From the NCBI RefSeq assembly GCF_002934455.1, contig NZ_PTIR01000009.1, positions 186,001 to 250,000 on the forward strand: a stretch of 64,000 nt of DNA, read 5' to 3'. Source of the DNA: Trinickia symbiotica (lineage in GTDB: Bacteria > Pseudomonadota > Gammaproteobacteria > Burkholderiales > Burkholderiaceae). Position 1 is the stretch's first letter; each line of letters starts with the position of its first letter. Of this stretch, positions 1 through 64,000 are shown piece by piece. A program made the translations under genes and the position numbers. Under the pieces are notes generated by a model that was given only the letters and a program-made list of their open reading frames with translations, searched no databases and was not told the origin of the DNA.

Positions 1-49
1 CAGCTTCGTGTGCTCTGCGGAGACATCGACTGGATCGAAGCCTGAAGGC

Positions 50-340
50 TCAGTGAATTCGCACGAGCGCGGCACGATAAGCGACGCTGCGCTCGCGCTT
101 GCCGACGGCAACGACTACGACGGTGACGGTGCCGTCGTCCACCTGATACACGAGCCGGTAGCCCAGCGCTGCCAGTTTGATCTTGTAGCAGTGCGGCATG
201 CCGCAAAGGCGTGCGGATTCGATCCTCGGACTCGTCAGCCGCTCGGCAAGCTTGTTCTTGAACTGATCGCGAACAGTCTTGTCGAGACGATGCCACTCCT
301 TTAAAGCTGACGGCAGAAATTTCAGGTCATAGGTCTTCAA
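50..340 (-). CDS. RelE/ParE-family toxin of a type II toxin-antitoxin pair
   Basis: A 96-residue basic protein with the RelE pattern: an N-terminal basic helix region, a central segment with CYKIKLAALGYRLVYQV, and a C-terminal beta strand ending in AVGKRERSVAY. Family members are ribosome-dependent mRNA endonucleases or gyrase poisons; which applies here cannot be read from sequence. The first in-frame start is a TTG at 340 inside the antitoxin gene, giving a 14-base overlap and probable translational coupling. A GGTGAG lies about 8 bases upstream of that TTG. Length matches full-length RelE proteins (85-100 aa), so the gene looks intact. Confidence 0.85.
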   Translation of the reverse strand: MKTYDLKFLPSALKEWHRLDKTVRDQFKNKLAERLTSPRIESARLCGMPHCYKIKLAALGYRLVYQVDDGTVTVVVVAVGKRERSVAYRAALVRIH

Positions 341-569
341 ACTTGACGCTCACCGGTGTCTCGCCGCTGCGCGCCTTGACGATTTCCGCCAGTTCCAAGT
401 CTTCGAGCCGCTCGCAAATCGCCTCCCAAGCGCTGGCCGGAACGAGATAAGCGACCGGCTTGTTGCGGTTCAGAATGGCGACCGGGCCGTGGGCACGTTC
501 GATGGCTGCTGTCGGGTTGAGCTTCAATTCACTGATTCCAATCGAGGCGCGGGCAAGAATGCTTTCCAT
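327..569 (-). CDS. Phd/YefM-type antitoxin
   Basis: An 80-residue acidic protein whose N-terminal half (ISELKLNPTAAIERAHGPVA followed by ILNRNKPVAYLVP) is the Phd/YefM DNA-binding fold. The C-terminal acidic tail should wrap the toxin. It precedes and overlaps the RelE-like toxin, the usual order for such pairs, so the complex probably represses its own promoter. The ATG at 569 begins the conserved MESILARAS-type start. The Shine-Dalgarno sequence is poor (GATGAAATGAACC). A sigma-70 promoter lies about 130 bases upstream. Confidence 0.85.
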   Translation of the reverse strand: MESILARASIGISELKLNPTAAIERAHGPVAILNRNKPVAYLVPASAWEAICERLEDLELAEIVKARSGETPVSVKFEDL

Positions 570-697
570 GGTTCATTTCATCGGGGATCGTTGCGACGCA
601 TCCCCAATGCCTACGGTGACGAGTATGGGCATCCCAGGTTCTTCCGCCAATTAGACCGATCGGCTAAGGAGCGGAAGATGATCTGACGAGTGGTCTC

Positions 698-726
698 ATA
701 ATAGGTCGTTTAGTTGGTATCGTCAA
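698..726 (-). promoter_or_regulatory. Sigma-70 promoter of the toxin-antitoxin operon
   Basis: On the minus strand TTGACG (726-721) and TATTAT (703-698) are separated by exactly 17 bases, close to the sigma-70 consensus. It starts 22 bases beyond the stop codon of the indolepyruvate oxidoreductase gene and reads toward the antitoxin, leaving a leader of about 120 bases. I see no clear long palindrome over it, so the autoregulatory operator is not identified. Confidence 0.7.
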
Positions 727-747
727 TGGTCTTTGCTCGGCCGTTCT

Positions 748-3700
748 TTATTTCGCCGCGACGACAGGAATGCCCCGCAGCGTCCCGGCGCCTTTCAATT
801 GATCGAGCGCTTGCTGCACCGCGGTGCTCGTGGCCGCCTCGAGCGACAACTGCGCGGCCAGCGCGCGCTCGTTACGCTTGACGGCCGCGAGGTTCGCCAG
901 TTTCACGTGACCATAGCCGCGCACCCGCGCAGGCAACTGGGCAAGTTGCAGGACCGTCTCGGCGTTCGACGGATTAAGCGCGTCGAATGCTCGCGTCATC
1001 GTCAGCTCGTAGTCATTTGCAAGCGCGCGCTCCATCCTGCGTTCCAGCGTGCGCCCGAACGGATCGAGCGCCGTTGCGCGCAAGCTGCGGCACTTCGCCA
1101 GCAGCCCGAGCACCGGCCACAGCCATTGCCCAAACGTCATTTTGCGCGGGATGCCACCGGGGCCGGGTTTGGCGAGCGCGGGCGGGGCGAGGTTGAACTT
1201 GACGCGAAAGTCTTTGCCGGCCGTGCCTTCGAATTGCGTCTCGAGCGCCGCGCGGAATGCGGAGGACGTGTGCAGGCGCGCCACCTCGTACTCGTCCTTG
1301 ACCGCGAGCAGTCGATAGAACGTCGTCGCGACGGCGGCGGCAAGTCGATCGCCGTCCGATGCCGAGGCCCGTTTGCCGGCAAGACGGGCCGCTTCGACGA
1401 GCGCGCGATAGCGTTTGAGGTAGCGTCGGCCGCCGTAGGCGGCGAGCCGTGCTTCGCGGTCCGCCACGAGCGCGTCGAAGCCAGTGCTCGCCGTCGAGCC
1501 GTCCCCGGCCGGCGCCGAGGCCGCTCGGACGGCGCCGTGCCGCTCGGCCCACAGCGCGTCGAGTGCACGCGGATCGCCCGCCGCGAGGCGGCCGATCGAG
1601 AAGGCGAGCTTGTTCATCGCCACGGCCACGCCGTTGAGCTCGATCGCGCGCGAGAGCGCCGCCAGCGACACGGGAACGAGGCCCAATTGCCAGGCGAAGC
1701 CGAGCATCAGAATGTTCGCGCCGATCGTATCGCCGAGGAACTTCGACGCGAGCGACTGTGCATCGCAGGCCGACAAGAATTCGGCGCCGGCCGCATGGCG
1801 CATTTTGTCGATGAGCGCATCGGCATGCAGGTTCGCGTCCGGGTTCCGCACGAACGTTGCGTTCGGAATCGCGTGCGTGTTGACGACGATTCGCGAGCGA
1901 CCATGGCGCACGGTTTGCAACGCGTCCGCGCTTGCTCCGACGACCATATCGCAGGCAAGCAGCAGGTCGGCTTGCTGCGTATCGATGCGGACCTGGTTCA
2001 ACCACTCGTCGCGCGCGGCGAAACGCACGAACGACAGCACCGAGCCGCCTTTTTGCGCGAAGCCCATGAAGTCGAGCACGGAAGCGCTCTTGCCTTCGAG
2101 ATGAGCGGCCATGCTGATCAGCGCGCCCACCGTCACCACGCCCGTGCCGCCGACACCGGTCACGAGAATGTCGTAGGGCGCGGCGTCGAGCGACATCGCC
2201 GGCAACGGCAGTGCCGCGACGCGCGCATCGAGGGCGGCTTCGTCGAATGCCGCGCCCGCCGCCTTTTTCAGCTTGCCGCCTTCGATCGTCACGAAGCTCG
2301 GGCAAAAGCCGTTCACGCACGAAAAATCCTTGTTGCACGATGACTGGTCGATGCGACGCTTGCGTCCGAGCGGCGTTTCCACCGGTTCGACCGAGAGGCA
2401 ATTCGACTGCACTCCGCAGTCGCCGCAGCCTTCGCAGACTTCCTCGTTGATGAAGAGACGCTTGTCCGGATCGGGGAACTGCCCCTTTTTGCGGCGGCGA
2501 CGTTTTTCGGCTGCGCACGTCTGATCGTAGATCAGCACGCTCACGCCCTCCACCTCGCGCAACTCGCGCTGCACGGCATCGAGCTCGCTGCGATCATGGA
2601 ACGTCGTTCCCTTCGGAAACAGTCCGTGATGGCCGTCGTACTTCTCGGGCTCGTCGGACACCACGACGAAGCGCGAGACCCCTTCGGCCTCGACCTGACG
2701 GGCGATTTGCGGTACGGAGATGCTGCCGTCGACGGGTTGTCCGCCCGTCATCGCAACCGCATCGTTGTAGAGGATCTTGTAGGTGATGTTGGTGCGCGCC
2801 GCAACGGCCTGGCGGATCGCGAGAATGCCCGAGTGAAAGTACGTTCCGTCGCCGAGGTTCTGAAAAACGTGGCGTGTCTTCGTGAATATGGAGTGCGATA
2901 CCCAATCGACGCCTTCGCCGCCCATCTGGATGAGCCCGGTCGTGCCGCGATCCATCCACGAGGCCATGAAGTGGCAGCCGATGCCGGCCTGCGCGATGGA
3001 GCCTTCGGGCACCTTGGTCGAGGTATTGTGTGGGCAGCCCGAGCAAAAATAGGGCGTACGCTTCACCGTGTCGGCCTCGTTCGAGAGGATTTCCGGCGCG
3101 ACGAGGTCGACGACACGCTCGCGCCTGTCGAGCGAGGGCTTATGCCGTGCGAGCCATTCGGCGAATACGGGCAGCACGCGCGAGGGGCGCAATTCACCGA
3201 GCGCGGAGAGAAGCGGCGCGCCGTTCGCATCGTGCTTGCCGATGATGCGCGGGCGTGAGCCGGCGATACGGTTGTAGAGATGATCCTTGATCTGCTGCTC
3301 GACGACGGGGCCTTTCTCCTCGATGACGAGGACTTCGTCGAGGCCCTCGACGAACGCGTCCAGACGCGTCGTTTCGAGCGGAAACGACAGTGCGACCTTG
3401 TAGATCCGCACTCCCGCGGCATCGAGGTCGGCGACGGAAACGTCGAGCCGGCGCAACGCTTCCATCAGGTCCAGGTGCGCCTTGCCGCAGGTGACGATGC
3501 CGACGTTCGCCTTCGGGCTCGCCGCAACCCATTTATCGATGGAGTTCGCGCGGGCGAAGGCGCGCACGGCATCGAGCTTGGCCGCAAGGCGCGCCTCGAT
3601 CGTGAGGCTCGGCAAGTCAGGCCAGCGGTTGTGCAGGCCGCCGTCAAACGGGGCCAACTCGACGGGCGCGGTCCACTCCGTCGTCAATGCATCAAGGTCG

Positions 3701-4365
3701 ACCGTCGAACCCGATTCGACCGTTTCCGAAATCGCCTTGAAGCCGACCCAGGCACCCGAGAACCGCGAGAGCGCGTAACCGTAAGCGCCGAACTCGAGCA
3801 TCTCGGCGATATTTGCCGGATTCACGACCGGCATCTGCCAGGCGACCATCGCGAAGTCGCTTTGATGCGGCATCGAGGAAGAGACACAACCGTGATCGTC
3901 GCCCGCCACGACGAGCACGCCGCCGTGCGGGGACGACCCGTAGGCGTTGCCGTGCTTGAGTGCGTCGCCCGCGCGGTCGACGCCCGGCCCTTTCCCGTAC
4001 CACATCGCGAATACGCCGTCGACGGTGCGCGCTTCGTCGGCTTCCACGCGCTGCGTGCCGAGCACCGCCGTGCCGCCGAGCTCTTCGTTGATCGCGGGCA
4101 GAAAGCGGATGTCGTGCGCCTCGAGCAGTTTCTTCGCTTTCCAGAGTTGCTGGTCGACCATGCCGAGCGGGGAGCCGCGGTAGCCGCTCACGAAGCCGGC
4201 CGTATGGAGCCCGCGCGCGCGGTCGAGCCGCCGCTGCGTCAGCAGGATGCGCACGAGCGCCTGAGTGCCCGTCAGAAAGATGCGTCCGCGTGTGGCGGCC
4301 AGATTATCGGTGAGCTGGTAGTCCGAAAGGGCGGGTATGCCGTCGATCGGAAGGCGGGCTGTCAT
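748..4365 (-). CDS. Indolepyruvate ferredoxin oxidoreductase, fused alpha/beta form
   Basis: A 1,205-residue cytoplasmic enzyme that oxidatively decarboxylates aryl pyruvates (from aromatic or branched amino acid transamination) to acyl-CoA using thiamine diphosphate and iron-sulfur clusters. The N-terminal part carries the pyruvate-oxidoreductase core (SGYRGSPLGMVDQQLW). CSGCPHNTSTK lies near residue 440 and a ferredoxin-like segment CEGCGDCGVQSNC near residue 645, followed by more cysteines. The gamma/beta domain starts near GVGGTGVVTVGA at about residue 738. The frame is open upstream to 4596, but the ATG at 4365 has a GGAGA Shine-Dalgarno sequence and begins the family-typical N terminus, so I use it. 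Length fits the fused bacterial form (about 1,150-1,200 aa). Confidence 0.92.
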   Translation of the reverse strand: MTARLPIDGIPALSDYQLTDNLAATRGRIFLTGTQALVRILLTQRRLDRARGLHTAGFVSGYRGSPLGMVDQQLWKAKKLLEAHDIRFLPAINEELGGTAVLGTQRVEADEARTVDGVFAMWYGKGPGVDRAGDALKHGNAYGSSPHGGVLVVAGDDHGCVSSSMPHQSDFAMVAWQMPVVNPANIAEMLEFGAYGYALSRFSGAWVGFKAISETVESGSTVDLDALTTEWTAPVELAPFDGGLHNRWPDLPSLTIEARLAAKLDAVRAFARANSIDKWVAASPKANVGIVTCGKAHLDLMEALRRLDVSVADLDAAGVRIYKVALSFPLETTRLDAFVEGLDEVLVIEEKGPVVEQQIKDHLYNRIAGSRPRIIGKHDANGAPLLSALGELRPSRVLPVFAEWLARHKPSLDRRERVVDLVAPEILSNEADTVKRTPYFCSGCPHNTSTKVPEGSIAQAGIGCHFMASWMDRGTTGLIQMGGEGVDWVSHSIFTKTRHVFQNLGDGTYFHSGILAIRQAVAARTNITYKILYNDAVAMTGGQPVDGSISVPQIARQVEAEGVSRFVVVSDEPEKYDGHHGLFPKGTTFHDRSELDAVQRELREVEGVSVLIYDQTCAAEKRRRRKKGQFPDPDKRLFINEEVCEGCGDCGVQSNCLSVEPVETPLGRKRRIDQSSCNKDFSCVNGFCPSFVTIEGGKLKKAAGAAFDEAALDARVAALPLPAMSLDAAPYDILVTGVGGTGVVTVGALISMAAHLEGKSASVLDFMGFAQKGGSVLSFVRFAARDEWLNQVRIDTQQADLLLACDMVVGASADALQTVRHGRSRIVVNTHAIPNATFVRNPDANLHADALIDKMRHAAGAEFLSACDAQSLASKFLGDTIGANILMLGFAWQLGLVPVSLAALSRAIELNGVAVAMNKLAFSIGRLAAGDPRALDALWAERHGAVRAASAPAGDGSTASTGFDALVADREARLAAYGGRRYLKRYRALVEAARLAGKRASASDGDRLAAAVATTFYRLLAVKDEYEVARLHTSSAFRAALETQFEGTAGKDFRVKFNLAPPALAKPGPGGIPRKMTFGQWLWPVLGLLAKCRSLRATALDPFGRTLERRMERALANDYELTMTRAFDALNPSNAETVLQLAQLPARVRGYGHVKLANLAAVKRNERALAAQLSLEAATSTAVQQALDQLKGAGTLRGIPVVAAK

Positions 4366-4450
4366 GGCGGGTCTCCTTATCTCGTGCGCTTGCGGATCTC
4401 GCGAACGCCGGAAACCTTCATTCTTTCCCGCCAATAGTGGAGGTTTTTTG

Positions 4451-5476
4451 CTATATCGACTGCTTGTCCGTCGCGTCGTGGTGCTTTGTACGCGATTCGA
4501 GCTCTTGCGGAGAGGAATTTTCCTCCTCGGGCGTAAGCGCGACGACGTCGTGGAAGTGCTCGTAGTCGATATGCCGCACGCCGTCTTCGTCGTCATAGAG
4601 CAGGTCGATGAACCGATGCCGCCAGCGAATGGCCTCGTGCGACCACGTGTAGCGCGCTTCCATGAGCTGTGTCGTCGTTTCGTCCGCCCCTTCGAGATAG
4701 ATCATCAGTGAAGCTTTGCTGGCGGCGAGGCTCGCCGGAGTTTCGCCATAGAGGGGGCTCGTTTCGTCGATGACGTGCATCAGATTCCATCCGAGCAGGA
4801 AGATCGGGTGCCGATCGCGCACGAGCGTGAGGTCGGTGATGCGCCAAAGCGAATAGCCCTCCGGCGTCGATTCGCGGCGCATGAGCCGCAGCTTCGCCTG
4901 CGCTTCGACGATCACGTTCTGGCGCGCGTTCGCGGCGCGAACCATCAGCGTCGAGCGGCCGTCGAGCGGACGCACGATGGCGTAGCGCGAAAAAATGATG
5001 CGCGCGCGCGGACGCGAGAACCGCACGAAGATGAGGCCAGTCGCCAGAGCGATGCTCGACATGCCTATGAAGATTTCGAGCGTGGCGACGATATGCGCGT
5101 AGACGGTCTGCGGATGCATGTCGCCGTAGCCGACGGTCGCCAGCGTCTCGACGCTGAAAAAGAACGCGCCGAGAAAGCCGGGCGGCGATTGATTGGCGAT
5201 CGATGCCGATCCGCAGAGATAAAGCAACGCGAAACCGGTGTTCAGTAGCAGAAAAAGCGCGGCGAGCGCCCCGAAGAAGTGAGGCCAGCTGGCCGTCAGC
5301 GCCCGGTGATAGACATCGAGGAAGAGCGGCTGCGGCATGTTGTGCGTCACGACGTTGCCGGTCTGCGTGCGCAATGTGCGGCTCGTGCGTGCGCGCCGCC
5401 GCTCGCCGCGCGCACGGCTCATGTTCGCACCCGCTGCGGCGTCCGGTTCAATTTGCTGTCGCGTACTCGATCGCAT
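4451..5476 (-). CDS. KirBac-type inward-rectifier potassium channel
   Basis: A 341-residue inner-membrane potassium channel. It has an N-terminal cytoplasmic slide helix region, a first membrane helix at about 62-88, a pore helix, the selectivity filter TVGYGD at 114-119, a second helix at about 128-152, and a cytoplasmic immunoglobulin-like Kir domain (IVRPLDGRSTLMVRAANARQ onward). From memory the pore region closely resembles KirBac1.1 of Burkholderia pseudomallei (SPPGFLGAFFFSVETLATVG). The start is uncertain: ATG 5476 gives the length used here, but ATG 5422 is also possible, and neither has a strong ribosome site. The acidic, His-rich C terminus is variable in the family. Confidence 0.93.
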   Translation of the reverse strand: MRSSTRQQIEPDAAAGANMSRARGERRRARTSRTLRTQTGNVVTHNMPQPLFLDVYHRALTASWPHFFGALAALFLLLNTGFALLYLCGSASIANQSPPGFLGAFFFSVETLATVGYGDMHPQTVYAHIVATLEIFIGMSSIALATGLIFVRFSRPRARIIFSRYAIVRPLDGRSTLMVRAANARQNVIVEAQAKLRLMRRESTPEGYSLWRITDLTLVRDRHPIFLLGWNLMHVIDETSPLYGETPASLAASKASLMIYLEGADETTTQLMEARYTWSHEAIRWRHRFIDLLYDDEDGVRHIDYEHFHDVVALTPEEENSSPQELESRTKHHDATDKQSI

Positions 5477-5563
5477 GGCGCAGGCCCTGGGTTCGGATCG
5501 GGCCTGAGCGTACCACGTGCCTTCTCGCTTCGTTCGCTTTCCCGAGCGGCAATCACGCGCGCT

Positions 5564-5809
5564 TCAGGGAAACGCTCTCGGCTTCGGCACGCCGGCGCCG
5601 CGCTCGATATCGGCGATCGCCTGCTGATGAGCCGCCTCGATCGCGTCGGCCTCGTGCTCGTAGCCGACGTCGCCGCCGACCGTCGTCCACCTTTGCACCG
5701 GCTTGTCCTGATGGCGGATTTCGTACTCGGCATCCCAATGCGCGCGCTCGAGCGGAATCGGACGAACGTGAATCGAATAGACACCGTAGAGATAAAGTTG
5801 CTCGGCCAT
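5564..5809 (-). CDS. Small conserved-looking protein of unknown function (81 aa)
   Basis: I do not recognise a named family. The protein begins MAEQLYLYGVYSIHVRPIPL and continues with a mixed acidic/aromatic sequence, without signal peptide or membrane segment. The ATG at 5809 sits 5 bases after GGAAGG, a good ribosome site, and is preferred over a GTG two codons upstream. Biased codon positions, a good Shine-Dalgarno sequence and no competing frame support coding. The next upstream gene (5909-6130) is also a small protein; 99 bases separate them and they may be cotranscribed. Confidence 0.6.
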   Translation of the reverse strand: MAEQLYLYGVYSIHVRPIPLERAHWDAEYEIRHQDKPVQRWTTVGGDVGYEHEADAIEAAHQQAIADIERGAGVPKPRAFP

Positions 5810-5908
5810 ATGCACCTTCCTTTGCTTGCCGCGGCGAGCGTTCGGGATTCAGGCGGGAACCGTTGCGGGGAGGGAGGGCTTTTCGCGACTGGCGTCCGGT
5901 CGATGCGC

Positions 5909-6130
5909 CTATAACTCCAGCTCGCCGAGAATCCGGTGAGCGAGCGCCTTGCCTTCCTCCAAAGCTTCCGTTGCCGTCGTATTCGGCGCCTCGACTTCGT
6001 AGGCCGTCGTCTCGCGTTCGGTCGCGTCGTCCCGGGCGAGCGACACCACGCCCTGGAATCGGCCGTTGGCGAGCTGACGCACCGTCACGGTCGCCGTATA
6101 GATGCCCTTGGTGTAGGTGACGTCGTCCAT
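5909..6130 (-). CDS. Small hypothetical protein (73 aa)
   Basis: A 73-residue acidic protein beginning MDDVTYTKGIYTATVTVRQL, with predicted beta strands then an Ala/Glu-rich helix at the C terminus; it resembles the short DUF-type stress-related proteins common in Burkholderia but I cannot name one. The ATG at 6130 follows GAGGAG by a few bases; the longer frame to 6175 lacks such a site. No signal peptide or membrane helix. It is followed by the 81-residue orphan gene on the same strand. Confidence 0.6.
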   Translation of the reverse strand: MDDVTYTKGIYTATVTVRQLANGRFQGVVSLARDDATERETTAYEVEAPNTTATEALEEGKALAHRILGELEL

Positions 6131-6278
6131 GATGCCGCTCCTCTCCCATCGAGTGGATGCATTGCATCGTAGCACCGGTTCGAGAAGCCTACATGTCGAA
6201 CGCCCGACGTCGGCAGACTGGCGTGCCTCACCGCCCGCCGGACGACACGGCGAATGCCACGCGACCGGCCCGGACGAC

Positions 6279-7199
6279 TCAGGCGTCCAGCAACAGCGCG
6301 GCTACCTCGTCGACTGTCGGCGAATGTGCGCCCGCGTAGCGGCACGCGGCGGCGCCGGCCGCGAGCGCGAACGAGAGATGTTGACGCCATCCCTCGTGGG
6401 GGCGCCGCATGAGGCTGAACAGCAGTCCGCCGATCGAAGCATCGCCTGCGCCGACGGTATCGACGACTTCGACGCGCGGCGGCGAGGCCTCGATCGTTTC
6501 GCCGCCGACGAAGAGCGTCGCCGCGCTTGCGCCGCGCGTGACGAGGAGCGCCGCATCGGGGTTCATCGTGCGCAGCGCTTCGATGGCGCTTGCCTCGTCG
6601 GTGCGGAAGAGACACCGCAGGTCCTCGTCGGACACCTTGATCAGGTCGGCCAGCGCGGCCATCGTTTCGAGCATCGGGCGATAGCCGTGCTCCATCAGAT
6701 TGCGGTAGTTGGGATCGAAGCTGATCTTCACGCCGCGCGCGCGAAGCTCGGCCGCGAGCGTCGCGAGCGTGGCGCCGAGCGGCTGCCGGGCAAGGCTGAT
6801 ACCGCCGAAATGCGCCCATTGCACGGCTTTTTCCCAGCCTTCGGGCAGCAGCTCAGGATCGAACGCGAGATCGGCGCTCGCTTCGCCGATGAAGAAATAG
6901 GCTGGCGGCTGCGTTTCATGAACGATCGCGAGCAGCGGCGCCCGCTCGACGCGCTGCAGAAACCGCATGTCGAGCCCGGCTGCCGCGCTCGCGTTCCAGA
7001 GCACGTCGGAAAAGCAATCGAGCCCGAGCGCACCCGCGCAGGCGCTCGGCACGCCGAGGCGCGCGACGGCGCGCGCGACGTTCCATCCCGCGCCGCCCGG
7101 GTGCGAGACCCATTGCGCGTCGCGCATGCGTACCAGGTCGGTGAGAATGTCGCCCGCGCTCACGAAGAGCGGGAAGTCGGCGGAAAAGTTCGTGCTCAT
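6279..7199 (-). CDS. PfkB-family sugar kinase, probably fructokinase
   Basis: A 306-residue ribokinase-fold kinase. The N-terminal substrate motif includes HPGGAGWNVARAVARLG, and the C-terminal PfkB signature DTVGAGDASIGGLLFSLM holds the anion hole and catalytic Asp. The ATG at 7199 overlaps the stop of the isomerase gene (ATGA), so the two are translationally coupled. With an AGE-family isomerase just upstream, the simplest reading is mannose to fructose to fructose 6-phosphate; this substrate assignment is inference from context. The frame is open to 7268, but that extension lies inside the isomerase gene. Confidence 0.85.
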   Translation of the reverse strand: MSTNFSADFPLFVSAGDILTDLVRMRDAQWVSHPGGAGWNVARAVARLGVPSACAGALGLDCFSDVLWNASAAAGLDMRFLQRVERAPLLAIVHETQPPAYFFIGEASADLAFDPELLPEGWEKAVQWAHFGGISLARQPLGATLATLAAELRARGVKISFDPNYRNLMEHGYRPMLETMAALADLIKVSDEDLRCLFRTDEASAIEALRTMNPDAALLVTRGASAATLFVGGETIEASPPRVEVVDTVGAGDASIGGLLFSLMRRPHEGWRQHLSFALAAGAAACRYAGAHSPTVDEVAALLLDA

Positions 7200-8518
7200 G
7201 AGCGTGGTTCCAGGGTGGGCGCGCAGGCGCTTTCGCTTTCGTCGAGTGCATTGAGCACTTCGTAGCAAGCGCCCATCGTGTGATAGTCGGTCTTTCCGGC
7301 CGGGCTCTTCTCGTCGCTGTACTTGCGGTTGTCGCAGGTCAGGATGCGGTACCAGGCACCGTATCGATGATCGACGAAATGCGTCCAGCTATAGCGCCAG
7401 ATTTCGTCGTACCAGTCCCAGAACCGTTCGCTGCCCGTGCGCCGTCCGAGCAGCGCGGCCGCGGCCAGCGTCTCGGCTTGGACCCAGAAGTACTTGTCGT
7501 GGTCGCAAACCGTGCCGTCTGGGGCGAAGCCGTAGCAGAGCCCGCCATGCTCGTCGTCCCAGGCATGCGTGAGCGCCGCGTCGAAAAGCTCGATCGCGCG
7601 CGGCAACAGCCACGGCAGCGGCCGGTGCCGCTCGAGGATCAGCAGCAGCTTCGCCCACTCCGTCTGGTGCCCCGGCTGAAAGCCCCAGGGGCGAAAAATG
7701 TTCGAGCTGTCCTCTTCGTTGTAATGCCAGTCGACGGACCAATCGGCATGAAAATGCTCCCAGACGAGGCCATGCGAAAGCTTGGCCTGCCGTTGCGTGA
7801 TATTCGTCGCGATTCGCTCGGCGCGATCGAGATAGACCAGATGGCCGGTGGCTTCATAAGCGGCGAGCAGTGCTTCGGTCGTGTGCATGTTCGCGTTCTG
7901 ACCGCGGTAGGTCGAGACGCGCCAGTCGGGCGTTGCTTCGTCCGCATAGAGGCCCGCGGCGGGATCCCAGAAGCGGTGCTCCATCAACTCGAAAGTCTCG
8001 GCGATCTGCATTTTCGCTTCGTCGATGCCCGCCATCGCCGCATGGGACTGCGCGAGCAGCACGAACGCGAGCCCGTAGCAATGCCGCGTCGCGTCGAGCG
8101 CGCGCTTTTCACGATTGCGCCATTCGATCTCCCAGTCGTAACCGAGGTGCTCGGCGTCCCAATGCCCGCTGCGCAGGAATGCCAGGCCGTGACGCGCGTA
8201 TTCGAGGTATTGCGGATCGCCGAAATGGCGATAGGCCATCGCATAGTTGAAGACGAAGCGGCAGCTGCTGACCAAGTGGCGGCGGGTCCGGTCATAGACC
8301 GTCCCGTCGTCTTTGAAGTAGTGGAAGAATCCGCCCGTCTGGTCGTGCACCGCCGGCCCGTAGAACGCGAGCGTGTCGGCCACGTGCCCAAGCAGGAATT
8401 CGCGATCGCGGAAGTTCTCGACCGGCGGCACCGTGGTGTTCGTATGAATGACGCCTGGCTCCGCTATCCCTGACGTCGTCGCTTTCATCGATTTGTTGGC
8501 GTTCGGTAGTTTCGTCAT
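7196..8518 (-). CDS. AGE-family (N-acylglucosamine 2-epimerase-like) isomerase, probably D-mannose isomerase
   Basis: A 440-residue (alpha/alpha)6-barrel enzyme. Typical AGE-family motifs include RHLVSSCRFVFNYAMAY, RGQNANMHTTEALLAAYEAT, the HWHYNEEDSS-like stretch DWHYNEEDSSNIFRPWG, and FQPGHQTEWAKLLL with the catalytic His region. Members interconvert mannose and fructose or epimerise cellobiose and N-acyl sugars. The linked PfkB kinase favours mannose isomerase activity, by inference. The ATG at 8518 overlaps the TGA of the LacI gene (ATGA) and follows GGAAAC. A second ATG (residue 11) is possible. The product is cytoplasmic, with no signal peptide. Confidence 0.85.
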   Translation of the reverse strand: MTKLPNANKSMKATTSGIAEPGVIHTNTTVPPVENFRDREFLLGHVADTLAFYGPAVHDQTGGFFHYFKDDGTVYDRTRRHLVSSCRFVFNYAMAYRHFGDPQYLEYARHGLAFLRSGHWDAEHLGYDWEIEWRNREKRALDATRHCYGLAFVLLAQSHAAMAGIDEAKMQIAETFELMEHRFWDPAAGLYADEATPDWRVSTYRGQNANMHTTEALLAAYEATGHLVYLDRAERIATNITQRQAKLSHGLVWEHFHADWSVDWHYNEEDSSNIFRPWGFQPGHQTEWAKLLLILERHRPLPWLLPRAIELFDAALTHAWDDEHGGLCYGFAPDGTVCDHDKYFWVQAETLAAAALLGRRTGSERFWDWYDEIWRYSWTHFVDHRYGAWYRILTCDNRKYSDEKSPAGKTDYHTMGACYEVLNALDESESACAPTLEPRS

Positions 8519-9570
8519 GGTGTTGTTTCCGAATGGCTGCTCGTCATGTCGAGCGCGCGGGGCGTGCCCGTCCTTCCCGTGTACGTGGCGTGGGCCGAGC
8601 TCGCGCGTACGACGAGTCTCACCGGCAGGCGTACCTGGAACTCGGCCGGCGAATCGTCGAGCAATACTTCGACGCCGCGCGAGCCGAGCGCTTCCTTGTC
8701 GGCCGCGATCGTCGTGAGCGACGGCGCGGCCTGCGCGGCGGCGGGTATGTCGTCGAAACCGACGATGGCAATGTCCTCCGGCACGCGCAACCCACGTGCG
8801 AGGCAAACGCGCATCGCGGCGAGTGCCGCGACGTCGTTGTAAGCAAAGACTGCGTTCGGCGCCTCGTCGCCCGCGCGCGCGTCGAGCAGGCGCTGCATCG
8901 CGAGCGCGGCGCCGGCATCGGGCGGCAGATTGGCGTCGATCGTCGTTTCGAGCGAGGGATCGAAAAGCAATCCCGCTTCGAAAAACGCGCGCCGATAGCC
9001 GAGCGCGCGCTGGGCGATGCTGTAGTGCGCGAGAGAGCCACCGATGAACGCCACGCGCGTGCGGTTCAGCGCGAACAGATGCCGCATGGCGAGCGCGGCG
9101 CCGGCGCTGTTGTCGAGATTGACGGAGCGCAGATTCGGCGCCCACAGATCGATGAGTACGAGCGGCCGGCCCATGGCGACGAGCGCGGCCAGTGTCTCCG
9201 GCTCGACGAAGCCCGCGATGGCGATCGCGTCGGGCGCATGCAGGCGCAGCTGGTCGGCGATGTCCTCGGTCGGGCCCGCCGTCAGCAGCGAGGGAACAAT
9301 GCCGTGCGCGCGGCACGCGTTCTCGACGCCGTGCAGCACGTGCGAGAAGAACGGGCTCGCGGCGAAGTTGTTGTGCTGACGGTGCAAAAGGAACGTAAGA
9401 CGACGGATGCGCGGGCGCAATTGCGCCGCGTCATAGCCTAAGCGCCGAGCCGTTTCGACGACGCGCACGCGCGTGGCCTCGGAGAGGCCCGGCTGGTTCT
9501 TGAGCGCGCGCGAAACCGTGCCGATCGACACGTTAGCCGCGCGGGCAATGTCGCGAATGGTCGTGGCCAT
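8515..9570 (-). CDS. LacI-family transcriptional regulator of the sugar operon
   Basis: A 351-residue regulator. The N-terminal helix-turn-helix and hinge (TIRDIARAANVSIGTVSRAL, then LGYDAAQLRP) are classic LacI/GalR, followed by a periplasmic-binding-protein-like effector domain (residues about 60-335) ending in VGFDDIPAAAQAAPSLTTIAADK. It is the first gene of the ATGA-linked trio, so it is likely local and autoregulatory. A perfect 5-base inverted repeat lies within its probable promoter, and a longer palindrome lies 127 bases upstream of the start codon. The effector is unknown; a sugar or sugar phosphate of the mannose/fructose route is likely. Confidence 0.9.
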   Translation of the reverse strand: MATTIRDIARAANVSIGTVSRALKNQPGLSEATRVRVVETARRLGYDAAQLRPRIRRLTFLLHRQHNNFAASPFFSHVLHGVENACRAHGIVPSLLTAGPTEDIADQLRLHAPDAIAIAGFVEPETLAALVAMGRPLVLIDLWAPNLRSVNLDNSAGAALAMRHLFALNRTRVAFIGGSLAHYSIAQRALGYRRAFFEAGLLFDPSLETTIDANLPPDAGAALAMQRLLDARAGDEAPNAVFAYNDVAALAAMRVCLARGLRVPEDIAIVGFDDIPAAAQAAPSLTTIAADKEALGSRGVEVLLDDSPAEFQVRLPVRLVVRASSAHATYTGRTGTPRALDMTSSHSETTP

Positions 9571-9607
9571 CGTGCATCTTTCGTCCGTCGCTGCGAATCG
9601 CGCCGAT

Positions 9608-9634
9608 TGTATAGTAAAAACTGTCGGAAACAGT
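9608..9634 (-). promoter_or_regulatory. Probable promoter and operator of the lacI-isomerase-kinase operon
   Basis: On the minus strand a TATACA -10 box (9613-9608) lies about 40 bases before the start codon. An inverted repeat ACTGT-N5-ACAGT (9620-9634) occupies the spacer and -35 zone, where a repressor would block polymerase. The -35 hexamer itself is poor. Assignment to the adjacent LacI protein is inference. Confidence 0.5.
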
Positions 9635-9696
9635 CGCTGATCGGTTGGGGAATTCCCGGGAAACCTTGATGCAGCGCGTGAGATGGAACTTTGTCT

Positions 9697-9719
9697 TGTT
9701 TAGTAAATAGAACTAAACA
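9697..9719. promoter_or_regulatory. Perfect palindrome TGTTTAGT-N7-ACTAAACA
   Basis: Two perfect 8-base arms (9697-9704 and 9712-9719) in an AT-rich pocket between the sugar operon and the EAL-domain gene. It could be a second, distal operator for the LacI regulator or a site for another regulator. The arms differ from the ACTGT/ACAGT repeat nearer the gene, so one protein need not bind both. Confidence 0.45.
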
Positions 9720-9787
9720 CGCCAAATGAGCATGCCCCGGCTCTGGCTGGGGCCGGGGCGCGATCAAGGAGAGGGGGGCCGGGGGGC

Positions 9788-9806
9788 AGAGGCGGGCAGC
9801 GCCTCT
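9788..9806 (-). terminator. Hairpin just downstream of the EAL/GGDEF gene
   Basis: AGAGGCG and CGCCTCT form a perfect 7-base stem with a 5-base loop, beginning 7 bases after the stop codon of the EAL/GGDEF gene. A second GC-rich stem (GCCCCGGC 9734-9741 with GCCGGGGC 9752-9759) follows. Neither has a U tract, so these are terminator-like only. Confidence 0.4.
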
Positions 9807-9812
9807 ACGGCG

Positions 9813-11678
9813 CTAGTCGAGCGCCATGGCGGCGCGCGGTGTCGGCGATGCGTTGTCGTGCTGATGCAGGACCGCCGCGCCCTCGTCGATGTCGATCAGG
9901 TAGAAACCGCTCGCTTCTTGCTTGGCGCGGTGCTTCGCGAGCGCCGCGACCGACGCGATTTCTTCGCTGCCGTAGCGGGCGCGGCTCTCGGGTGCCGGCT
10001 TCACGCGCACGCAGCCGATGGCCATCGTCACGAAGCCGAAGAAGGACGGATTGCCGCGCCGATCCTCGCCATGAATGCCGCCCGCTTCACGATCCTCGTC
10101 TGCGTAAAAGCGAAGCGCGCCGGAGTTGAACGCCGCGATCGCCGACGAGGCCCGTTCTCTCCAATCCTCACTCTGGAAAAGAATCAGGAAGTCGTCTCCG
10201 CCGACGTGCCCGAGGAAATCGCGCGTCGGGTCGCAGGCTTGCGCGAGCACGGCCGCGGAGAACTTGAGCACTTCGTCGCCCTGCCAATAGCCGTAGCGGT
10301 CGTTGAACGGCTTGAAATGGTTGAGATCGACGTAGCATGCGTGAAACTCGACGTGATGCTCGACGAGCCGCGCGATGTGCGAGCTGATCGGGATGTTGCC
10401 GGGCAGGAACGTGAGGGGGTTCGCATAGCGGGCCGCCTCGATGCGCACTTCCGTGACGGCGCGCACGAGGCTTTCGCCCGTGCCGAGGCCGAGGTACTTG
10501 CCCTGATCCGTAATGACGAAGCCGTCGGCAAGGTAGCGTTGATCGTCGCTCGCGAGCAGCTTTGCCATCTGCTCGACCGTCATCGATTTTTCGATGATGA
10601 CGGGCGATGCGTTCGCGAACAGCATGCAGGGACGCTTGCCGAACAGTTCGCGATGATAAGGCAGGGCATAGCGGTCCATGAAGCTGCGGCGGTTGATGAG
10701 CGCGACCGGCTCCCCCTGTTCGACGACGGCGAGCGCATGCAGCGCCGACAAGCGATTGAAGAGATCGAGCACGTCGTTGTTGCTCGCGCTGCGATCGAGC
10801 GCGGGCGCCTGCACGAGCATTTTCGCCGCCGCCATGCCGCCTGACGGCGACCCGGGGATCGCGCTGCGCCGCGCGCCCGGAAACACGGCGATGTGTCCGG
10901 CGCCGAGCGCCTCCTTGGCCGCATCCGAGACGGCCCGCGGCGCGCGCGCCTGCGGGCGCCCGAAGAAGTAGCCCTGTCCGAACGAGATGCCCATGTCGCG
11001 CACGACGATGAGGTCCGCTTCCTTTTCGATCCCCTCCGCGACGAGCCGCGCGCCGCTCGCTCCCGCGAAGTGCTGCATCGCGCGCACGGCCTCGAACTTG
11101 AGCGGGTCCTTCGCGATGTCGTCGATGAAAAAGCGGTCTATCTTGACGACGTCGGGCTGCAGCCTGACCCAGAGGTTCATGCTCGCGTTGGCCGTGCCGT
11201 AGTCGTCGAGCGCGAACTGCGCGCCCGTTTCGCGCAACGCGGCGACGATCGGCTCGAAGCCCGCCATGTTGTCGATCGCACATTGCTCGGTGAGCTCGAG
11301 CACGATGCGCTCGATCGGCATGCCTTGCCGACCGAGCCAATCGGCGGCGTGCTCACGCGTGCGGCCGAGCGTGGCGATCGCTTCGGCGCTGAAATTCAGG
11401 AACAGCTTGCCTTCGCAGCCGAGTTCGGCGAATGCGGCGACGCAAGCGGCGGCGGCCGCATGCTCGAGTTCGACGGACAGCCCTTCGCGCGCCGCTTGCG
11501 CGAAGAGCGCCCCGGGCGATTCGAGGAAGGTTCCGGCCGGCCCGCGTATGAGGCCCTCATAGCCGAGAATCGTGCCGCCGCCGAAGTCGACGATCGGCTG
11601 GAAGACCGCGGACAGCGCGCGCCCCTCGATGAGCTCGGCGATCTTCGGCTCATTCGGCGGCGAAAGATGTGATGACAT
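9813..11678 (-). CDS. EAL-CBS-GGDEF-type c-di-GMP protein (probable phosphodiesterase)
   Basis: A 621-residue cytoplasmic protein. The N-terminal EAL domain (about 15-245) keeps the key residues in their usual places: E in EGLIRG, N in LNFS, E in ELTE, DD in DDYGTANASMNLW, K in VKIDRFF, E in AEGIE and Q in GQGYFFGRP. A CBS-like pair follows (about 300-430). The C-terminal GGDEF-like domain has GGDDF and no RxxD inhibitory site, so cyclase activity is doubtful. I therefore infer a phosphodiesterase with a sensory or GTP-binding C terminus. The ATG at 11678 is chosen over a TTG three codons upstream; no strong ribosome site precedes either. It lies downstream of a diguanylate cyclase gene on the same strand. 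Confidence 0.87.
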   Translation of the reverse strand: MSSHLSPPNEPKIAELIEGRALSAVFQPIVDFGGGTILGYEGLIRGPAGTFLESPGALFAQAAREGLSVELEHAAAAACVAAFAELGCEGKLFLNFSAEAIATLGRTREHAADWLGRQGMPIERIVLELTEQCAIDNMAGFEPIVAALRETGAQFALDDYGTANASMNLWVRLQPDVVKIDRFFIDDIAKDPLKFEAVRAMQHFAGASGARLVAEGIEKEADLIVVRDMGISFGQGYFFGRPQARAPRAVSDAAKEALGAGHIAVFPGARRSAIPGSPSGGMAAAKMLVQAPALDRSASNNDVLDLFNRLSALHALAVVEQGEPVALINRRSFMDRYALPYHRELFGKRPCMLFANASPVIIEKSMTVEQMAKLLASDDQRYLADGFVITDQGKYLGLGTGESLVRAVTEVRIEAARYANPLTFLPGNIPISSHIARLVEHHVEFHACYVDLNHFKPFNDRYGYWQGDEVLKFSAAVLAQACDPTRDFLGHVGGDDFLILFQSEDWRERASSAIAAFNSGALRFYADEDREAGGIHGEDRRGNPSFFGFVTMAIGCVRVKPAPESRARYGSEEIASVAALAKHRAKQEASGFYLIDIDEGAAVLHQHDNASPTPRAAMALD

Positions 11679-11817
11679 GAAGGGCAATGGCGGGCAATTG
11701 GGCGTACCAGTACGACTCTCGGCTTAACGACCGGAATGCTTGAGAGTTGAATGAATTTTTTGTGAAGTGTTGCACCGCTTTGGTGCGCACCATGCTTGCC
11801 GCCGGCCCTCCGATGCT

Positions 11818-13107
11818 TCAGTCGGTGATCGGCTCGCGCGAACACGGCGCGTCGCCATGAGTGGCGGACTCCTTTGTCGCGGAGCCCGGCGCGGCGCCCT
11901 GGGCGCTCGGGCCTGGCTCCGGGCGCGGTCCCGCATCGGTTGCGGCCAGCCCGTGCTCGGGCGGACGCGGTGCGATCACAACGCGATTGCGGCCGCTCCC
12001 TTTGGCGTCGAGGAGCGCGGCGTCGGCGCGGCGAATCACTCGATCGATCTGCTCGCCACGCACATGCTGAGCGACGCCGACGCTGATCGTCAGCGTCACT
12101 TCGAACTGTCGCATCTCCTCGATCCGCTTGCGCAGCCTCTCGGCGGCGCGCGCGGCGTCGATCTGATCGCTGCCCGGCAACAGCGCGACGAACTCCTCGC
12201 CGCCGAAGCGGCCACAGACGTCCGTGGGACGCAGACTGTCCTGAATTCCGCGCGCGATGAGCCGCAGCGCGCGGTCGCCCGCGTCGTGGCCGAACCGATC
12301 GTTGACCGACTTGAAGTAATCCGCGTCGATGTAAAGCGCCGAGAGCGGCTGACCTGTGCGCTCGGCGCGGTGGATGAGGCGCCGGCCGAGCTCGAACACG
12401 CGGCGCCGGCGCGGCAGCTGAGTGAGCTCGTCGATATCCGCGAAAGCGCGCAGCTGCACTTCGAGGCGAAAGTTCTTCTTTTGCGAGCGCAGGGCGAAGA
12501 GATTCGTCACGAGACTCGCCGAAATGGCGGCGACGATCGAGAGCGCAACGCCGAACCGCTCGGGAGCCGGCGGTGCGCTGAATGCGAGCAGCGCTACCGG
12601 TCCGGCCGCCGCAAACGCCGCCGCCGCCGCGAAATCCCAGCCGCGCAGCAGGACCGGGCTGAATGTGAGCGGAACGAGGACGAAGGCGGGCAGAACGATC
12701 GCCGGGTCCTCCCCCCACTGCACGGCATGGAGGACAATGCCGGCCTCGAGTGCCGCAATGAACACGAGCGCGGCGAGGCTCGCGCGCAAGCCGCTGCGCG
12801 GCGCCCACGCGACGACGAGCGCCGCCCCCATCGGCATTGCGGGCAATGCGCCAAGGACCGCTGCCACGGTGGAGAGGCCGTGCCTGAACCAGATATCGCC
12901 GGCGACGAGCACGACATAGCCCACGAGCAAGGTCAGCAACTGCGCGCTGAGGAACGACGAGAGCCTTTCGGCGGCGTAATCCTCGAATGACTGGCTTTCT
13001 TGCGGAGTATCGATCGTCTTGGCGCGCCGCCCCGGCCAACGCCGCTTACGACGGAGCAGATTACCCCCGTCGAGACGATCCTCTTCAGATCGGTCCTCGC
13101 TGCTCAT
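11818..13107 (-). CDS. Membrane-bound diguanylate cyclase (GGEEF)
   Basis: A 429-residue protein with a charged N terminus, about six membrane helices between residues 50 and 205 (LLTLLVGYVVLVAGDIW and others), and a GGDEF domain at about 230-390. The active site is GGEEF, and an RxxD inhibitory site (RPTD) lies exactly five residues before it, so c-di-GMP synthesis with product feedback is expected. The last 45 residues are a Pro/Ala/Gly-rich tail of unknown role. The start ATG follows AGAGAGAAAA. It is upstream of the EAL protein gene, 139 bases apart, suggesting a synthesis/degradation pair. Confidence 0.88.
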   Translation of the reverse strand: MSSEDRSEEDRLDGGNLLRRKRRWPGRRAKTIDTPQESQSFEDYAAERLSSFLSAQLLTLLVGYVVLVAGDIWFRHGLSTVAAVLGALPAMPMGAALVVAWAPRSGLRASLAALVFIAALEAGIVLHAVQWGEDPAIVLPAFVLVPLTFSPVLLRGWDFAAAAAFAAAGPVALLAFSAPPAPERFGVALSIVAAISASLVTNLFALRSQKKNFRLEVQLRAFADIDELTQLPRRRRVFELGRRLIHRAERTGQPLSALYIDADYFKSVNDRFGHDAGDRALRLIARGIQDSLRPTDVCGRFGGEEFVALLPGSDQIDAARAAERLRKRIEEMRQFEVTLTISVGVAQHVRGEQIDRVIRRADAALLDAKGSGRNRVVIAPRPPEHGLAATDAGPRPEPGPSAQGAAPGSATKESATHGDAPCSREPITD

Positions 13108-13500
13108 TTTTCTCTCTTTTGGATGCGCAACTAAGCATTACGGAACCGACAGCTCGTTCCGTCGCGCCATTCTAATGTGCGGATTCCCGGTTGGGATACG
13201 TTTAACGATATTTAGTAATCCTATGGTCCATAGCCGGGGCAGTATCGTCTATACCGGTTTCTTCCACGTTCTTCTATTGTTCGAAAGACGGTGTGCGGCG
13301 GACGTTCGTTTCAAACAGGTAGTGAGATTCCGAGCAGGAATCAAATAGCAAACGTTTGCGAGTCGAGCCGATCGTTAATTGCAATTGTGAATGTCGACGA
13401 TGCCAAGACTATCGCCTTTATAGAACGCCTCGATTAATGCGTTGCCGGGCGTGTGTCGGACCATTCTTCATATTAATGCTGCAAGATCCTTGATCGCGGT
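13108..13500. other. 393-base AT-richer intergenic region with a PurR/LacI-like palindrome
   Basis: No gene is visible. It separates the diguanylate cyclase start from the end of the transporter gene and must hold the cyclase promoter. At 13348-13359 lies GCAAACGTTTGC, a perfect 12-base palindrome of the GalR/LacI operator type, identical to the core of the enteric PurR site. It is 241 bases upstream of the cyclase start. No LacI-type gene is adjacent. Confidence 0.5.
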
Positions 13501-14502
13501 TCAGCGCGCGTCGACGGGCAGCGTTTCGGCGCGCGCCGCGCGGTCGCCCCAGCGCTGCGCGAGGGCGGCGCAGACCATCAGCTGCATTTGATGAAATAGC
13601 ATCAGGGGCAGCACCGCGATGCCGATTGCCTGGGACGAGAAAATGACCTTGGCCATCGGAATGCCCGAGGCGAGGCTTTTTTTGGATCCGCAAAAAACGA
13701 TCGTGATGCGATCGGCGCGATCGAAGCGAAGCCGCTTGCCGACCCATCCCGTAATGAGGAGCGCCGCGCCGAGCAGCGCGCCATCCGCGACCACGAGGCC
13801 GGCAAGCGTCCTCAGTCCCAGGTGATGCCACAGCCCTTCGTTGATCGCTTCGCTGAATGCCATGTACACGACGAGAAGGATGGAGCCTTGATCGACGAAA
13901 CGCAGTGCGCGACGGTGGCGATCGAGCCAGGGCGCGACGACCGGTCGCAGCAGTTGTCCCGCGACGAACGGAACGAGTAGTTGGGCCACGATGTTGCCGA
14001 CTGTGTGCCAGGGCGAGCGCACCGCTGCGGACTGGCTGTCGACGACGATGCCGACGAGCGCCGGCGTCACGAATATGCCGATGAGGCTCGACGCCGACGC
14101 AGCGCAGACGGCCGCCGGCACGTTGCCTCGGGCGATCGATGTAAAGGCGATCGACGATTGAACGGTCGATGGCAGCGTGCAAAGAAAGAGCACGCCCGCG
14201 TAAAGGGCGGGCGACACGAGGGGCGAGAATAGCGGCTTGAACGCGAGGCCGAGCAACGGAAACAGAATGAACGTGCTCGCCAGCACGAGCGCATGCAGGC
14301 GCCAATGCGTGGCGCCCGCGAGCACCGCCTCGCGCGACAGCTTGGCGCCATGCAGGAAAAAGAGCAGACCGACGGCGACGTTCGTCAACGCGTTGACTGC
14401 AACGGCCGCTTCTCCGCGGCACGGCATGACGCTCGCGAGGACGACAGTGCCCACGAGCGAAAGCGTGAAACGATCGGGAATCAAAAACGGCAGACGGGGC
14501 AT
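13501..14502 (-). CDS. SBF-like (bile acid:sodium symporter family, YfeH type) membrane transporter
   Basis: A 333-residue integral inner-membrane protein with about nine or ten hydrophobic helices. Motifs such as LTNVAVGLLFFLHGAKLSRE, LPSTVQSSIAFTSIARGN and FCGSKKSLASGIPMAKVIF are those of the SBF-like CPA transporter family (YfeH). The substrate is not known for this branch, and bile acid transport should not be assumed. It stands alone: 393 bases of non-coding DNA lie downstream and a divergent exported-protein gene lies upstream. Confidence 0.87.
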   Translation of the reverse strand: MPRLPFLIPDRFTLSLVGTVVLASVMPCRGEAAVAVNALTNVAVGLLFFLHGAKLSREAVLAGATHWRLHALVLASTFILFPLLGLAFKPLFSPLVSPALYAGVLFLCTLPSTVQSSIAFTSIARGNVPAAVCAASASSLIGIFVTPALVGIVVDSQSAAVRSPWHTVGNIVAQLLVPFVAGQLLRPVVAPWLDRHRRALRFVDQGSILLVVYMAFSEAINEGLWHHLGLRTLAGLVVADGALLGAALLITGWVGKRLRFDRADRITIVFCGSKKSLASGIPMAKVIFSSQAIGIAVLPLMLFHQMQLMVCAALAQRWGDRAARAETLPVDAR

Positions 14503-14830
14503 GTCGGCGTCGAGCGGAAAAACGGCAAAGAAGCGATGAATAAAAACCAGGGCAAGCCAGGGCCAAAACAGACCCTCGATGATCTCACGGACCGAACTCG
14601 AATACGCCGGTTACTGCATTTGCGGCACGCTTGGCGGAAAAAAGAGATGTCGGTAACACCAGGTTACAACGGCGTCGAGCGCATAACACTTTTTGCCTCG
14701 ACACACCCGAGGGTGGCCCATAAATTACCCTTGCGGCGCGCCCCTGCAGCCTTTCCTCCGATCATGCTTCGGTAAAGACGATGTTGCTGCAATAGAGTAA
14801 GAGGCGTAGCCGCGGGCGAGTGGATCAATC
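14503..14830. other. Divergent intergenic region (328 bases)
   Basis: It lies between the transporter and the divergently transcribed exported protein and holds both promoters. I see a short inverted repeat GTAAC / GTTAC near 14650-14665 but no convincing -35/-10 pair and no open frame with a ribosome site. Confidence 0.4.
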
Positions 14831-15325
14831 ATGGCGGATGCGGGTTTTCAAACCATCGGGCGTTGGATGACGGCCGCGATTTGCGCGGCTTCGATGTCGC
14901 TCGCGCAAGCCGCGCCGCCTATGCCGGCGCATGCCGGTGCGGTCAGCTTCCGGCAACCCGCGACCTTCGGCTTCGGCGGGTTCTCGACGCATCCGGCGCT
15001 CGTCCGGCAGCCCGGCGCGGACTACCTCCAGATGGCGCGCAGCACCTATCCGGAAACGGACCGTTCACCGCGCTCGCGGGCCGCAGCGTCTTCACGTCAC
15101 GAACGCTTGTTGCCGCGCGCCGCCCCGGGCGGCATACCGTACCGGCCTGTCAGCGAGAACGGCCGAAACGTGCCTCGCCCACCCGATAATTCGGCCTATG
15201 TAAGAGCCGGTTCAATTCGCGACGCGGTCACGCGCTACAACGAAGAGCGCGAATCCGGGCGCGTCGCGCCGCGGCCCCCGAGCCCCGGGACGCGTGCGCC
15301 CGATCCCTGGCTTTACCGCAACTGA
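14831..15325 (+). CDS. Exported proline/arginine-rich hypothetical protein
   Basis: A 164-residue protein with an N-terminal signal peptide ending near residue 28 (ICAASMSLAQAAPPMPAHA). The rest is low-complexity, rich in Pro, Arg, Ala and Ser, with little predicted fold. The function is not recognisable. ATG 14831 has a weak ribosome site (GGGCGAG), and an ATG at residue 13 would still leave a signal peptide. The stop is followed within ten bases by a strong hairpin, which supports a real transcription unit. It is probably periplasmic or surface-associated. Confidence 0.6.
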   Translation: MADAGFQTIGRWMTAAICAASMSLAQAAPPMPAHAGAVSFRQPATFGFGGFSTHPALVRQPGADYLQMARSTYPETDRSPRSRAAASSRHERLLPRAAPGGIPYRPVSENGRNVPRPPDNSAYVRAGSIRDAVTRYNEERESGRVAPRPPSPGTRAPDPWLYRN

Positions 15326-15333
15326 TGTCACTC

Positions 15334-15355
15334 GCGACGGAGCGCCCTCCGTCGC
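15334..15355 (+). terminator. Hairpin after the exported protein gene
   Basis: GCGACGGAG and CTCCGTCGC form a perfect 9-base stem with a 4-base loop, 8 bases after the stop codon. Only scattered T residues follow, so termination strength is uncertain. Confidence 0.55.
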
Positions 15356-15771
15356 TCCTCCCTGGTCCTTGCATGGCAGCCGAGCGGTTGCTGATGCAAA
15401 CGCGCCACACTTTTTCGCCTGAGCCGCCCTGGTTCTCCGCTTGGAGAGCGTTCCGCGCGAAATGATTTTGTCATGAGATTTGTGATGCGCCACTATTGCG
15501 GCTTGGCGACCCGCGGCGGCCCAAAGCTGCCCCAAGCGCGTCCGCAAACGGCGCTCGCGATGCAATGGCGGTGCGCCGTGCCCCAAAAGAATGCGGCGTT
15601 CGCTCGATTATCGGTGCCGCTATACCGGCAATAACCAAATCGTTTTTTGTTCGGAAAAATGGTCCGCAACGATGATCCCGGTCCGAGCAGCGCCGGCGAT
15701 TCGGAGAACGCAAACGGGGCGCGCGAGCGGTTCGCCAAGCTTCGATTTTTTCGACAAAGACAGGAGATCCA
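15356..15771. other. Porin upstream region (416 bases), no gene seen
   Basis: It contains the porin promoter and leader. There are AT-rich pockets (near 15460-15480 and 15640-15660) but no unambiguous promoter pair, and no open frame with a ribosome site on either strand. Confidence 0.4.
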
Positions 15772-16875
15772 ATGAAAAGCACCGTCAGCCGTGCGCTGAA
15801 GAAGAGTTTCCGAACGGCCGCCGCGGCGGGCCTCATGGCGGCCGGCTCGGCCGCCTACGCGCAATCGAGCGTCCAGTTGTACGGGCAGGTGGACAGCTGG
15901 GTCGGCATGCAGCAATTCCCGGGCGAGCAACGCTCGTGGGTCGTCGGAGGCGGCGGCATGTCGACGTCGTATTGGGGCTTGAAGGGCGCCGAAGATCTCG
16001 GCGGCGGCTACAAGGCGATCTTTACGCTGGAAGACTTTTTCCTGCCGCAAAACGGCAATTACGGTCGCTTCACCGGCGATTCGTTCTTCTCACGCAACGC
16101 CTACGTCGGTATCGAATCGCCATACGGCACGTTCACGGCTGGCCGGCTTACGACGCAGCTTTTCATTTCGACGATTCTTTTCAATCCGTTCATCGATTCC
16201 TACACGTTCTCGCCGATGGTGTATCACGTGTTCCTCGGCAACACGGCGATTCCGACCGGCGCGACTTATACGACGGACACGGGCGTCGTCGGCGATTCCG
16301 GCTGGAACAACGCGGTGCAGTATTCGACGCCCGATTTTCACGGTCTGTCGGGCAGCGTCATGTACGGGCTCGGTAATCAGGCCGGCAATAACGGCGCCAA
16401 GAAGTGGAGCGCGCAGTTTCTCTATTTTCACGGACCGTTCGCGGCGACGGGCGTATTCCAATACGTCAACTTCAACAACAGCCCCGGCGACCTCGTCTCC
16501 CCGCCCGCGTTCGGCTCGATCGTGCCGTTCAAGAGCCAAAGCGTGGCGCAACTCGGAGCCAGCTACGACATGAAGTTCGTCAAGTTCTATGGGCAGTACA
16601 TGTACACGAAGAACGACGAGATTGGCGGCGGGAGCTGGCACGTCAACACAGGGCAAGGCGGCGTGACGGTGCCTGCTGGCCCGGGCACCATCATGGCTTC
16701 GTACGCCTACTCGCGTGATGGCGGCGGGCTCGACCAGACTCGCCGCACGTGGGCCGTCGGTTACGACTATCCGCTCTCGAAGCGCACCGATGTCTACGCG
16801 GCCTATATGAACGACCAGTTCAACGGACTCTCGACGGGGCAGACCGTCGGCGCCGGCGTACGCGCGAAGTTCTGA
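15772..16875 (+). CDS. Outer-membrane general porin (Gram-negative porin family)
   Basis: A 367-residue precursor with a basic N terminus and a signal peptide cleaved after AYA at residue 30. The mature protein begins QSSVQLYGQVDSWVG, the usual Burkholderiales porin start. Repeated amphipathic strands follow, and the protein ends in a terminal aromatic residue (VGAGVRAKF), the BAM recognition signal, so a trimeric 16-stranded beta barrel is expected. The constriction-loop region is near residues 100-130 (RLTTQLFISTILFNPFIDSY). The start follows AGGAGA by the normal spacing. Solute preference cannot be told from sequence. Confidence 0.93.
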   Translation: MKSTVSRALKKSFRTAAAAGLMAAGSAAYAQSSVQLYGQVDSWVGMQQFPGEQRSWVVGGGGMSTSYWGLKGAEDLGGGYKAIFTLEDFFLPQNGNYGRFTGDSFFSRNAYVGIESPYGTFTAGRLTTQLFISTILFNPFIDSYTFSPMVYHVFLGNTAIPTGATYTTDTGVVGDSGWNNAVQYSTPDFHGLSGSVMYGLGNQAGNNGAKKWSAQFLYFHGPFAATGVFQYVNFNNSPGDLVSPPAFGSIVPFKSQSVAQLGASYDMKFVKFYGQYMYTKNDEIGGGSWHVNTGQGGVTVPAGPGTIMASYAYSRDGGGLDQTRRTWAVGYDYPLSKRTDVYAAYMNDQFNGLSTGQTVGAGVRAKF

Positions 16876-16912
16876 GCGCCGTCGGACTTGCCACCCCGCG
16901 CACGGCGCCCAT

Positions 16913-16949
16913 TGCCCGTTGCGCGGTGCTGGGCGCCTCGCTCGCAACG
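16913..16949 (+). terminator. Inverted repeat downstream of the porin gene
   Basis: CCCGTTGCG (16913-16921) and CGCAACGGG (16941-16949) are perfect 9-base arms with a 19-base loop, 37 bases after the porin stop. An overlapping pair GGCGCCC / GGGCGCC could form an alternative stem. No U tract follows; it may protect the 3' end or aid termination. Confidence 0.4.
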
Positions 16950-17111
16950 GGATCGGCTTACCGTTGCTTACGCACGCTCAAGCCTGTCGACGGCGCGGTC
17001 GTTAGCCCGGTCTAGATGTGCCAAATCGCATGAGAGTCGCGATGCCGGCGCGGCAAGGAGCCTGTAGACGCCATAGTCGGGCGGGCTCTCGCATACCACG
17101 GGAGATCGATC

Positions 17112-17501
17112 ATGCAAATCGAGAGCGCGCTCACGTCCTACGCGCAGCAGGGAAACGCAACGAGCACCGATTCTGGCTGGCAAAACCGCGGCGCCAACGG
17201 AGCGAGCCAGGACCCGCAAGTTCTGCAGCTCGCTGAAACGGCCGTGCCGACACAGGATGCGGCCGTCTCCATCTCTGCCGAAGGAGCGGCGGCCGCCGCG
17301 CGCGATGGGGCTGCGACGTCCGACGCGACGCTGGATGCGTCGTCGCAGCCCGATGCTTCGCCGGTGAAGTCATTTACCTACGGTACGCTCGGCCTCGAGC
17401 GCCCTGACAAGCCGGAAGAGGAAACGAACGGGTACTACACGGCCGGCCGGTGGTTGGCGGCCGGCATCACGCTCGGCGGTCTGATCGCGCTCGTGGCCTG
17501 A
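17112..17501 (+). CDS. Hypothetical protein with C-terminal membrane segment (129 aa)
   Basis: A 129-residue protein. Residues 1-85 are Ala/Ser/Gln/Asp-rich and probably disordered, a short conserved-looking segment follows (SFTYGTLGLERPDKPEEETN), and the C terminus is hydrophobic (WLAAGITLGGLIALVA). This tail-anchor arrangement suggests a small inner-membrane protein or a type III secretion-associated protein, but I do not recognise a family. The ATG follows GGGAGA at normal spacing. It stands alone between the porin and a convergent lipoprotein gene. Confidence 0.6.
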   Translation: MQIESALTSYAQQGNATSTDSGWQNRGANGASQDPQVLQLAETAVPTQDAAVSISAEGAAAAARDGAATSDATLDASSQPDASPVKSFTYGTLGLERPDKPEEETNGYYTAGRWLAAGITLGGLIALVA

Positions 17502-17547
17502 GCGCGATTTCGCAGCAGCGGGAGCGAGCCCTGCCGTTCGCGGGCGC

Positions 17548-17697
17548 TTACTGGCACGTAACGGCGCAAGTCACAGCGCCGACGCCCGCAAAAAAGCCGA
17601 ACAGTCCACCGAGCGCGAACGTCTCCGTGCTCGTCGCGCATCCTTGCAGATCCAGCACGCCGACAAGCAAAAGAATAATCGCGATGAATCGCCGCAT
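17548..17697 (-). CDS. Small lipoprotein (49 aa)
   Basis: A 49-residue protein: MRRFIAI, a hydrophobic stretch LLLVGVLD, then the lipobox LQGC. The mature peptide is only about 30 residues, Gly/Phe-rich, with two further cysteines near its end (VTCAVTCQ). Residue +2 after the lipid Cys is Ala, which in Proteobacteria predicts outer-membrane sorting. The longer frame to 17901 runs upstream without a ribosome site; the short start fits a lipoprotein signal. The function is unknown. Confidence 0.55.
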   Translation of the reverse strand: MRRFIAIILLLVGVLDLQGCATSTETFALGGLFGFFAGVGAVTCAVTCQ

Positions 17698-18038
17698 GAT
17701 ATGGGTCCGAGGAGTGCGACGCGCTCGTGGTACCTCGGGAGCCCGCATCGCCGCTAGAGAAAGAAATGCGGACCTAGTGTAGGGAGCGACGAGCGCGTGC
17801 GATCGGGCGAAAAAGACCACCCCGTCCGCTGTGCTTACCAGGTGTTTCAGCTCGAAAGTCGCATCGACACAGCTCGCGCGATCATGCGCTCCGCCGGACA
17901 TGGCGAGGCTGCTGGCTGATGCGCGCGCGTCCCTATGCTTTTCGATTGCGGTCAGCTCCCTTTTTCGCCGTTGCCTATACTCGCAAGAGCCGCCGTGTTG
18001 CGATAATACGGTGAGACCCGGATCGAGATGGGGGAGAC

Positions 18039-21000
18039 ATGACCGACCTGTCGGCGCCGCAATCCCTAGGCGAGGTCAAGCCGAGTGCTTCACCGCGGCT
18101 GCGCTTCGTCACCGCGGCCGCGCTTTTCGATGGCCATGACGCCGCGATCAACATCGTGCGACGCATTCTGCAATCGAGCGGCGTGGAAGTCATTCACCTC
18201 GGCCACAACCGCTCGGTCGATGAAGTGGCCGATGCCGCCCTCGACGAGGACGCGGATGGCGTCGCCGTATCGAGTTATCAAGGCGGCCACGTCGAATATT
18301 TCAAGTATCTCGTCGACCGCCTGCGCGAGCGCGGGGGAGAGCGCATCAAGGTGTTCGGCGGCGGCGGCGGCGTGATCGTCGCCGACGAGATCGACGAGCT
18401 GCAGCGCTATGGCGTCGAGCGAATCTATTCGCCGCACGACGGTCAGCAGCTCGGGCTGCAGGGCATGATCGACGACATGATCGCGCGCTGCGCGGCGGCG
18501 TCGCGGGCTGCTCACCCGGCCGGCGCGCCCGGCGGGTCGGCGGGCGAGGCAGCGCTCGCCGGTCTCGAAGCCGCGGGCGCGCGGCGCTGGCGCGGGCTCG
18601 CGCAACTGATCACGGCGCTCGAAAACGGCAAGGCCGACGCGGCCACGCGTGCGGCGCTCGCGGCCCGTGCGCAGGCGCGGCAGGTCCCCGTGCTCGGCGT
18701 GACCGGAACGGGCGGCGCGGGTAAGTCGTCGCTCACCGACGAGCTCGTGCGGCGCTTTCGGCTCGACTATGGCGACTCCCTCACCATCGCCGTCCTCGCT
18801 GTCGATCCTTCGCGGCGCAAGACCGGCGGCGCACTGCTCGGCGACCGCATCCGCATGAACGCGATCGGCGACTGGGGGCATGGTCCACGCGTGTTCATGC
18901 GATCTCTCGCGACGCGCGAGGCGGCCAACGAGCTGCCCGATGTCCTGCCTGACGCGGTAGCGGCCTGCAAGGCGGCGGGCTTTCAGCTCGTCGTCGTCGA
19001 GACTTCGGGCATCGGACAGGGCGATGCGGCGATCGCTCGGCATGCCGATCGTTCGCTTTACGTGATGACGCCTGAGTTCGGCGCAGCCACGCAACTCGAA
19101 AAGATCGACATGCTCGATTTCGCCGACTTCGTCGCCATCAACAAATTCGACCGCAGCGGCGCGGCCGATGCGCTGCGCGACGTGGCGAAGCAGGTGCAGC
19201 GAAATCGCGAAGCGTGGAGCGAGCCGCCCGACGCCATGCCGGTCTTCGGCACCGTCGCGTCGCATTTCAACGACGATGGCGTGACGGCGCTCTATCAGCG
19301 GATTGCAGCGTCGCTCCATGAAATCGGGTTGCCGCGGCCGGTGCAGGGCCCGCGTCTGCCGCCCGCCGATGTGCGATTTTCGAGCGCGCGCCGCGCGATC
19401 GTTCCTCCGGGGCGCGTACGCTATCTTTCGGAAATCGCCGAGACGGTGCGCGGCTATCGGATGCGGGCGGAGGCGCAGGCAAGCCTTGCGCGCGAGCGCT
19501 GGCAGCTCGTCGAGGCGAGGCGCATCCTGATGGACGCGGCGAGCGGCGCGCACGATGCCGCAAGCGAAATCCCTCTGGCGCGGCTCGATGCGCTTATCGC
19601 GGCGCGCGACACGCAACTCGGCTCGGCGGAAAAGGCGATGCTCGAGGCGTGGCCCAAAACCGTCGAGGCGTACTCGGGCGACGAGCGCGTCGTCACCGTT
19701 CGCGGTAGCGAGATCCACACGGCGCTGACGATCACGACGCTTTCCGGCACGACGATGCGCAAGGTCTCGTTGCCGAAATTCGCGGATCCCGGCGAAACGC
19801 TGCGCTGGCTCGCGCTCGAAAACCTGCCGGGTTACTTCCCTTATACGGCTGGCGTCTTCGCCTTCAAGCGCGAGAACGAGGACCCGACGCGCATGTTCGC
19901 GGGTGAAGGCGATCCCGCACGGACCAATCGCCGCTTCAAGCTGTTGTCGGAGGGCATGCCTGCCGCGCGACTTTCGACGGCGTTCGATTCGGTCACGCTG
20001 TACGGCGAGGACCCGGACGAGCGGCCCGACATCTACGGCAAGATCGGCAACTCGGGCGTTTCCGTGGCGACGCTCGACGATATGAAAGTCCTCTACGACG
20101 GCTTCGATTTGTGCGAGCCGAGCACGTCGGTGTCGATGACGATCAACGGACCCGCCCCGACCGTCCTCGCGATGTTCTTCAACGTGGCCATCGATCAGCA
20201 GCTCGAAAAGCTCGCCGCGCGCTGCGCGCGAGAGGGCAGACAGCCGCGCGCCGGCGAAATGGAGGCGGCGCGTGCGAGCGCGCTGCAAAACGTTCGCGGA
20301 ACCGTGCAGGCGGACATTCTCAAGGAGGATCAAGGGCAGAACACCTGCATCTTCTCGACCGAGTTCAGTCTGAAGATGATGGGCGATATCCAGCAGTACT
20401 TCGTCGAGCACGACGTCCGCAACTTTTACTCGGCGTCGATATCCGGCTATCACATCGCCGAGGCAGGCGCGAATCCGATCACGCAGCTGGCCTATACGCT
20501 CGCGAACGGGTTCACCTATGTCGAAGCCTATCTGGCGCGCGGCATGGCGATCGACGATTTCGCGCCCAATCTGTCGTTCTTCTTCTCGAACGGCATGGAG
20601 CCCGAATACACGGTGCTCGGCCGCGTCGCGCGGCGTATCTGGGCCGTGGCGCTGCGCGATCGCTATGGCGCGAACGAGCGCAGCCAGAAGCTCAAATACC
20701 ACGTGCAGACTTCCGGGCGCAGCCTGCATGCGCAGGAGATCGCGTTCAACGATATCCGTACGACGCTGCAGGCGTTAATCGCCATTTACGACAACTGCAA
20801 TTCGCTGCATACGAACGCCTACGACGAAGCGATCACGACGCCTACCGAAGAATCGGTCCGTCGGGCAGTCGCGATTCAGCTCATCATCAATCGCGAGTGG
20901 GGCCTTGCCAAGAACCAGAATCCGAACCAGGGCAGCTTCGCGATCGAGGAACTCACCGATCTCGTCGAGGCGGCCGTCCTCGCCGAGTTCGATCGACTCA

Positions 21001-21398
21001 CCGAGCGCGGCGGAGTGCTCGGTGCGATGGAGACGGGCTACCAGCGAGGCCGAATCCAGGACGAGTCGATGCGCTACGAGCACCGCAAACACGACGGGTC
21101 GTATCCGATCGTCGGGGTGAATACGTTCGTTGGAAAAGATGCCGACGAATCCGACGCGCCGCCGCTTTCGCTCGCGCGCTCGACGCGGGAGCAAAAGCAA
21201 AGCCAGCTCTCGCGTCTCGCCGCTTTTCACGAGCGGCACCGCGACGAAGCGGGGCCGATGTTGCGTCGCCTGCAGCAGGCCGCGATCGGCGATGAGAACG
21301 TCTTTGCCGTATTGATGGATGCGGTGCGCGTCTGCTCGCTCGGTCAGATCACACACGCGCTCTTCGAGGTGGGAGGTCAGTATCGGCGAACGATGTGA
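18039..21398 (+). CDS. icmF: Fused isobutyryl-CoA mutase (IcmF)
   Basis: A 1,119-residue adenosylcobalamin enzyme that interconverts isobutyryl-CoA and n-butyryl-CoA (and in some species isovaleryl/pivalyl-CoA). It has three parts: a B12-binding domain (about 20-150) with FDGHDAA holding the lower-ligand His33; a MeaB-like chaperone GTPase whose Walker A is GTGGAGKS at 223-230, with [18 protein letters not shown] further on; and the large mutase TIM barrel from about 560 to the end (TLSGTTMRK onward). This order is diagnostic of IcmF rather than methylmalonyl-CoA mutase. The gene is monocistronic. The window also holds other branched-chain and odd-carbon acid genes, which fits a valine/isovalerate catabolic role. 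Confidence 0.95.
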
Positions 21399-21453
21399 CG
21401 TTGCGAACGTCTGCTTCCATCCCGGTCGAACGACGTAGCCCCAGGCGGCGGCG

Positions 21454-22410
21454 TTATCGAATCGATAGCTTTGCCCGTGCTTCGTCGTACTCGCGCTCGA
21501 GCCGCGCGACGAGTTCGGCGACGCTCGGAATATCGTCCATGAGGCCGACGCCTTGGCCGGCGCCCCAGATATCCTTCCAGGCTTTTGCTTTGTCGCCGGC
21601 GAAATTCATTGCCGACTTGTCCGATAGGGGAAGGTCCTCAGGATCGAGCCCAGCGTTGACGATGCTCTCGCGTATGTAGTTCCCGTGCACGCCTGTGAAG
21701 AGGTTCGTGTAGACGATGTCGGCCGCGCTCGCGTTCACGATCGCATGCTTGTAGCTATCGACGGCATGCGCCTCCCGCGTGGCGATGAAGCGCGTGCCCA
21801 TGTACGCGAGGTCCGCGCCCATCGCCTGCGCGGCAAGGATCGAGCCGCCATTCGCGATCGCACCCGACAGCACGATGGGTCCATCGAAGATGCGCCGTAC
21901 TTCGCCGACGAGCGCGAACGGCGAGATCGTGCCCGCATGTCCGCCGGCTCCCGCCGCCACGAGAATCAAGCCATCGACTCCGGCTTCGAGCGCCTTTTGC
22001 GCGTGGCGTAAATTGATGACGTCGTGCAGCACGATACCGCCATAGCTATGCACGGCATCGATCATCTCCTTGACGGGCGCGCGCAGGCTCGTAATGAAGA
22101 TGGGCACCTTGTGCTCGACGCAAACGCGAACGTCGTGCTCGAGACGCGCATTCGACTGATGGACGATCTGGTTGACCGCGACGGGTCCGACCTTCGCGTT
22201 CGGGTTCGCCGCCTTGTGGGCGGCAAGCGCCTCGCCGATCTGCGTGAGCCACTCGTCGAGCAACTCGGCCGGGCGCGCGTTGAGCGCTGGAAACGATCCG
22301 ACGATACCGGCCTTGCATTGCGCGAGCACAAGTTCCGGATAGCTGACGATGAACATCGGCGATGCGACGACAGGCAGCGTCAGATTTTGCAGGACGGCGG
22401 GAAGGGCCAT
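21454..22410 (-). CDS. Nitronate monooxygenase family FMN protein
   Basis: A 318-residue TIM-barrel flavoprotein of the nitronate monooxygenase (2-nitropropane dioxygenase) family. The start MALPAVLQNLTLPVVASPMF, the FMN-binding loop GLILVAAGAGGHAG, then AIANGGSILAAQAMGADLAYMGTRF are typical of class II enzymes. It oxidises alkyl nitronates, and in some members its physiological role is propionate-3-nitronate detoxification. ATG 22410 follows GAAGGAGA; the open frame to 22506 lacks such a site. It is divergent from the dehalogenase-like gene, 200 bases apart. Confidence 0.88.
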   Translation of the reverse strand: MALPAVLQNLTLPVVASPMFIVSYPELVLAQCKAGIVGSFPALNARPAELLDEWLTQIGEALAAHKAANPNAKVGPVAVNQIVHQSNARLEHDVRVCVEHKVPIFITSLRAPVKEMIDAVHSYGGIVLHDVINLRHAQKALEAGVDGLILVAAGAGGHAGTISPFALVGEVRRIFDGPIVLSGAIANGGSILAAQAMGADLAYMGTRFIATREAHAVDSYKHAIVNASAADIVYTNLFTGVHGNYIRESIVNAGLDPEDLPLSDKSAMNFAGDKAKAWKDIWGAGQGVGLMDDIPSVAELVARLEREYDEARAKLSIR

Positions 22411-22610
22411 GAGGCGAGTCTCCTTCGAAGAGCGGGGAGAGGTAGGCGACGAAGAGAACGTTCGTTCGATTATACGGAGGGGTGAGTTCGCCGTGGCATC
22501 GGTCATTGGAGGGAGTACTCAGGCTCTACGTTTCGTGGCGCAGCGAACGGGCGCGCAGCTTAGACGTCCGTAGAATGCGAGGCTACCTGCAGAACAATGG
22601 AGCGGACGCA

Positions 22611-23324
22611 ATGACTTTCGCCGACTTTACTCCGTTTCGCGTGGCCACCGGGGGATCAGCGATATTCGGTCTCAAGGGCGGTTCGGGGGCGCCGTTGTTG
22701 CTGCTGCATGGCCATGCGCGAACGCACGAAATCTGGCATCGGTGCGCGCAACCGCTCGCGCGGCATTTCACGGTGATCGCGACGGACCTGCGCGGCTACG
22801 GATCGTCAGTCGACCCCGAGCGCGAAGGTGCGGCGAGCCGCGTATCGAAGCGTGCCTTGGCGCAGGATCAGGTGGACGTCATGCGCCGGCTCGGCTTCGA
22901 GCATTTCCTCGTCTGCGCGCACGAGTGGGGCGCGAGTGTCGCGCACCGGATGGCGCTCGATCATCCCGATGCAGTCGATCGATTGATGTTGCTGGGTACG
23001 GCCCCCTCGATGACCGACTACGACGGCGCGGCCGAGCTGGCGGCGGCTGATTCGATCGATCTCGAACACGATCGCGCGGACGTCGAGCGCGGTCGTCGCG
23101 TGGCGTGTCCGCTGCGCGTTCTGTGGGGCGCCCGAAGCGCCATCGGTCAATGTGCCGATCCCATCGGCGCATGGCAGCGCATGGCACGCGACGCAAGCGG
23201 TCACGCGCTCGATTGCGGCAGTCTCATTCCCGAGGAAGCGGCCGGTGCGCTCGTCGCTGAAATGCTCGACTTCTTCGAGGCGCGAGAGTCCGATGAATTC
23301 GACGAAAGTCGGACCAGGCATTAG
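22611..23324 (+). CDS. Degenerate alpha/beta-hydrolase related to haloacetate dehalogenases
   Basis: A 237-residue protein. The core matches fluoroacetate dehalogenases: LLLLHGHARTHEIWH, ATDLRGYGSS, the nucleophile elbow AHEWGAS, and SIDLEHDRADVERGRR with ACPLRVLWG. Three features are abnormal. The elbow carries Glu105 where the family has Asp. The position of the catalytic His (GHFLPEE in known enzymes) is Ser204 (CGSLIPEE). About 60-70 residues of the cap domain are missing after residue 134, which explains the length of 237 against about 295. The frame is open and uninterrupted and the start (ATG 22611 after GGAGCGG) is reasonable, so this is a full-length reduced protein rather than a frameshift. 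I expect no dehalogenase activity. Confidence 0.75.
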   Translation: MTFADFTPFRVATGGSAIFGLKGGSGAPLLLLHGHARTHEIWHRCAQPLARHFTVIATDLRGYGSSVDPEREGAASRVSKRALAQDQVDVMRRLGFEHFLVCAHEWGASVAHRMALDHPDAVDRLMLLGTAPSMTDYDGAAELAAADSIDLEHDRADVERGRRVACPLRVLWGARSAIGQCADPIGAWQRMARDASGHALDCGSLIPEEAAGALVAEMLDFFEARESDEFDESRTRH

Positions 23325-23431
23325 GGGCCGCGCGGGCGCGTGATGCCGCGCCGGACATCGCTGGCGCGCGGCTCTTCGCACGCAAGTGAAATTTGAGTGA
23401 AAGCGGGTTGTAGAGTATTCGCAGGGAAATC

Positions 23432-23460
23432 ACCGATGCGCTCGATCAAGGCGCATCGGT
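23432..23460. terminator. Hairpin between convergent genes
   Basis: ACCGATGCGC and GCGCATCGGT form a perfect 10-base stem with a 9-base loop, between the dehalogenase-like gene (plus) and the ybaK gene (minus). It lacks a strong U tract in either direction. A bidirectional terminator is the likely role. Confidence 0.5.
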
Positions 23461-23538
23461 ATGATGACGGTGACGCTGATCACGTCGTACATTGCGCCGT
23501 TCGCCATTCTTGACGAGCGGCTTTTCTTTTTTGGCCTC

Positions 23539-24081
23539 TCAATCGCGCAAAGCCACATCGGCCACGGGGGCGTCCGTCAGTCCGATCAGTTCCTGCGGCG
23601 ACAGATTGAAGACGGCGTGAGGATGGCCGGCCGCCGCCCAGAGGCTGTCCAACTGCAACAGGTCCGCATCGATCAGCGTAACGGGCGGCGTGACGTGCCC
23701 GATCGGGCAGACGCCGCCTATCGCATAGCCCGTCTTCTCGCGCACGAACTTCGCGTCCGCTCGCGCGACCGCACCGACTTGCGCGGCGACCTTTTCCTCA
23801 TCGACGCGATTCGCGCCGCTTGCGATGACGAGCACGGGCATATCGTCGTCGCGGCGTCGAAAGAGGATCGACTTCGCGATTTGAGCGACGGTGCAGCCGA
23901 GCCCTGCCGCTGCTTCCGCCGAGGTCTTGCCCGTCTGAGGCAACGTCACGACAGGCTTCTCATGCCCACGCTCGCGCAGCAGCAGGGCGACGCGTCGCGC
24001 CGATTCGGGCAATGCGGCGAGTGGTTCCGAGGCATCCGCCACTTCGGGCGCGTTCGTGGGGGTCAATCGTTCGTTGTCCAT
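23539..24081 (-). CDS. YbaK/EbsC-family aminoacyl-tRNA deacylase
   Basis: A 180-residue protein of the YbaK/ProX fold, which hydrolyses mischarged tRNAs such as Cys- or Ala-tRNA(Pro). Motifs include TSAEAAAGLGCTVAQIAKSI with the conserved Lys70, GVCPIGHVTPPVTLIDADL, and the C-terminal AVFNLSPQEL. The first 30 residues are a variable extension. It lies 60 bases after the HMG-CoA lyase gene on the same strand and could be cotranscribed. Confidence 0.87.
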   Translation of the reverse strand: MDNERLTPTNAPEVADASEPLAALPESARRVALLLRERGHEKPVVTLPQTGKTSAEAAAGLGCTVAQIAKSILFRRRDDDMPVLVIASGANRVDEEKVAAQVGAVARADAKFVREKTGYAIGGVCPIGHVTPPVTLIDADLLQLDSLWAAAGHPHAVFNLSPQELIGLTDAPVADVALRD

Positions 24082-24141
24082 ATCGATCGGTGTTGTCCGC
24101 TTATTGTCGATTCTTTTGACATCCTCGCAGGCCGCGTTGCG

Positions 24142-25080
24142 TCACGCCTGCTCGCTTGCTTCGCTGCATTGCGCCGCATTTCGCTTTGCGAGCAATGCAC
24201 GGCCGGCGCGCGACGCGTTGGGTCGGCCGATCGCCGACGAAATGAAGTGGCCGATGTCGACGACTTGATCGAGATCGACGCCGGTTTCGATTCCAAGGCC
24301 GTTCATCAGATAGAGCACATCCTCCGTCGCGACGTTTCCTGTCGCGCCCTTCGCGTAGGGACAACCGCCGAGACCCGCCACCGACGCGTGAAAGATCTCG
24401 ATGCCTTCGAGCAGCGAGGCGTAGATGTTGGCGAGCGCCTGACCGTAAGTGTCATGAAAGTGCCCCGAGAGCCGTTCGCGCGGAAAAACCTTCGTCACGG
24501 CCGCGAACACCTCATGCGTGCGCTTCGGCGTGCCGACTCCGATGGTGTCCGCGATGTCTATTTCGTCGCAGCCGAGTTCGGCGAAACGCTGCACCACGTC
24601 GACGACCGCGGGCACCGGCACATCTCCCTGATAGGGGCATCCGAGCGCGCACGAGATGCTGCCGCGCAGCCGCAGACCATTGTCTTTCGCGGCTCGCGCG
24701 ACGGGCTCGAAGCGCGCAACGCTCTCCGCGATACTGCAATTGATGTTTCGCTGCGAGAAAGCCTCGCTCGCGGCCCCGAAGATGACCACTTCGTCGGCCT
24801 GCGCAGCCAGCGCGCCTTCGAAGCCCTTGAGGTTCGGCGTGAGCACCGAATAGATCGTGCCGGGGCGGCGCGCGATGCCCGCCATCACCTCGGCGGCGTC
24901 GGCCATTTGGGGCACCCACTTCGGCGACACGAACGACGCCGACTCGACGTTGCGAAACCCTGCCGCCGAGAGCCGATCAACGAGCTCGATCTTCACCGCG
25001 GCCGGCACCTGCTGCTTCTCGTTCTGCAGCCCGTCGCGCGGGCCGACTTCGACGATCTTCACTGCGCGAGGCAAGGACAT
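24142..25080 (-). CDS. mvaB: Hydroxymethylglutaryl-CoA lyase
   Basis: A 312-residue TIM-barrel lyase that splits HMG-CoA to acetyl-CoA and acetoacetate, the last step of leucine degradation. Diagnostic motifs are VEVGPRDGLQNE at the N terminus, SISCALGCPYQGDVP, GHFHDTYGQALANI (metal ligands) and the signature GGCPYAKGATGNVATED with the catalytic Cys. ATG 25080 follows GGAGA; the frame is open to 25284 but that segment overlaps ghrA in another frame. Its location away from a liu operon is notable; the LiuR-type cluster is 8-15 kb further on. Confidence 0.93.
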   Translation of the reverse strand: MSLPRAVKIVEVGPRDGLQNEKQQVPAAVKIELVDRLSAAGFRNVESASFVSPKWVPQMADAAEVMAGIARRPGTIYSVLTPNLKGFEGALAAQADEVVIFGAASEAFSQRNINCSIAESVARFEPVARAAKDNGLRLRGSISCALGCPYQGDVPVPAVVDVVQRFAELGCDEIDIADTIGVGTPKRTHEVFAAVTKVFPRERLSGHFHDTYGQALANIYASLLEGIEIFHASVAGLGGCPYAKGATGNVATEDVLYLMNGLGIETGVDLDQVVDIGHFISSAIGRPNASRAGRALLAKRNAAQCSEASEQA

Positions 25081-25136
25081 GTCATTCTCCAGTCGATTCG
25101 TAAGGACTGCCGATCGATATTCGCGATGTTGTTCTC

Positions 25137-26087
25137 TCAGTACCCCCGCACCGGATCGACGATGCCGCCGATCGGCTCGCCGCGCTCGAGCGCGGCGATC
25201 TTTTGCGCGATCTGCGCGATGGCCGGCTCGCGCAGCGTCAAGGCCGCGATATGCGGTGTGACCGTCACGCGCGGCTCCCGCCACAAGCGGTGATCGGGCG
25301 GCAGCGGCTCCGTCGCGAACACGTCCAGCGTGGCCGCGGCGATCTGTCCCTGCGCAAGCGCATCCAGCAAGTCCGCCTCGACGACATGCGCGCCGCGCGC
25401 GAGGTTCACGAGATAGGCGCCGCGCGCGACCTTCGCGAAAGTCCGACGGTTCAGGATACCGTCGGTATCGGGCGTGCTCGGCAGTAAATTGACGAGCACT
25501 TTGAGGCCATCGAGAAACGCGTCGAGATTAGCTTCGCCCGAGAACGTTTCGACACCCTCCAATGTTTTATCGCTCCGGCTATAGCCGCGCACGGGCAAGC
25601 CGAGCGATGCCAGGGCCTGCGCAACATGAGCGCCGAGCGCGCCCAGCCCGAGCACGCCGACCGTAAAGGTTTCGCGCGCATGCGGCGCGAGTTCGCGCCA
25701 GCTCGGATCGGCTTGCCGCTGCGCGAGTTCGTATTCGTCGAAGCGGCGCATGTAGCGTAGCACCGCGTACGTCGTGTACTCGGCCATTTGTGCCGCCATC
25801 CCCGTATCCTCGAGCCGGACGATCGGCACGCCATGCGGCAGCGTTCCCGGCGCTTCGCGCTCGAGCGACAACAAAGCGTCCACGCCCGCGCCGAGATTGA
25901 AGATCGCTTTGAGCCCGGCGCGCCGCGCGAACAGCTCGCGCGGGGGACGCCATACGAGCGCGTAGTCGGCATCGGCCACATCGCCGGGCTCCCACGCGCG
26001 TATATGCGCCACGGGTAGCGCGCGTGCGAGCGACGGCAGCCAGTGGTCGGCTTCGTTTGCCTGCGGCGTGTGGAAGAGAATCTTCAT
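25137..26087 (-). CDS. ghrA: Glyoxylate/hydroxypyruvate reductase A
   Basis: A 316-residue D-2-hydroxyacid dehydrogenase that reduces glyoxylate and hydroxypyruvate with NADPH. The Rossmann motif GVLGLGALGAHVAQAL begins near residue 143. The catalytic Arg is in NLARGAHVVE, the Glu follows in the DVFATEPLP region, and the His is in TPHIAAL. The N-terminal MKILFHTP is family typical. It is 56 bases upstream of mvaB on the same strand, probably in one unit. Confidence 0.9.
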   Translation of the reverse strand: MKILFHTPQANEADHWLPSLARALPVAHIRAWEPGDVADADYALVWRPPRELFARRAGLKAIFNLGAGVDALLSLEREAPGTLPHGVPIVRLEDTGMAAQMAEYTTYAVLRYMRRFDEYELAQRQADPSWRELAPHARETFTVGVLGLGALGAHVAQALASLGLPVRGYSRSDKTLEGVETFSGEANLDAFLDGLKVLVNLLPSTPDTDGILNRRTFAKVARGAYLVNLARGAHVVEADLLDALAQGQIAAATLDVFATEPLPPDHRLWREPRVTVTPHIAALTLREPAIAQIAQKIAALERGEPIGGIVDPVRGY

Positions 26088-26186
26088 GCGTGCTGCGTAC
26101 GGTAGGTCGACGAGTCTCTGAACGAAGGGGCGAACCCTCTCATTCTACTTTCTCGGCCCCGCGCTCGCGAACCCGCACAACGGACT

Positions 26187-27233
26187 TTAGTCGTTGCGGC
26201 ATGCCTCTTTGCATACGTCTTGCGCCGCCGGCAGATCCCCCGCGCTCTGCGCGCGTATGCCGAGGCGGTCGAAGAGTTTCCGATCGGCGTCCGCCTGCGG
26301 ATTGCCCGTCGTCAACAACGCGTCGCCGTAGAAGATGGAGTTCGCTCCGGCCATGAAGCAAAGTGCCTGAACGGCATCGTTCATTTGCTGGCGGCCGGCC
26401 GAGAGTCGCACCATCGCTCGCGGCATCGTGATGCGCGCCACGGCGATCGTGCGCACGAACTCGAACGGATCGAGAGGCTCGACTTCGCCGAGCGGCGTGC
26501 CTTCGATCGCGACGAGATGATTGATCGGCACGGATTCCGGATAGGGGTCCATGTTCGCGAGTTGCGCGATGAGTCCCGCGCGCTCGCGGCGCGACTCGCC
26601 CATGCCGACGATGCCGCCGCAGCAGACGTTGATGCCTGCGCCACGCACGCGTTCGAGCGTCTCGAGCCGGTCCTGGTAAGTGCGTGTCGAAATGATTTGC
26701 CCATAGAACTCGGGCGACGTATCGAGGTTGTGGTTGTAGTAGTCGAGGCCCGCTTCGCGCAGCGCCTTCGCCTGATGGTCCTCGAGCATGCCGAGTGTCA
26801 CGCAGGTCTCGAGGCCCATCGCCTTCACGCCGCGGATCATTTCCTTGATCGGCTCGAGGTGGCGGTCTTTCGGGCTGCGCCACGCGGCGCCCATGCAAAA
26901 GCGCGTCGCGCCGTTGTCCTTCGCCGTGCGTGCCGCGGCGAGGACCTCGCCGATGTCCATCAGCTTCTCGGCTTTGAGGCCCGTTTCATAGTGCGACGAC
27001 TGCGAGCAGTATTTGCAGTCCTCCTCGCAGCCGCCCGTCTTGATCGACAGCAATGTCGAAAGCTGCACGGCGTTCGCGTCGAAATGCTCGCGGTGCACTT
27101 GCTGCGCGCGAAAGAGGAGATCGTTGAACGGCAGCTCGTAAAGTGCCGCAACGTCCCCGACGCGCCAGCGAACGGTACCGGGTGTTTGGGGGGCGGCCAT
27201 CGGCGACGCGCTTTCGGTTTGGGCTTGAGTCAT
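26187..27233 (-). CDS. bioB: Biotin synthase
   Basis: A 348-residue radical SAM enzyme that inserts sulfur into dethiobiotin. The cluster cysteines are C69, C73 and C76 (CEEDCKYC), and the second-cluster region follows ([15 protein letters not shown], with [13 protein letters not shown]). Ribosome site AAGGA precedes ATG 27233; the longer frame to 27290 lacks support. It is the last gene of the bioA-bioF-bioD-bioB operon, 90 bases after bioD. Confidence 0.97.
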
Positions 27234-27323
27234 ATCGTCGATCCTTCGAGGCTTGGGAACGCTGTTGGGTCGTCGTTCCGAATTCGTCAAAATTCGCGTA
27301 AGCGGTGATGGGAGGAAGCGGCG

Positions 27324-28049
27324 CTAACTCGGCGGCGGCTGAGTACGCAAGATCTTTAGGAGTCCTGCGATATCGATCGTCTGCGCGGCTTGCTCGGGCG
27401 AAGCGGGTGCCAGATGCGGCACGATGCCGAGGAGCGGTGCATCGTGTTCGCGAGCGAGCCATTTGAGCACCGTATCGATATTTTCGTCGCGGTACAGCAT
27501 GGCTGGGTCGACGACATTCGCCACCCAGCCGGCGATGCGCAGTCCTTGCGCGGCGATCGCTTGTGCCGTCAGCAGCGTATGGCTGATGCAGCCGAGGCGC
27601 ACGCCCACGACAAGCACAACGGGCAGTGCCAATGCGCGGGCGAGGTCGGCCGTGTCGTGTTCGTCGTCGAGCGGCACGCGAAAACCGCCGACGCCTTCGA
27701 CGACGACGATATCGGCGAGCTTCGCGGCTCGCGCGTGGCACTGGACGATGTGGGCGATATCGAGCGCGACGCCTTCGTGCGCTGCGACGATGTGCGGTGC
27801 CGCCGGCGCTTTCAAGAGATACGGCGTGCGCAGTTCGGGCGGCAGCAAAACGCCGCCGGCGGCGTCGAGCTGATCCGCGTCCTCGTTGTGCCATTGCCCG
27901 TCGCGCTCGACGGCTCCGGCCGCGATCGGTTTCATCGCCGCGGCGCGTAGGCCCGCGCGCTTGAAGCCGTGCAGCAGGGCGCAAGAGACGAAGGTCTTGC
28001 CGATCTCGGTATCGGTACCCGTGACGAAGAGCGAGAGCGGCGCGTTCAT
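27324..28049 (-). CDS. bioD: Dethiobiotin synthetase
   Basis: A 241-residue ATP-dependent enzyme that closes the ureido ring of dethiobiotin. The P-loop is GTDTEIGKT (residues 11-19). [20 protein letters not shown] carries the substrate-contacting region, [20 protein letters not shown] the metal and product region, and GWVANVVDP lies near the nucleotide base. The start overlaps the bioF stop by 4 bases (ATGA), so translation is coupled. Confidence 0.96.
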
Positions 28050-29233
28050 GCCTGGCCTCCCTCGTCGATTCGACAGAGCGCTGCTTCGAGCCTGGCCAGA
28101 TCGTCGAGCGAATGCGCGGCCGAAAGCGAAATGCGCAGCCGCGACGTGCCGGCTGGCACCGTCGGCGGCCGAATCGCCGGCACCCAGAGCCCCTCGGCGT
28201 CGAAGCGCGCGGCGAGCGCAAGCGTGGCTTCGTTGTCGCCGATCACGAGCGGCTGAATCGCCGTTTGCGAATCGACGGGCTGCCAGCGCGTTCGGCGAAG
28301 CATGGCGCGTGTGCGCTCGATCAGCGTCGCGAGATGCGCACGGCGGGTGTCGCCTTCATCGCTTGCGATCAATTCGAGGCTCGCCGAAACGGCATGAGCG
28401 ACCGCAGGCGGCGCGGCCGTCGTGAAGATATAGGGCCGCGCGCGCTGCACGAGCCATTCGATCACGGTCTCGTGCGCGACGATGGCCGCTCCCGCCACAC
28501 CGGCCGCCTTGCCGAGCGTGCAGACATAGACGAGATGCGGCGAGCGCAGCGCGTGCTCGGCGAGCACGCCGCGCCCTTGCGGCCCGAGCACGCCGAAGCC
28601 GTGCGCGTCGTCGACGACGAGCCACGCGCCATGCCGCTCGGCGAGCGCCAGCAAACGGCCGAGCGGTGCGATGTCACCGTCCATGCTGAACACGCCGTCC
28701 GTCACGATGAGCTTGGCGCTCGAATCGGAGGCCTCGAGCATGGCCGCGAGCGCAGCCGTATCGCCGTGCGGATAGATCTGCACGTCGGCGCGCGAGAGCC
28801 GTGCGCCATCGATCAGCGAGGCATGGTTGAGCGCGTCGGAGAAAAGTGTCGTGTCGCGGCCGGCAAGCGTCGTCAGCGTCGCGAGATTCGCCATATAGCC
28901 GGTGCTGAACGAGAGGGCGCGCGGCGCATCGACGAAGCCGCCGCAAAACGCCGCGAGATCGTCTTCCAGTTGCGCGTGCGCATGCGAGTGGCCGCCGAGC
29001 AGGTGCGAGCCGCCGCTGCCCGCGCCGTAGCGTTTGGCGCCCTCGGCGAGCGCGGCCGTCAACTTCGGGTGCGCGGCGAGGCCGAGGTAGTCGTTGCTCG
29101 CGAAGCCTACTATCTCGCGTCCGTCCACGCTCATATGCGCGCCGCAGGGCGTCCCGGCGGTGCGCCGGCGGCGTGTCAGGCCGCGTGCATCGAGATCGGC
29201 GAGGGCTTCTCGGAGCGAGTCGAGCAAATGCAT
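28046..29233 (-). CDS. bioF: 8-amino-7-oxononanoate synthase
   Basis: A 395-residue PLP enzyme condensing pimeloyl-ACP/CoA with alanine. The PLP lysine is K242 in [43 protein letters not shown] and [17 protein letters not shown] are the family signatures. ATG 29233 shares one base with the bioA stop (TGATG), so the genes are coupled. The much longer open frame reported upstream overlaps bioA and is not real. Confidence 0.96.
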
Positions 29234-30648
29234 CAGCGCTCCTCGCCCGCAAGCGTCGCGTCGAACGTCTCGCGCGTTCGCGCGGCAAGCCATGCGATTT
29301 GTTCGTTGTCCAAAATATATGGCGGCATCAGGTAGACCGTCGTGCCGATCGGACGCATCAGCAGCTCGCGCGCAAGCGCGTTGGCGAAGAAGCGTCGCGA
29401 GAACGTGCGCGCGGCATCGCCTTCGAGGGCGACATCGAAAGCGATCAGCGTTCCGCGACGGCGCAGATGACGCACCTTCTCGTGCGAGGCGAGCGAGCCA
29501 AGCGCCGCGAACAGTGCCGACGATTTCGTCTCGTTCGTGGCCAGCACGTCGTCGGCTTCGAACAGATCGAGCGTCGCGAGCGCCGCGCGGCAAGCGAGCG
29601 GATTGCCCGTGTACGAATGCGAATGCAGGAAGCCGCGCGTCGTATCGTCGTCGTAGAACGCGGCGAACACCTCGTCGCGCGACAGCACGATCGACAAGGG
29701 CAGATAGCCGCCGCTGATTCCCTTCGACAAGCAGAGGAAATCGGGCCAGACGCCGGCCTGCTCGCAGGCGAAAAAAGTACCGGTGCGTCCGCAGCCGACG
29801 GCGATCTCGTCGGCGATCAGATGCACGCGATATTCGTCGCACAAGGCGCGCAGGCCGGCGACGTACGACGGGTCGTGCATTGCCATGCCGGTCGCGCATT
29901 GCACGAGCGGCTCGACGATCAATGCCGCGATCCGTTCGGCCCGAGATTCGAAAAGTGCGCGGACGTCTTCGAGCGCGCGCCGGGCCACATCGGCTGCTGT
30001 CTCACCGGGCTGCGCGAGGCGCGCATCGGGCGATGCCGCAACGTGCGCGCAACGGATCAGCGGGTCGTAGGCGTCCTTGAACAACGCGACGTCCGTGACG
30101 CCGAGGGCGCCGATCGTTTCGCCGTGATAGCCGTTCGCGATGCAGACGAATTCGCACTTCTCATCCATGCCGCTGTTGCGCCAATAGTGGAAGCTCATTT
30201 TCAGCGCGATTTCGACGGCCGATGCGCCGTCCGACGCGAAGAACGCATGGCCGAGCGTAGCCTGCGTGAGCCGCGAGAGCCGCTCCGCGAGCTCGACGGC
30301 GGCCGTATGCGTGCAGCCCGCGAGCATCGCGTGTTCGAGCGTGTCGAGCTGCGCCTTCAACGCGTCATTGATACGCGGATTCGCGTGACCGAACAGATTG
30401 ACCCACCATGAGCTGATCGCGTCGAGATATCGGCGCCCGTCGTGATCGAAGAGCCATGCACCTTCGCCGCGCGCCACGGCAACGAGCGGCAGCCGCTCGT
30501 GGTGCTTCATCTGCGTGCAGGGGTGCCAGACCGCCGCGAGGCTGCGTGCAACCCATTCGTGTGCGCCCCTTTCGTCCGTCCGGCTGCTGGTGCGTCCGTG
30601 CGTCGTGGGACTCGTACTGGTTACTTGCTTGGGAGCGTCGACGTTCAT
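29233..30648 (-). CDS. bioA: Adenosylmethionine-8-amino-7-oxononanoate aminotransferase
   Basis: A 471-residue class III aminotransferase making 7,8-diaminopelargonate. [14 protein letters not shown], the SAM-site motif [34 protein letters not shown], and the PLP lysine K309 in [11 protein letters not shown] are diagnostic. The N terminus carries about 30 variable residues; ATG 30648 has a weak GAAG site, and an internal start nearer residue 30 is not excluded. It is the first gene of the biotin operon. Confidence 0.95.
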
Positions 30649-30934
30649 ACGCTTCAAAATCTCGTCCGTTGCGTCCGCGCGAGGAAAACGCGGACCTGTC
30701 CATCGCTTTGCGAGCTCGCGAGCCGCGCGTTCGTCGCGGCATGCGAGCCAAGGCGGACGTGAGAGTAGCGCGTTCCGTTCGACGATGCACGCACTCCGTG
30801 CGGCCGCGAACGGCGCGTTTTGCGGGCCATTCGACGCAGCTCCGGGCGCTTCGGAGCAGATCGCGAACGTTGAATGGCGTTGACGACGGCAGAATGACGC
30901 CGCACGCCGGCAAAAATTCATGAAAAACGTGAGC
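30649..30934 (-). other. Leader and promoter region of the biotin operon
   Basis: The 286 bases before bioA contain no separate gene. GTCCGCG (30673-30679) and CGCGGAC (30689-30695) form a 7-base stem 25 bases before the start codon, where it could affect translation. I see no clear BirA- or BioR-type palindrome and no strong promoter pair. Confidence 0.4.
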
Positions 30935-30958
30935 GGCGCGGGCGGTCAGCCGCGCGCC
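30935..30958 (-). terminator. Terminator after the secreted hydrolase gene
   Basis: On the minus strand GGCGCG and CGCGCC arms, with inner pairing CGGCTGACCG, are followed by CTCACG and a run of five T (30924-30928). The hairpin lies 25 bases after the hydrolase stop, separating it from the biotin operon. Confidence 0.55.
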
Positions 30959-30982
30959 GGTGAGCGAATCGCAATGGCAGAC

Positions 30983-32299
30983 TTACCAGCGGCTGGCAAG
31001 CGAGGGATGGGCAACGGTGCCGGTACCGCCGACGCCGCTCGTGTCGTTGCCGCTCGATGGCGATGACGAGGCTGTTTGCGTGCCGTCGTTCCAGACCACC
31101 GAGTCGTTGACCGCATAGAGCTGGCATGGCTCGCCGTGGTTCTCCTTGCTGCAATTGGCGAGCGCCACCGACATCGGATCGTCGCCGCCCTCCGCCCACG
31201 ACCAGGCACCGGAGCTCGCGACCGCGAAGGCACGGCTCGGGAATTGATGCAGGAACTTGCCGTACGCCGCGCGGCCCGCCGAATCGAGATAGGGCACGGC
31301 GTTGACCGAATCGACGGCCGCGTAACCCGTCGCTTGCGGCATCGGACGCGTTTCGACCTGGTATTCGGGCCGCGTCGGCATGCCGATGCGCGCGAGGAAC
31401 GCGTCGACGGCGGGCCACCAGATCGATACGCCGTCGCGATCGACGACGAGCCGGTGGGCGTCGTTCTTGTACGATCCGAAGTCGATCATCTTGGCGCTCG
31501 CGCCGTGACCGACATAGGCGGCATACATGCGCTCGGTCAGCTCGCGCGTCCAGATCGAGTCGTTGTCGCCGTAGAGCCAGAGCGACGGCACGTGCGCTTT
31601 CTCGCCGTAGGCTTCGAACGCGTTCGTGAGATTGTCCTGCCACCCCGAGCAGGCGTCTTGCCGCAGTCCGCCGGAGAAATTGACGAGGCCGCGCACGCCA
31701 GGCGCCGCCCGCATGCCGTAAGCGATCGTCGCCAAACCGCCGTGCGACGTGCCGGCCACGACGATCCGCGAAGCATCGACGTACGGTTCCTTCGACATAT
31801 AGGCAATCGTGGCGGCGACGTCGTCGGCTTGCGCGTCGCCGTTCTTTTCGACGTCGCAACCTTCCTGGCGGTAGGTGCCGCCGGAATTGCCGAAGCCTTC
31901 GCGATTGGGGGCGACGACGACATAGCCGCGGCGCACGAACTCTCGCGCGAACGCGAGCGGACGGCTGCGCGCCTGCGCGCGGGGGTCGCCCGCCATCTTG
32001 CCGTGATTGAAGACGATTATCGGAAACGGTCCTGGACCGTTGGGCTTGAAGATCGTGGTTTCGAGCGTGATCGAGCCCGCGCTATCGACCGGAACGCGGA
32101 CGACGCGCTCATTGAGATCGGCGGCGAGGACCGGCATGTCCGACTCGCCGAACTCGAGGCGTGTCACGTTCGAGGCCGAAAGCGGCCCACCGGGGCTAGT
32201 GGCGAGTGCGACGTCTTGCTTCGTTGAGCTCGAGCCCGCATGGACGCTCATCCATGCGCACGCACATGCCAATCCAACCCAAACTTTTTTCCAACTCAT
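30983..32299 (-). CDS. Secreted alpha/beta hydrolase (dienelactone-hydrolase-like) with C-terminal extra domain
   Basis: A 438-residue protein with a signal peptide (MSWKKVWVGLACACAWMSV, cleaved after HAG). The hydrolase domain covers about 60-310: PIIVFNHGKMAGDPRA, the nucleophile elbow GTSHGG, YGDNDSIW with the likely acid, and SYKNDAHRLV with the likely His. Residues about 330-410 are a separate small domain (ALANCSKENHGEPCQLYAVN) resembling DUF4189-type modules, with two Cys that could pair. The tail is Ser/Gly-rich. It is probably periplasmic or extracellular; the substrate is unknown. It is monocistronic, flanked by hairpins. Confidence 0.8.
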   Translation of the reverse strand: MSWKKVWVGLACACAWMSVHAGSSSTKQDVALATSPGGPLSASNVTRLEFGESDMPVLAADLNERVVRVPVDSAGSITLETTIFKPNGPGPFPIIVFNHGKMAGDPRAQARSRPLAFAREFVRRGYVVVAPNREGFGNSGGTYRQEGCDVEKNGDAQADDVAATIAYMSKEPYVDASRIVVAGTSHGGLATIAYGMRAAPGVRGLVNFSGGLRQDACSGWQDNLTNAFEAYGEKAHVPSLWLYGDNDSIWTRELTERMYAAYVGHGASAKMIDFGSYKNDAHRLVVDRDGVSIWWPAVDAFLARIGMPTRPEYQVETRPMPQATGYAAVDSVNAVPYLDSAGRAAYGKFLHQFPSRAFAVASSGAWSWAEGGDDPMSVALANCSKENHGEPCQLYAVNDSVVWNDGTQTASSSPSSGNDTSGVGGTGTVAHPSLASRW

Positions 32300-32507
32300 G
32301 CGCGCCTGCTCAGAAAATCGGTTGTCACGGCGATGGTCCCTCTCTCGTCCATCCCGGATCAGTATCCGCGCTCACTTCGCTGGGCCGTTGCTCGAAAAAA
32401 GGCCGGCAATGGTCACAATTCGTCCCATTGGTCGTGCGACGAGGCGTCGCCGGCAATCGGTGGCGAAAAAGCGCGGGAATGTGACGCGCACCCGTTGCGC
32501 TCGAAAA
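32300..32507. other. Hydrolase upstream region, no gene seen
   Basis: This 208-base stretch must hold the hydrolase promoter (minus strand). No open frame with a ribosome site and no obvious promoter pair is visible. It ends at the terminator at 32508-32529. Confidence 0.35.
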
Positions 32508-32529
32508 ATCGATAGGGAGTCCTATCGAT
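32508..32529 (-). terminator. Intrinsic terminator on the minus strand
   Basis: ATCGATAGG and CCTATCGAT form a perfect 9-base stem with a 4-base loop; on the minus strand a run of five T (32508-32504) follows. It lies about 200 bases beyond the ychJ stop, so the transcript it ends may include a long 3' end or a small RNA. Confidence 0.7.
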
Positions 32530-32651
32530 CGCCCAAGCGCAGTTCCAGCCGGCGGCGAACGCCTTCGGCTAGCAACGATTCGTCTGAACGATGCACGTCA
32601 CAAGCGAGCCCAATCGTAGCCCGCCGATATTCGCCTGCGCAATAAAGGAGA

Positions 32652-32690
32652 ACCCGGGCTTGCCGGACATTAACGTCCGGCGTACCGGGT
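32652..32690. repeat. Nested hairpin downstream of ychJ
   Basis: An outer pair ACCCGG / CCGGGT (32652-32657, 32685-32690) encloses a perfect inner pair GCCGGAC / GTCCGGC (32662-32668, 32675-32681) with a 6-base loop. It lies 38 bases after the ychJ stop and can form in either strand. It may be a terminator without a strong U tract, or a structured 3' end. Confidence 0.5.
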
Positions 32691-32727
32691 GAAAAGCGAT
32701 GGAAAGACCGACGGCAGAGCAGCGAGG

Positions 32728-33180
32728 TTAGCGCTCGCTTACGTCGCCGTCCACGTAGCGCCAGCGTCCATCGTCGCCGCGCGTGAAACGGCTGACTTCT
32801 TGCAGCCGGTGTCCGCGACCCCCCGTTTTAAATCGAGCGACGAATTCCACGATGGCGTGCCGATCGTCGAGCGCTTCGAAACGTTTGATCTGAAGCCCCA
32901 ACCAGCGCGGTGCATCGGGCGCGTCGATGTCGGCCGCGAGATCGGCGGGGCAGGTCGAAGAATCCCATGTCGCGCGGAGGTAGTCTGTGTCGCCGACCAC
33001 ATAGGCCGTATAGCGGGAGCGCATCACCTCGAGCGCCGTAGGCGGCACGGCCGCGCCGCTCAGATAGCGGCCGCAGCACACGGCAAAGCGCGGTGCGGCG
33101 GCCGCGGCCCGGCGGTTCGGTGCAGCGCCGCCGCAGGGGCAGGCGCCCGCGACGGGCGCGGTCGGTTGCTTTGCGTTCAT
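32728..33180 (-). CDS. ychJ: YchJ family protein with SEC-C motif
   Basis: A 150-residue protein of the UPF0225/YchJ family. The N-terminal zinc-binding SEC-C motif GACPCGG is followed by CCGRYLSG, and the NTF2-like domain includes EVMRSRYTAYVVGDTDYL and TWDSSTCPADL. The biochemical role is not established. It lies 38 bases after the acyl-CoA dehydrogenase gene and may be the last gene of that unit; a hairpin follows. Confidence 0.88.
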   Translation of the reverse strand: MNAKQPTAPVAGACPCGGAAPNRRAAAAAPRFAVCCGRYLSGAAVPPTALEVMRSRYTAYVVGDTDYLRATWDSSTCPADLAADIDAPDAPRWLGLQIKRFEALDDRHAIVEFVARFKTGGRGHRLQEVSRFTRGDDGRWRYVDGDVSER

Positions 33181-33218
33181 CCGGTGTCGGCGGTGTGCGG
33201 GGACGAAAACGCCGAATC

Positions 33219-34349
33219 TTACTCGAACTGCCTTGCAATCAAGATCTTTTGAATATCGCTCGTGCCCTCATAAATCTGGCACACGCGCACGTCACGATAA
33301 ATGCGCTCGACCGGAAAGTCGGTGACGTATCCGTAGCCGCCGAACGTCTGCAATGCCGCGGAGCAGATCCGTTCGGCCGCCTCCGACGCGAAAAGCTTCG
33401 CCATCGCCGCTTCCTTGAGGCACGGCTGACCGGCATCCTTCAGTGAGGCCGCGTGCCAGACCAGTTGCCTTGCGGCTTCGAGCTGCGTCGCCATTTCGGC
33501 GAGCCGGAACTGCACGGCCTGGTGGCCGAAAATCAGTTCTCCGAAACTTTCGCGCTCCTTGGCATAGGCGAGCGCGGCCTCGAACGCCGCGCGCGCCATG
33601 CCGACGCTTTGCGCGGCGATGCCGATGCGCCCGCCTTCGAGCCCCGACAGCGCGATCCGATAACCTTCGCCTTCGGCGCCGATGCGCTGGGCGGCCGGCA
33701 CACGGCAATTTTCGAACACGATCTGCGCCGTGTCGGACGAATGCTGCCCGAGCTTGTCTTCGACGCGCGCCATGACGTAGCCGGGGGTATTCGTCGGCAC
33801 GATGAAGGCGCTGATGCCACGCTTGCCGGCGGTTTTATCCGTCACGGCCATGACGATCGCGACATCGCCATGCTTGCCGCTCGTGATGAACTGCTTGACG
33901 CCGTTGATGACATACGCGTCCCCATCCCGCACGGCCGTGGTCCGCAGCGCCGAGGCGTCGGAGCCGGCCTGAGGCTCGGTGAGGCAGAACGCGCCGAGCA
34001 TCTCGCCGCGTGCGAGCGGCGTGAGCCAGTCGCGCTTTTGCGCGTCGTCGCCGTAGGCGAGCAGGATGCTGCACACGGGGCAATTGTTGACGGAGATCGC
34101 CGTCGAGGTTCCACCGTCGCCCGCGGCGATTTCCTCGAGAATCAATGCGAGTGCTAGCGCGTCGAGGCCCGCGCCGCCGTATTCGTGCGGTACGAGCACG
34201 CCATATGCGCCAAGCTCGGCGAGCTGCCGATGGACGTCCTTAGGAAATGTCCGTTTCCGGTCCCATTGCGCCGCGAAAGGCGTGACGGCATCGCGCACGA
34301 AAGTACGCACCGCATCGCGGATCATCGTGTGATCCTGGTCGAGCACCAT
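33219..34349 (-). CDS. Acyl-CoA dehydrogenase
   Basis: A 376-residue FAD enzyme that oxidises an acyl-CoA to the 2-enoyl-CoA. Signatures: CLTEPQAGSDASALRTTA (FAD site), GIAAQSVGMARAAFEAAL, AALQTFGGYGYVTDFPVERI and the catalytic Glu in IYEGTSDIQKILIAR. Overall it resembles short/branched-chain or butyryl-CoA dehydrogenases, but chain length cannot be fixed from this. ATG 34349 follows GGAGA; the frame is open to 34493 but overlaps the SDR gene. It belongs to the LiuR-type catabolic cluster. Confidence 0.92.
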   Translation of the reverse strand: MVLDQDHTMIRDAVRTFVRDAVTPFAAQWDRKRTFPKDVHRQLAELGAYGVLVPHEYGGAGLDALALALILEEIAAGDGGTSTAISVNNCPVCSILLAYGDDAQKRDWLTPLARGEMLGAFCLTEPQAGSDASALRTTAVRDGDAYVINGVKQFITSGKHGDVAIVMAVTDKTAGKRGISAFIVPTNTPGYVMARVEDKLGQHSSDTAQIVFENCRVPAAQRIGAEGEGYRIALSGLEGGRIGIAAQSVGMARAAFEAALAYAKERESFGELIFGHQAVQFRLAEMATQLEAARQLVWHAASLKDAGQPCLKEAAMAKLFASEAAERICSAALQTFGGYGYVTDFPVERIYRDVRVCQIYEGTSDIQKILIARQFE

Positions 34350-34486
34350 ATTCGTTTGTCTCCTGGCTGGTTGCCTTGGATTGCTATGTCTGCAGCATTG
34401 GGCGGCCCTTGTGAGGCCTTGCGTTCGAGTCGCTGCTGGAAGCCGCGATCGAACGGACGATGCGAGAAGGTGTGATCCGTCTCGTG

Positions 34487-35167
34487 CTACCACTCGACCG
34501 GCGTCCCGTCATACTGCACGAACCGGCCGTTGAAAGCGGCCCGCGCGGCGCCCGCCTGCGCAATGACCTGACGCATGCCGGACACGCTGCGCTCAGGATC
34601 GATCGCCGCGTTGGCCCCGCCCATATCGGTACGCACCCAACCGGGATTGAGCGCGATGCAAGTCGCCCGGCGCGTTTGCAGCGAGGCGACGCGCAGCGCG
34701 CTGTTGAGCGCGGCCTTGCTTGCGCGGTAAAGCCAGCCCGTCGTTCCCGTCGCCTCGCTGATGCTGCCCATTCTGCTCGACAGCACGGCCAGGACCCCAT
34801 CCACCGATTCGACGAGCGGCAGCAACACGGGCAGCAACAGCATCGGGCCGCGGACGTTGGTGGACATCACGTGGTCGAAATCGTCGGCTGAGAACGACTC
34901 GACGCCTTCCGTCTGCGGCCCGTAGACACCCGCGCAGATGATGGCCACATCGAGCTCTTCGTCTGCGATCACGGCGGCCAACCCGTCGATGTCATCGGGC
35001 TCGGTCACGTCGAGCAGAATCGGCTCCGCTTCGAAGTCGGCCTCGATCGCGTCGAGCGCCTCGCCGTCCCGCGCGGTCGCGATGACGCGCCAGCCCGCGC
35101 CACGGTATTGCCGCACGAACTCGCGCCCGATGCCGCGCGACGCGCCCACGATCAGTGCTGTCTTCAT
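34487..35167 (-). CDS. Short-chain dehydrogenase/reductase
   Basis: A 226-residue classical SDR. The cofactor motif GASRGIG is at residues 8-14, NVRGP and SSRMGSISEATGTTGWLYRASK carry the catalytic Ser, Tyr and Lys (YRASK), and the family PGWVRTDMGG follows. The basic residue after the first strand suggests NADP(H). The substrate is unknown; in this cluster a 3-hydroxyacyl-CoA or related alcohol is possible but unproven. 103 bases separate it from the thiolase gene upstream. Confidence 0.88.
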   Translation of the reverse strand: MKTALIVGASRGIGREFVRQYRGAGWRVIATARDGEALDAIEADFEAEPILLDVTEPDDIDGLAAVIADEELDVAIICAGVYGPQTEGVESFSADDFDHVMSTNVRGPMLLLPVLLPLVESVDGVLAVLSSRMGSISEATGTTGWLYRASKAALNSALRVASLQTRRATCIALNPGWVRTDMGGANAAIDPERSVSGMRQVIAQAGAARAAFNGRFVQYDGTPVEW

Positions 35168-35270
35168 CGTTCGGACCCCTAACGGACCGCGGAATCTGCG
35201 CGGCAGGCGCGCAGCGTCTTGCCCTCAGCCGATCGAGCGCCGCCTGATGCCCGAGGACGCCCGATGCGGG

Positions 35271-36479
35271 TCACGAGACGATCTCGATTCCCATGGCCGT
35301 CGCTTCGCCGCCGCCGATGCAAAGGCTCGCCACGCCGCGCTTGCCGCCGCGCTTCCTCAATGCGCCAATGAGCGTGACGAGAATGCGCGCGCCTGAGGCG
35401 CCGATCGGATGCCCAAGTGCGCAGGCGCCGCCGTTCACGTTGACGATCTCGTGCGGCAGGCCGTGTTCCTTCATCGCCGCCATCGTCACGACGGCGAATG
35501 CCTCGTTGATTTCATAGAGGTCGACGTCGCTGGCGCGCCAGCCGTTTTTCTCGAAGAGCTTGCGGATGGCGCCGACGGGTGCCGTCGTGAACTTCGCCGG
35601 TTCCTGGGCGAACGTGGAGTGGCCGACGACGCGTGCGAGCGGCGCGATGCCGAGCCGCTCGGCCGTGGACGCGCGCATCATCACGAGTGCCGCCGCGCCG
35701 TCCGAAATCGAAGACGAGTTCGCCGCCGTGACCGTTCCGGTTTTGCTGAATGCGGGCTTGAGCGTCGGGATTTTCTCGATGTTCGCCTTGAACGGCTGCT
35801 CGTCGCGCGCGATCAGGACCTCGTCGCCCTTGCGGCCTTCGATTTTCGCGGGGGCGATTTCCCACGAGAATGAACCGTCCTCGTTGGCCCGCCGTGCTCT
35901 CATGAGCGATTCGACGGCGAACGCGTCCTGCGCTTCGCGAGTGAAACCGAACGAGCCGGCGCATTCCTCGGCAAACGTGCCCATCAGACGGCCTTTGTCG
36001 TAGGCGTCTTCGAGCCCGTCGTAGAACATGTGGTCGATCACCTGGCCGTGCCCCATGCGCATACCGGCGCGCGCCTTCGGCAGCAGGTACGGCGCATTCG
36101 TCATGCTTTCCATCCCGCCCGCGACGATCACATCGGCCGAGCCGGCGGCGAGCATGTCGTGCGCGAACATGGCGGCGCGCATGCCGGAGCCGCACATCTT
36201 GTTGACGGTCGTGCAGCCGGTGGAAAGCGGCAAGCCGGCACCGAGCGCGGCCTGACGCGCTGGTGCTTGGCCAAGACCGGCCGGCAGCACGCAGCCCATC
36301 AGTGCCTCGTCGACCTGCTCGGGCTTCAGTCCCGCGCGCGCGAGCGCCGCTTCGATCGCAATGGCGCCGAGCCGCGGCGCCGCGAGCGCGGCGAGCTCGC
36401 CTTGGAACCCGCCCATCGGCGTGCGCGCCGCGGCGACGATGACGACGGCATCGCTGGACCTCTCTCTTGCATCACTCAT
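35271..36479 (-). CDS. Acetyl-CoA acetyltransferase (thiolase)
   Basis: A 402-residue thiolase. The nucleophile Cys96 is in NKMCGSGM, the His is in GHPIGASGARI, and Cys387 begins CIGGGEA. Biosynthetic type: short chain, acetoacetyl-CoA formation or cleavage. The start overlaps the carbonic anhydrase stop by 8 bases, so translation is probably coupled. In leucine catabolism it would take acetoacetyl-CoA to acetyl-CoA. Confidence 0.93.
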   Translation of the reverse strand: MSDARERSSDAVVIVAAARTPMGGFQGELAALAAPRLGAIAIEAALARAGLKPEQVDEALMGCVLPAGLGQAPARQAALGAGLPLSTGCTTVNKMCGSGMRAAMFAHDMLAAGSADVIVAGGMESMTNAPYLLPKARAGMRMGHGQVIDHMFYDGLEDAYDKGRLMGTFAEECAGSFGFTREAQDAFAVESLMRARRANEDGSFSWEIAPAKIEGRKGDEVLIARDEQPFKANIEKIPTLKPAFSKTGTVTAANSSSISDGAAALVMMRASTAERLGIAPLARVVGHSTFAQEPAKFTTAPVGAIRKLFEKNGWRASDVDLYEINEAFAVVTMAAMKEHGLPHEIVNVNGGACALGHPIGASGARILVTLIGALRKRGGKRGVASLCIGGGEATAMGIEIVS

Positions 36480-37236
36480 GCTTGATCTCCTTGATTACGC
36501 CTTCGACGACCGCCTCGACCTTCGTCAGCTCGGCGGCGTCGGCAGCGACGATGTCGATATCGGCCGCGCTCGCCCGCTTGGCGGAAAGCGCGGCTACGCA
36601 GCGTTCGTAAGTACTGCCGAGCATCTCGGCGCTCGAAATCGTCATGCCGAGATTGCGCATGCGTCCGTCGTGCACGCCGTAGGTCCAGCCGTGCACCGTG
36701 AGTGGCTGGCTGCGCGCCCACGCGTCGTTCACGATCGTCGTGCGACAGACGTTGACCACTTGCTCGATCGTGTTCAATTCGACGAGACGCCGATGCCGGG
36801 CCTCGCCCATCGGCCACTCGTCGAGCAGCGCCGCGTGCTTCGCGCGCACGTCGTGAATGTGATGAAGCCAGTTGTCGGCGAGTCCCACGCGCCTGTCGAA
36901 CAGGGCCGCGCCGACGCCCGAGCAGCCGTAATGGCCGACCACCATGATGTGCTTGACCTTCAGCAAATCGACGGCGAACTGGATCACGGACAAGCAGTTC
37001 AGGTCCGTATGCACGACGACGTTCGCGATGTTGCGGTGGACGAACACTTCACCGGGCGGCAGCCCGATGATCTGATTGGCGGGCACCCGCGAGTCGGAGC
37101 AGCCGATCCAGAGGTATTCCGGGGTTTGCTGATCGGCAAGCCGCGAGAAGTACTGCGGATCTTCGGCGAGCTTGCGCTTGACCCACGACTGGTTGTTGGC
37201 GAAGAGGTGAGCGAGCGGATGGTCTTGATCGTTCAT
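36472..37236 (-). CDS. can: Beta-class carbonic anhydrase
   Basis: A 254-residue zinc enzyme hydrating CO2 to bicarbonate. Ligands and dyad are visible: C46, D48 and R50 in IGCSDSR, and H102 and C105 in VVGHYGCSG. The start MNDQDHPLAHLFANNQSWV is the usual one. A role next to acyl-CoA and carboxylase chemistry is plausible because biotin carboxylases use bicarbonate. 84 bases follow the aceK gene, and the stop overlaps the thiolase start. Confidence 0.95.
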   Translation of the reverse strand: MNDQDHPLAHLFANNQSWVKRKLAEDPQYFSRLADQQTPEYLWIGCSDSRVPANQIIGLPPGEVFVHRNIANVVVHTDLNCLSVIQFAVDLLKVKHIMVVGHYGCSGVGAALFDRRVGLADNWLHHIHDVRAKHAALLDEWPMGEARHRRLVELNTIEQVVNVCRTTIVNDAWARSQPLTVHGWTYGVHDGRMRNLGMTISSAEMLGSTYERCVAALSAKRASAADIDIVAADAAELTKVEAVVEGVIKEIKHE

Positions 37237-37320
37237 GATGCGTCGTGACGGTGGATTGGATTGATACAGCTCCGGACACTGGCGTCCTCGAATGAATGCC
37301 GCGAGCGAAACGGCGGCCGT

Positions 37321-39156
37321 TCAAGCCGCTCGCTTGCCGTGGCTCGGCTCGTCCGTCGCCTGTGGTTCGGCGCCGGGCGAAGTCTCGTGAAAGCGCTCGG
37401 GATAGCGATTGCAAAAACGTGCGTTCCTGTCGTAGGGAAAGAAGTCCGGCAATTCGCCTTTGAGTAGCTGCTCCTTGTGTCTTTGCCAAAGCGCCGGGTC
37501 GAAAATATCCGCATGGTGGCGCATGAAGTAGCGGCGCACGGTCGGATCGCCGAGCAGGAACGTGCCGTAGGTTTCGGGAAAGATGTCGTTGGGGCCGACG
37601 GCGTACCACGTCTCGGCCGAGAGCTCGTCTTCCTCGCTTTGCGCCTGCGGCACGTGGCGAACGTTGCAGTCGGTCAGGTATTCGATTTCGTCGTAATCAT
37701 AGAAGACAACGCGCCCGTGGCGGGTCACGCCGAAGTTCTTGTAGAGCAAATCGCCAGGGAAGATGTTGGCCTGGATGAGCTCCTTCACCGCATCGCCGTA
37801 CTCCTTGACCGCATGCTCGATATCGGCTTCCGTGCCATTTTGCAGGAACATGTTGAGCGGCACCATGCGGCGCTCGATGTAGACGTGCCGGATGATGACG
37901 CAATCGCCCTCGTATTCGATCATCGAAGGCGCCTCCCTTTCGAGTTCGCGCAAGAGCGCATCGTCGAGCCGCGCGAGCGGCAATGCGACACTCGAATATT
38001 CGAGCGTATCGGCCATGCGGCCGAGGCGGTCGTGCCGCTTCACGAGCAGGTATTTTTCCTGGATCTTCTCGCGCGTCGTATCCTTCGGCGCCGGGAAGCT
38101 GTCCTTGATCAGCTTGAACACATAAGGGAACGACGGCAGCGTGAAGACGATCATCACGAGTCCCTTGATGCCGGGCGCGATGATGAACTGATCGCTCGAA
38201 TGCGAGAGGTGCTTCAGCAGGTCGCGATAAAAGAGGTTTTTGCCTTGCTTCTGCAGGCCGACCGACGTGTAGATTTCCGCCTTCGGCTTGCCCGGCATGA
38301 TCGTCTCGAGAAAGTCGACGTAGGCGGATGGCACGGCCATATCGACGAGGAAATACGAGTGTGAGAAGCTGAAAATGATCTGCAACTGCTCACGCCTGAG
38401 CAGCACGGTATCGAGCGCGAGCAGACCCGGGCGCACATGCCGGATCGGCACGGCGAATGGCAACAGCAGCTCGCCGTTGATGATCCGGCCGATGACGTAC
38501 GCGGCCTTGTTGCGATAGAACAGCGACGAGAGCACGTGCACCTGGAAGTTGAACGCTTCCTGGAACGGTCCGTAGGTCTCGTGGAGGGTGTCGATGATGC
38601 AGGCGACGTCGCGTGAAAGATTTTCGAACGGCACCTCGAGCTGAAAGTTCGTGACGATTCGCTCGAGCGTCGCCGCGAGGCCGTCCTTACCAGGGTAGTA
38701 GGCGCGATACGTAGGCTTCGCGGCAGGCTCTTCGTTCTCGAGATATTCGGTCGAGATGACAGGGCGCACGAAGATGAAGTCGTTGTTGAAGTACGACCGG
38801 TGCAGGATCTTGCAGCAGACTGAATTGAAGAACGTCTCGGCGCACTCGGGCTGCAGGTGGTTCGTCAGCAGTCCTATGTAATGGAGCCTGATCTGCTGCC
38901 AGACATCGTCATCGATTCTCTCGGCGTCGTATTCGTCCTGAAGCAGCTCGACACAGGCTTGGACGCGGTTGTCGTAGGACGCGATCCGGTCGCGCGCGAG
39001 CTTTTGCAGTCCGAGCCAATCGGCCGTTTCGAAGAGCGTCTTCGCGCGCGCACCGGCCTCGCGAAACGCACCGTAGTGGCCGTTGAAGCCTTCGAGGATC
39101 GACTGCGCCATGTCGAAGCCGATCTGCGAGGAAAGGAGCTTCGGAAAGTGCTTCAT
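37321..39156 (-). CDS. aceK: Isocitrate dehydrogenase kinase/phosphatase
   Basis: A 611-residue bifunctional enzyme that phosphorylates and dephosphorylates isocitrate dehydrogenase, steering flux between the Krebs cycle and the glyoxylate shunt. Conserved segments include [40 protein letters not shown] (ATP site), and [20 protein letters not shown] with the catalytic Asp. ATG 39156 overlaps the MerR stop (ATGA), so the two genes are cotranslated; the frame is open to 39204. Placement with acetyl-CoA-producing catabolism makes sense, since these pathways feed the glyoxylate shunt. Confidence 0.96.
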
Positions 39157-39560
39157 GCGCGCACGGCCTCGGCCGCCCCGTTTTCGGCGAGCATGGCTCG
39201 GCACTGGGCTTCGTATCGCGCGAGGTCTCCGAGCGTCGCGTTCAGATCGTCGAGCTGGCGCTCGAGCACCTCGCGATGCTGCGCGATCGTGGCGAGAAAC
39301 GCCCGCAACTGGGGTACCGTGTCGGTCGGCGAGTCATACAGATCGAGCAGCCGGCGAATCTCGGAGAGCGTAAACCCGAGGCGCTTGCCGCGCAGCGTCA
39401 ACTTGAGCCGCGTGCGATCGCGGCTCGAGTAGACGCGCCGCAACCCGCCCGAGCCCTCCCGCTTCGGCGCGAGCAGTCCCTGGTCTTCGTAGAAGCGGAT
39501 CGCGCGGGGCGTTACGTCGAATTCGCGCGCGAGCTCGGTGATCGTGAAATGCTGGCTCAT
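39153..39560 (-). CDS. liuR: MerR-family regulator, LiuR type
   Basis: A 135-residue regulator with an N-terminal winged helix ([20 protein letters not shown]), [25 protein letters not shown], and a C-terminal coiled coil. The length and the sequence [20 protein letters not shown] resemble LiuR, the regulator of leucine/isovalerate catabolism. The symbol is inferred from this resemblance and the gene neighbourhood. It lacks the cysteines of metal sensors. The gene is divergent from the MBL-fold hydrolase gene and overlaps aceK. Confidence 0.72.
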
Positions 39561-39671
39561 GGTGTTCGCTTCGGCTCGGCCGGCATGTGCCCGCGCGGCT
39601 CACGCGCTCGCGCATTCGTGCGGCGCTCGCGGGGGCGGCTGCGACTTTCCGGCCGGATCGGGTAGAATCGG

Positions 39672-39693
39672 TCGACGTTTACGTTATCGTCAA
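39672..39693. promoter_or_regulatory. Palindromic MerR/LiuR-type operator
   Basis: The 22-base site TCGACGTTTAC-GTTATCGTCAA is a dyad with 8 of 11 positions matching between arms. It lies in the 171-base divergent space between the liuR-type gene and the MBL-fold gene. On the minus strand TTGACG starts the site and is a good -35 box, and ATTCTA follows at 19 bases, the long spacer typical of MerR promoters. It resembles published LiuR sites as I recall them; binding is inferred. Confidence 0.6.
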
Positions 39694-39731
39694 CTTCGAC
39701 AAAGCGCAACCTGCGCGACTGAAACCGTCCG

Positions 39732-40802
39732 ATGAATCCGCTCGAACATCAACTCGACTATCCGTTCGGCGACACGCTCGTCGAGCCGGCCGCCACGCTT
39801 GAGGTGGCGCCCGGCATCTACTGGGTGCGCATGCCGCTGCCGTTTGCGCTCGACCATATCAATCTCTGGTTGCTGCGCGACGAGATCGATGGCCGCCAAG
39901 GGTGGACCGTCATCGATTGCGGCATCGCGAGCGACGTCATCAGGGGGCACTGGGAATCGATCTTCGATACCCGGCTCCAAGGCTTGCCGGTCCTTCGCAC
40001 GCTGGTTACGCATTGCCATCCCGATCACCTGGGCCTTGCGGACTGGATCTGCAACGGCGGCGCCCGCGAGCGCTGGAAAGTGCGGCTTTGGATTTCGCTC
40101 GGCGATTACATGTTGGGGCGCGTGATGGCGGCCGGCGACGGGTCGAACGCGGGCGGCGAGGGCGCGGCGCGCCATTTTGCGCGGCACGGGGTGACCGATC
40201 CGGAGGCGCTCGAGAAGCTGCGCAATCGTAAGGACTACTATTCGAATCTGGTGCCGTCGATGCCCTCGCAGTACCGGCGCCTGCGTGAAGGCGACAAGGT
40301 GACGATCGGCGCTCACGAATGGCGCATCGTCACCGGCTACGGACATTCGCCCGAGCACTGCGCGCTTTTCAGCGAAAGCGCGGGTGTACTGATTTCGGGC
40401 GACATGGTCCTGCCGCGTATCTCGACGAACGTGTCCGTCTTCGATATCGAGCCCGAGGGCGACCCGCTCGCGCTTTATCTCGAATCGCTCGGCCGGTATG
40501 AGTCGATGCCTGCCGATACGCTCGTGCTGCCTTCCCATGGCCGGCCGTTTCGCGGGCTGCATACGCGCATCGAGCAGTTGCGCACGCACCACGACGCGCG
40601 GCTTGCCGAGGTGCGGGAAGCTTGCGCTCGCAGCCCGCAAAGCGCGGCCGACATCGTGCCGATCATGTTCCGCCGGCAGCTCGATATTCACCAGATGACG
40701 TTCGCGATGGGCGAAGCGCTCGCGCATTTGCATTTGCTCTGGCATGCGGGGGAACTCGTGCGCATCCAGGGCGCGGACGGGGTGATGCGATTCCGCCTAT
40801 AG
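39732..40802 (+). CDS. MBL-fold metallo-hydrolase
   Basis: A 356-residue protein. The metal motif HCHPDH is at about residues 97-102 (THCHPDHLG), with further ligands in GHSPEHCAL and LISGDMVLP and a final His in LPSHGRPF. The C-terminal helical part (about 265-350) resembles the beta-lactamase-associated winged helix of hydroxyacyl-thioesterase-like members. The substrate is not certain; a thioesterase acting on acyl-CoA would suit the neighbouring genes. It is divergent from the LiuR-type regulator and shares its operator region. Confidence 0.82.
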   Translation: MNPLEHQLDYPFGDTLVEPAATLEVAPGIYWVRMPLPFALDHINLWLLRDEIDGRQGWTVIDCGIASDVIRGHWESIFDTRLQGLPVLRTLVTHCHPDHLGLADWICNGGARERWKVRLWISLGDYMLGRVMAAGDGSNAGGEGAARHFARHGVTDPEALEKLRNRKDYYSNLVPSMPSQYRRLREGDKVTIGAHEWRIVTGYGHSPEHCALFSESAGVLISGDMVLPRISTNVSVFDIEPEGDPLALYLESLGRYESMPADTLVLPSHGRPFRGLHTRIEQLRTHHDARLAEVREACARSPQSAADIVPIMFRRQLDIHQMTFAMGEALAHLHLLWHAGELVRIQGADGVMRFRL

Positions 40803-40806
40803 CGCG

Positions 40807-41418
40807 TTATCGATCGACGATCGCAACGACCCCGAGGGCTATGAACAGCGCGCCCGAGAGATACCGGCCGATAGTAAGCGCCGTCCCTTCCGAGCTAACG
40901 TTACGGCGAAGCGGATGTGCGAGAACGATGCAGACCAGGTCGGCAATCGTAAAGAAAGCGTTTGCTGCCGCGCCGAGGAGGAATAGTTGCCACCCTACAT
41001 TGATCGATGCGGCGGGGTCGGCGAATTGCAGCAGGAAGGACATATAAAAGAGCGCCGACTTCGGGTTCGATGCTTCGATGAATGCGCTAGAAAAGACGAT
41101 TCTGGTCGGCAATCCCGTCTGCACGTTGTGAGCAGGCTTGGTACGCAACCGCTCGATTCCAAGCCAGACCAGATAGGCCCCGCCGACTATCCTCAACGCG
41201 TGGTATAGCCACGGGGTCGTTTGCAAAACGACGACCGCTCCGAACGCGACCAGACAGATCTGGAAGAACGCGCCAACGTGAATTCCCAAAGCCGATAACA
41301 GCCCCGCCCGGCGCCCGTGCTGCAGCGTCAGCGATACCGTTTGCAACAGGGCGGGACCCGGGATAAAGCCGAAGCCGAGGCAAGTCAAGCCGAACGCGAA
41401 CATCTTTTCGATAGCCAT
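40807..41418 (-). CDS. LysE/RhtB-family amino acid exporter coupled to the radical SAM enzyme
   Basis: A 203-residue inner-membrane protein with about six helices. The LysE-family N terminus FIPGPALLQTVSLTLQHGRR and the motif FIEASNPKSALFYMSFLLQF are clear. Such exporters move amino acids and small derivatives outward. ATG 41418 shares its A with the stop of the radical SAM gene (TGATG), so the two are cotranslated. Base composition is below the surrounding DNA (48% in 41041-41100 and 57% in 40981-41040 by direct count, against 68% at 40501-40560). I infer that it exports the product of the linked enzyme. Confidence 0.85.
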   Translation of the reverse strand: MAIEKMFAFGLTCLGFGFIPGPALLQTVSLTLQHGRRAGLLSALGIHVGAFFQICLVAFGAVVVLQTTPWLYHALRIVGGAYLVWLGIERLRTKPAHNVQTGLPTRIVFSSAFIEASNPKSALFYMSFLLQFADPAASINVGWQLFLLGAAANAFFTIADLVCIVLAHPLRRNVSSEGTALTIGRYLSGALFIALGVVAIVDR

Positions 41419-43007
41419 CAGATGCTGTCTCCGATTACGATACCGAGCTGCCGACACTCTTCCCTGACTCGATCCCGAGCGGTAGCTATTTGGTCCTTGG
41501 AGAGGCGAGGCATTACTGCCCTGACATAGTCTCCTATTGCCATTTCACGATCGAACAGGTCAACGCCCCGATAACGATCGGCGACTTGACGCCGCAAACG
41601 GTCTTCCGCGATTTCGAGGCCGAGGCGCTTTGATAACTCGGCGGCGGCATCGGGTTCGGTTAGGTAAAGAAAATCCTTGGATCCGGGTTCCGGCGATAGC
41701 AACTCAATGTCTGCGCTTACGATCACGTCCCGCCCGCTCCTAAGAAAATCGATATACATCTGTACGTTCGCTTCCATCAGAGTCTCGTTCATTCCAAGGT
41801 GACCGAGGACAAAGCCGGCTTTGATCGCCAAGCCGCATTTGCGGGCGTTCCGCAGCGCGCGAAGGTTGGACTCGTACATTTTTGTTGCCGCCACGGCGGC
41901 GTCTTTATGTCTCAAGGGCTTGTTGAGGGCCAACAGGGAAAGCGGTGCGCCCGCGTCGACGCCGACAAACAAAATTCTGAAGCCGATTTCTCGCATTGCT
42001 TCAAGCACGTGGCCTTTCTCCATGCCATCAGCTCGCGCGTAACCGACCAAGACTGGCCTCTGTTCGAAAGCGAGCGATTGCCACCAAGCAGGGGGTGTTC
42101 GCGCCATATCAAGGATCAATCGTGCGAACGTCAGAGGCAATTCGTCGGCGGTGATGTAAAGGTAATCGTATCCGCACAGCCATGCTTTGCGGATGGCTTC
42201 CCACGCGTGCGCGCCAGGCAGCTCGTTTTTCCACATGCCGCCGTATTGAATAGAACAGAAGGAGCACGCATCATCGCCGTTGAATTTGATACATCCGCGG
42301 CCGATTTCGACGGGGACCCCTTTCTTTACATGTCGCCCGGTCAGCTTGTGAATTCGATCGCCGAGACGGCGCGCAAAGTTGGACGTATATGTCGCCGTAT
42401 GTTGCAGCCCGCGATCGATCAGACTGTAGTCGACGATCTGGTTGATTCCTTCGCGAATCTGCGGGTCGCGAACAATCTCTTCGTGCTGCCATCGGACGCA
42501 GCCAGGGTAGACCCCGTCCGTGCGATGACGCTGTCGATCTCGCAAGTAATCGGCGAGCCCACTGTAGACTTCATTGCCCGCGAACCCGCAATCGATCAAA
42601 TCCTTATGCCGGACGAGAATCGAATTGCTTAGGGACGAAAAGTGATCGTTGCCCATGATGACAGCGACAGACGGATCGAGATCCTTGATTTCCTTTGCCA
42701 GTATGATCGCCGCTTCGTAGTTTGCCGTTATCGCGCTGAGGCATACGGCGAGCGTCTGGTGCATCCGCTCGCGAATCAAGCCAAGGATGGCCGAGAGCGG
42801 GTGTACCACGCCATCGACATAGACTGCCTCCATGCCAGGTAGCGAGTCGATGTACGACGCGAGCGAGAGGATGCCCAAGTGCGGGAAGTTTGCCCAGTCG
42901 GTGTGCTGCACTCCCTTCGATACGGCGGTTTCTCCGTTTTGCCCTGAGTCAAGGTCATCGCTGTTCGGCGGGTTGACGAAGAAAACGACTGTCCTCAGAT
43001 TTCTCAT
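41418..43007 (-). CDS. B12-binding-domain radical SAM enzyme with unusual cluster motif
   Basis: A 529-residue protein. Residues about 35-160 look like a cobalamin-binding Rossmann domain (FPHLGILSLASYIDS, then AVIMGNDHFSS), without the DxHxxG base-off motif. The radical SAM core follows with IGRGCIKFNGDDACSFCS: C239, C248 and C251, so C-X8-C-X2-C instead of the usual C-X3-C-X2-C. Later core strands include GFRILFVGVDAGAPLSLLAL and AIKAGFVLGHLGMNETL. The C-terminal about 130 residues are helical. Similar widened motifs (C-X7-C-X2-C) occur in RiPP-maturation B12 enzymes. No precursor peptide gene is evident nearby. GC is low (53% at 41761-41820, 48% at 42601-42660), suggesting transfer. The substrate is unknown. 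Confidence 0.75.
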   Translation of the reverse strand: MRNLRTVVFFVNPPNSDDLDSGQNGETAVSKGVQHTDWANFPHLGILSLASYIDSLPGMEAVYVDGVVHPLSAILGLIRERMHQTLAVCLSAITANYEAAIILAKEIKDLDPSVAVIMGNDHFSSLSNSILVRHKDLIDCGFAGNEVYSGLADYLRDRQRHRTDGVYPGCVRWQHEEIVRDPQIREGINQIVDYSLIDRGLQHTATYTSNFARRLGDRIHKLTGRHVKKGVPVEIGRGCIKFNGDDACSFCSIQYGGMWKNELPGAHAWEAIRKAWLCGYDYLYITADELPLTFARLILDMARTPPAWWQSLAFEQRPVLVGYARADGMEKGHVLEAMREIGFRILFVGVDAGAPLSLLALNKPLRHKDAAVAATKMYESNLRALRNARKCGLAIKAGFVLGHLGMNETLMEANVQMYIDFLRSGRDVIVSADIELLSPEPGSKDFLYLTEPDAAAELSKRLGLEIAEDRLRRQVADRYRGVDLFDREMAIGDYVRAVMPRLSKDQIATARDRVREECRQLGIVIGDSI

Positions 43008-43266
43008 TTCGTATAGGTGCGCGTCCGCGCGTAGAACCGGTCACGGATGCACTATGAAGAAACCCTCGGGGGATGACTGGCTGGTACCGATTTCTCAGAC
43101 CGAATTACCCTTTTTCAATCGGGTTCGCGCGCCGCGACGTCAACGCTGCCATCCGACAGCATCAGTGCGATTTGCCCGTCACATGTGGCGCCGACTGGCA
43201 ACGTACCATCGCCGCGGCACACAGTTTGCGTTCGAACGACGAAGTTTGAACGACGAGGCGGGCAAA
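43008..43266. other. Divergent region between the radical SAM and GFA genes
   Basis: 259 bases holding the promoters of the two divergent genes. A plus-strand frame from ATG 43054 stays open into the GFA gene but lacks a ribosome site and known sequence. A minus-strand frame ending at 43115 overlaps the GFA start and is not convincing. No precursor-peptide gene is identifiable. Confidence 0.4.
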
Positions 43267-43671
43267 ATGCTGACAGGCGGCTGTTTATGCGGAAAGGTTC
43301 GTTACGAGGTAACGGGCGCGCCATTTCACTCGACGATTTGCCACTGCGTGGACTGCCGCCGGTGCGCGGCGGCTCCCCTGGTTGCATGGTTCAGCGTGAA
43401 GCGATCCGAGTTTCGCGTCGTCCAGGGCACGATCGCGCGCTTTGCGTCGAGCAAGCCGGTCTTGCGCACGTTTTGCGCGGACTGCGGCACTCCGCTAACG
43501 TACCAACACGACGATTTCCCCGACGAAATCGACGTGACGACCTGCAGCCTCGACGCGCCCGATGCCGTCCCGCCGGACGATCACACCTGGGCGTCGCAAC
43601 GTCTGCCTTGGCTGCCGATTTCGGACGGGTTGCCGCAGTACCCACACGGCCGCGACAAAGCGGCCGTGTGA
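43267..43671 (+). CDS. GFA-family (glutathione-dependent formaldehyde-activating enzyme-like) zinc protein
   Basis: A 134-residue protein with the CENP-V/GFA fold. Zinc sites: GGCLCGKVRYEV, CHCVDCRRCAAAPLVAWF and FCADCGTPLTYQ. Members are often misnamed; the function is uncertain. ATG 43267 follows GAGGCGGG. The frame is open upstream to 42832 with no supporting homology. An 11-base hairpin overlaps its last codons and stop. Confidence 0.85.
   Translation: MLTGGCLCGKVRYEVTGAPFHSTICHCVDCRRCAAAPLVAWFSVKRSEFRVVQGTIARFASSKPVLRTFCADCGTPLTYQHDDFPDEIDVTTCSLDAPDAVPPDDHTWASQRLPWLPISDGLPQYPHGRDKAAV
43643..43670. terminator. 11-base hairpin overlapping the GFA stop codon
   Basis: CACACGGCCGC (43643-43653) and GCGGCCGTGTG (43660-43670) are perfect arms with a 6-base loop. 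The arms encode the last residues of the GFA protein and include two bases of its stop. The gene converges on the NCS1 permease gene, so it may be a shared terminator, although no U tract follows. Confidence 0.5.
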
Positions 43672-43707
43672 GCAGCGCGTACGGCTCGGTTGGCCGGATC
43701 GGTCAGC

Positions 43708-45168
43708 TCAAACCCGCGCGGTCGGCACAATCGCGGCGCGCGGCCGCAGCGCCGCCATGATCAGGTACATGCAACCGCCGATCAGTACGCCGAAGAACCA
43801 TCCGTAGGTGTTCCACCAGACGGGCAGCAGAGAGGTAAGGTTGGGCAAAAAAGTCGAAAACACACTGCCGACGCCGGCGGAGACGATCGCGTTGACGTTC
43901 CAGCCGCCTTCGTAGCGGTATTCGCCGTGCTCCTCGTAAAGCGCCGCGACGTTGATGTTGCCTTTGGCCACCAGGTAGTAATCCGCGAGAATGACCCCCA
44001 GCAGCGGGCCCATCGTCGCGCCGATCGCGTTGACGAAGTGCGCCGCATTGCCTTCCCAGGGCGCGAAGGGATAGAGCACGAGCGCAATCAGCGCGGCGAT
44101 GTAGCCGCCCCGCTTGAAGCTGATATGTTTCGGGAACACGTTCGAAATATCGAACGCCGCGGACACGAAGTTGGCCACCACGTTGATGCCCAGCGTGGCC
44201 ACGGCGAACGTCAACGCCGCGATGAGTGCCAGCACCCAGCTGTCGAACTTGGCCGAGATCTGCTCGGGATGGAGCAGCGCTTCACCATAGACCTTGAAGG
44301 CGGCGATAGTCGTGATACCCGCTACGAGCGAGAACGCGATCAGGTTGACGGGCAGCCCCCAAAGATTGCCTTTCTTCACCGCGTCGCGGTTTTTTGCGTA
44401 GCGCGAGAAGTCGCAAAAATTCAGGTATAGCGCCGCGAAGTAGGTGATCCAGGTTGCCCCCACCGCCATCAGCGCCCAAAACGAACCGGGTTCACCGCTG
44501 ATGCCGGCGTCCTTCGTTTTATCGAGCAGCACGTTCATCGGAATGCCGTGGGAGAACGAGAAGCCGCCAGCCTTGATACAGAGGCCGATCGCGAGAATCA
44601 GCATGGCGACCCAGACCGCCGGGCCAGCCCAGTCCTGGAATCTGCGCACGGTCTCCATCCCTTTCTGGATGATGAGCAACTGCAGCGCCCATATGACCAC
44701 ATAGCAAATCACCTCCAGCGTGGAGTGGCCGAGCAACTGCGAGCTCTTCTCGAACGCCATCAGGCTGTCGTTGCGCACGAGCAGCGCAACCACCGCGCCC
44801 GAAGCCGCCGCCGTCTGTGCGCCGTACCAGAAGCAGGCGACCACGGCGCGCACCAACGCCGCGAGATTGGCGCCCCATACGCCGAACGACGCGCGCGCCA
44901 AAACCGGGTAGGGTACGCCCGTCTTCTCACCGGCGTAGCCGATCAGGTTCATGAGGGCGAAGATCACGAGCGAGCTGAGCCCGATCGCGAGCAAGAAATT
45001 GACGAAGCTGCCGCACAGCAGAAAGAGGCTCGCGGCGAGGTAGTAGCCCCACAGGCTGTGCACGTCCGAAGTCCAGACGTTGAAGATGCTGAAGGCCCCC
45101 CACTTGCGCTCCCGCGCTGGCGCCAGGTCTTCGTTGTAGAGGCCCGGCGAAGGATTGCGGATTTCCAT
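43708..45168 (-). CDS. NCS1-family nucleobase permease
   Basis: A 486-residue inner-membrane transporter with about twelve helices. It begins NPSPGLYNEDLAPARERKWG, the NCS1 start, then FNVWTSDVHSLWGYYLAAS, helix-1 and -3 contact motifs and FLNFCDFSRYAKNRD. Substrates in the family are cytosine, uracil, allantoin, hydantoin or thiamine precursors; none can be chosen here. No nucleobase catabolism gene adjoins it. The gene converges with GFA and is divergent from the sugar kinase. Confidence 0.9.
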   Translation of the reverse strand: MEIRNPSPGLYNEDLAPARERKWGAFSIFNVWTSDVHSLWGYYLAASLFLLCGSFVNFLLAIGLSSLVIFALMNLIGYAGEKTGVPYPVLARASFGVWGANLAALVRAVVACFWYGAQTAAASGAVVALLVRNDSLMAFEKSSQLLGHSTLEVICYVVIWALQLLIIQKGMETVRRFQDWAGPAVWVAMLILAIGLCIKAGGFSFSHGIPMNVLLDKTKDAGISGEPGSFWALMAVGATWITYFAALYLNFCDFSRYAKNRDAVKKGNLWGLPVNLIAFSLVAGITTIAAFKVYGEALLHPEQISAKFDSWVLALIAALTFAVATLGINVVANFVSAAFDISNVFPKHISFKRGGYIAALIALVLYPFAPWEGNAAHFVNAIGATMGPLLGVILADYYLVAKGNINVAALYEEHGEYRYEGGWNVNAIVSAGVGSVFSTFLPNLTSLLPVWWNTYGWFFGVLIGGCMYLIMAALRPRAAIVPTARV

Positions 45169-45480
45169 CTGTCATCTCCTTTGAATAGGTGGATCAAGGA
45201 AACACCGCCGGATACTCCTTTTGGGGTGGAGATGCTCCCGCGTATGAAGCCAAGGGACAGGGAAGAGCTGGACGTGCTTTACCGCGCCGTTAGGACCAAT
45301 CGAAGGCCATTATTGCGCGCGAAAAAAAATAAGGGCAAGCAGGCGAAGCGCGCGTTTGGCCGATGACCGGCTCGGCAAGCGGTGGCCTTTGCGGTTCTGG
45401 CAACCTCGATGCGGTGCTCCATGACGGCGCACGGCATGCGTCTTGCGGCGCAATCAGACAAATCCTCACACGCCGTGGAT
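45169..45480. other. Divergent intergenic region (312 bases)
   Basis: It separates the NCS1 permease from the sugar kinase and must contain both promoters. A purine-rich run (near 45320-45340) and an AT-rich strip are visible, but no convincing hexamer pair. The kinase frame is open back to 45382; nothing else is seen. Confidence 0.35.
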
Positions 45481-46464
45481 ATGGAAACCGTAATCAGCAT
45501 CGGCAGCATCAACGCAGACTTCCAGATGCGCGTGGATGAGCCGCCCGGCGGGAAAGAGACGCTTGCCGGCCGCGAGCTCATCCGCCCCTCGGGCGGCAAG
45601 GCGGCGAACGTCGCTTATCTCGCGCGGCTGCTCGGCATCGAGAGCCGGCTCATCGGCATGGTCGGCGACGACGACCTCGCTTCGCAGGCGCTCGACCCGT
45701 TGCGCCGAGCCGGCGTCGATGTGTCGCGCGTGCGCGTCGCGACTGGCCACGCCACGTCCGTCGCCGTCATTCTCGTTCCGCCCGACGGCAAGAAGCGGAT
45801 CGTGCATGTCTACAACGCGAACGACGTCTGGGACGAAGCGGCCCTCGCCGCGCTCGAGCACGAGATCGAGGCGGCGCCGCGCTCGGCCGTCGTGACGGTC
45901 GACGCGGAAATCGCGACCGATGCGGCGGCGCTCGCGATCCGGACCGCAACGCGCCGAGGCTTACGCGCCGTACTCGATCCGTCGCCAACGGAGCGAACAT
46001 CGGTTTCGCCGATTGCCGATTTGCTCCCGGACCTTCATGCCATTACCCCCAACAATGAAGAGGCCACCGTACTGACCGGCATCGAGATCAAAGACGACGA
46101 AAGCGCGGCGCGCGCCGCCGAGGCGCTTCATGCGCGCGGCATTGCGCTCGCGTGCGTGAAGCTTGCCGATGGCGGCTGCGTTGCCGCATTTGACGATTCG
46201 ACGCTGTTCATCGCGGCGACCCCTGTTGCGGTCGTCGATACGACGGGTGCGGGCGACGGCTTCACGGGCGCGCTGTCGATCGCGCTCGCGCGCGGTGTGC
46301 CGCCCGACGAGGCGGTGTTGTATGCCGCCGCCGTCTCGCATTGGAGCGTGACGCGCTATGGTTCGCAGGCGGCCTATCCCGGCCCGGACGAACTGCAGCC
46401 GATGATCGAGCGTCTGCGCGGCGGAGTGCGTCGCGTGCCGCGCGGTCAGCGCGTCCATCGTTGA
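45481..46464 (+). CDS. PfkB/ribokinase-family sugar kinase
   Basis: A 327-residue kinase. SIGSINADFQMRVDEPPGGK, the substrate-binding PSGGKAANVAYLARLLG, ITPNNEEATVLTG and the catalytic DTTGAGDGFTGALSIALARG are ribokinase signatures. ATG 45481 is chosen because METVISIGS is the typical start, although the ribosome site is weak; the frame is open to 45382. It lies 15 bases before a GH65 phosphorylase gene. Together they suggest disaccharide phosphorolysis with phosphorylation of the other sugar; the sugar is unknown. Confidence 0.87.
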   Translation: METVISIGSINADFQMRVDEPPGGKETLAGRELIRPSGGKAANVAYLARLLGIESRLIGMVGDDDLASQALDPLRRAGVDVSRVRVATGHATSVAVILVPPDGKKRIVHVYNANDVWDEAALAALEHEIEAAPRSAVVTVDAEIATDAAALAIRTATRRGLRAVLDPSPTERTSVSPIADLLPDLHAITPNNEEATVLTGIEIKDDESAARAAEALHARGIALACVKLADGGCVAAFDDSTLFIAATPVAVVDTTGAGDGFTGALSIALARGVPPDEAVLYAAAVSHWSVTRYGSQAAYPGPDELQPMIERLRGGVRRVPRGQRVHR

Positions 46465-46479
46465 GCCGGGAACCTGAAC

Positions 46480-48930
46480 GTGTCCGAACACGGCGTCCGC
46501 TTGAGTCGTTATGATCGCGCCGACGAGCGGCGGCGCGAATCGTTGCTCGGGCTCGGCAACGGCATGCTGTTCGTGCGCGCGAGCGCGCCGGAGGCGGGGT
46601 TACTCTCGCTGCTCGCCGAAGACGGGACCGTCGCGGCGCAGCCGGGCGCGCGGGAACACTCGGCGTGCCACTATGCGGGCACTTACCGCGCGGGTGTCTA
46701 CAACGAGCTGGAAAACAAGATCGATGCGCAGTCGGCCCCCGTACGAATGAGCTTCATGCCGCGTCTGCCCGACGCGACGCCGCTGGCGGTGCGCCCGCGT
46801 GGCGGCCAATGGCTGTCGCCTGACTTCGCGAAGGTGCTGGAATACCGGCACGAGCTCGACCTCGAACATGCGCTCGCCTACCGGACCTTGGTGCTCACTG
46901 CGGGCGGCCGCACCACGCGCATCGTCGAAACGCGCCTCGTCAGCGCGGCCCATCCTTACTTCGTGCTCGTGCGCTGGCAGGTGGTGCCGCTCGATTGGTC
47001 CGGTACGCTCGAAATCGGCGCGGGCATCGAAGGTCGCGTGCGCAACACCAACGTCAAGCGTCATGCGGCCTATGTCGGCCAGCACGTGGTCGGCATCGAG
47101 TGCGAGGCGTGCGGCGACGATCGTCTCTTGCTGACCGCGCGCCTCAGCGGGTCGAGCGTCGAGATCGCCGTGGCGACGCGCCTCGAGATCGAAACGGCCG
47201 GCGCTCGGTCTCGCGCGGAGAGACGCTTCGAACACGCCGCCGAAGCGATCGCCGAAGTGCATGAGGTATCGGTCGAGGCGGGTCGGGCACTCACGATCGA
47301 CAAGCTGATCGCCGTGCAGACATCGCGCGACCATACAGTCATGGGCGTATCCGACGCGGCCCTCGCGACACTCGAGCACGTCGCCGACGTCGATGCGCTC
47401 ATCGACGCGCATCAGCGTGCGTGGCACGCCGACTGGTCGAGATGTCGAATCGTCGCCGACGATCGTGATTTGACGCATCAGCTCGACATCCGCTTCTTCC
47501 ATTTGCTGCAGGCGCTCTCGCCGTTCGCGGGGTTGCAAGATGCCGGCATACCGGCTCGCGGCTGGCAGGAGGCCTATCACGGGCACATCTTCTGGGACGA
47601 GATTTTCGCGGCGCCGATGTTTGCCGTGCGGCAACCGGAAACGGCTAAGACACCTCTGTTCTATCGCTTCCGGCGTCTCGACGCGGCGAGGCAGATGGCA
47701 AGAGAAGCCGGGCTGACCGGCGCGATGTTTCCATGGCGCAGCGCGACGACCGGCTACGAAGAGACGCCACCCTATCAAATGAACCTCGTCAGCGGCCAAT
47801 GGATGCGCGACGAGACGCGGCTCGAGCGGCACGTCGGCGCCGCGATTTGCTGGAATGTCTGGACCTACTTCTGCGCGACGGGCGATTGGGCGTTTCTGTC
47901 GCGCTATGGCGCGCCGCTCGTCGTGGAGATCGCGCGCTTCTGGTCCTCGCTTGCCTCGTTCGACGACACACGCAAGCGTTACACGATCGGCGGCGTCGTC
48001 GGCCCGGACGAATACCACGATGGGTATCCATGGCGAGACACGCCGGGGCTCGACGATAACGCCTACGTGAACGTCATGGCCGTATGGTCGTTGCTGTGCG
48101 CGCTCGAGGTGCTCGCACGGCTGCCCGCCGGTCGCCGCGATGCCCTCTGCGCGACACTCGCGCTGACGAACGACGAGCTCGCCCGATGGGAAGACATTGC
48201 TCGCCGCATGTTCGTGCCGTTTACGCATGAAAACGTGATCGCGCAGTTCGAAGGCTTCGATCGGCTGCTGCCCTACGAGCAGGCAATCGAAGCGCGGCAA
48301 GCGGATACGCGTCTCGACTGGGCGCTCGATGCGCGCGGCGACAGCACGAACCGCTATCAGGTTGCGAAGCAGCCTGACGTGGTGATGCTGAACTACCTGC
48401 TCGGCGACGATACGCTGCAGGCGCTTTTGCAGCGCCTCGGCTACGCGTTCGACGACGATGCGGCACGCCGCACGGTCGGCTACTACATCGACAGAATGAC
48501 GCACGAATCGACGCTTTCACGGATAAGCTGCGCCGGCGCGCTGGCGCGCATCGACTCTGACCGCTCGTGGCAGTACTTCGTCGATGCGTTGCGCGTCGAC
48601 GTGGATCCACAAGCGGGATCCTCGCCGCAGGAAGGCCTGCACCTCGGCGCGTTCGCGGCCGTGCTCGACGTGCTGCAGCGCCGCTACGTCGGACTCGACT
48701 TCGACTTCGACGCCATTCGAATCTTCCCCGCGCTGCCGCGAGCGTTGCCGCCGCTCCACTTTTCGTTTCTCTATCGCTGCGATCGGTTTTCGATCGAGAC
48801 GTCGGCGCGAAACTGCATCATCGCGTCGGACAGCGCCAACCGCGCTGCCGTGCGCGTCCGAAGCCCAGCGGGCGACGAGACGCTCGCGCCCGGTGGATCG
48901 CTCACGATCGAGTCGCGGCACGCACGCTGA
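46480..48930 (+). CDS. Glycoside hydrolase family 65 disaccharide phosphorylase
   Basis: An 816-residue enzyme. The N-terminal beta-sandwich (about 1-280) and a linker precede the (alpha/alpha)6 catalytic barrel (about 330-690). The general acid Glu is in GPDEYHDG at about 508-515 (Glu511), and the phosphate-binding KQPDVVML starts at about 630. These are the signatures of maltose, trehalose, kojibiose and nigerose phosphorylases; the specificity cannot be told. The GTG start at 46480 is 15 bases after the kinase stop, so the pair is one transcription unit. No transporter or regulator is adjacent. Confidence 0.9.
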   Translation: MSEHGVRLSRYDRADERRRESLLGLGNGMLFVRASAPEAGLLSLLAEDGTVAAQPGAREHSACHYAGTYRAGVYNELENKIDAQSAPVRMSFMPRLPDATPLAVRPRGGQWLSPDFAKVLEYRHELDLEHALAYRTLVLTAGGRTTRIVETRLVSAAHPYFVLVRWQVVPLDWSGTLEIGAGIEGRVRNTNVKRHAAYVGQHVVGIECEACGDDRLLLTARLSGSSVEIAVATRLEIETAGARSRAERRFEHAAEAIAEVHEVSVEAGRALTIDKLIAVQTSRDHTVMGVSDAALATLEHVADVDALIDAHQRAWHADWSRCRIVADDRDLTHQLDIRFFHLLQALSPFAGLQDAGIPARGWQEAYHGHIFWDEIFAAPMFAVRQPETAKTPLFYRFRRLDAARQMAREAGLTGAMFPWRSATTGYEETPPYQMNLVSGQWMRDETRLERHVGAAICWNVWTYFCATGDWAFLSRYGAPLVVEIARFWSSLASFDDTRKRYTIGGVVGPDEYHDGYPWRDTPGLDDNAYVNVMAVWSLLCALEVLARLPAGRRDALCATLALTNDELARWEDIARRMFVPFTHENVIAQFEGFDRLLPYEQAIEARQADTRLDWALDARGDSTNRYQVAKQPDVVMLNYLLGDDTLQALLQRLGYAFDDDAARRTVGYYIDRMTHESTLSRISCAGALARIDSDRSWQYFVDALRVDVDPQAGSSPQEGLHLGAFAAVLDVLQRRYVGLDFDFDAIRIFPALPRALPPLHFSFLYRCDRFSIETSARNCIIASDSANRAAVRVRSPAGDETLAPGGSLTIESRHAR

Positions 48931-48952
48931 CGAGCGACGTGACGCTCACCCG

Positions 48953-50272
48953 CTAGCTCGCGGCACCGCCACCGGCCCGTGACATCTCGCGCACGCGCTC
49001 GAGCAACAGCTCCCGCTCCCGTCCGTTTTGTGTCATCGTCGCGGCCCGCTCGAATTCGGCGCGCGCTTCGTCATAACGGCCCAGCTTTGCGAGCAGGTCG
49101 CCGCGCACGCTCGGCAGCCAGTGATAGCGGGCGAGCGCGGGCTCGGCGGCCAGCGCCTCGACGAGCGCGAAACCGGCTTCGGGCCCGAATGCCATCCCAA
49201 CGGCGACTGCGCGATTGAGCTCGACGACGGGCGACGGGCTGATTTGCACGAGCGCGTCATAGAGCGCGACGATCTGCTCCCAATCGGTCTCTTCGGCCGT
49301 ATGCGCGCGCGCATGGCAGGCGGCGAGCGCCGCTTGCAGCGCATACGGTCCGAGCGCGCCGCCGAGCGATTCGGCTCGCGCGAGCGCGGCGAGCCCACGT
49401 CGGATCAAGAGCGGATCCCAGCGCGAGCGGTCCTGGTCGGCAAGCAGAATGGGCCGGCCGCGCGCATCCGTCCGAGCGTGAAGCCGCGACGCCTGGAGCT
49501 CCATCAGGGCGACGAGCCCATGCACCTCGCTTTCGTCGCGCGCGAGCTCCGCGAGTATCCGCCCGAGACGCAGCGCCTCGTCGCATAGCGCGGGACGCAT
49601 CCAGTCGTCGCCGGCTGTCGCCGCGTATCCCTCGTTGAAGACGAGATAGATGACTTCCAGCACGGATGCCATGCGGGAACCGCGCTCTTGCGCGCTCGGC
49701 ACTTCGAACGGGACTTTTGCCGCGCTCAGCGTGCGTTTCGCCCGCACGATGCGCTGCGCGATCGTCGGCTCCGAAACGAGAAATGCGCGCGCGATTTCGT
49801 GCGTCGTGAGGCCGCCGAGAAGACGCAGCGTCAGGGCCACTCGTGCGTCGGTCGACAGCACCGGATGGCAGGCGGTGAAGACGAGCCGCAGGAGGTCGTC
49901 GCCGATGTCGTCGGCGCGCTTCGCATCGAGCGAATCGACGAAGTCGGGCACGACGTGCGCCTCGAGCGCGTCGAGCTCGTGGCCCATCGCTTCGTGCTTC
50001 TTCGCATGAAGCGCATCGAGCCGCAGCTTGTCGAGCGCGCGGTTTTTTACGGTGGCCATGAGCCATGCGCCGGGGTTGTCGGGCACGCCTTGTCGCTGCC
50101 AGTGCTCGAGCGCGGCAACGAGCGCGTCTTGCGCGAGTTCCTCGGCGACGCCGATATCGCGCACGTAACGCGCCGCATGCGCAACGACGCGCGCCGATTC
50201 GATCCGCCAGACGGCTTCGATCGCCCGGTGGGTCGCGTTTGTCACCGCGTCAGCCGCATCGTTGCCGTTCAC
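48953..50272 (-). CDS. ECF42-type RNA polymerase sigma factor
   Basis: A 439-residue ECF sigma factor, twice the usual size. Region 2 includes ESARVVAHAARYVRDIGVAE and LAQDALVAALEHWQRQG, region 4 includes LRLLGGLTTHEIARAFLVSE with PTIAQRIVRAKR, and the C-terminal half (about 190-430, VIYLVFNEGYAATAGDDWMR onward) is the helical TPR-like extension of the ECF42 group. This group has no anti-sigma factor and is linked to DGPF/YCII proteins, two of which precede it here (6 bases after the first). It probably directs transcription of those genes. Confidence 0.88.
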   Translation of the reverse strand: MNGNDAADAVTNATHRAIEAVWRIESARVVAHAARYVRDIGVAEELAQDALVAALEHWQRQGVPDNPGAWLMATVKNRALDKLRLDALHAKKHEAMGHELDALEAHVVPDFVDSLDAKRADDIGDDLLRLVFTACHPVLSTDARVALTLRLLGGLTTHEIARAFLVSEPTIAQRIVRAKRTLSAAKVPFEVPSAQERGSRMASVLEVIYLVFNEGYAATAGDDWMRPALCDEALRLGRILAELARDESEVHGLVALMELQASRLHARTDARGRPILLADQDRSRWDPLLIRRGLAALARAESLGGALGPYALQAALAACHARAHTAEETDWEQIVALYDALVQISPSPVVELNRAVAVGMAFGPEAGFALVEALAAEPALARYHWLPSVRGDLLAKLGRYDEARAEFERAATMTQNGRERELLLERVREMSRAGGGAAS

Positions 50273-50278
50273 GGTCCG

Positions 50279-50698
50279 TTATCGCTTCGACGTTTGCAGC
50301 TCGCGGAAGCGCTCGATATCGGCGCTCGGCTCGAAATCGTCGAGCTCGTAAAGCTGCCGAACCTCGATCTCCCCATCGGCCGATTCGCCGAACGGGGCGG
50401 GAAAGCGCCGCGCCCATTCCATCGCCTCTTCGCGCGAGCGCACCTGAATCAGCGTATAGCCCGCGATGAGCTCCTTGGTGTCGGCAAACGGGCCATCGAT
50501 CACGGTCCCCTTGCCGCCTGAATAGCGAATACGCCAGCCCTGCGCGCTCGGCCTGAGACCGGTCGCATCGAGCAGCACGCCGGCTTTCGCCAGCTCTTCG
50601 TGATAGGCCGTCATATCGGCGAGGATCTTGTCGCCGGGGCCCGGCAAGATACCTGCTTCGGTCTGCGCGTTCGCTCGCACCATGATCATGAATCGCAT
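50279..50698 (-). CDS. DGPF/YCII-domain protein, ECF42-linked
   Basis: A 139-residue protein of the DGPF/YCII fold. It begins MRFMIMVRANAQTEAG and contains the DGPFADTKELIAGYTLIQ motif that names the group. A small ferredoxin-like fold is expected; the biochemistry is unknown. The start follows AAGGAGCG. It is followed by the sigma factor gene with 6 bases between, and a candidate ECF promoter lies 65 bases upstream. Confidence 0.88.
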   Translation of the reverse strand: MRFMIMVRANAQTEAGILPGPGDKILADMTAYHEELAKAGVLLDATGLRPSAQGWRIRYSGGKGTVIDGPFADTKELIAGYTLIQVRSREEAMEWARRFPAPFGESADGEIEVRQLYELDDFEPSADIERFRELQTSKR

Positions 50699-50762
50699 CG
50701 TTCGCTCCTTGTTCAGCGCGGATTGATGGAATGCCCGAACCTTTAACGGGCTCCTGTCGATA

Positions 50763-50790
50763 CGACGAACGAACCGGGACCTCATCGACA
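50763..50790 (-). promoter_or_regulatory. Candidate ECF42 promoter
   Basis: On the minus strand TGTCGA (50790-50785) and CGTCG (50767-50763) are spaced 17 bases, 65 bases before the 139-residue DGPF gene. The two boxes match the TGTCGA / CGTC type reported for ECF42 targets, as I recall. No equivalent is evident before the first DGPF gene at 51172, so it may be read through from elsewhere. Confidence 0.4.
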
Positions 50791-50818
50791 TCGGCACGGG
50801 CCGACTAGGTACAAACCC

Positions 50819-51172
50819 CTATTCATAGCAAGGCGCGAGACGGCGGACCTCGACGGTGCACCACTGGGCGGCCGGGCATTCGGCCGCAATCGCGACGGCC
50901 TCCTCCTCGCGATCGCAATTGAGGAGGTAGAAGCCGCCGACCATTTCCTTGGCTTCGGCGAACGGGCCGTCGACGATGCGGCGCTCGCCGCCGCGAACCT
51001 CGACGCGCACGGCTTCGTCCGTCGACGCAAGCGATTGCGCCGCCACGAGCAGACCGCGCGCACGCAGATCGTCGGCGAAACGAAGCATGACGTCGTAGGC
51101 TGCGCGTCCTTCTTCCGGCGTGCGCGCGCGGCGCTGTTCGAGCGGCTCGACGATCAGTAGCAGGTAGGACAT
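50819..51172 (-). CDS. DGPF/YCII-domain protein, ECF42-linked (first of two)
   Basis: A 117-residue protein with the same fold: MSYLLLIVEPLEQRRARTPE, then DGPFAEAKEMVGGFYLLNCD. The function is unknown. ATG 51172 follows AAGGAGC. It lies 120 bases before the 139-residue paralogue; the two share the DGPF motif but differ in N terminus. Upstream is the convergent-free space before the peptide-binding protein gene. Confidence 0.88.
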   Translation of the reverse strand: MSYLLLIVEPLEQRRARTPEEGRAAYDVMLRFADDLRARGLLVAAQSLASTDEAVRVEVRGGERRIVDGPFAEAKEMVGGFYLLNCDREEEAVAIAAECPAAQWCTVEVRRLAPCYE

Positions 51173-51377
51173 GACAGCTCCTTCGGTGGGGCGGTGGAGG
51201 GCATGTTGAATCGGAGAATCCAAAGGATAAGGCACCGCCGTTACCGCTGCCAGCTTTCGCCTCGACTGGAGCAAGCGGTAACGAGCGCCATCGTGCGGGC
51301 TGCCTTGCGTCAGGACGGGCGCCCGCCAAGCGGCGGACGAGCGGCCGCCCGGCGGGGCCCAAATTCGCCGATGGGTG

Positions 51378-52973
51378 TCACTGCACGGCGACCGCGCCGA
51401 AGTTCTGTCGCCCGAACGGGCTCACCTGATACCCGCTCACGCTCGCGCGCGTGATCGCGGCCGCGGTCGGATAGCCGAGCGGGATCCACAGCGCCTCGTC
51501 GTGGATGATCTTCTGCGCCGCTTCATAAGCCTGTGCGCGCTTGGTCTGATCGGCCGTCTCCTTGCCCTCGGCGATGAGCTTATCGAGCTTCGGATCGCAG
51601 TACCGGGCGAAGTTGATGCCCGATTTGACGGCGTTGCAGCTGAAAAGCGGCGTGAGGTAGTTGTCCGGGTCGCCGTTGTCGCCCGCCCATCCCATGAAGA
51701 GCAGATCGTGTTGACCTTGCTTCGCTTCCTTGATGAGCTCGCCCCATTCGATAACCTTCACGTCGGCCTTCACCCCGATCTTCGCGAGATCGGCCTGCAG
51801 CAGCTCCGCGCCGGCCTTCGGGTTCGGGTTCAGGACGCTGCCGCTCGGGCGCACCCAGATCGTCGTTGCAAAGCCATTCGGCAGGCCGGCCTCGGCCAGC
51901 AGTCGCTTCGCCTTCGCGATATCGTGCGGATACGCGGCGATCGACTTGTCGTAGCTCCAGGTGTTCGGCGGATAGGGGTTCGTGGCCGGCTGCGCCGTGT
52001 TGTCGAATACGGTCTTCAAATACGTCGTCCGATCGAACGCGAGGTTCAACGCCTGCCGCACCTTCTCGTTGTCGAGCGGTTTGTGCTGCGTATTGAGCGC
52101 AATGAACGCCGTCATGAAGGCGGGCGTCTCGACGACCTTCAGCGCCTTGTCGCCTTTCGCGGCGGCAACATCCTGCGGCTTCGGCGAGAGCGCAATGTCG
52201 CATTCGCCGGCCCGCACCTTCTGCGCGCGCACCGTCGCATCGGGCGTGATCGCGTAGATGAGCCGATCGATCTTCGGTTTCGGCCCCCAGTACCGCGGAT
52301 TGATGTCGTAGCGGATCACGGCGTCCTTCGTGTAGCTCTTCAGCACGAACGGGCCCGTGCCGATCGGCTTCGCGTTGAGCTCGGCCTCCTTGCCGGCTTT
52401 TTCGAGCTTGTCCGCATACTCGGCCGAATAGATCGAAGCGAAGCCCATCGTCAGAATCGGCACGAAGGTCGCGTTCGGCTCGTTCAACTCGAATTTCACC
52501 GTGCTGTCGTCGACTTTGGTCACCGCTTTAACGAGCTTCACGAGCCCCATCGACTGCGCGTGCGGAAACCCGTTCGGTCCGCTGACCTTGTGCCACGGAT
52601 TCGAGGCGTCGAGCATGCGCGAGAACGTGAAGACGACGTCGTCGGCCGTCAGGGGTCGGGTCGGCGTGAAGTAATCGGTCTGCTGGAACTGCACGTTCGG
52701 ACGCAAGTGGAACGTGTAAGTCAGGCCGTCGCTGCTCACCTCCCATTTGTCGGCGAGCGCGGGCGCGACTTTCTTGTCCGCTTCGTCATAGGACACGAGC
52801 GTGTTGAAGATCACGTCGGCCGACGCGTTCGTCGTCACGAGCGAGTTGTATTCGACGACGTCGAAGCCGTCCGGGCTCGATTCCGTGCAGACGGTCAGCG
52901 GCTTGGCGGCGGCGAGCGCCGGCAGGACGGCGGGCGCGATGGCGATGAAGGCGGCAAGCAGTTTGAGGCGCAT
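51378..52973 (-). CDS. Periplasmic dipeptide/oligopeptide-binding protein (DppA-like)
   Basis: A 531-residue SBP family 5 protein. A signal peptide ends near residue 23 (AVLPALAAA), and the mature sequence starts KPLTVCTESSPDGFDVVEYN. Family motifs include PALADKWEVSSDGLTYTFHL, YDINPRYWG and SDKVRQALNLAFDR-like sequence (LDNEKVRQALNLAFDRTTYL). It delivers peptides to an ABC transporter, but no permease or ATPase genes lie in this neighbourhood, so it may be an orphan receptor serving a distant dpp operon. ATG 52973 follows GGAGA. Confidence 0.9.
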   Translation of the reverse strand: MRLKLLAAFIAIAPAVLPALAAAKPLTVCTESSPDGFDVVEYNSLVTTNASADVIFNTLVSYDEADKKVAPALADKWEVSSDGLTYTFHLRPNVQFQQTDYFTPTRPLTADDVVFTFSRMLDASNPWHKVSGPNGFPHAQSMGLVKLVKAVTKVDDSTVKFELNEPNATFVPILTMGFASIYSAEYADKLEKAGKEAELNAKPIGTGPFVLKSYTKDAVIRYDINPRYWGPKPKIDRLIYAITPDATVRAQKVRAGECDIALSPKPQDVAAAKGDKALKVVETPAFMTAFIALNTQHKPLDNEKVRQALNLAFDRTTYLKTVFDNTAQPATNPYPPNTWSYDKSIAAYPHDIAKAKRLLAEAGLPNGFATTIWVRPSGSVLNPNPKAGAELLQADLAKIGVKADVKVIEWGELIKEAKQGQHDLLFMGWAGDNGDPDNYLTPLFSCNAVKSGINFARYCDPKLDKLIAEGKETADQTKRAQAYEAAQKIIHDEALWIPLGYPTAAAITRASVSGYQVSPFGRQNFGAVAVQ

Positions 52974-53115
52974 AGGTTCTGGTTCTCCTTGAAGCGCGTG
53001 GGTTTTTGGGTTCCCAAAGGCAAGCAGCGCGGGAATCGCTCGACGAATATTACGTTGTCGAAGGCTTCGCTGCAGAGGAGCTCGGGCTGGCGGTCGTCGG
53101 CATGGCGGGGGGGCG

Positions 53116-53931
53116 TTATCCTTCGAGCGCGAGCCGCCGCAGGTAGTCGAGCCCGTCGATCGCACGTGAGCCGTACCACGAAACCATTTCGCCATCGATG
53201 AGGCGCACGGTCTTTCCGGTGAGCAGAGGATCGGCCGCGAGTGCTTCGCGGTGCCGCTCGGTGAACCGATAGGGCTCGCTCGACAGCAGAACATCGTCGA
53301 CATCGGCCATCCAAGCGGCCGAGAGCTCGAACGACGGATAGCGTGCGGACCCGGCGCGGCCGCCCGACACGGCCGGTAACGTCTGCCAGTTGACAAGCCG
53401 CAACATCGAGGAAATGTACGTATCTCGCGCGACGGTCATCCAAGGATCGCGCCAGATGACGTAGAGCACGCGCCGCTCGGGCCATTGCGTGGCCGACAGT
53501 GCGTCGAGGCGGGCGCGCAAGGCTTCACCGAGCTGGCGAGCGGCGTCTTCGCAGCCAAAGATCGCGCCGATCAGCGCATAGAGTGCCAGGTTGTCGCGAG
53601 GCGTAAGGGGATGGGTAACGACGATGTGCGGGACGGACTCGGCGAGCGCATCGATCGTCGCCTTTTCGTTTTCGTCGACATTGACGATCAGATGGGTGGG
53701 GCGTAGTGCACGGACCGCGTCGAGCTTGACCGCTTTCGTGCCGCCCACCTTCGGCACAGCGCGCACGCGCTCGCGCGGATGGATGCAAAAACCGGTGCGG
53801 CCGACGACGAACCTGTCGAGCCCCAGCGCAAAGAGCAACTCGGTGACGCTCGGTACGAGGGAGACGATGCGGGCATCGGGCCCGGCGGGTGCGTGAGCGG
53901 TGCCGCTCGCATCGACGTTTTCGGCCGGCAT
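53116..53931 (-). CDS. BtuF-like helical-backbone metal/cobalamin receptor lacking a signal peptide
   Basis: A 271-residue protein of the BtuF/FhuD fold. IVSLVPSVTELLFALGLDRFVVGRTGFCIHP is the typical start of the fold, and LRPTHLIVNVDENEK and SSEPYRFTERHREAL follow. It begins MPAENVDASGTAHAP with no signal peptide, so it is probably cytoplasmic, unlike the periplasmic BtuF. Many such proteins in Proteobacteria are annotated as cobalamin-binding. No BtuCD genes are nearby. The function is inferred at family level only. Confidence 0.8.
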   Translation of the reverse strand: MPAENVDASGTAHAPAGPDARIVSLVPSVTELLFALGLDRFVVGRTGFCIHPRERVRAVPKVGGTKAVKLDAVRALRPTHLIVNVDENEKATIDALAESVPHIVVTHPLTPRDNLALYALIGAIFGCEDAARQLGEALRARLDALSATQWPERRVLYVIWRDPWMTVARDTYISSMLRLVNWQTLPAVSGGRAGSARYPSFELSAAWMADVDDVLLSSEPYRFTERHREALAADPLLTGKTVRLIDGEMVSWYGSRAIDGLDYLRRLALEG

Positions 53932-54001
53932 GGCGGTCTCGCGCTGGCGCTTGGCGCCCGGCCGGCAGCCTCAGCTCGGGCCGCCGGTCGGCAATCGGAC
54001 T

Positions 54002-54643
54002 TCAGCCTTTTTTCGCGCGCACCTGCGCGACGAGGTAGTCGAGCACTTGCAGCGTGCCGTCGAGGCTGTTGGTTTGCGCGGGGCCGGTCTCATACTTGCC
54101 CTGCACAGCGAGCGTCGGCACGCCGTCGATCTTGTAGTCGGCGATCAACTGCTGTGCGCGCTTGAGATTGCTTTGCACCGAGAACGAGTTGTACGCGGCG
54201 AGATATTTCTGCTTGTCGACGCCTTGCTTCGCGAGGAAGTCGGCCTGGGCCTCGGGCGTCAGCAGATAGTCCTTGTTTTTATGGATCTCGTTGAAGATCG
54301 TCGGCGTCAGCTTGTCGGTGAGCCCGAGCGCGTCGAGCGCAAGCAGCATCTTCGAGTGCGGGATGAAGTCGTCGCGGAACGCGACGGGCACGCGCCTGAA
54401 GACGACGTCAGGCCCTTGCTTGGCCTTCCACTTCTCGATGTACGGATCGAACTCGTTGCAGTGCGGGCAGCCGTACCACATGAATTCGATCACCTCGACC
54501 TTGCCGGCCGGCACATCGACAGGCTGCGGCGAGCCCAGCACGGTGTAGTCCGTGCCCGCGACGGGCGCGGATGGCGAGGCCTGCGCGACGCCGAACATGG
54601 CGAGGCCGACGGAGAAGAACAGTGTGCGGATCAGCTTATTCAT
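54002..54643 (-). CDS. dsbA: Thiol:disulfide interchange protein DsbA
   Basis: A 213-residue periplasmic oxidase that introduces disulfides. A signal peptide ends after residue 22 (VAQA). The active site is C59-P-H-C62, followed by the helical insertion and the cis-Pro loop IDGVPTLAVQGKY. It is regenerated by DsbB. ATG 54643 gives the normal signal start MNKLIRTLFFSVG. It lies 258 bases after the SPOR-protein gene, as in other Burkholderia. Confidence 0.95.
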   Translation of the reverse strand: MNKLIRTLFFSVGLAMFGVAQASPSAPVAGTDYTVLGSPQPVDVPAGKVEVIEFMWYGCPHCNEFDPYIEKWKAKQGPDVVFRRVPVAFRDDFIPHSKMLLALDALGLTDKLTPTIFNEIHKNKDYLLTPEAQADFLAKQGVDKQKYLAAYNSFSVQSNLKRAQQLIADYKIDGVPTLAVQGKYETGPAQTNSLDGTLQVLDYLVAQVRAKKG

Positions 54644-54730
54644 AAGGTCTTGGTCTCGGTGATCGATCAACGTGCGCCGTCGCGGGACGATGTGCCGCGC
54701 AAAGAGACGGCTGCCGTCCTGAGACTGCCG

Positions 54731-54778
54731 CGGCCGCTCGTTGGTTCAGGTCCGAACCGGCGAAGCGACGAGCGGCCG
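54731..54778. repeat. Two-tier inverted repeat between the SPOR gene and dsbA
   Basis: CGGCCGCTCGT (54731-54741) and ACGAGCGGCCG (54768-54778) are perfect 11-base arms enclosing a second pair GGTTC / GAACC. It lies 122 bases after the SPOR gene stop and 88 bases before the dsbA start. No U tract follows on either strand. It may be a terminator, a processing site or an mRNA-stabilising element. Confidence 0.5.
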
Positions 54779-54899
54779 GCGGAAGCTCAATCTTACTGTG
54801 GCTTCGCAAAAACCGGGCGTAAGCGCTCGCGCCAACGCCGGCCATGGCTTTGCACAGGGGGAGGCGCTGAAACGCCAACTCCCGCCGTGCCCGCATCGA

Positions 54900-55700
54900 C
54901 TATTGCTTGGGTGCAGGCGGGATCACGACCGTGTCGATGCCGGCTTCCGAGAGCCGCTGCCGGACCCCGTTCATGTCCTCGAACTTGGCGAATGGGCCGA
55001 TCCGGACGCGGTAGTACGACGCGCCGCGCTCCGCGCGCTGCGTCACCTTCGACTCGATGCCCTGGAACGCGAGCCGCGCGCGCTGCTGCTCGGCGGCCGA
55101 CGCGCTGCCGTAGGAGCCCGCCTGGAGGAAGTAAGCGGCGCTCGCCTGCACGTTGGACCCGTTCGGCGCCGGGGCCGCCGGCGCATTGCTCGCGCGCGGC
55201 GCCGGCGCGCTGCCGGGCTGCGGCACGTTCGCGATGATGGGCGGCTTGGTTGCCGGCATGTTCGGCGGCGTTTGCGTGGCGCCGTTCGGCGCCGATGCGC
55301 CTGGCGGCACCTCGACGATCTGCGGCTCCTGCAGCATTCCGGTCGGCGCGTTCTGGTTCGTCGCGGGGCCCGATTGCCCCGGTGCCGTGTTCGGCGGCGC
55401 GTTCTGCGCCGATTGCGGCACCGGCTGGCCCGGCGACTTGCCTTGCAGCGAGCGGTTCGGATCGAACTGCTGCTCGACCGCGCCGGTTCCCGAGGCCGCC
55501 GGCGGCACGACTTTTTCGACGAACGGTGTGGGCGAGCGCGTGATGTAGAGCGCTACCACGACGGCGATCGCAAGCCCGACGATCAGGCCCAGCACGACGC
55601 CGAGGAACGTGCCCCCCGACTGCTTCCTCTGCTTCGGCGAGCGGGAGGAAGTCCCCTTGGGGGAGGTGTTGCGTGGCGAACTGCGGCTCGGTTTTGCCAT
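54900..55700 (-). CDS. SPOR-domain cell-division-type protein (FtsN-like)
   Basis: A 266-residue membrane protein: a basic cytoplasmic tail, a membrane helix at about 31-54 (TFLGVVLGLIVGLAIAVVVA), a long Pro/Gln/Asn-rich linker, and a SPOR domain at about 190-262 (AYFLQAGSYGSASAAEQQRA) that binds denuded peptidoglycan septa. The architecture is that of FtsN. Start ATG 55700 is the natural MAKPSRSSPRN. It lies between argS and dsbA. Confidence 0.88.
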   Translation of the reverse strand: MAKPSRSSPRNTSPKGTSSRSPKQRKQSGGTFLGVVLGLIVGLAIAVVVALYITRSPTPFVEKVVPPAASGTGAVEQQFDPNRSLQGKSPGQPVPQSAQNAPPNTAPGQSGPATNQNAPTGMLQEPQIVEVPPGASAPNGATQTPPNMPATKPPIIANVPQPGSAPAPRASNAPAAPAPNGSNVQASAAYFLQAGSYGSASAAEQQRARLAFQGIESKVTQRAERGASYYRVRIGPFAKFEDMNGVRQRLSEAGIDTVVIPPAPKQ

Positions 55701-55860
55701 TGTCTCAATTACCTGCAAAAGAACTCGGGAACACGAAAAACGAGCGGGGCGCGGCGCGAAAGCCGCGCGGGTGGGGCGAATGGACCGCGAACACGGCGAA
55801 CGTCATGGATGCGGCCATCGATTATAGCGACGGCCGAGGACGGCATGGCACCATGGGCGG

Positions 55861-57639
55861 CTACATTTTGGCTGGCGCCGATACGCCGAGAATCGCGAGA
55901 CCGTTGGCCAGCACCTGGCGCGTCGCCGCGATCAGCGCGATGCGCGCTTCGCGCTCGGCGCGTTCGTCGACGAGGACGCGCTCGGCATTGTAGAACGAGT
56001 GGAATTCGCCTGCGAGCTCGCGCAGATAGAAGGCGACCGCATGCGGCGCAAGCTCGGCGGCCGCGTGCGCGAGCACGTCGGGGTACTCGGCGAGCTTGGC
56101 GCATAGTGCCATTGCGCGCGTGCTCGAAAGCGGCGTGACGTCGGTGCCGCGCAGCGTCATTTCATCGCCGCCGAATCGGGTCTTCCATTCGCCGAGCACC
56201 GACGAAATCCGCGCGTGCGCATATTGGACGTAGTAGACCGGGTTCTCGTCGTTTTGCTTGAGCGCGAGGTCGATATCGAAGACGAATTCCGTATCGGCCT
56301 TGCGCGAGATGAGGAAGAAGCGGACCGCGTCGCGCCCGCGCCGGATCGTCTCCTCGTCGAGCAGCTCGGGCGAGGTCTCGGCGCCCGGCGCCGCGCCGCC
56401 CGACCACTCGATCAGATCGCGCACGGTGACGTAGCTGCCCGCCCGCTTCGAGATCTTGACCTCCTGGCCGTTGCGCATGACCGTGACCATCTTGTGCAGG
56501 ACATAATCGGGATAGCCCGCGGGAATGCCGATGTCGAGCGCCTGAAGGCCCGCGCGCACGCGCGCGATCGTGCCGTGATGGTCGGAGCCCTGCACGTTGA
56601 TGACCTTCGTGAAGCCGCGTTCCCATTTCGCGACGTGGTAGGCGACGTCGGGCACGAAGTACGTGTAGGTGCCGTCGGACTTGCGCATGACGCGGTCCTT
56701 GTCGTCGCCGTATTCCGTCGTGCGCAGCCAGAGCGCGCCGTCCTCTTCGAACGTCTTGCCCGCCTTGACGAGCGCTTCGACCGTTTTCTCGACGCGTCCC
56801 TCGGTGTAGAGCGACGATTCGAGGTAGTACCGGTCGAACTTCACGCCGAACGCCTGAAGGTCCATGTCCTGTTCGTGGCGCAAGTAGGCGACCGCGAATT
56901 TGCGGATCGCTTCGAGATCGTCGATGTCGCCCTTGCCGACGACCGGCTCGCCGTCCATCGCCGCGACGGTCTCGCGCTTCATATAGCTTTGCGCGATCTC
57001 GGCGATGTACTCGCCGTTGTAAGCCGCTTCGGGCCACCCGGCGTCGCCGGGCGCGAGGCCGCGCGCGCGGGCCTGTGTCGAGATGGTCAAATTCTGGATC
57101 TGCACACCCGCGTCGTTGTAATAGAACTCGCGGTGCACGTCGCATCCTTGGCTCGCGAGCACGTTCGAGAGCGCGTCGCCGAGCGCCGCCTGACGGCCAT
57201 GCCCGACGTGCAGCGGGCCCGTCGGATTCGCCGAGACGAACTCGATCATCACGTGCTTGGCCGCAGCACGCGCGCTGCGGCCGAACGCCGCGCCTTCATC
57301 GAGCACCGCGGCTACGACGGCTTGTTTCGCGCCCGTGGTCAGGCGCAGGTTGATGAACCCCGGGCCGGCGATTTCGGCGCTCTCGACGAGGCCGCGCGCG
57401 CCCGCCTGCGCCATCAGCGCATCGACGATCGATTGCGCGAGCTCGCGCGGATTCTTCTTGAGCGGCTTCGCGAGCTGCATGGCGGCGTTGCAGGCAACGT
57501 CGCCGTGGGCGGCGACCTTCGGCCGCTCGAGCGTGATCGAGGGCAGCGCGGGCGGCGCCGCGCCTTCGAGCTTGGCGGCGACTTGCTCGACACTCGCGGC
57601 GAGCAATTTTTCGAGAGTCTCTTTTTGTACGGGCAGCAT
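55861..57639 (-). CDS. argS: Arginyl-tRNA synthetase
   Basis: A 592-residue class I synthetase that charges tRNA(Arg). The N-terminal Add domain begins [13 protein letters not shown], and the class I HIGH motif is HVGHGRQ at 144-150 ([20 protein letters not shown]). The MSK region is [19 protein letters not shown], and the C-terminal anticodon-binding domain ends in [17 protein letters not shown]. Size fits bacterial ArgRS. No clear ribosome site beyond weak AGA-rich sequence. The SPOR and dsbA genes follow. Confidence 0.97.
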
Positions 57640-57928
57640 GCTGGTTCAGGCGATCGAATGGGGGCGGCCGCGGGGTGGCGCGGCCGGATGAGGGTGGGCG
57701 AGCGATCTGTCGCTCGGGCGCGACCCATCAAGGCGATTGCGCAGCCGGCGCGGGCCGCGGGCGATTGCATCGCGGCGGCGCATCGCGGCAGTCCAGACGG
57801 ATTTTAGCAGGTGCTAATATGTCCAATCAGCAGCTCCCGTCGCGAGTCGCGGCAGCTCAGGGCTGGCGCGCATTCGGCACGGCGCGAGGAGCCTCCTGGA
57901 TTCGACAGAAAAACGTGGGGAACGCGTT

Positions 57929-58255
57929 ATGCTCATCACTTTCAAATGCCGCTCGACGCCCGATGTCATGATGCTGGAAAACTTGGCCCAGTATCTGGTG
58001 GGAATCATCGGCAAGCACCTGGGTCAGCGCGGCGTCATCACGCATGACGAACTCGACGAGGCCATCAGGCGGCTCGAAGAGGCGATCGTCTTCGATAAGA
58101 AGGAGATCGCGGAGAAAGACGGCCACTTCCATGAAGGAGAGGAAGGACACGAGCCGCACGAGTTACCGATCGGACTTGCGCAGCGCGCCTATCCGTTCCT
58201 CGACATGTTGCGCACGGCCAAGCGCGAGAACACCGACGTGCTTTGGGGCGTTTGA
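57929..58255 (+). CDS. DUF1840 protein
   Basis: A 108-residue protein beginning MLITFKCRSTPDVMMLENLA, the start of the Burkholderiales DUF1840 family, then a helical central part rich in charged residues. The function is unknown. The start follows GGGGAA by normal spacing. It is convergent with metH and shares a strong terminator. Confidence 0.85.
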   Translation: MLITFKCRSTPDVMMLENLAQYLVGIIGKHLGQRGVITHDELDEAIRRLEEAIVFDKKEIAEKDGHFHEGEEGHEPHELPIGLAQRAYPFLDMLRTAKRENTDVLWGV

Positions 58256-58287
58256 GCCGCCTACTCAATTGCTAAGACAAAAACGCG

Positions 58288-58323
58288 AGAGCCCGCGAAA
58301 GCCGATCGGCTGAGGCGGGCTCT
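58288..58323 (-). terminator. Intrinsic terminator between DUF1840 and metH
   Basis: AGAGCCCGC (58288-58296) and GCGGGCTCT (58315-58323) form a perfect 9-base stem, with a further AGCCG / CGGCT pair in the loop. On the minus strand it is followed by CGCGTTTTTGTC, a clear U tract, so it ends the metH transcript; the plus side is weaker but may serve DUF1840. Confidence 0.75.
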
Positions 58324-58380
58324 TGTGCTTCCGCGCGAGGCCACGCGGGGGCCCGCGAGAGAGGCCGCGAGCCTCGACGC

Positions 58381-61098
<2,718 letters not shown>

Positions 61099-61133
61099 GG
61101 CGAATGCGATGGGAAAGTCTTGGGGATGGGTGA

Positions 61134-62222
61134 TCAAGCCGCGTCGCGGTATTGGCCGGGCCAGCGCCGCGGCTTGACCGCTGCCAGCGCTTCAGCGATC
61201 GCGGCGATATGCTCGGGCGTCGTCCCGCAGCAGCCGCCCGCGACGTTGACGAGGCCCGCCTGCGCGAATTCCTTCAGGAGTCCTGACGTATCCGCGGGCG
61301 TTTCGTCGAAGCCCGTCTCGCTCATCGGATTGGGCAGGCCCGCGTTCGGATAGCACGAAACGTAGGTGTCGCAAAGCTTCGCGAGCTCGGCGATATACGG
61401 CCGCATGAGCGCGGCGCCGAGCGCGCAGTTGAGGCCGAACGTGAGCGGCTTTGCGTGGCGAAGCGAATTCCAGAACGCTTCCACCGTTTGCCCCGACAGA
61501 ATGCGTCCCGACGCGTCGGTCACGGTGCCCGAGATCATGATCGGCAACAGCTCACCGGTATCTTCGAAAAGCTCGTCGAGCGCAAAGAGCGCCGCCTTCG
61601 CGTTCAATGTGTCGAAGATCGTTTCGACGAGGAAAAGGTCGACGCCGCCTTCGAGCAGCGCCTTGGCCTGCTCGTAATACGCCTGGCGCAGCTCGTCGAA
61701 CGTGATGTTGCGCGCACCCGGGTCGTTCACGTCGGGCGAGATGCTCGCTGTCTTCGGCGTCGGCCCGATCGCGCCGGCGACGAAGCGAGGCTTTTCGGGC
61801 GTCGAATACTTGTCGCATGCGGCGCGCGCAAGCCTCGCCGACTCCGCGTTCATTTCCGCGGCGAGCGCTTCCATTCCGTAATCGGCCTGGGCCACGACCG
61901 TCGCGCCGAAGGTATTCGTCTCGATGATGTCCGCACCGGCGGCCAGATATTGCTCGTGAATCTCGCTGATGATCCGCGGCTGCGTGAGCGAGAGCAGCTC
62001 ATTGTTGCCCTTCACGTCGCGCGTGAAGTCCTTGAACCGCTCGCCGCGATAGCGCGCTTCGTCGAGCTTGTAGCGCTGGATCATCGTGCCCATCGCGCCA
62101 TCGAGGATCAGGATGCGCGACGCGAGCAGTTCGGGCAGCATTGCGCCGCGCGTATAGGATTTGGCCGTTGCAGCCGATGCATCGGAATGGGGCGCGGCGG
62201 AAAAGGCGGCAGAAGAAGTCAT
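61134..62222 (-). CDS. metH: Methionine synthase (cobalamin-dependent), homocysteine-binding half
   Basis: A 362-residue protein matching the N-terminal homocysteine methyltransferase domain of Met[33 protein letters not shown] (zinc Cys) and [15 protein letters not shown] (two zinc Cys) are diagnostic. The stop lies 35 bases before the ATG of the second half, so one transcript encodes both subunits. A structured leader precedes it. Confidence 0.95.
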
Positions 62223-62370
62223 GGCGAGCGGGCTCTACGCCTTCGATACAGTGGGAAGTCCCACATTGTAGCTGTTGCGGCCCGGGCTCGCCCGGCAAGG
62301 GGACTCTCCCCAAAGGGCTATTCCCGTGCGCCGGGCCGGTAAAAAGAGGAAAAAGGAGCGAAAAATGGAA
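62223..62370 (-). promoter_or_regulatory. Structured leader of the metH operon
   Basis: The 148 bases before metH hold a perfect GTGGG / CCCAC stem (62251-62264) about 30 bases before the start and GC-rich arms further upstream (GGCCCGG with related GCCCGGG sequences). I looked for cobalamin and SAH riboswitch cores and did not find convincing ones. Regulation by structure is possible but unproven. Confidence 0.4.
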
Positions 62371-62401
62371 AACCCCGCCGCGTTTGCATCGACGGGGTTT
62401 A
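62371..62401 (-). terminator. Intrinsic terminator after the DUF3567 gene
   Basis: On the minus strand AAACCCCGTCG pairs with CGGCGGGGTTT (one G-U), followed by TCCATTTTT. It lies 37 bases past the DUF3567 stop and separates that gene from metH. Confidence 0.7.
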
Positions 62402-62437
62402 GTCTAGCTGCGGGCAGTGTCGCCGCGGGTCGCCGGC

Positions 62438-62695
62438 TCAGTGGAGCACGACGGGCTGGTTCATGAGGCTGTCGAACTGGCCGAGAAATTCGTCGACTTC
62501 ATCGAGCGTCGGCTCTTCCTCGATCAGCTTTCGAACATGTTCGCGAAAGCGTGCCGCCATTGCGCCGTCGATGAAGATTTCGCGCTGCGTATTCTTGTCC
62601 ACGATTTCGTAGCCGCCGGCGTTCATCGCAAGATGGCCGGCCTGGGGCGCAAACTCGACGACACAGTAGTTGGGGCTGTTGTAGATCATTTGCAT
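62438..62695 (-). CDS. DUF3567 protein
   Basis: An 85-residue protein beginning MQMIYNSPNYCVVEFAPQAG, the DUF3567 family of Burkholderiales. No signal or membrane segment. ATG 62695 follows AAGGAG at normal spacing. The function is unknown. It lies between metH and the DUF3108 gene, all on the minus strand, each with its own terminator. Confidence 0.85.
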   Translation of the reverse strand: MQMIYNSPNYCVVEFAPQAGHLAMNAGGYEIVDKNTQREIFIDGAMAARFREHVRKLIEEEPTLDEVDEFLGQFDSLMNQPVVLH

Positions 62696-62811
62696 GGCGA
62701 CACTCCTTATTCCGATGGCCTTTGGCCGTTTTCCGCCCTGAAGGTGGAGCGTATGCATGGAATTTCAAGGGGTGGGTCTTAAACGACGCTTAAACCTCCC
62801 GTCAGACCGTT

Positions 62812-62838
62812 GCAAAAAACAAACCTCCGACTTCGGAG
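62812..62838 (-). terminator. Intrinsic terminator after the DUF3108 gene
   Basis: On the minus strand CTCCGA and TCGGAG (62838-62825) form a short stem followed by GTTTGTTTTTT. It lies 127 bases past the DUF3108 stop. Confidence 0.6.
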
Positions 62839-62964
62839 TCCTTGAAAGTTAGACCTCGCCCGCGCCAAACGTTCGCGCGCGACGGCCAGATACCGAGGCT
62901 CGTCCGTGCGCCTCGACACCTTTTATAACGGCACTCGGATCCGTTCGTTTAGGGTCTCTTCGGC

Positions 62965-64000
62965 CTATGGCTCGACGCGTGACGGCTGCGGTGCGAAGCC
63001 ATTATCGGACGAATTGTCGGGTCTCACCGAAGAAGTCGCATTTTCCGCGCCCGGCGCAGCAAGGGCGCCGCCCCAGACCAGCTCGATCTGCGCGCCATTC
63101 GGCTCCGTTTGCATGATGCGCGCCGGCAACCAGCCGAGCGCCGGGGCCAGCCACACGTCGATGCGCCGCGCGTCGCCCGCGCGCCGCGGCAAGCGCATGA
63201 AGTGCCGCGCCTCGACGAAGCCTGCCGGCGTGCGTACCGTTTCGTCGCCGATCGTCTCGATCGGCCAGAGTTCGCCGCTGTCGTTGTCCGCAACATAGAA
63301 CTCGCGCGTGACCCCGGGCTGGTAGGCGTCGGGATCGCCTTTCACGAGACTCGCGAGTTGCATGATCACGCTGAACCGATCCTGTGCGCCGTTCGCGAGC
63401 GGCAGCGTCGACGGCGTTCGCGTAAAGGCGATGTGTCCGGCTGCGCGATCGAACGTCGTCACGTCCTGGCCGCGGCGGCCGCGCGTCTCGATATAACGCT
63501 GTGGGGCGAGGCCGAATGCATCGATGTGCCCCTCGCTCACATAGGTGTAGGTGCCGACGAACGGCAACGGCACCGAGACGACCATCGTGTAGCCGCTGCC
63601 GTCGCTCGCCCAATGAATCGTGCCGGGCGCGTTGCGCACGCCGTTGTAGAACGTCTCGTAGCGCAGCTCGCCCGATGGCGGCGTCGAAAATTTGACGCCC
63701 CGGCCGGCCGCGCCGCTCGCGTTCTTGGCGGCCGATGTGGTCTCGCCCGCCGTTGCACTGCCGCTCGCCGCGGTCCCCGTGCCGTTCGCGGCAAGCGCGG
63801 CCGATGCGGCCGGCGGCGCGGACGCTTCAACGGGAGCCGACGGCGGCGCGGGCGGCGCATGCGGCGCGATCGCCCGCAGCACAGGCTCGGCGGAAGACGC
63901 GCTGCCCGGTTTCTTCGCCGCTGGTACGGCCGGGCGTGAGGGATTCGCCGCTTCGTGCGTGGGCTCGCGCGAGATTCGCTGCGGCCGCAGCAGCTCGATT
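62965..64000 (-). CDS. DUF3108 protein, 5' end beyond the window
   Basis: At least 344 residues are in the window and the frame is open to the right edge, so the start is missing. The visible N-terminal part is Pro/Ala/Ser-rich and probably a linker after a membrane anchor; the DUF3108 domain follows (about 105-330 of the visible part): SGELRYETFYNGVRNAP, FGLAPQRYIETRGRRGQDV, and DVWLAPALGWLPARIMQTEP. Members are envelope-associated, of unknown function. The annotation as a longer protein starting at GTG 63882 would be wrong because the frame continues upstream. Confidence 0.85.
   Translation of the reverse strand, partial: IELLRPQRISREPTHEAANPSRPAVPAAKKPGSASSAEPVLRAIAPHAPPAPPSAPVEASAPPAASAALAANGTGTAASGSATAGETTSAAKNASGAAGRGVKFSTPPSGELRYETFYNGVRNAPGTIHWASDGSGYTMVVSVPLPFVGTYTYVSEGHIDAFGLAPQRYIETRGRRGQDVTTFDRAAGHIAFTRTPSTLPLANGAQDRFSVIMQLASLVKGDPDAYQPGVTREFYVADNDSGELWPIETIGDETVRTPAGFVEARHFMRLPRRAGDARRIDVWLAPALGWLPARIMQTEPNGAQIELVWGGALAAPGAENATSSVRPDNSSDNGFAPQPSRVEP

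Follow-up and report, generated by a model that had tools for sequence, protein, structure and literature searches.

The 64,000-nucleotide stretch of the Trinickia symbiotica genome analysed here (the window) carries a pair of overlapping genes on its reverse strand, encoding a cobalamin-type radical SAM (rSAM) protein and a LysE/RhtB-type amino-acid exporter, and its horizontal acquisition is supported by comparison with related genomes. We propose, with a probability of roughly one half, that the pair is a self-contained transferred unit in which the enzyme modifies an amino-acid-like metabolite, while the exporter secretes the product and protects the cell. Cobalamin radical SAM enzymes typically act within larger pathways, on substrates that are complex or have not been identified. 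A pathway consisting of this enzyme and exporter alone should start from a common metabolite. In the open-licence literature, which leaves out most subscription papers, no publication on this combination of enzyme and exporter was found.

The rSAM gene (41418..43007, reverse strand) encodes 529 aa, with a predicted N-terminal Rossmann (B12-binding-like) domain, a radical SAM barrel and a helical C-terminus. Its stop codon overlaps the start of the 203 aa exporter gene (40807..41418, reverse strand) in the sequence TGATG (41416..41420, reverse strand), which suggests translational coupling of the two. This overlap is retained in T. dabaoshanensis despite a large deletion in the enzyme gene (407 codons, in frame). 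An alternative GTG start 13 codons upstream would extend the exporter to 216 aa; the ATG at 41418 is the start matched by homologues in the alignment. When frames and sequence were rechecked, the open reading frames, the overlap and the cysteine motif were all as the first-pass annotation had described them. Between positions 40700 and 43350 no sigma-70-type promoter was found (versus 1.2 in shuffled sequences) and there were four terminator-like sites (3.0 in shuffles), counts that are evidence neither way. An Rfam scan of positions 39000-46000 with E-values up to 0.5 returned no match, hence no cobalamin or lysine riboswitch was found there.

The presumed [4Fe-4S] motif of the enzyme, RGC-x8-C-x2-C, comprises Cys239, Cys248 and Cys251 (codons at 42255..42293, reverse strand). 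These cysteines are invariant in all 17 aligned rSAM proteins, that of the window included, with a Cx8Cx2C spacing in 16, whereas the S. chartreusis protein has Cx15Cx2C. A loop as wide as this (x8 to x15) would add a new example of an atypical radical SAM cluster site; in the predicted model, loop 240-258 has a pLDDT below 50. The first-pass annotation had also proposed an N-terminal cobalamin-like domain. This agrees with a Pfam B12-binding match at residues 42-140 (42588..42884, reverse strand; E 4.6e-6, 26.9 bits, under the cut-off of 32.1), a segment that holds an invariant GNDHF (119-123). Likewise, the Pfam Radical_SAM match at residues 242-408 lies below its cut-off (E 0.01, 16.5 versus 29.5 bits). 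Fold prediction supports both domains: a Rossmann-type domain is predicted to precede a radical SAM barrel, which is the architecture of cobalamin-dependent radical SAM enzymes. No credible solved relative emerged from single-sequence or profile searches. Within the cobalamin-dependent radical SAM enzymes, we infer that the protein represents a subfamily of its own that is new. Among close loci, dN/dS is about 0.1 for the rSAM gene and 0.11-0.20 for the exporter gene; the pair is under purifying selection.

The predicted fold resembles TsrM, OxsB, TokK, CysS and MgmA. TsrM (PDB 6WTE/6WTF), the free L-tryptophan 2-methyltransferase of thiostrepton biosynthesis, was the top Foldseek match (E 1.5e-15, 15% identity), and the two-domain fold of cobalamin-type radical SAM enzymes is common to both proteins along almost their entire length. 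In the excerpted text of PMC8992657, TsrM methylates free tryptophan and has the canonical CX3CX2C motif. It differs from the present enzyme (Cx8Cx2C) in this spacing, belongs to a RiPP pathway and shows no sequence-level kinship by phmmer or profile. The enzyme of the pair might instead be no methylase at all, and catalyse a B12-dependent or -independent rearrangement, ring contraction or dehydration whose product the exporter removes. AprD4 ranked first by VIA Z and was the second family by Foldseek. AprD4 is a dehydratase not known to need cobalamin, and its high rank among the fold matches makes the need for cobalamin uncertain. Nonetheless, we regard a non-methylase as unlikely: with TsrM in first place, four of the six top Foldseek families are methylases (TsrM, MgmA, TokK and CysS), and NCBIfam points first to a family of C-methyltransferases, although at a score far under its cut-off. 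Mmp10 was not among the fold-search matches listed, an absence that excludes nothing.

That NCBIfam lead, TIGR03975 (RiPP maturation C-methyltransferase; residues 88-258, E 3.8e-6), could mean that the enzyme matures a RiPP whose precursor is encoded elsewhere, with the LysE protein being incidental or exporting a released amino acid. PoyB and PoyC, which we take to be members of TIGR03975, are B12-type radical SAM C-methyltransferases too. The first cysteine spacing is also widened in the peptide C-methylase PoyC (Cx7Cx2C), according to the portions of PMC5682303 and PMC11285071 at hand. However, the match reached only 25.7 bits against a cut-off of 281.85, placing the enzyme outside the family, the spacing here is x8, and an amino-acid exporter is coupled to the enzyme. 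The first-pass annotation had argued against a RiPP since no precursor gene was visible. Indeed, no such gene, nor any other third gene, was seen travelling with the pair, because collinear DNA similarity between loci ceases close to its edges: between B. ubonensis and B. catarinensis it extends just 27 bases before the enzyme gene and 10 after the exporter gene. LysE/RhtB exporters, moreover, carry small amino acids. Maturation of a RiPP is thus highly unlikely.

The exporter itself belongs to the LysE family, as PF01810 matched over the whole protein (residues 19-201) with 94.4 bits against a cut-off of 25.6. Its nearest NCBIfam models, RhtB-type 2A76 and LeuE, link it to the RhtB/LeuE branch. 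However, it stays under the cut-off of each of the eight NCBIfam models listed, and the exporters of the betaproteobacterial and halomonad pairs form a single clade of their own, separate from 21 other LysE proteins (support 100/99). Exactly 7 of 61 genomes (T. symbiotica included) encode this pair-type LysE, and the same seven hold rSAM sequence. Identity is 61-71% across these genomes (100% for the window's own copy), whereas the exporters listed for the other 54 (E 1e-20 or better) are 31-37% identical.

The pair was adjacent and whole in 13 distinct genomes or plasmids, and one further locus was split by a contig end. The recurrence of the pair elsewhere, on which the earlier reading as a system depended, was therefore observed. 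In T. symbiotica it occupies the left edge of a variable slot (40794..48989), ending just past a conserved MBL gene (39732-40802). This slot was non-collinear in all eight sibling genomes fetched (of 10), and in the same eight the pair was missing from the site. Furthermore, its distribution is very patchy, and it was found on a conjugative plasmid. These observations bear out the idea of a transferred cassette and support horizontal acquisition of the pair. Our transfer claim rests on the siblings that lack the pair at this site and on flanks that differ between loci. The rSAM gene tree is not used to claim any transfer event, because only 5 of its 15 inner branches are well supported; the one label change needed by its three Trinickia rows is no demonstration of movement from genus to genus.

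Base composition points in the same direction in the window. Full-gene GC is 56.0% for the rSAM gene and 58.3% for the exporter gene versus 59.6-64.5% in five neighbours, and GC3 is 0.65 and 0.71 versus 0.77-0.85. Taken together, the pair has 56.7% GC against 64.7% over the remaining window (a comparison with the window, not with the whole genome). This is the lowest value of the window, as only one of 618 windows of 2.2 kb, slid along it in steps of 100, was as low. Hence the lower GC noted before was right in direction and the comparison does not count against transfer, but the hand count behind it (48-57% against 68%) had overstated its size. Low GC is not general to loci with the pair: in 11 related loci, the pair was at least 5 points below its flanks in seven, level with them in one and higher in three.

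A shared terminal repeat was considered as the cause of mobility. In loci L009, L010 and L021, the palindrome CCTGTCA-n4-TGACAGG is found some 140 bases upstream of the pair, and L022 has a related sequence. As the pattern had no match in the window or in the other loci examined, it is not a general border. No tRNA was found at the slot (positions 36000-52000), phages gave no match, and a profile search of viral contigs produced 10 pattern matches with no relative among them. Among plasmids, one record matched LysE at E 1e-30, the P. sabiae plasmid.

A state that the first-pass annotation did not contain is the exporter without the enzyme. At four loci (L022, L007, L018 and L111) the enzyme is broken and the exporter intact. 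In addition, 5 of 65 Burkholderia-genus genomes encode the exporter but no enzyme, and these exporters fall inside the clade of pair exporters. All four loci with broken enzymes are in draft assemblies, and in Curvibacter the break is a single frameshift that may be a sequencing error. The exporter-only state points to a protective role alongside export. It could also be that such genomes keep an ancestral exporter serving another job; the lone exporter shares a locus that is conserved by vertical descent with an XRE/cupin regulator, and the tree places it precisely only with weak support.

These exporters also bear on two further explanations. In the first, the enzyme yields an amino-acid-derived signal, osmolyte, siderophore-like molecule or building block that the exporter merely releases. 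Homologues on three annotated actinomycete plasmids lie within NRPS clusters, beside urease gamma/beta and alpha, and there they probably make a building block for a peptide. The two halomonad hosts, with a LysR gene divergent from their pairs, would fit this explanation too. However, we consider it rather improbable, since exporters without enzyme (the four broken loci and the five Burkholderia-genus genomes) fit protection better, and the distribution is very patchy. In the second, the pair is a detoxification or overflow module, where the enzyme changes a harmful metabolite and the LysE protein exports the outcome. Retention of the lone exporter in some genomes would be compatible with it, as would a GFA-family gene and a permease that adjoin the pair in the window. 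Yet both of these and six other neighbours were absent from the other betaproteobacterial and halomonad pair loci tested, bar one weak MerR match. Moreover, an oxygen-sensitive enzyme with two costly cofactors would be an implausible detoxifier, and we judge this module very unlikely.

Under the reading that we prefer, in which a modified amino-acid-like metabolite is made and secreted, the enzyme would take one free amino acid or amino-acid-like host metabolite and alter that substrate, most likely by C-methylation via methylcobalamin. The LysE/RhtB protein, made from the overlapping start, would then expel the product, which would combine secretion with protection of the producer. Most likely, this product would be an amino-acid antimetabolite directed at neighbours; if so, the exporter alone would be worth retaining as protection.

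A parallel by described working is arsQML, the arsinothricin cluster of Burkholderia gladioli. As the accessible part of PMC8552651 describes it, a noncanonical radical SAM enzyme helps to make an amino-acid-type antibiotic, a dedicated permease exports the antibiotic and protects, and arsenite induces the cluster. Both systems would thus combine a radical SAM enzyme and a dedicated exporter in a tiny cluster. They differ in that arsQML comprises three genes (arsM methyltransferase, GntP-related exporter and arsL, where the predicted reaction of ArsL adds a 3-amino-3-carboxypropyl group to arsenic), as opposed to two genes with a LysE-type exporter here (same part of PMC8552651).

More speculatively, and with doubts on our side, the pair may act as a mobile unit of 'weapon plus immunity'. 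A toxic analogue would be made from a common host amino acid in one step, the coupled LysE protein would secrete it and immunise the producer, and the unit would spread across bacterial classes, with neighbours that have lost the enzyme but keep the exporter being resistant non-producers. Lone exporters might then be to small molecules what orphan immunity genes are to bacteriocins. One-step antimetabolite warfare, in which some non-producers are resistant, becomes directly testable in the exporter-only genomes if the exporter does confer immunity.

Against the preferred reading, no LysE gene was found in the 21-32 kb fetched around the actinomycete homologues L025-L028 (42-44%) or the Anaerolineales homologue L019 (39%). 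In its favour, the pairs of Thiomonas and Halomonas (L010 and L017) lie at most about 2 kb from one and the same amino-acid-tailoring cluster, which includes a PAT/ArsN1-like acetyltransferase. Since relatives occur without an adjoining rSAM homologue, this cluster was treated as a neighbour and not as a component of the unit. The heme-oxygenase-like protein of the cluster had no match in the genome of the window, a search that had no positive control and shows little. Also in favour of that reading, one distant homologue of the rSAM protein (33%) sits between a DMT exporter and a tRNA-editing-domain protein that scores poorly against the Cys-tRNA(Pro) deacylase model (53.7 versus 153.25 bits). 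Here another type of exporter takes the position of the LysE protein, and the tRNA-editing protein, seen beside this homologue alone, possibly guards against mischarged tRNA.

The enzyme and exporter genes form a real unit. Both lie on the minus strand of the window, where ORF reading gives a radical SAM (rSAM) protein of 529 aa at 43007-41418 and a LysE protein of 203 aa at 41418-40807; the rSAM stop shares bases with the exporter start in the TGATG overlap that the first-pass annotation had described. Its assignment of the exporter to LysE/RhtB was borne out as well (PF01810, 94.4 bits versus a cut-off of 25.6). The rSAM protein, whose fold is supported by structure prediction, gave only sub-threshold Pfam matches to the B12-binding domain (residues 42-140, E 4.6e-6) and to Radical_SAM (residues 242-408, E 0.01), and reached no curated NCBIfam cut-off (top model TIGR03975, 25.7 bits versus 281.85). 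Comparison of close loci revealed purifying selection on both genes, with dN/dS of about 0.1 for rSAM (three comparisons) and 0.11-0.20 for LysE (five comparisons).

A relative is encoded at 14 loci in the genome contigs collection. For the locus counts all searches were pooled, and hits with the same identity values in two collections were taken as one genome. Conserved co-occurrence, which the first-pass annotation had put forward as a check, was found: the pair recurs, intact and adjoining, at 11 beta-proteobacterial loci, namely the window, Chitinimonas (L016), T. fusca (L011), MAG FW106 (L020), B. ubonensis (L009), Thiomonas (L010), an Acidovorax MAG (L012), B. catarinensis (L013), a P. 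sabiae plasmid (L024) and genomes G1382 (L112) and G1400 (L113). It is also intact in two halomonads (L015 and L017), with a LysE 33% identical to that of the window, while a further Trinickia copy (L014) is divided between two contigs. Among 61 genomes, the own one included, rSAM sequence was present in seven, fragments counted. Exactly these seven carry an exporter resembling that of the window pair (61-71% identity, own copy 100%), and it is absent from the 54 genomes without rSAM sequence; the other exporters listed in this search (E 1e-20 or better) share 31-37% identity. When 36 LysE proteins were placed in a tree, the pair exporters, 13 beta-proteobacterial and two from halomonads, grouped in a single clade (100/99), with the remaining 21 outside it. 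No LysE match at E 1e-5 was detected in the stretches around the homologues of an Anaerolineales locus (L019) and of actinomycete plasmids (L025-L029).

The pair has moved between genomes. At the window site, sibling DNA is collinear to about 40793 and again from near 48990 in all eight siblings fetched (ten searched), which hold 0.6-3.6 kb of other sequence in between; a variable slot of 8.2 kb thus has the pair at its left edge. Of these eight, three (G003, G004 and G007) carry the pair or a remnant at another place. The absence of the pair from this site in 8/8 siblings, together with flanks that differ among loci, upholds the horizontal transfer proposed at first pass. DNA comparison of nine loci showed collinearity starting at points that range from 223 bases ahead of the enzyme start to about 100 bases past it, and stopping at most 29 bases beyond the exporter stop, the remaining matches being short or transposase-type fragments in different arrangements. 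The 400-base downstream flanks of 11 loci have nothing in common, and upstream flanks of the same length, compared at 12 loci, are alike only among L009, L010, L013 and L022. Eight window neighbours were sought at 22 other loci and none was found except for a MerR match (36%, L112) and a GFA match (33%, actinomycete L028). One copy of the pair resides on a conjugative plasmid amid several transposase genes. The low GC content noticed earlier was confirmed within the window (56.7% versus 64.7% in the remainder), where only 1 of 618 sliding windows of 2.2 kb reaches so low a value and GC3 (0.65 and 0.71) lies under that of five neighbours (0.77-0.85). It is not general: at 11 related loci the pair was at least 5 points below its flanks in seven, level in one and higher in three. 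The enzyme is rare across the sampled taxa, occurring, query counted, in 2/369 genomes of the class sample (one a weak partial match), 2/398 of the phylum sample (one weak and partial), 2/399 of the order sample and, in the family to which the halomonad belongs, 3/201 (including one fragment).

The slot also holds, at 43267-48930, a GFA-family gene, an NCS1 permease gene with no close orthologue in ten siblings (44% or less) and, as judged by eye from translated ORFs, a PfkB-type kinase and a glycosyl-hydrolase-65-like ORF. A palindrome of the form CCTGTCA-n4-TGACAGG precedes the pair by about 140 bases at L009:9854, L010:9864 and L021:6710; it may be an operator or an element end.

Where the pair has decayed, the exporter is mostly retained. 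Four loci (L022, L007, L018 and L111) combine a broken enzyme with an intact exporter, and the loci from all searches included no intact enzyme adjoining a broken pair-type exporter. In T. dabaoshanensis (L022) an in-frame loss of 407 codons left 125 enzyme residues versus 532 in B. ubonensis, with the TGATG overlap kept and the exporter intact; exporter dN/dS is about 0.11 against L009, although the enzyme loss may be recent. Sibling G003 has an intact exporter and an enzyme with several deletions, halomonad G1304 an intact exporter preceded by the last 52 enzyme residues only. The Curvibacter enzyme (L018) carries a single frameshift, possibly an assembly error, and at L021 the enzyme is truncated and no exporter was found within the 9.3 kb examined. 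In the genus of B. ubonensis, 9/65 genomes encode a pair-type exporter, four with the adjoining enzyme and five without any enzyme match at E 0.001 in a whole-genome search that recovered two positive genomes alongside. These five exporters, 69-72% identical to that of the window, fall inside the beta-proteobacterial pair-exporter clade (97/93), beside the T. fusca exporter with weak support (82/90), and all share a conserved locus (L106-L110) that also contains HxlR and MBL genes and an XRE/cupin regulator. These exporters may be domesticated remnants, or the pair may have drawn its exporter from them; the tree fits both readings.

We propose that the substrate of the enzyme would be an amino acid of the host, modified by a one-step radical reaction, most likely C-methylation, and that LysE would export the product and thereby protect the cell as well. 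The closest functional parallel is arsQML (PMC8552651), whose three genes include one for a noncanonical radical SAM enzyme and one for an exporter with a protective role; we do not place the pair in the same family. No paper on the enzyme-exporter pair was found in searches of an open-licence library, and the pair represents a putative uncharacterised cobalamin-type radical SAM subfamily in a form that is unusually small, mobile and exporter-coupled.

A different exporter takes the equivalent place on an S. chartreusis plasmid (L029:14499-17546), where genes for a tRNA-editing-domain protein (PF04073, 97.6 bits versus a cut-off of 25.5), an rSAM homologue (33%, cluster motif Cx15Cx2C) and a DMT-family exporter stand in a row, the last overlapping the homologue. 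Such an exporter next to a protein class able to clear mischarged tRNA would fit a toxic amino-acid analogue. A known editing case, CtdA for canavanine (PMC10018355), belongs to another editing-protein family.

On other actinomycete plasmids (L025, L027 and L028), homologues of 42-44% identity lie inside one kind of NRPS cluster (L025:1-20520, L027:1-20594, L028:1-20575) with urease gamma/beta and alpha and phosphotransferase genes; the L027 annotation includes a 2OG-oxygenase gene, and L025 shows a match below threshold. L026, whose record is not annotated, encodes a homologue of 44% identity. In L030, which extends L027, adenylation-domain pockets read by eye were D-M-T-K-V-G-E-V-G and D-L-Y-N-L-S-L-I-W, which we take to be asparagine-like and cysteine, respectively. 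The former pocket makes an asparagine-like amino acid one guess for the substrate of this branch. The cluster, L030 included, also has an FkbM-annotated first protein and, by eye in L030, a Cys/thiazole-type module.

Thiomonas and Halomonas were the only ones of 17 loci to have neighbours in common as a set. There, no more than about 2 kb separates the pair from a common amino-acid-tailoring cluster (L010:3236-9425 and L017:1713-8278, respectively; proteins 46-67% identical) encoding a heme-oxygenase-like iron enzyme (PF14518), a 2OG dioxygenase (PF10014), an aminotransferase, ArgC-like and DapF-like proteins and a PAT/ArsN1-like acetyltransferase, with ThiF and ferredoxin also seen in L017. 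The Thiomonas acetyltransferase best matched the ArsN1 arsinothricin-resistance family, below cut-off (79.5 bits versus 170). Relatives of the cluster occur without the pair too. It resembles an amino-acid antimetabolite pathway in its own right. A shorter version on an Agrobacterium vitis plasmid (L087) has an EamA transporter about 4 kb off. In Burkholderia catarinensis (L013:7646-9851) the pair is immediately preceded by a tryptophan-halogenase-family gene and, after it, a second, distant LysE gene. A Burkholderia stagnalis plasmid (L090:4516-12361) encodes an insulinase-family protease, three radical SAM proteins, two of them separated by a 55-aa ORF, and AzlC/AzlD amino-acid exporters, which looks like a peptide-scaffold amino-acid pathway.
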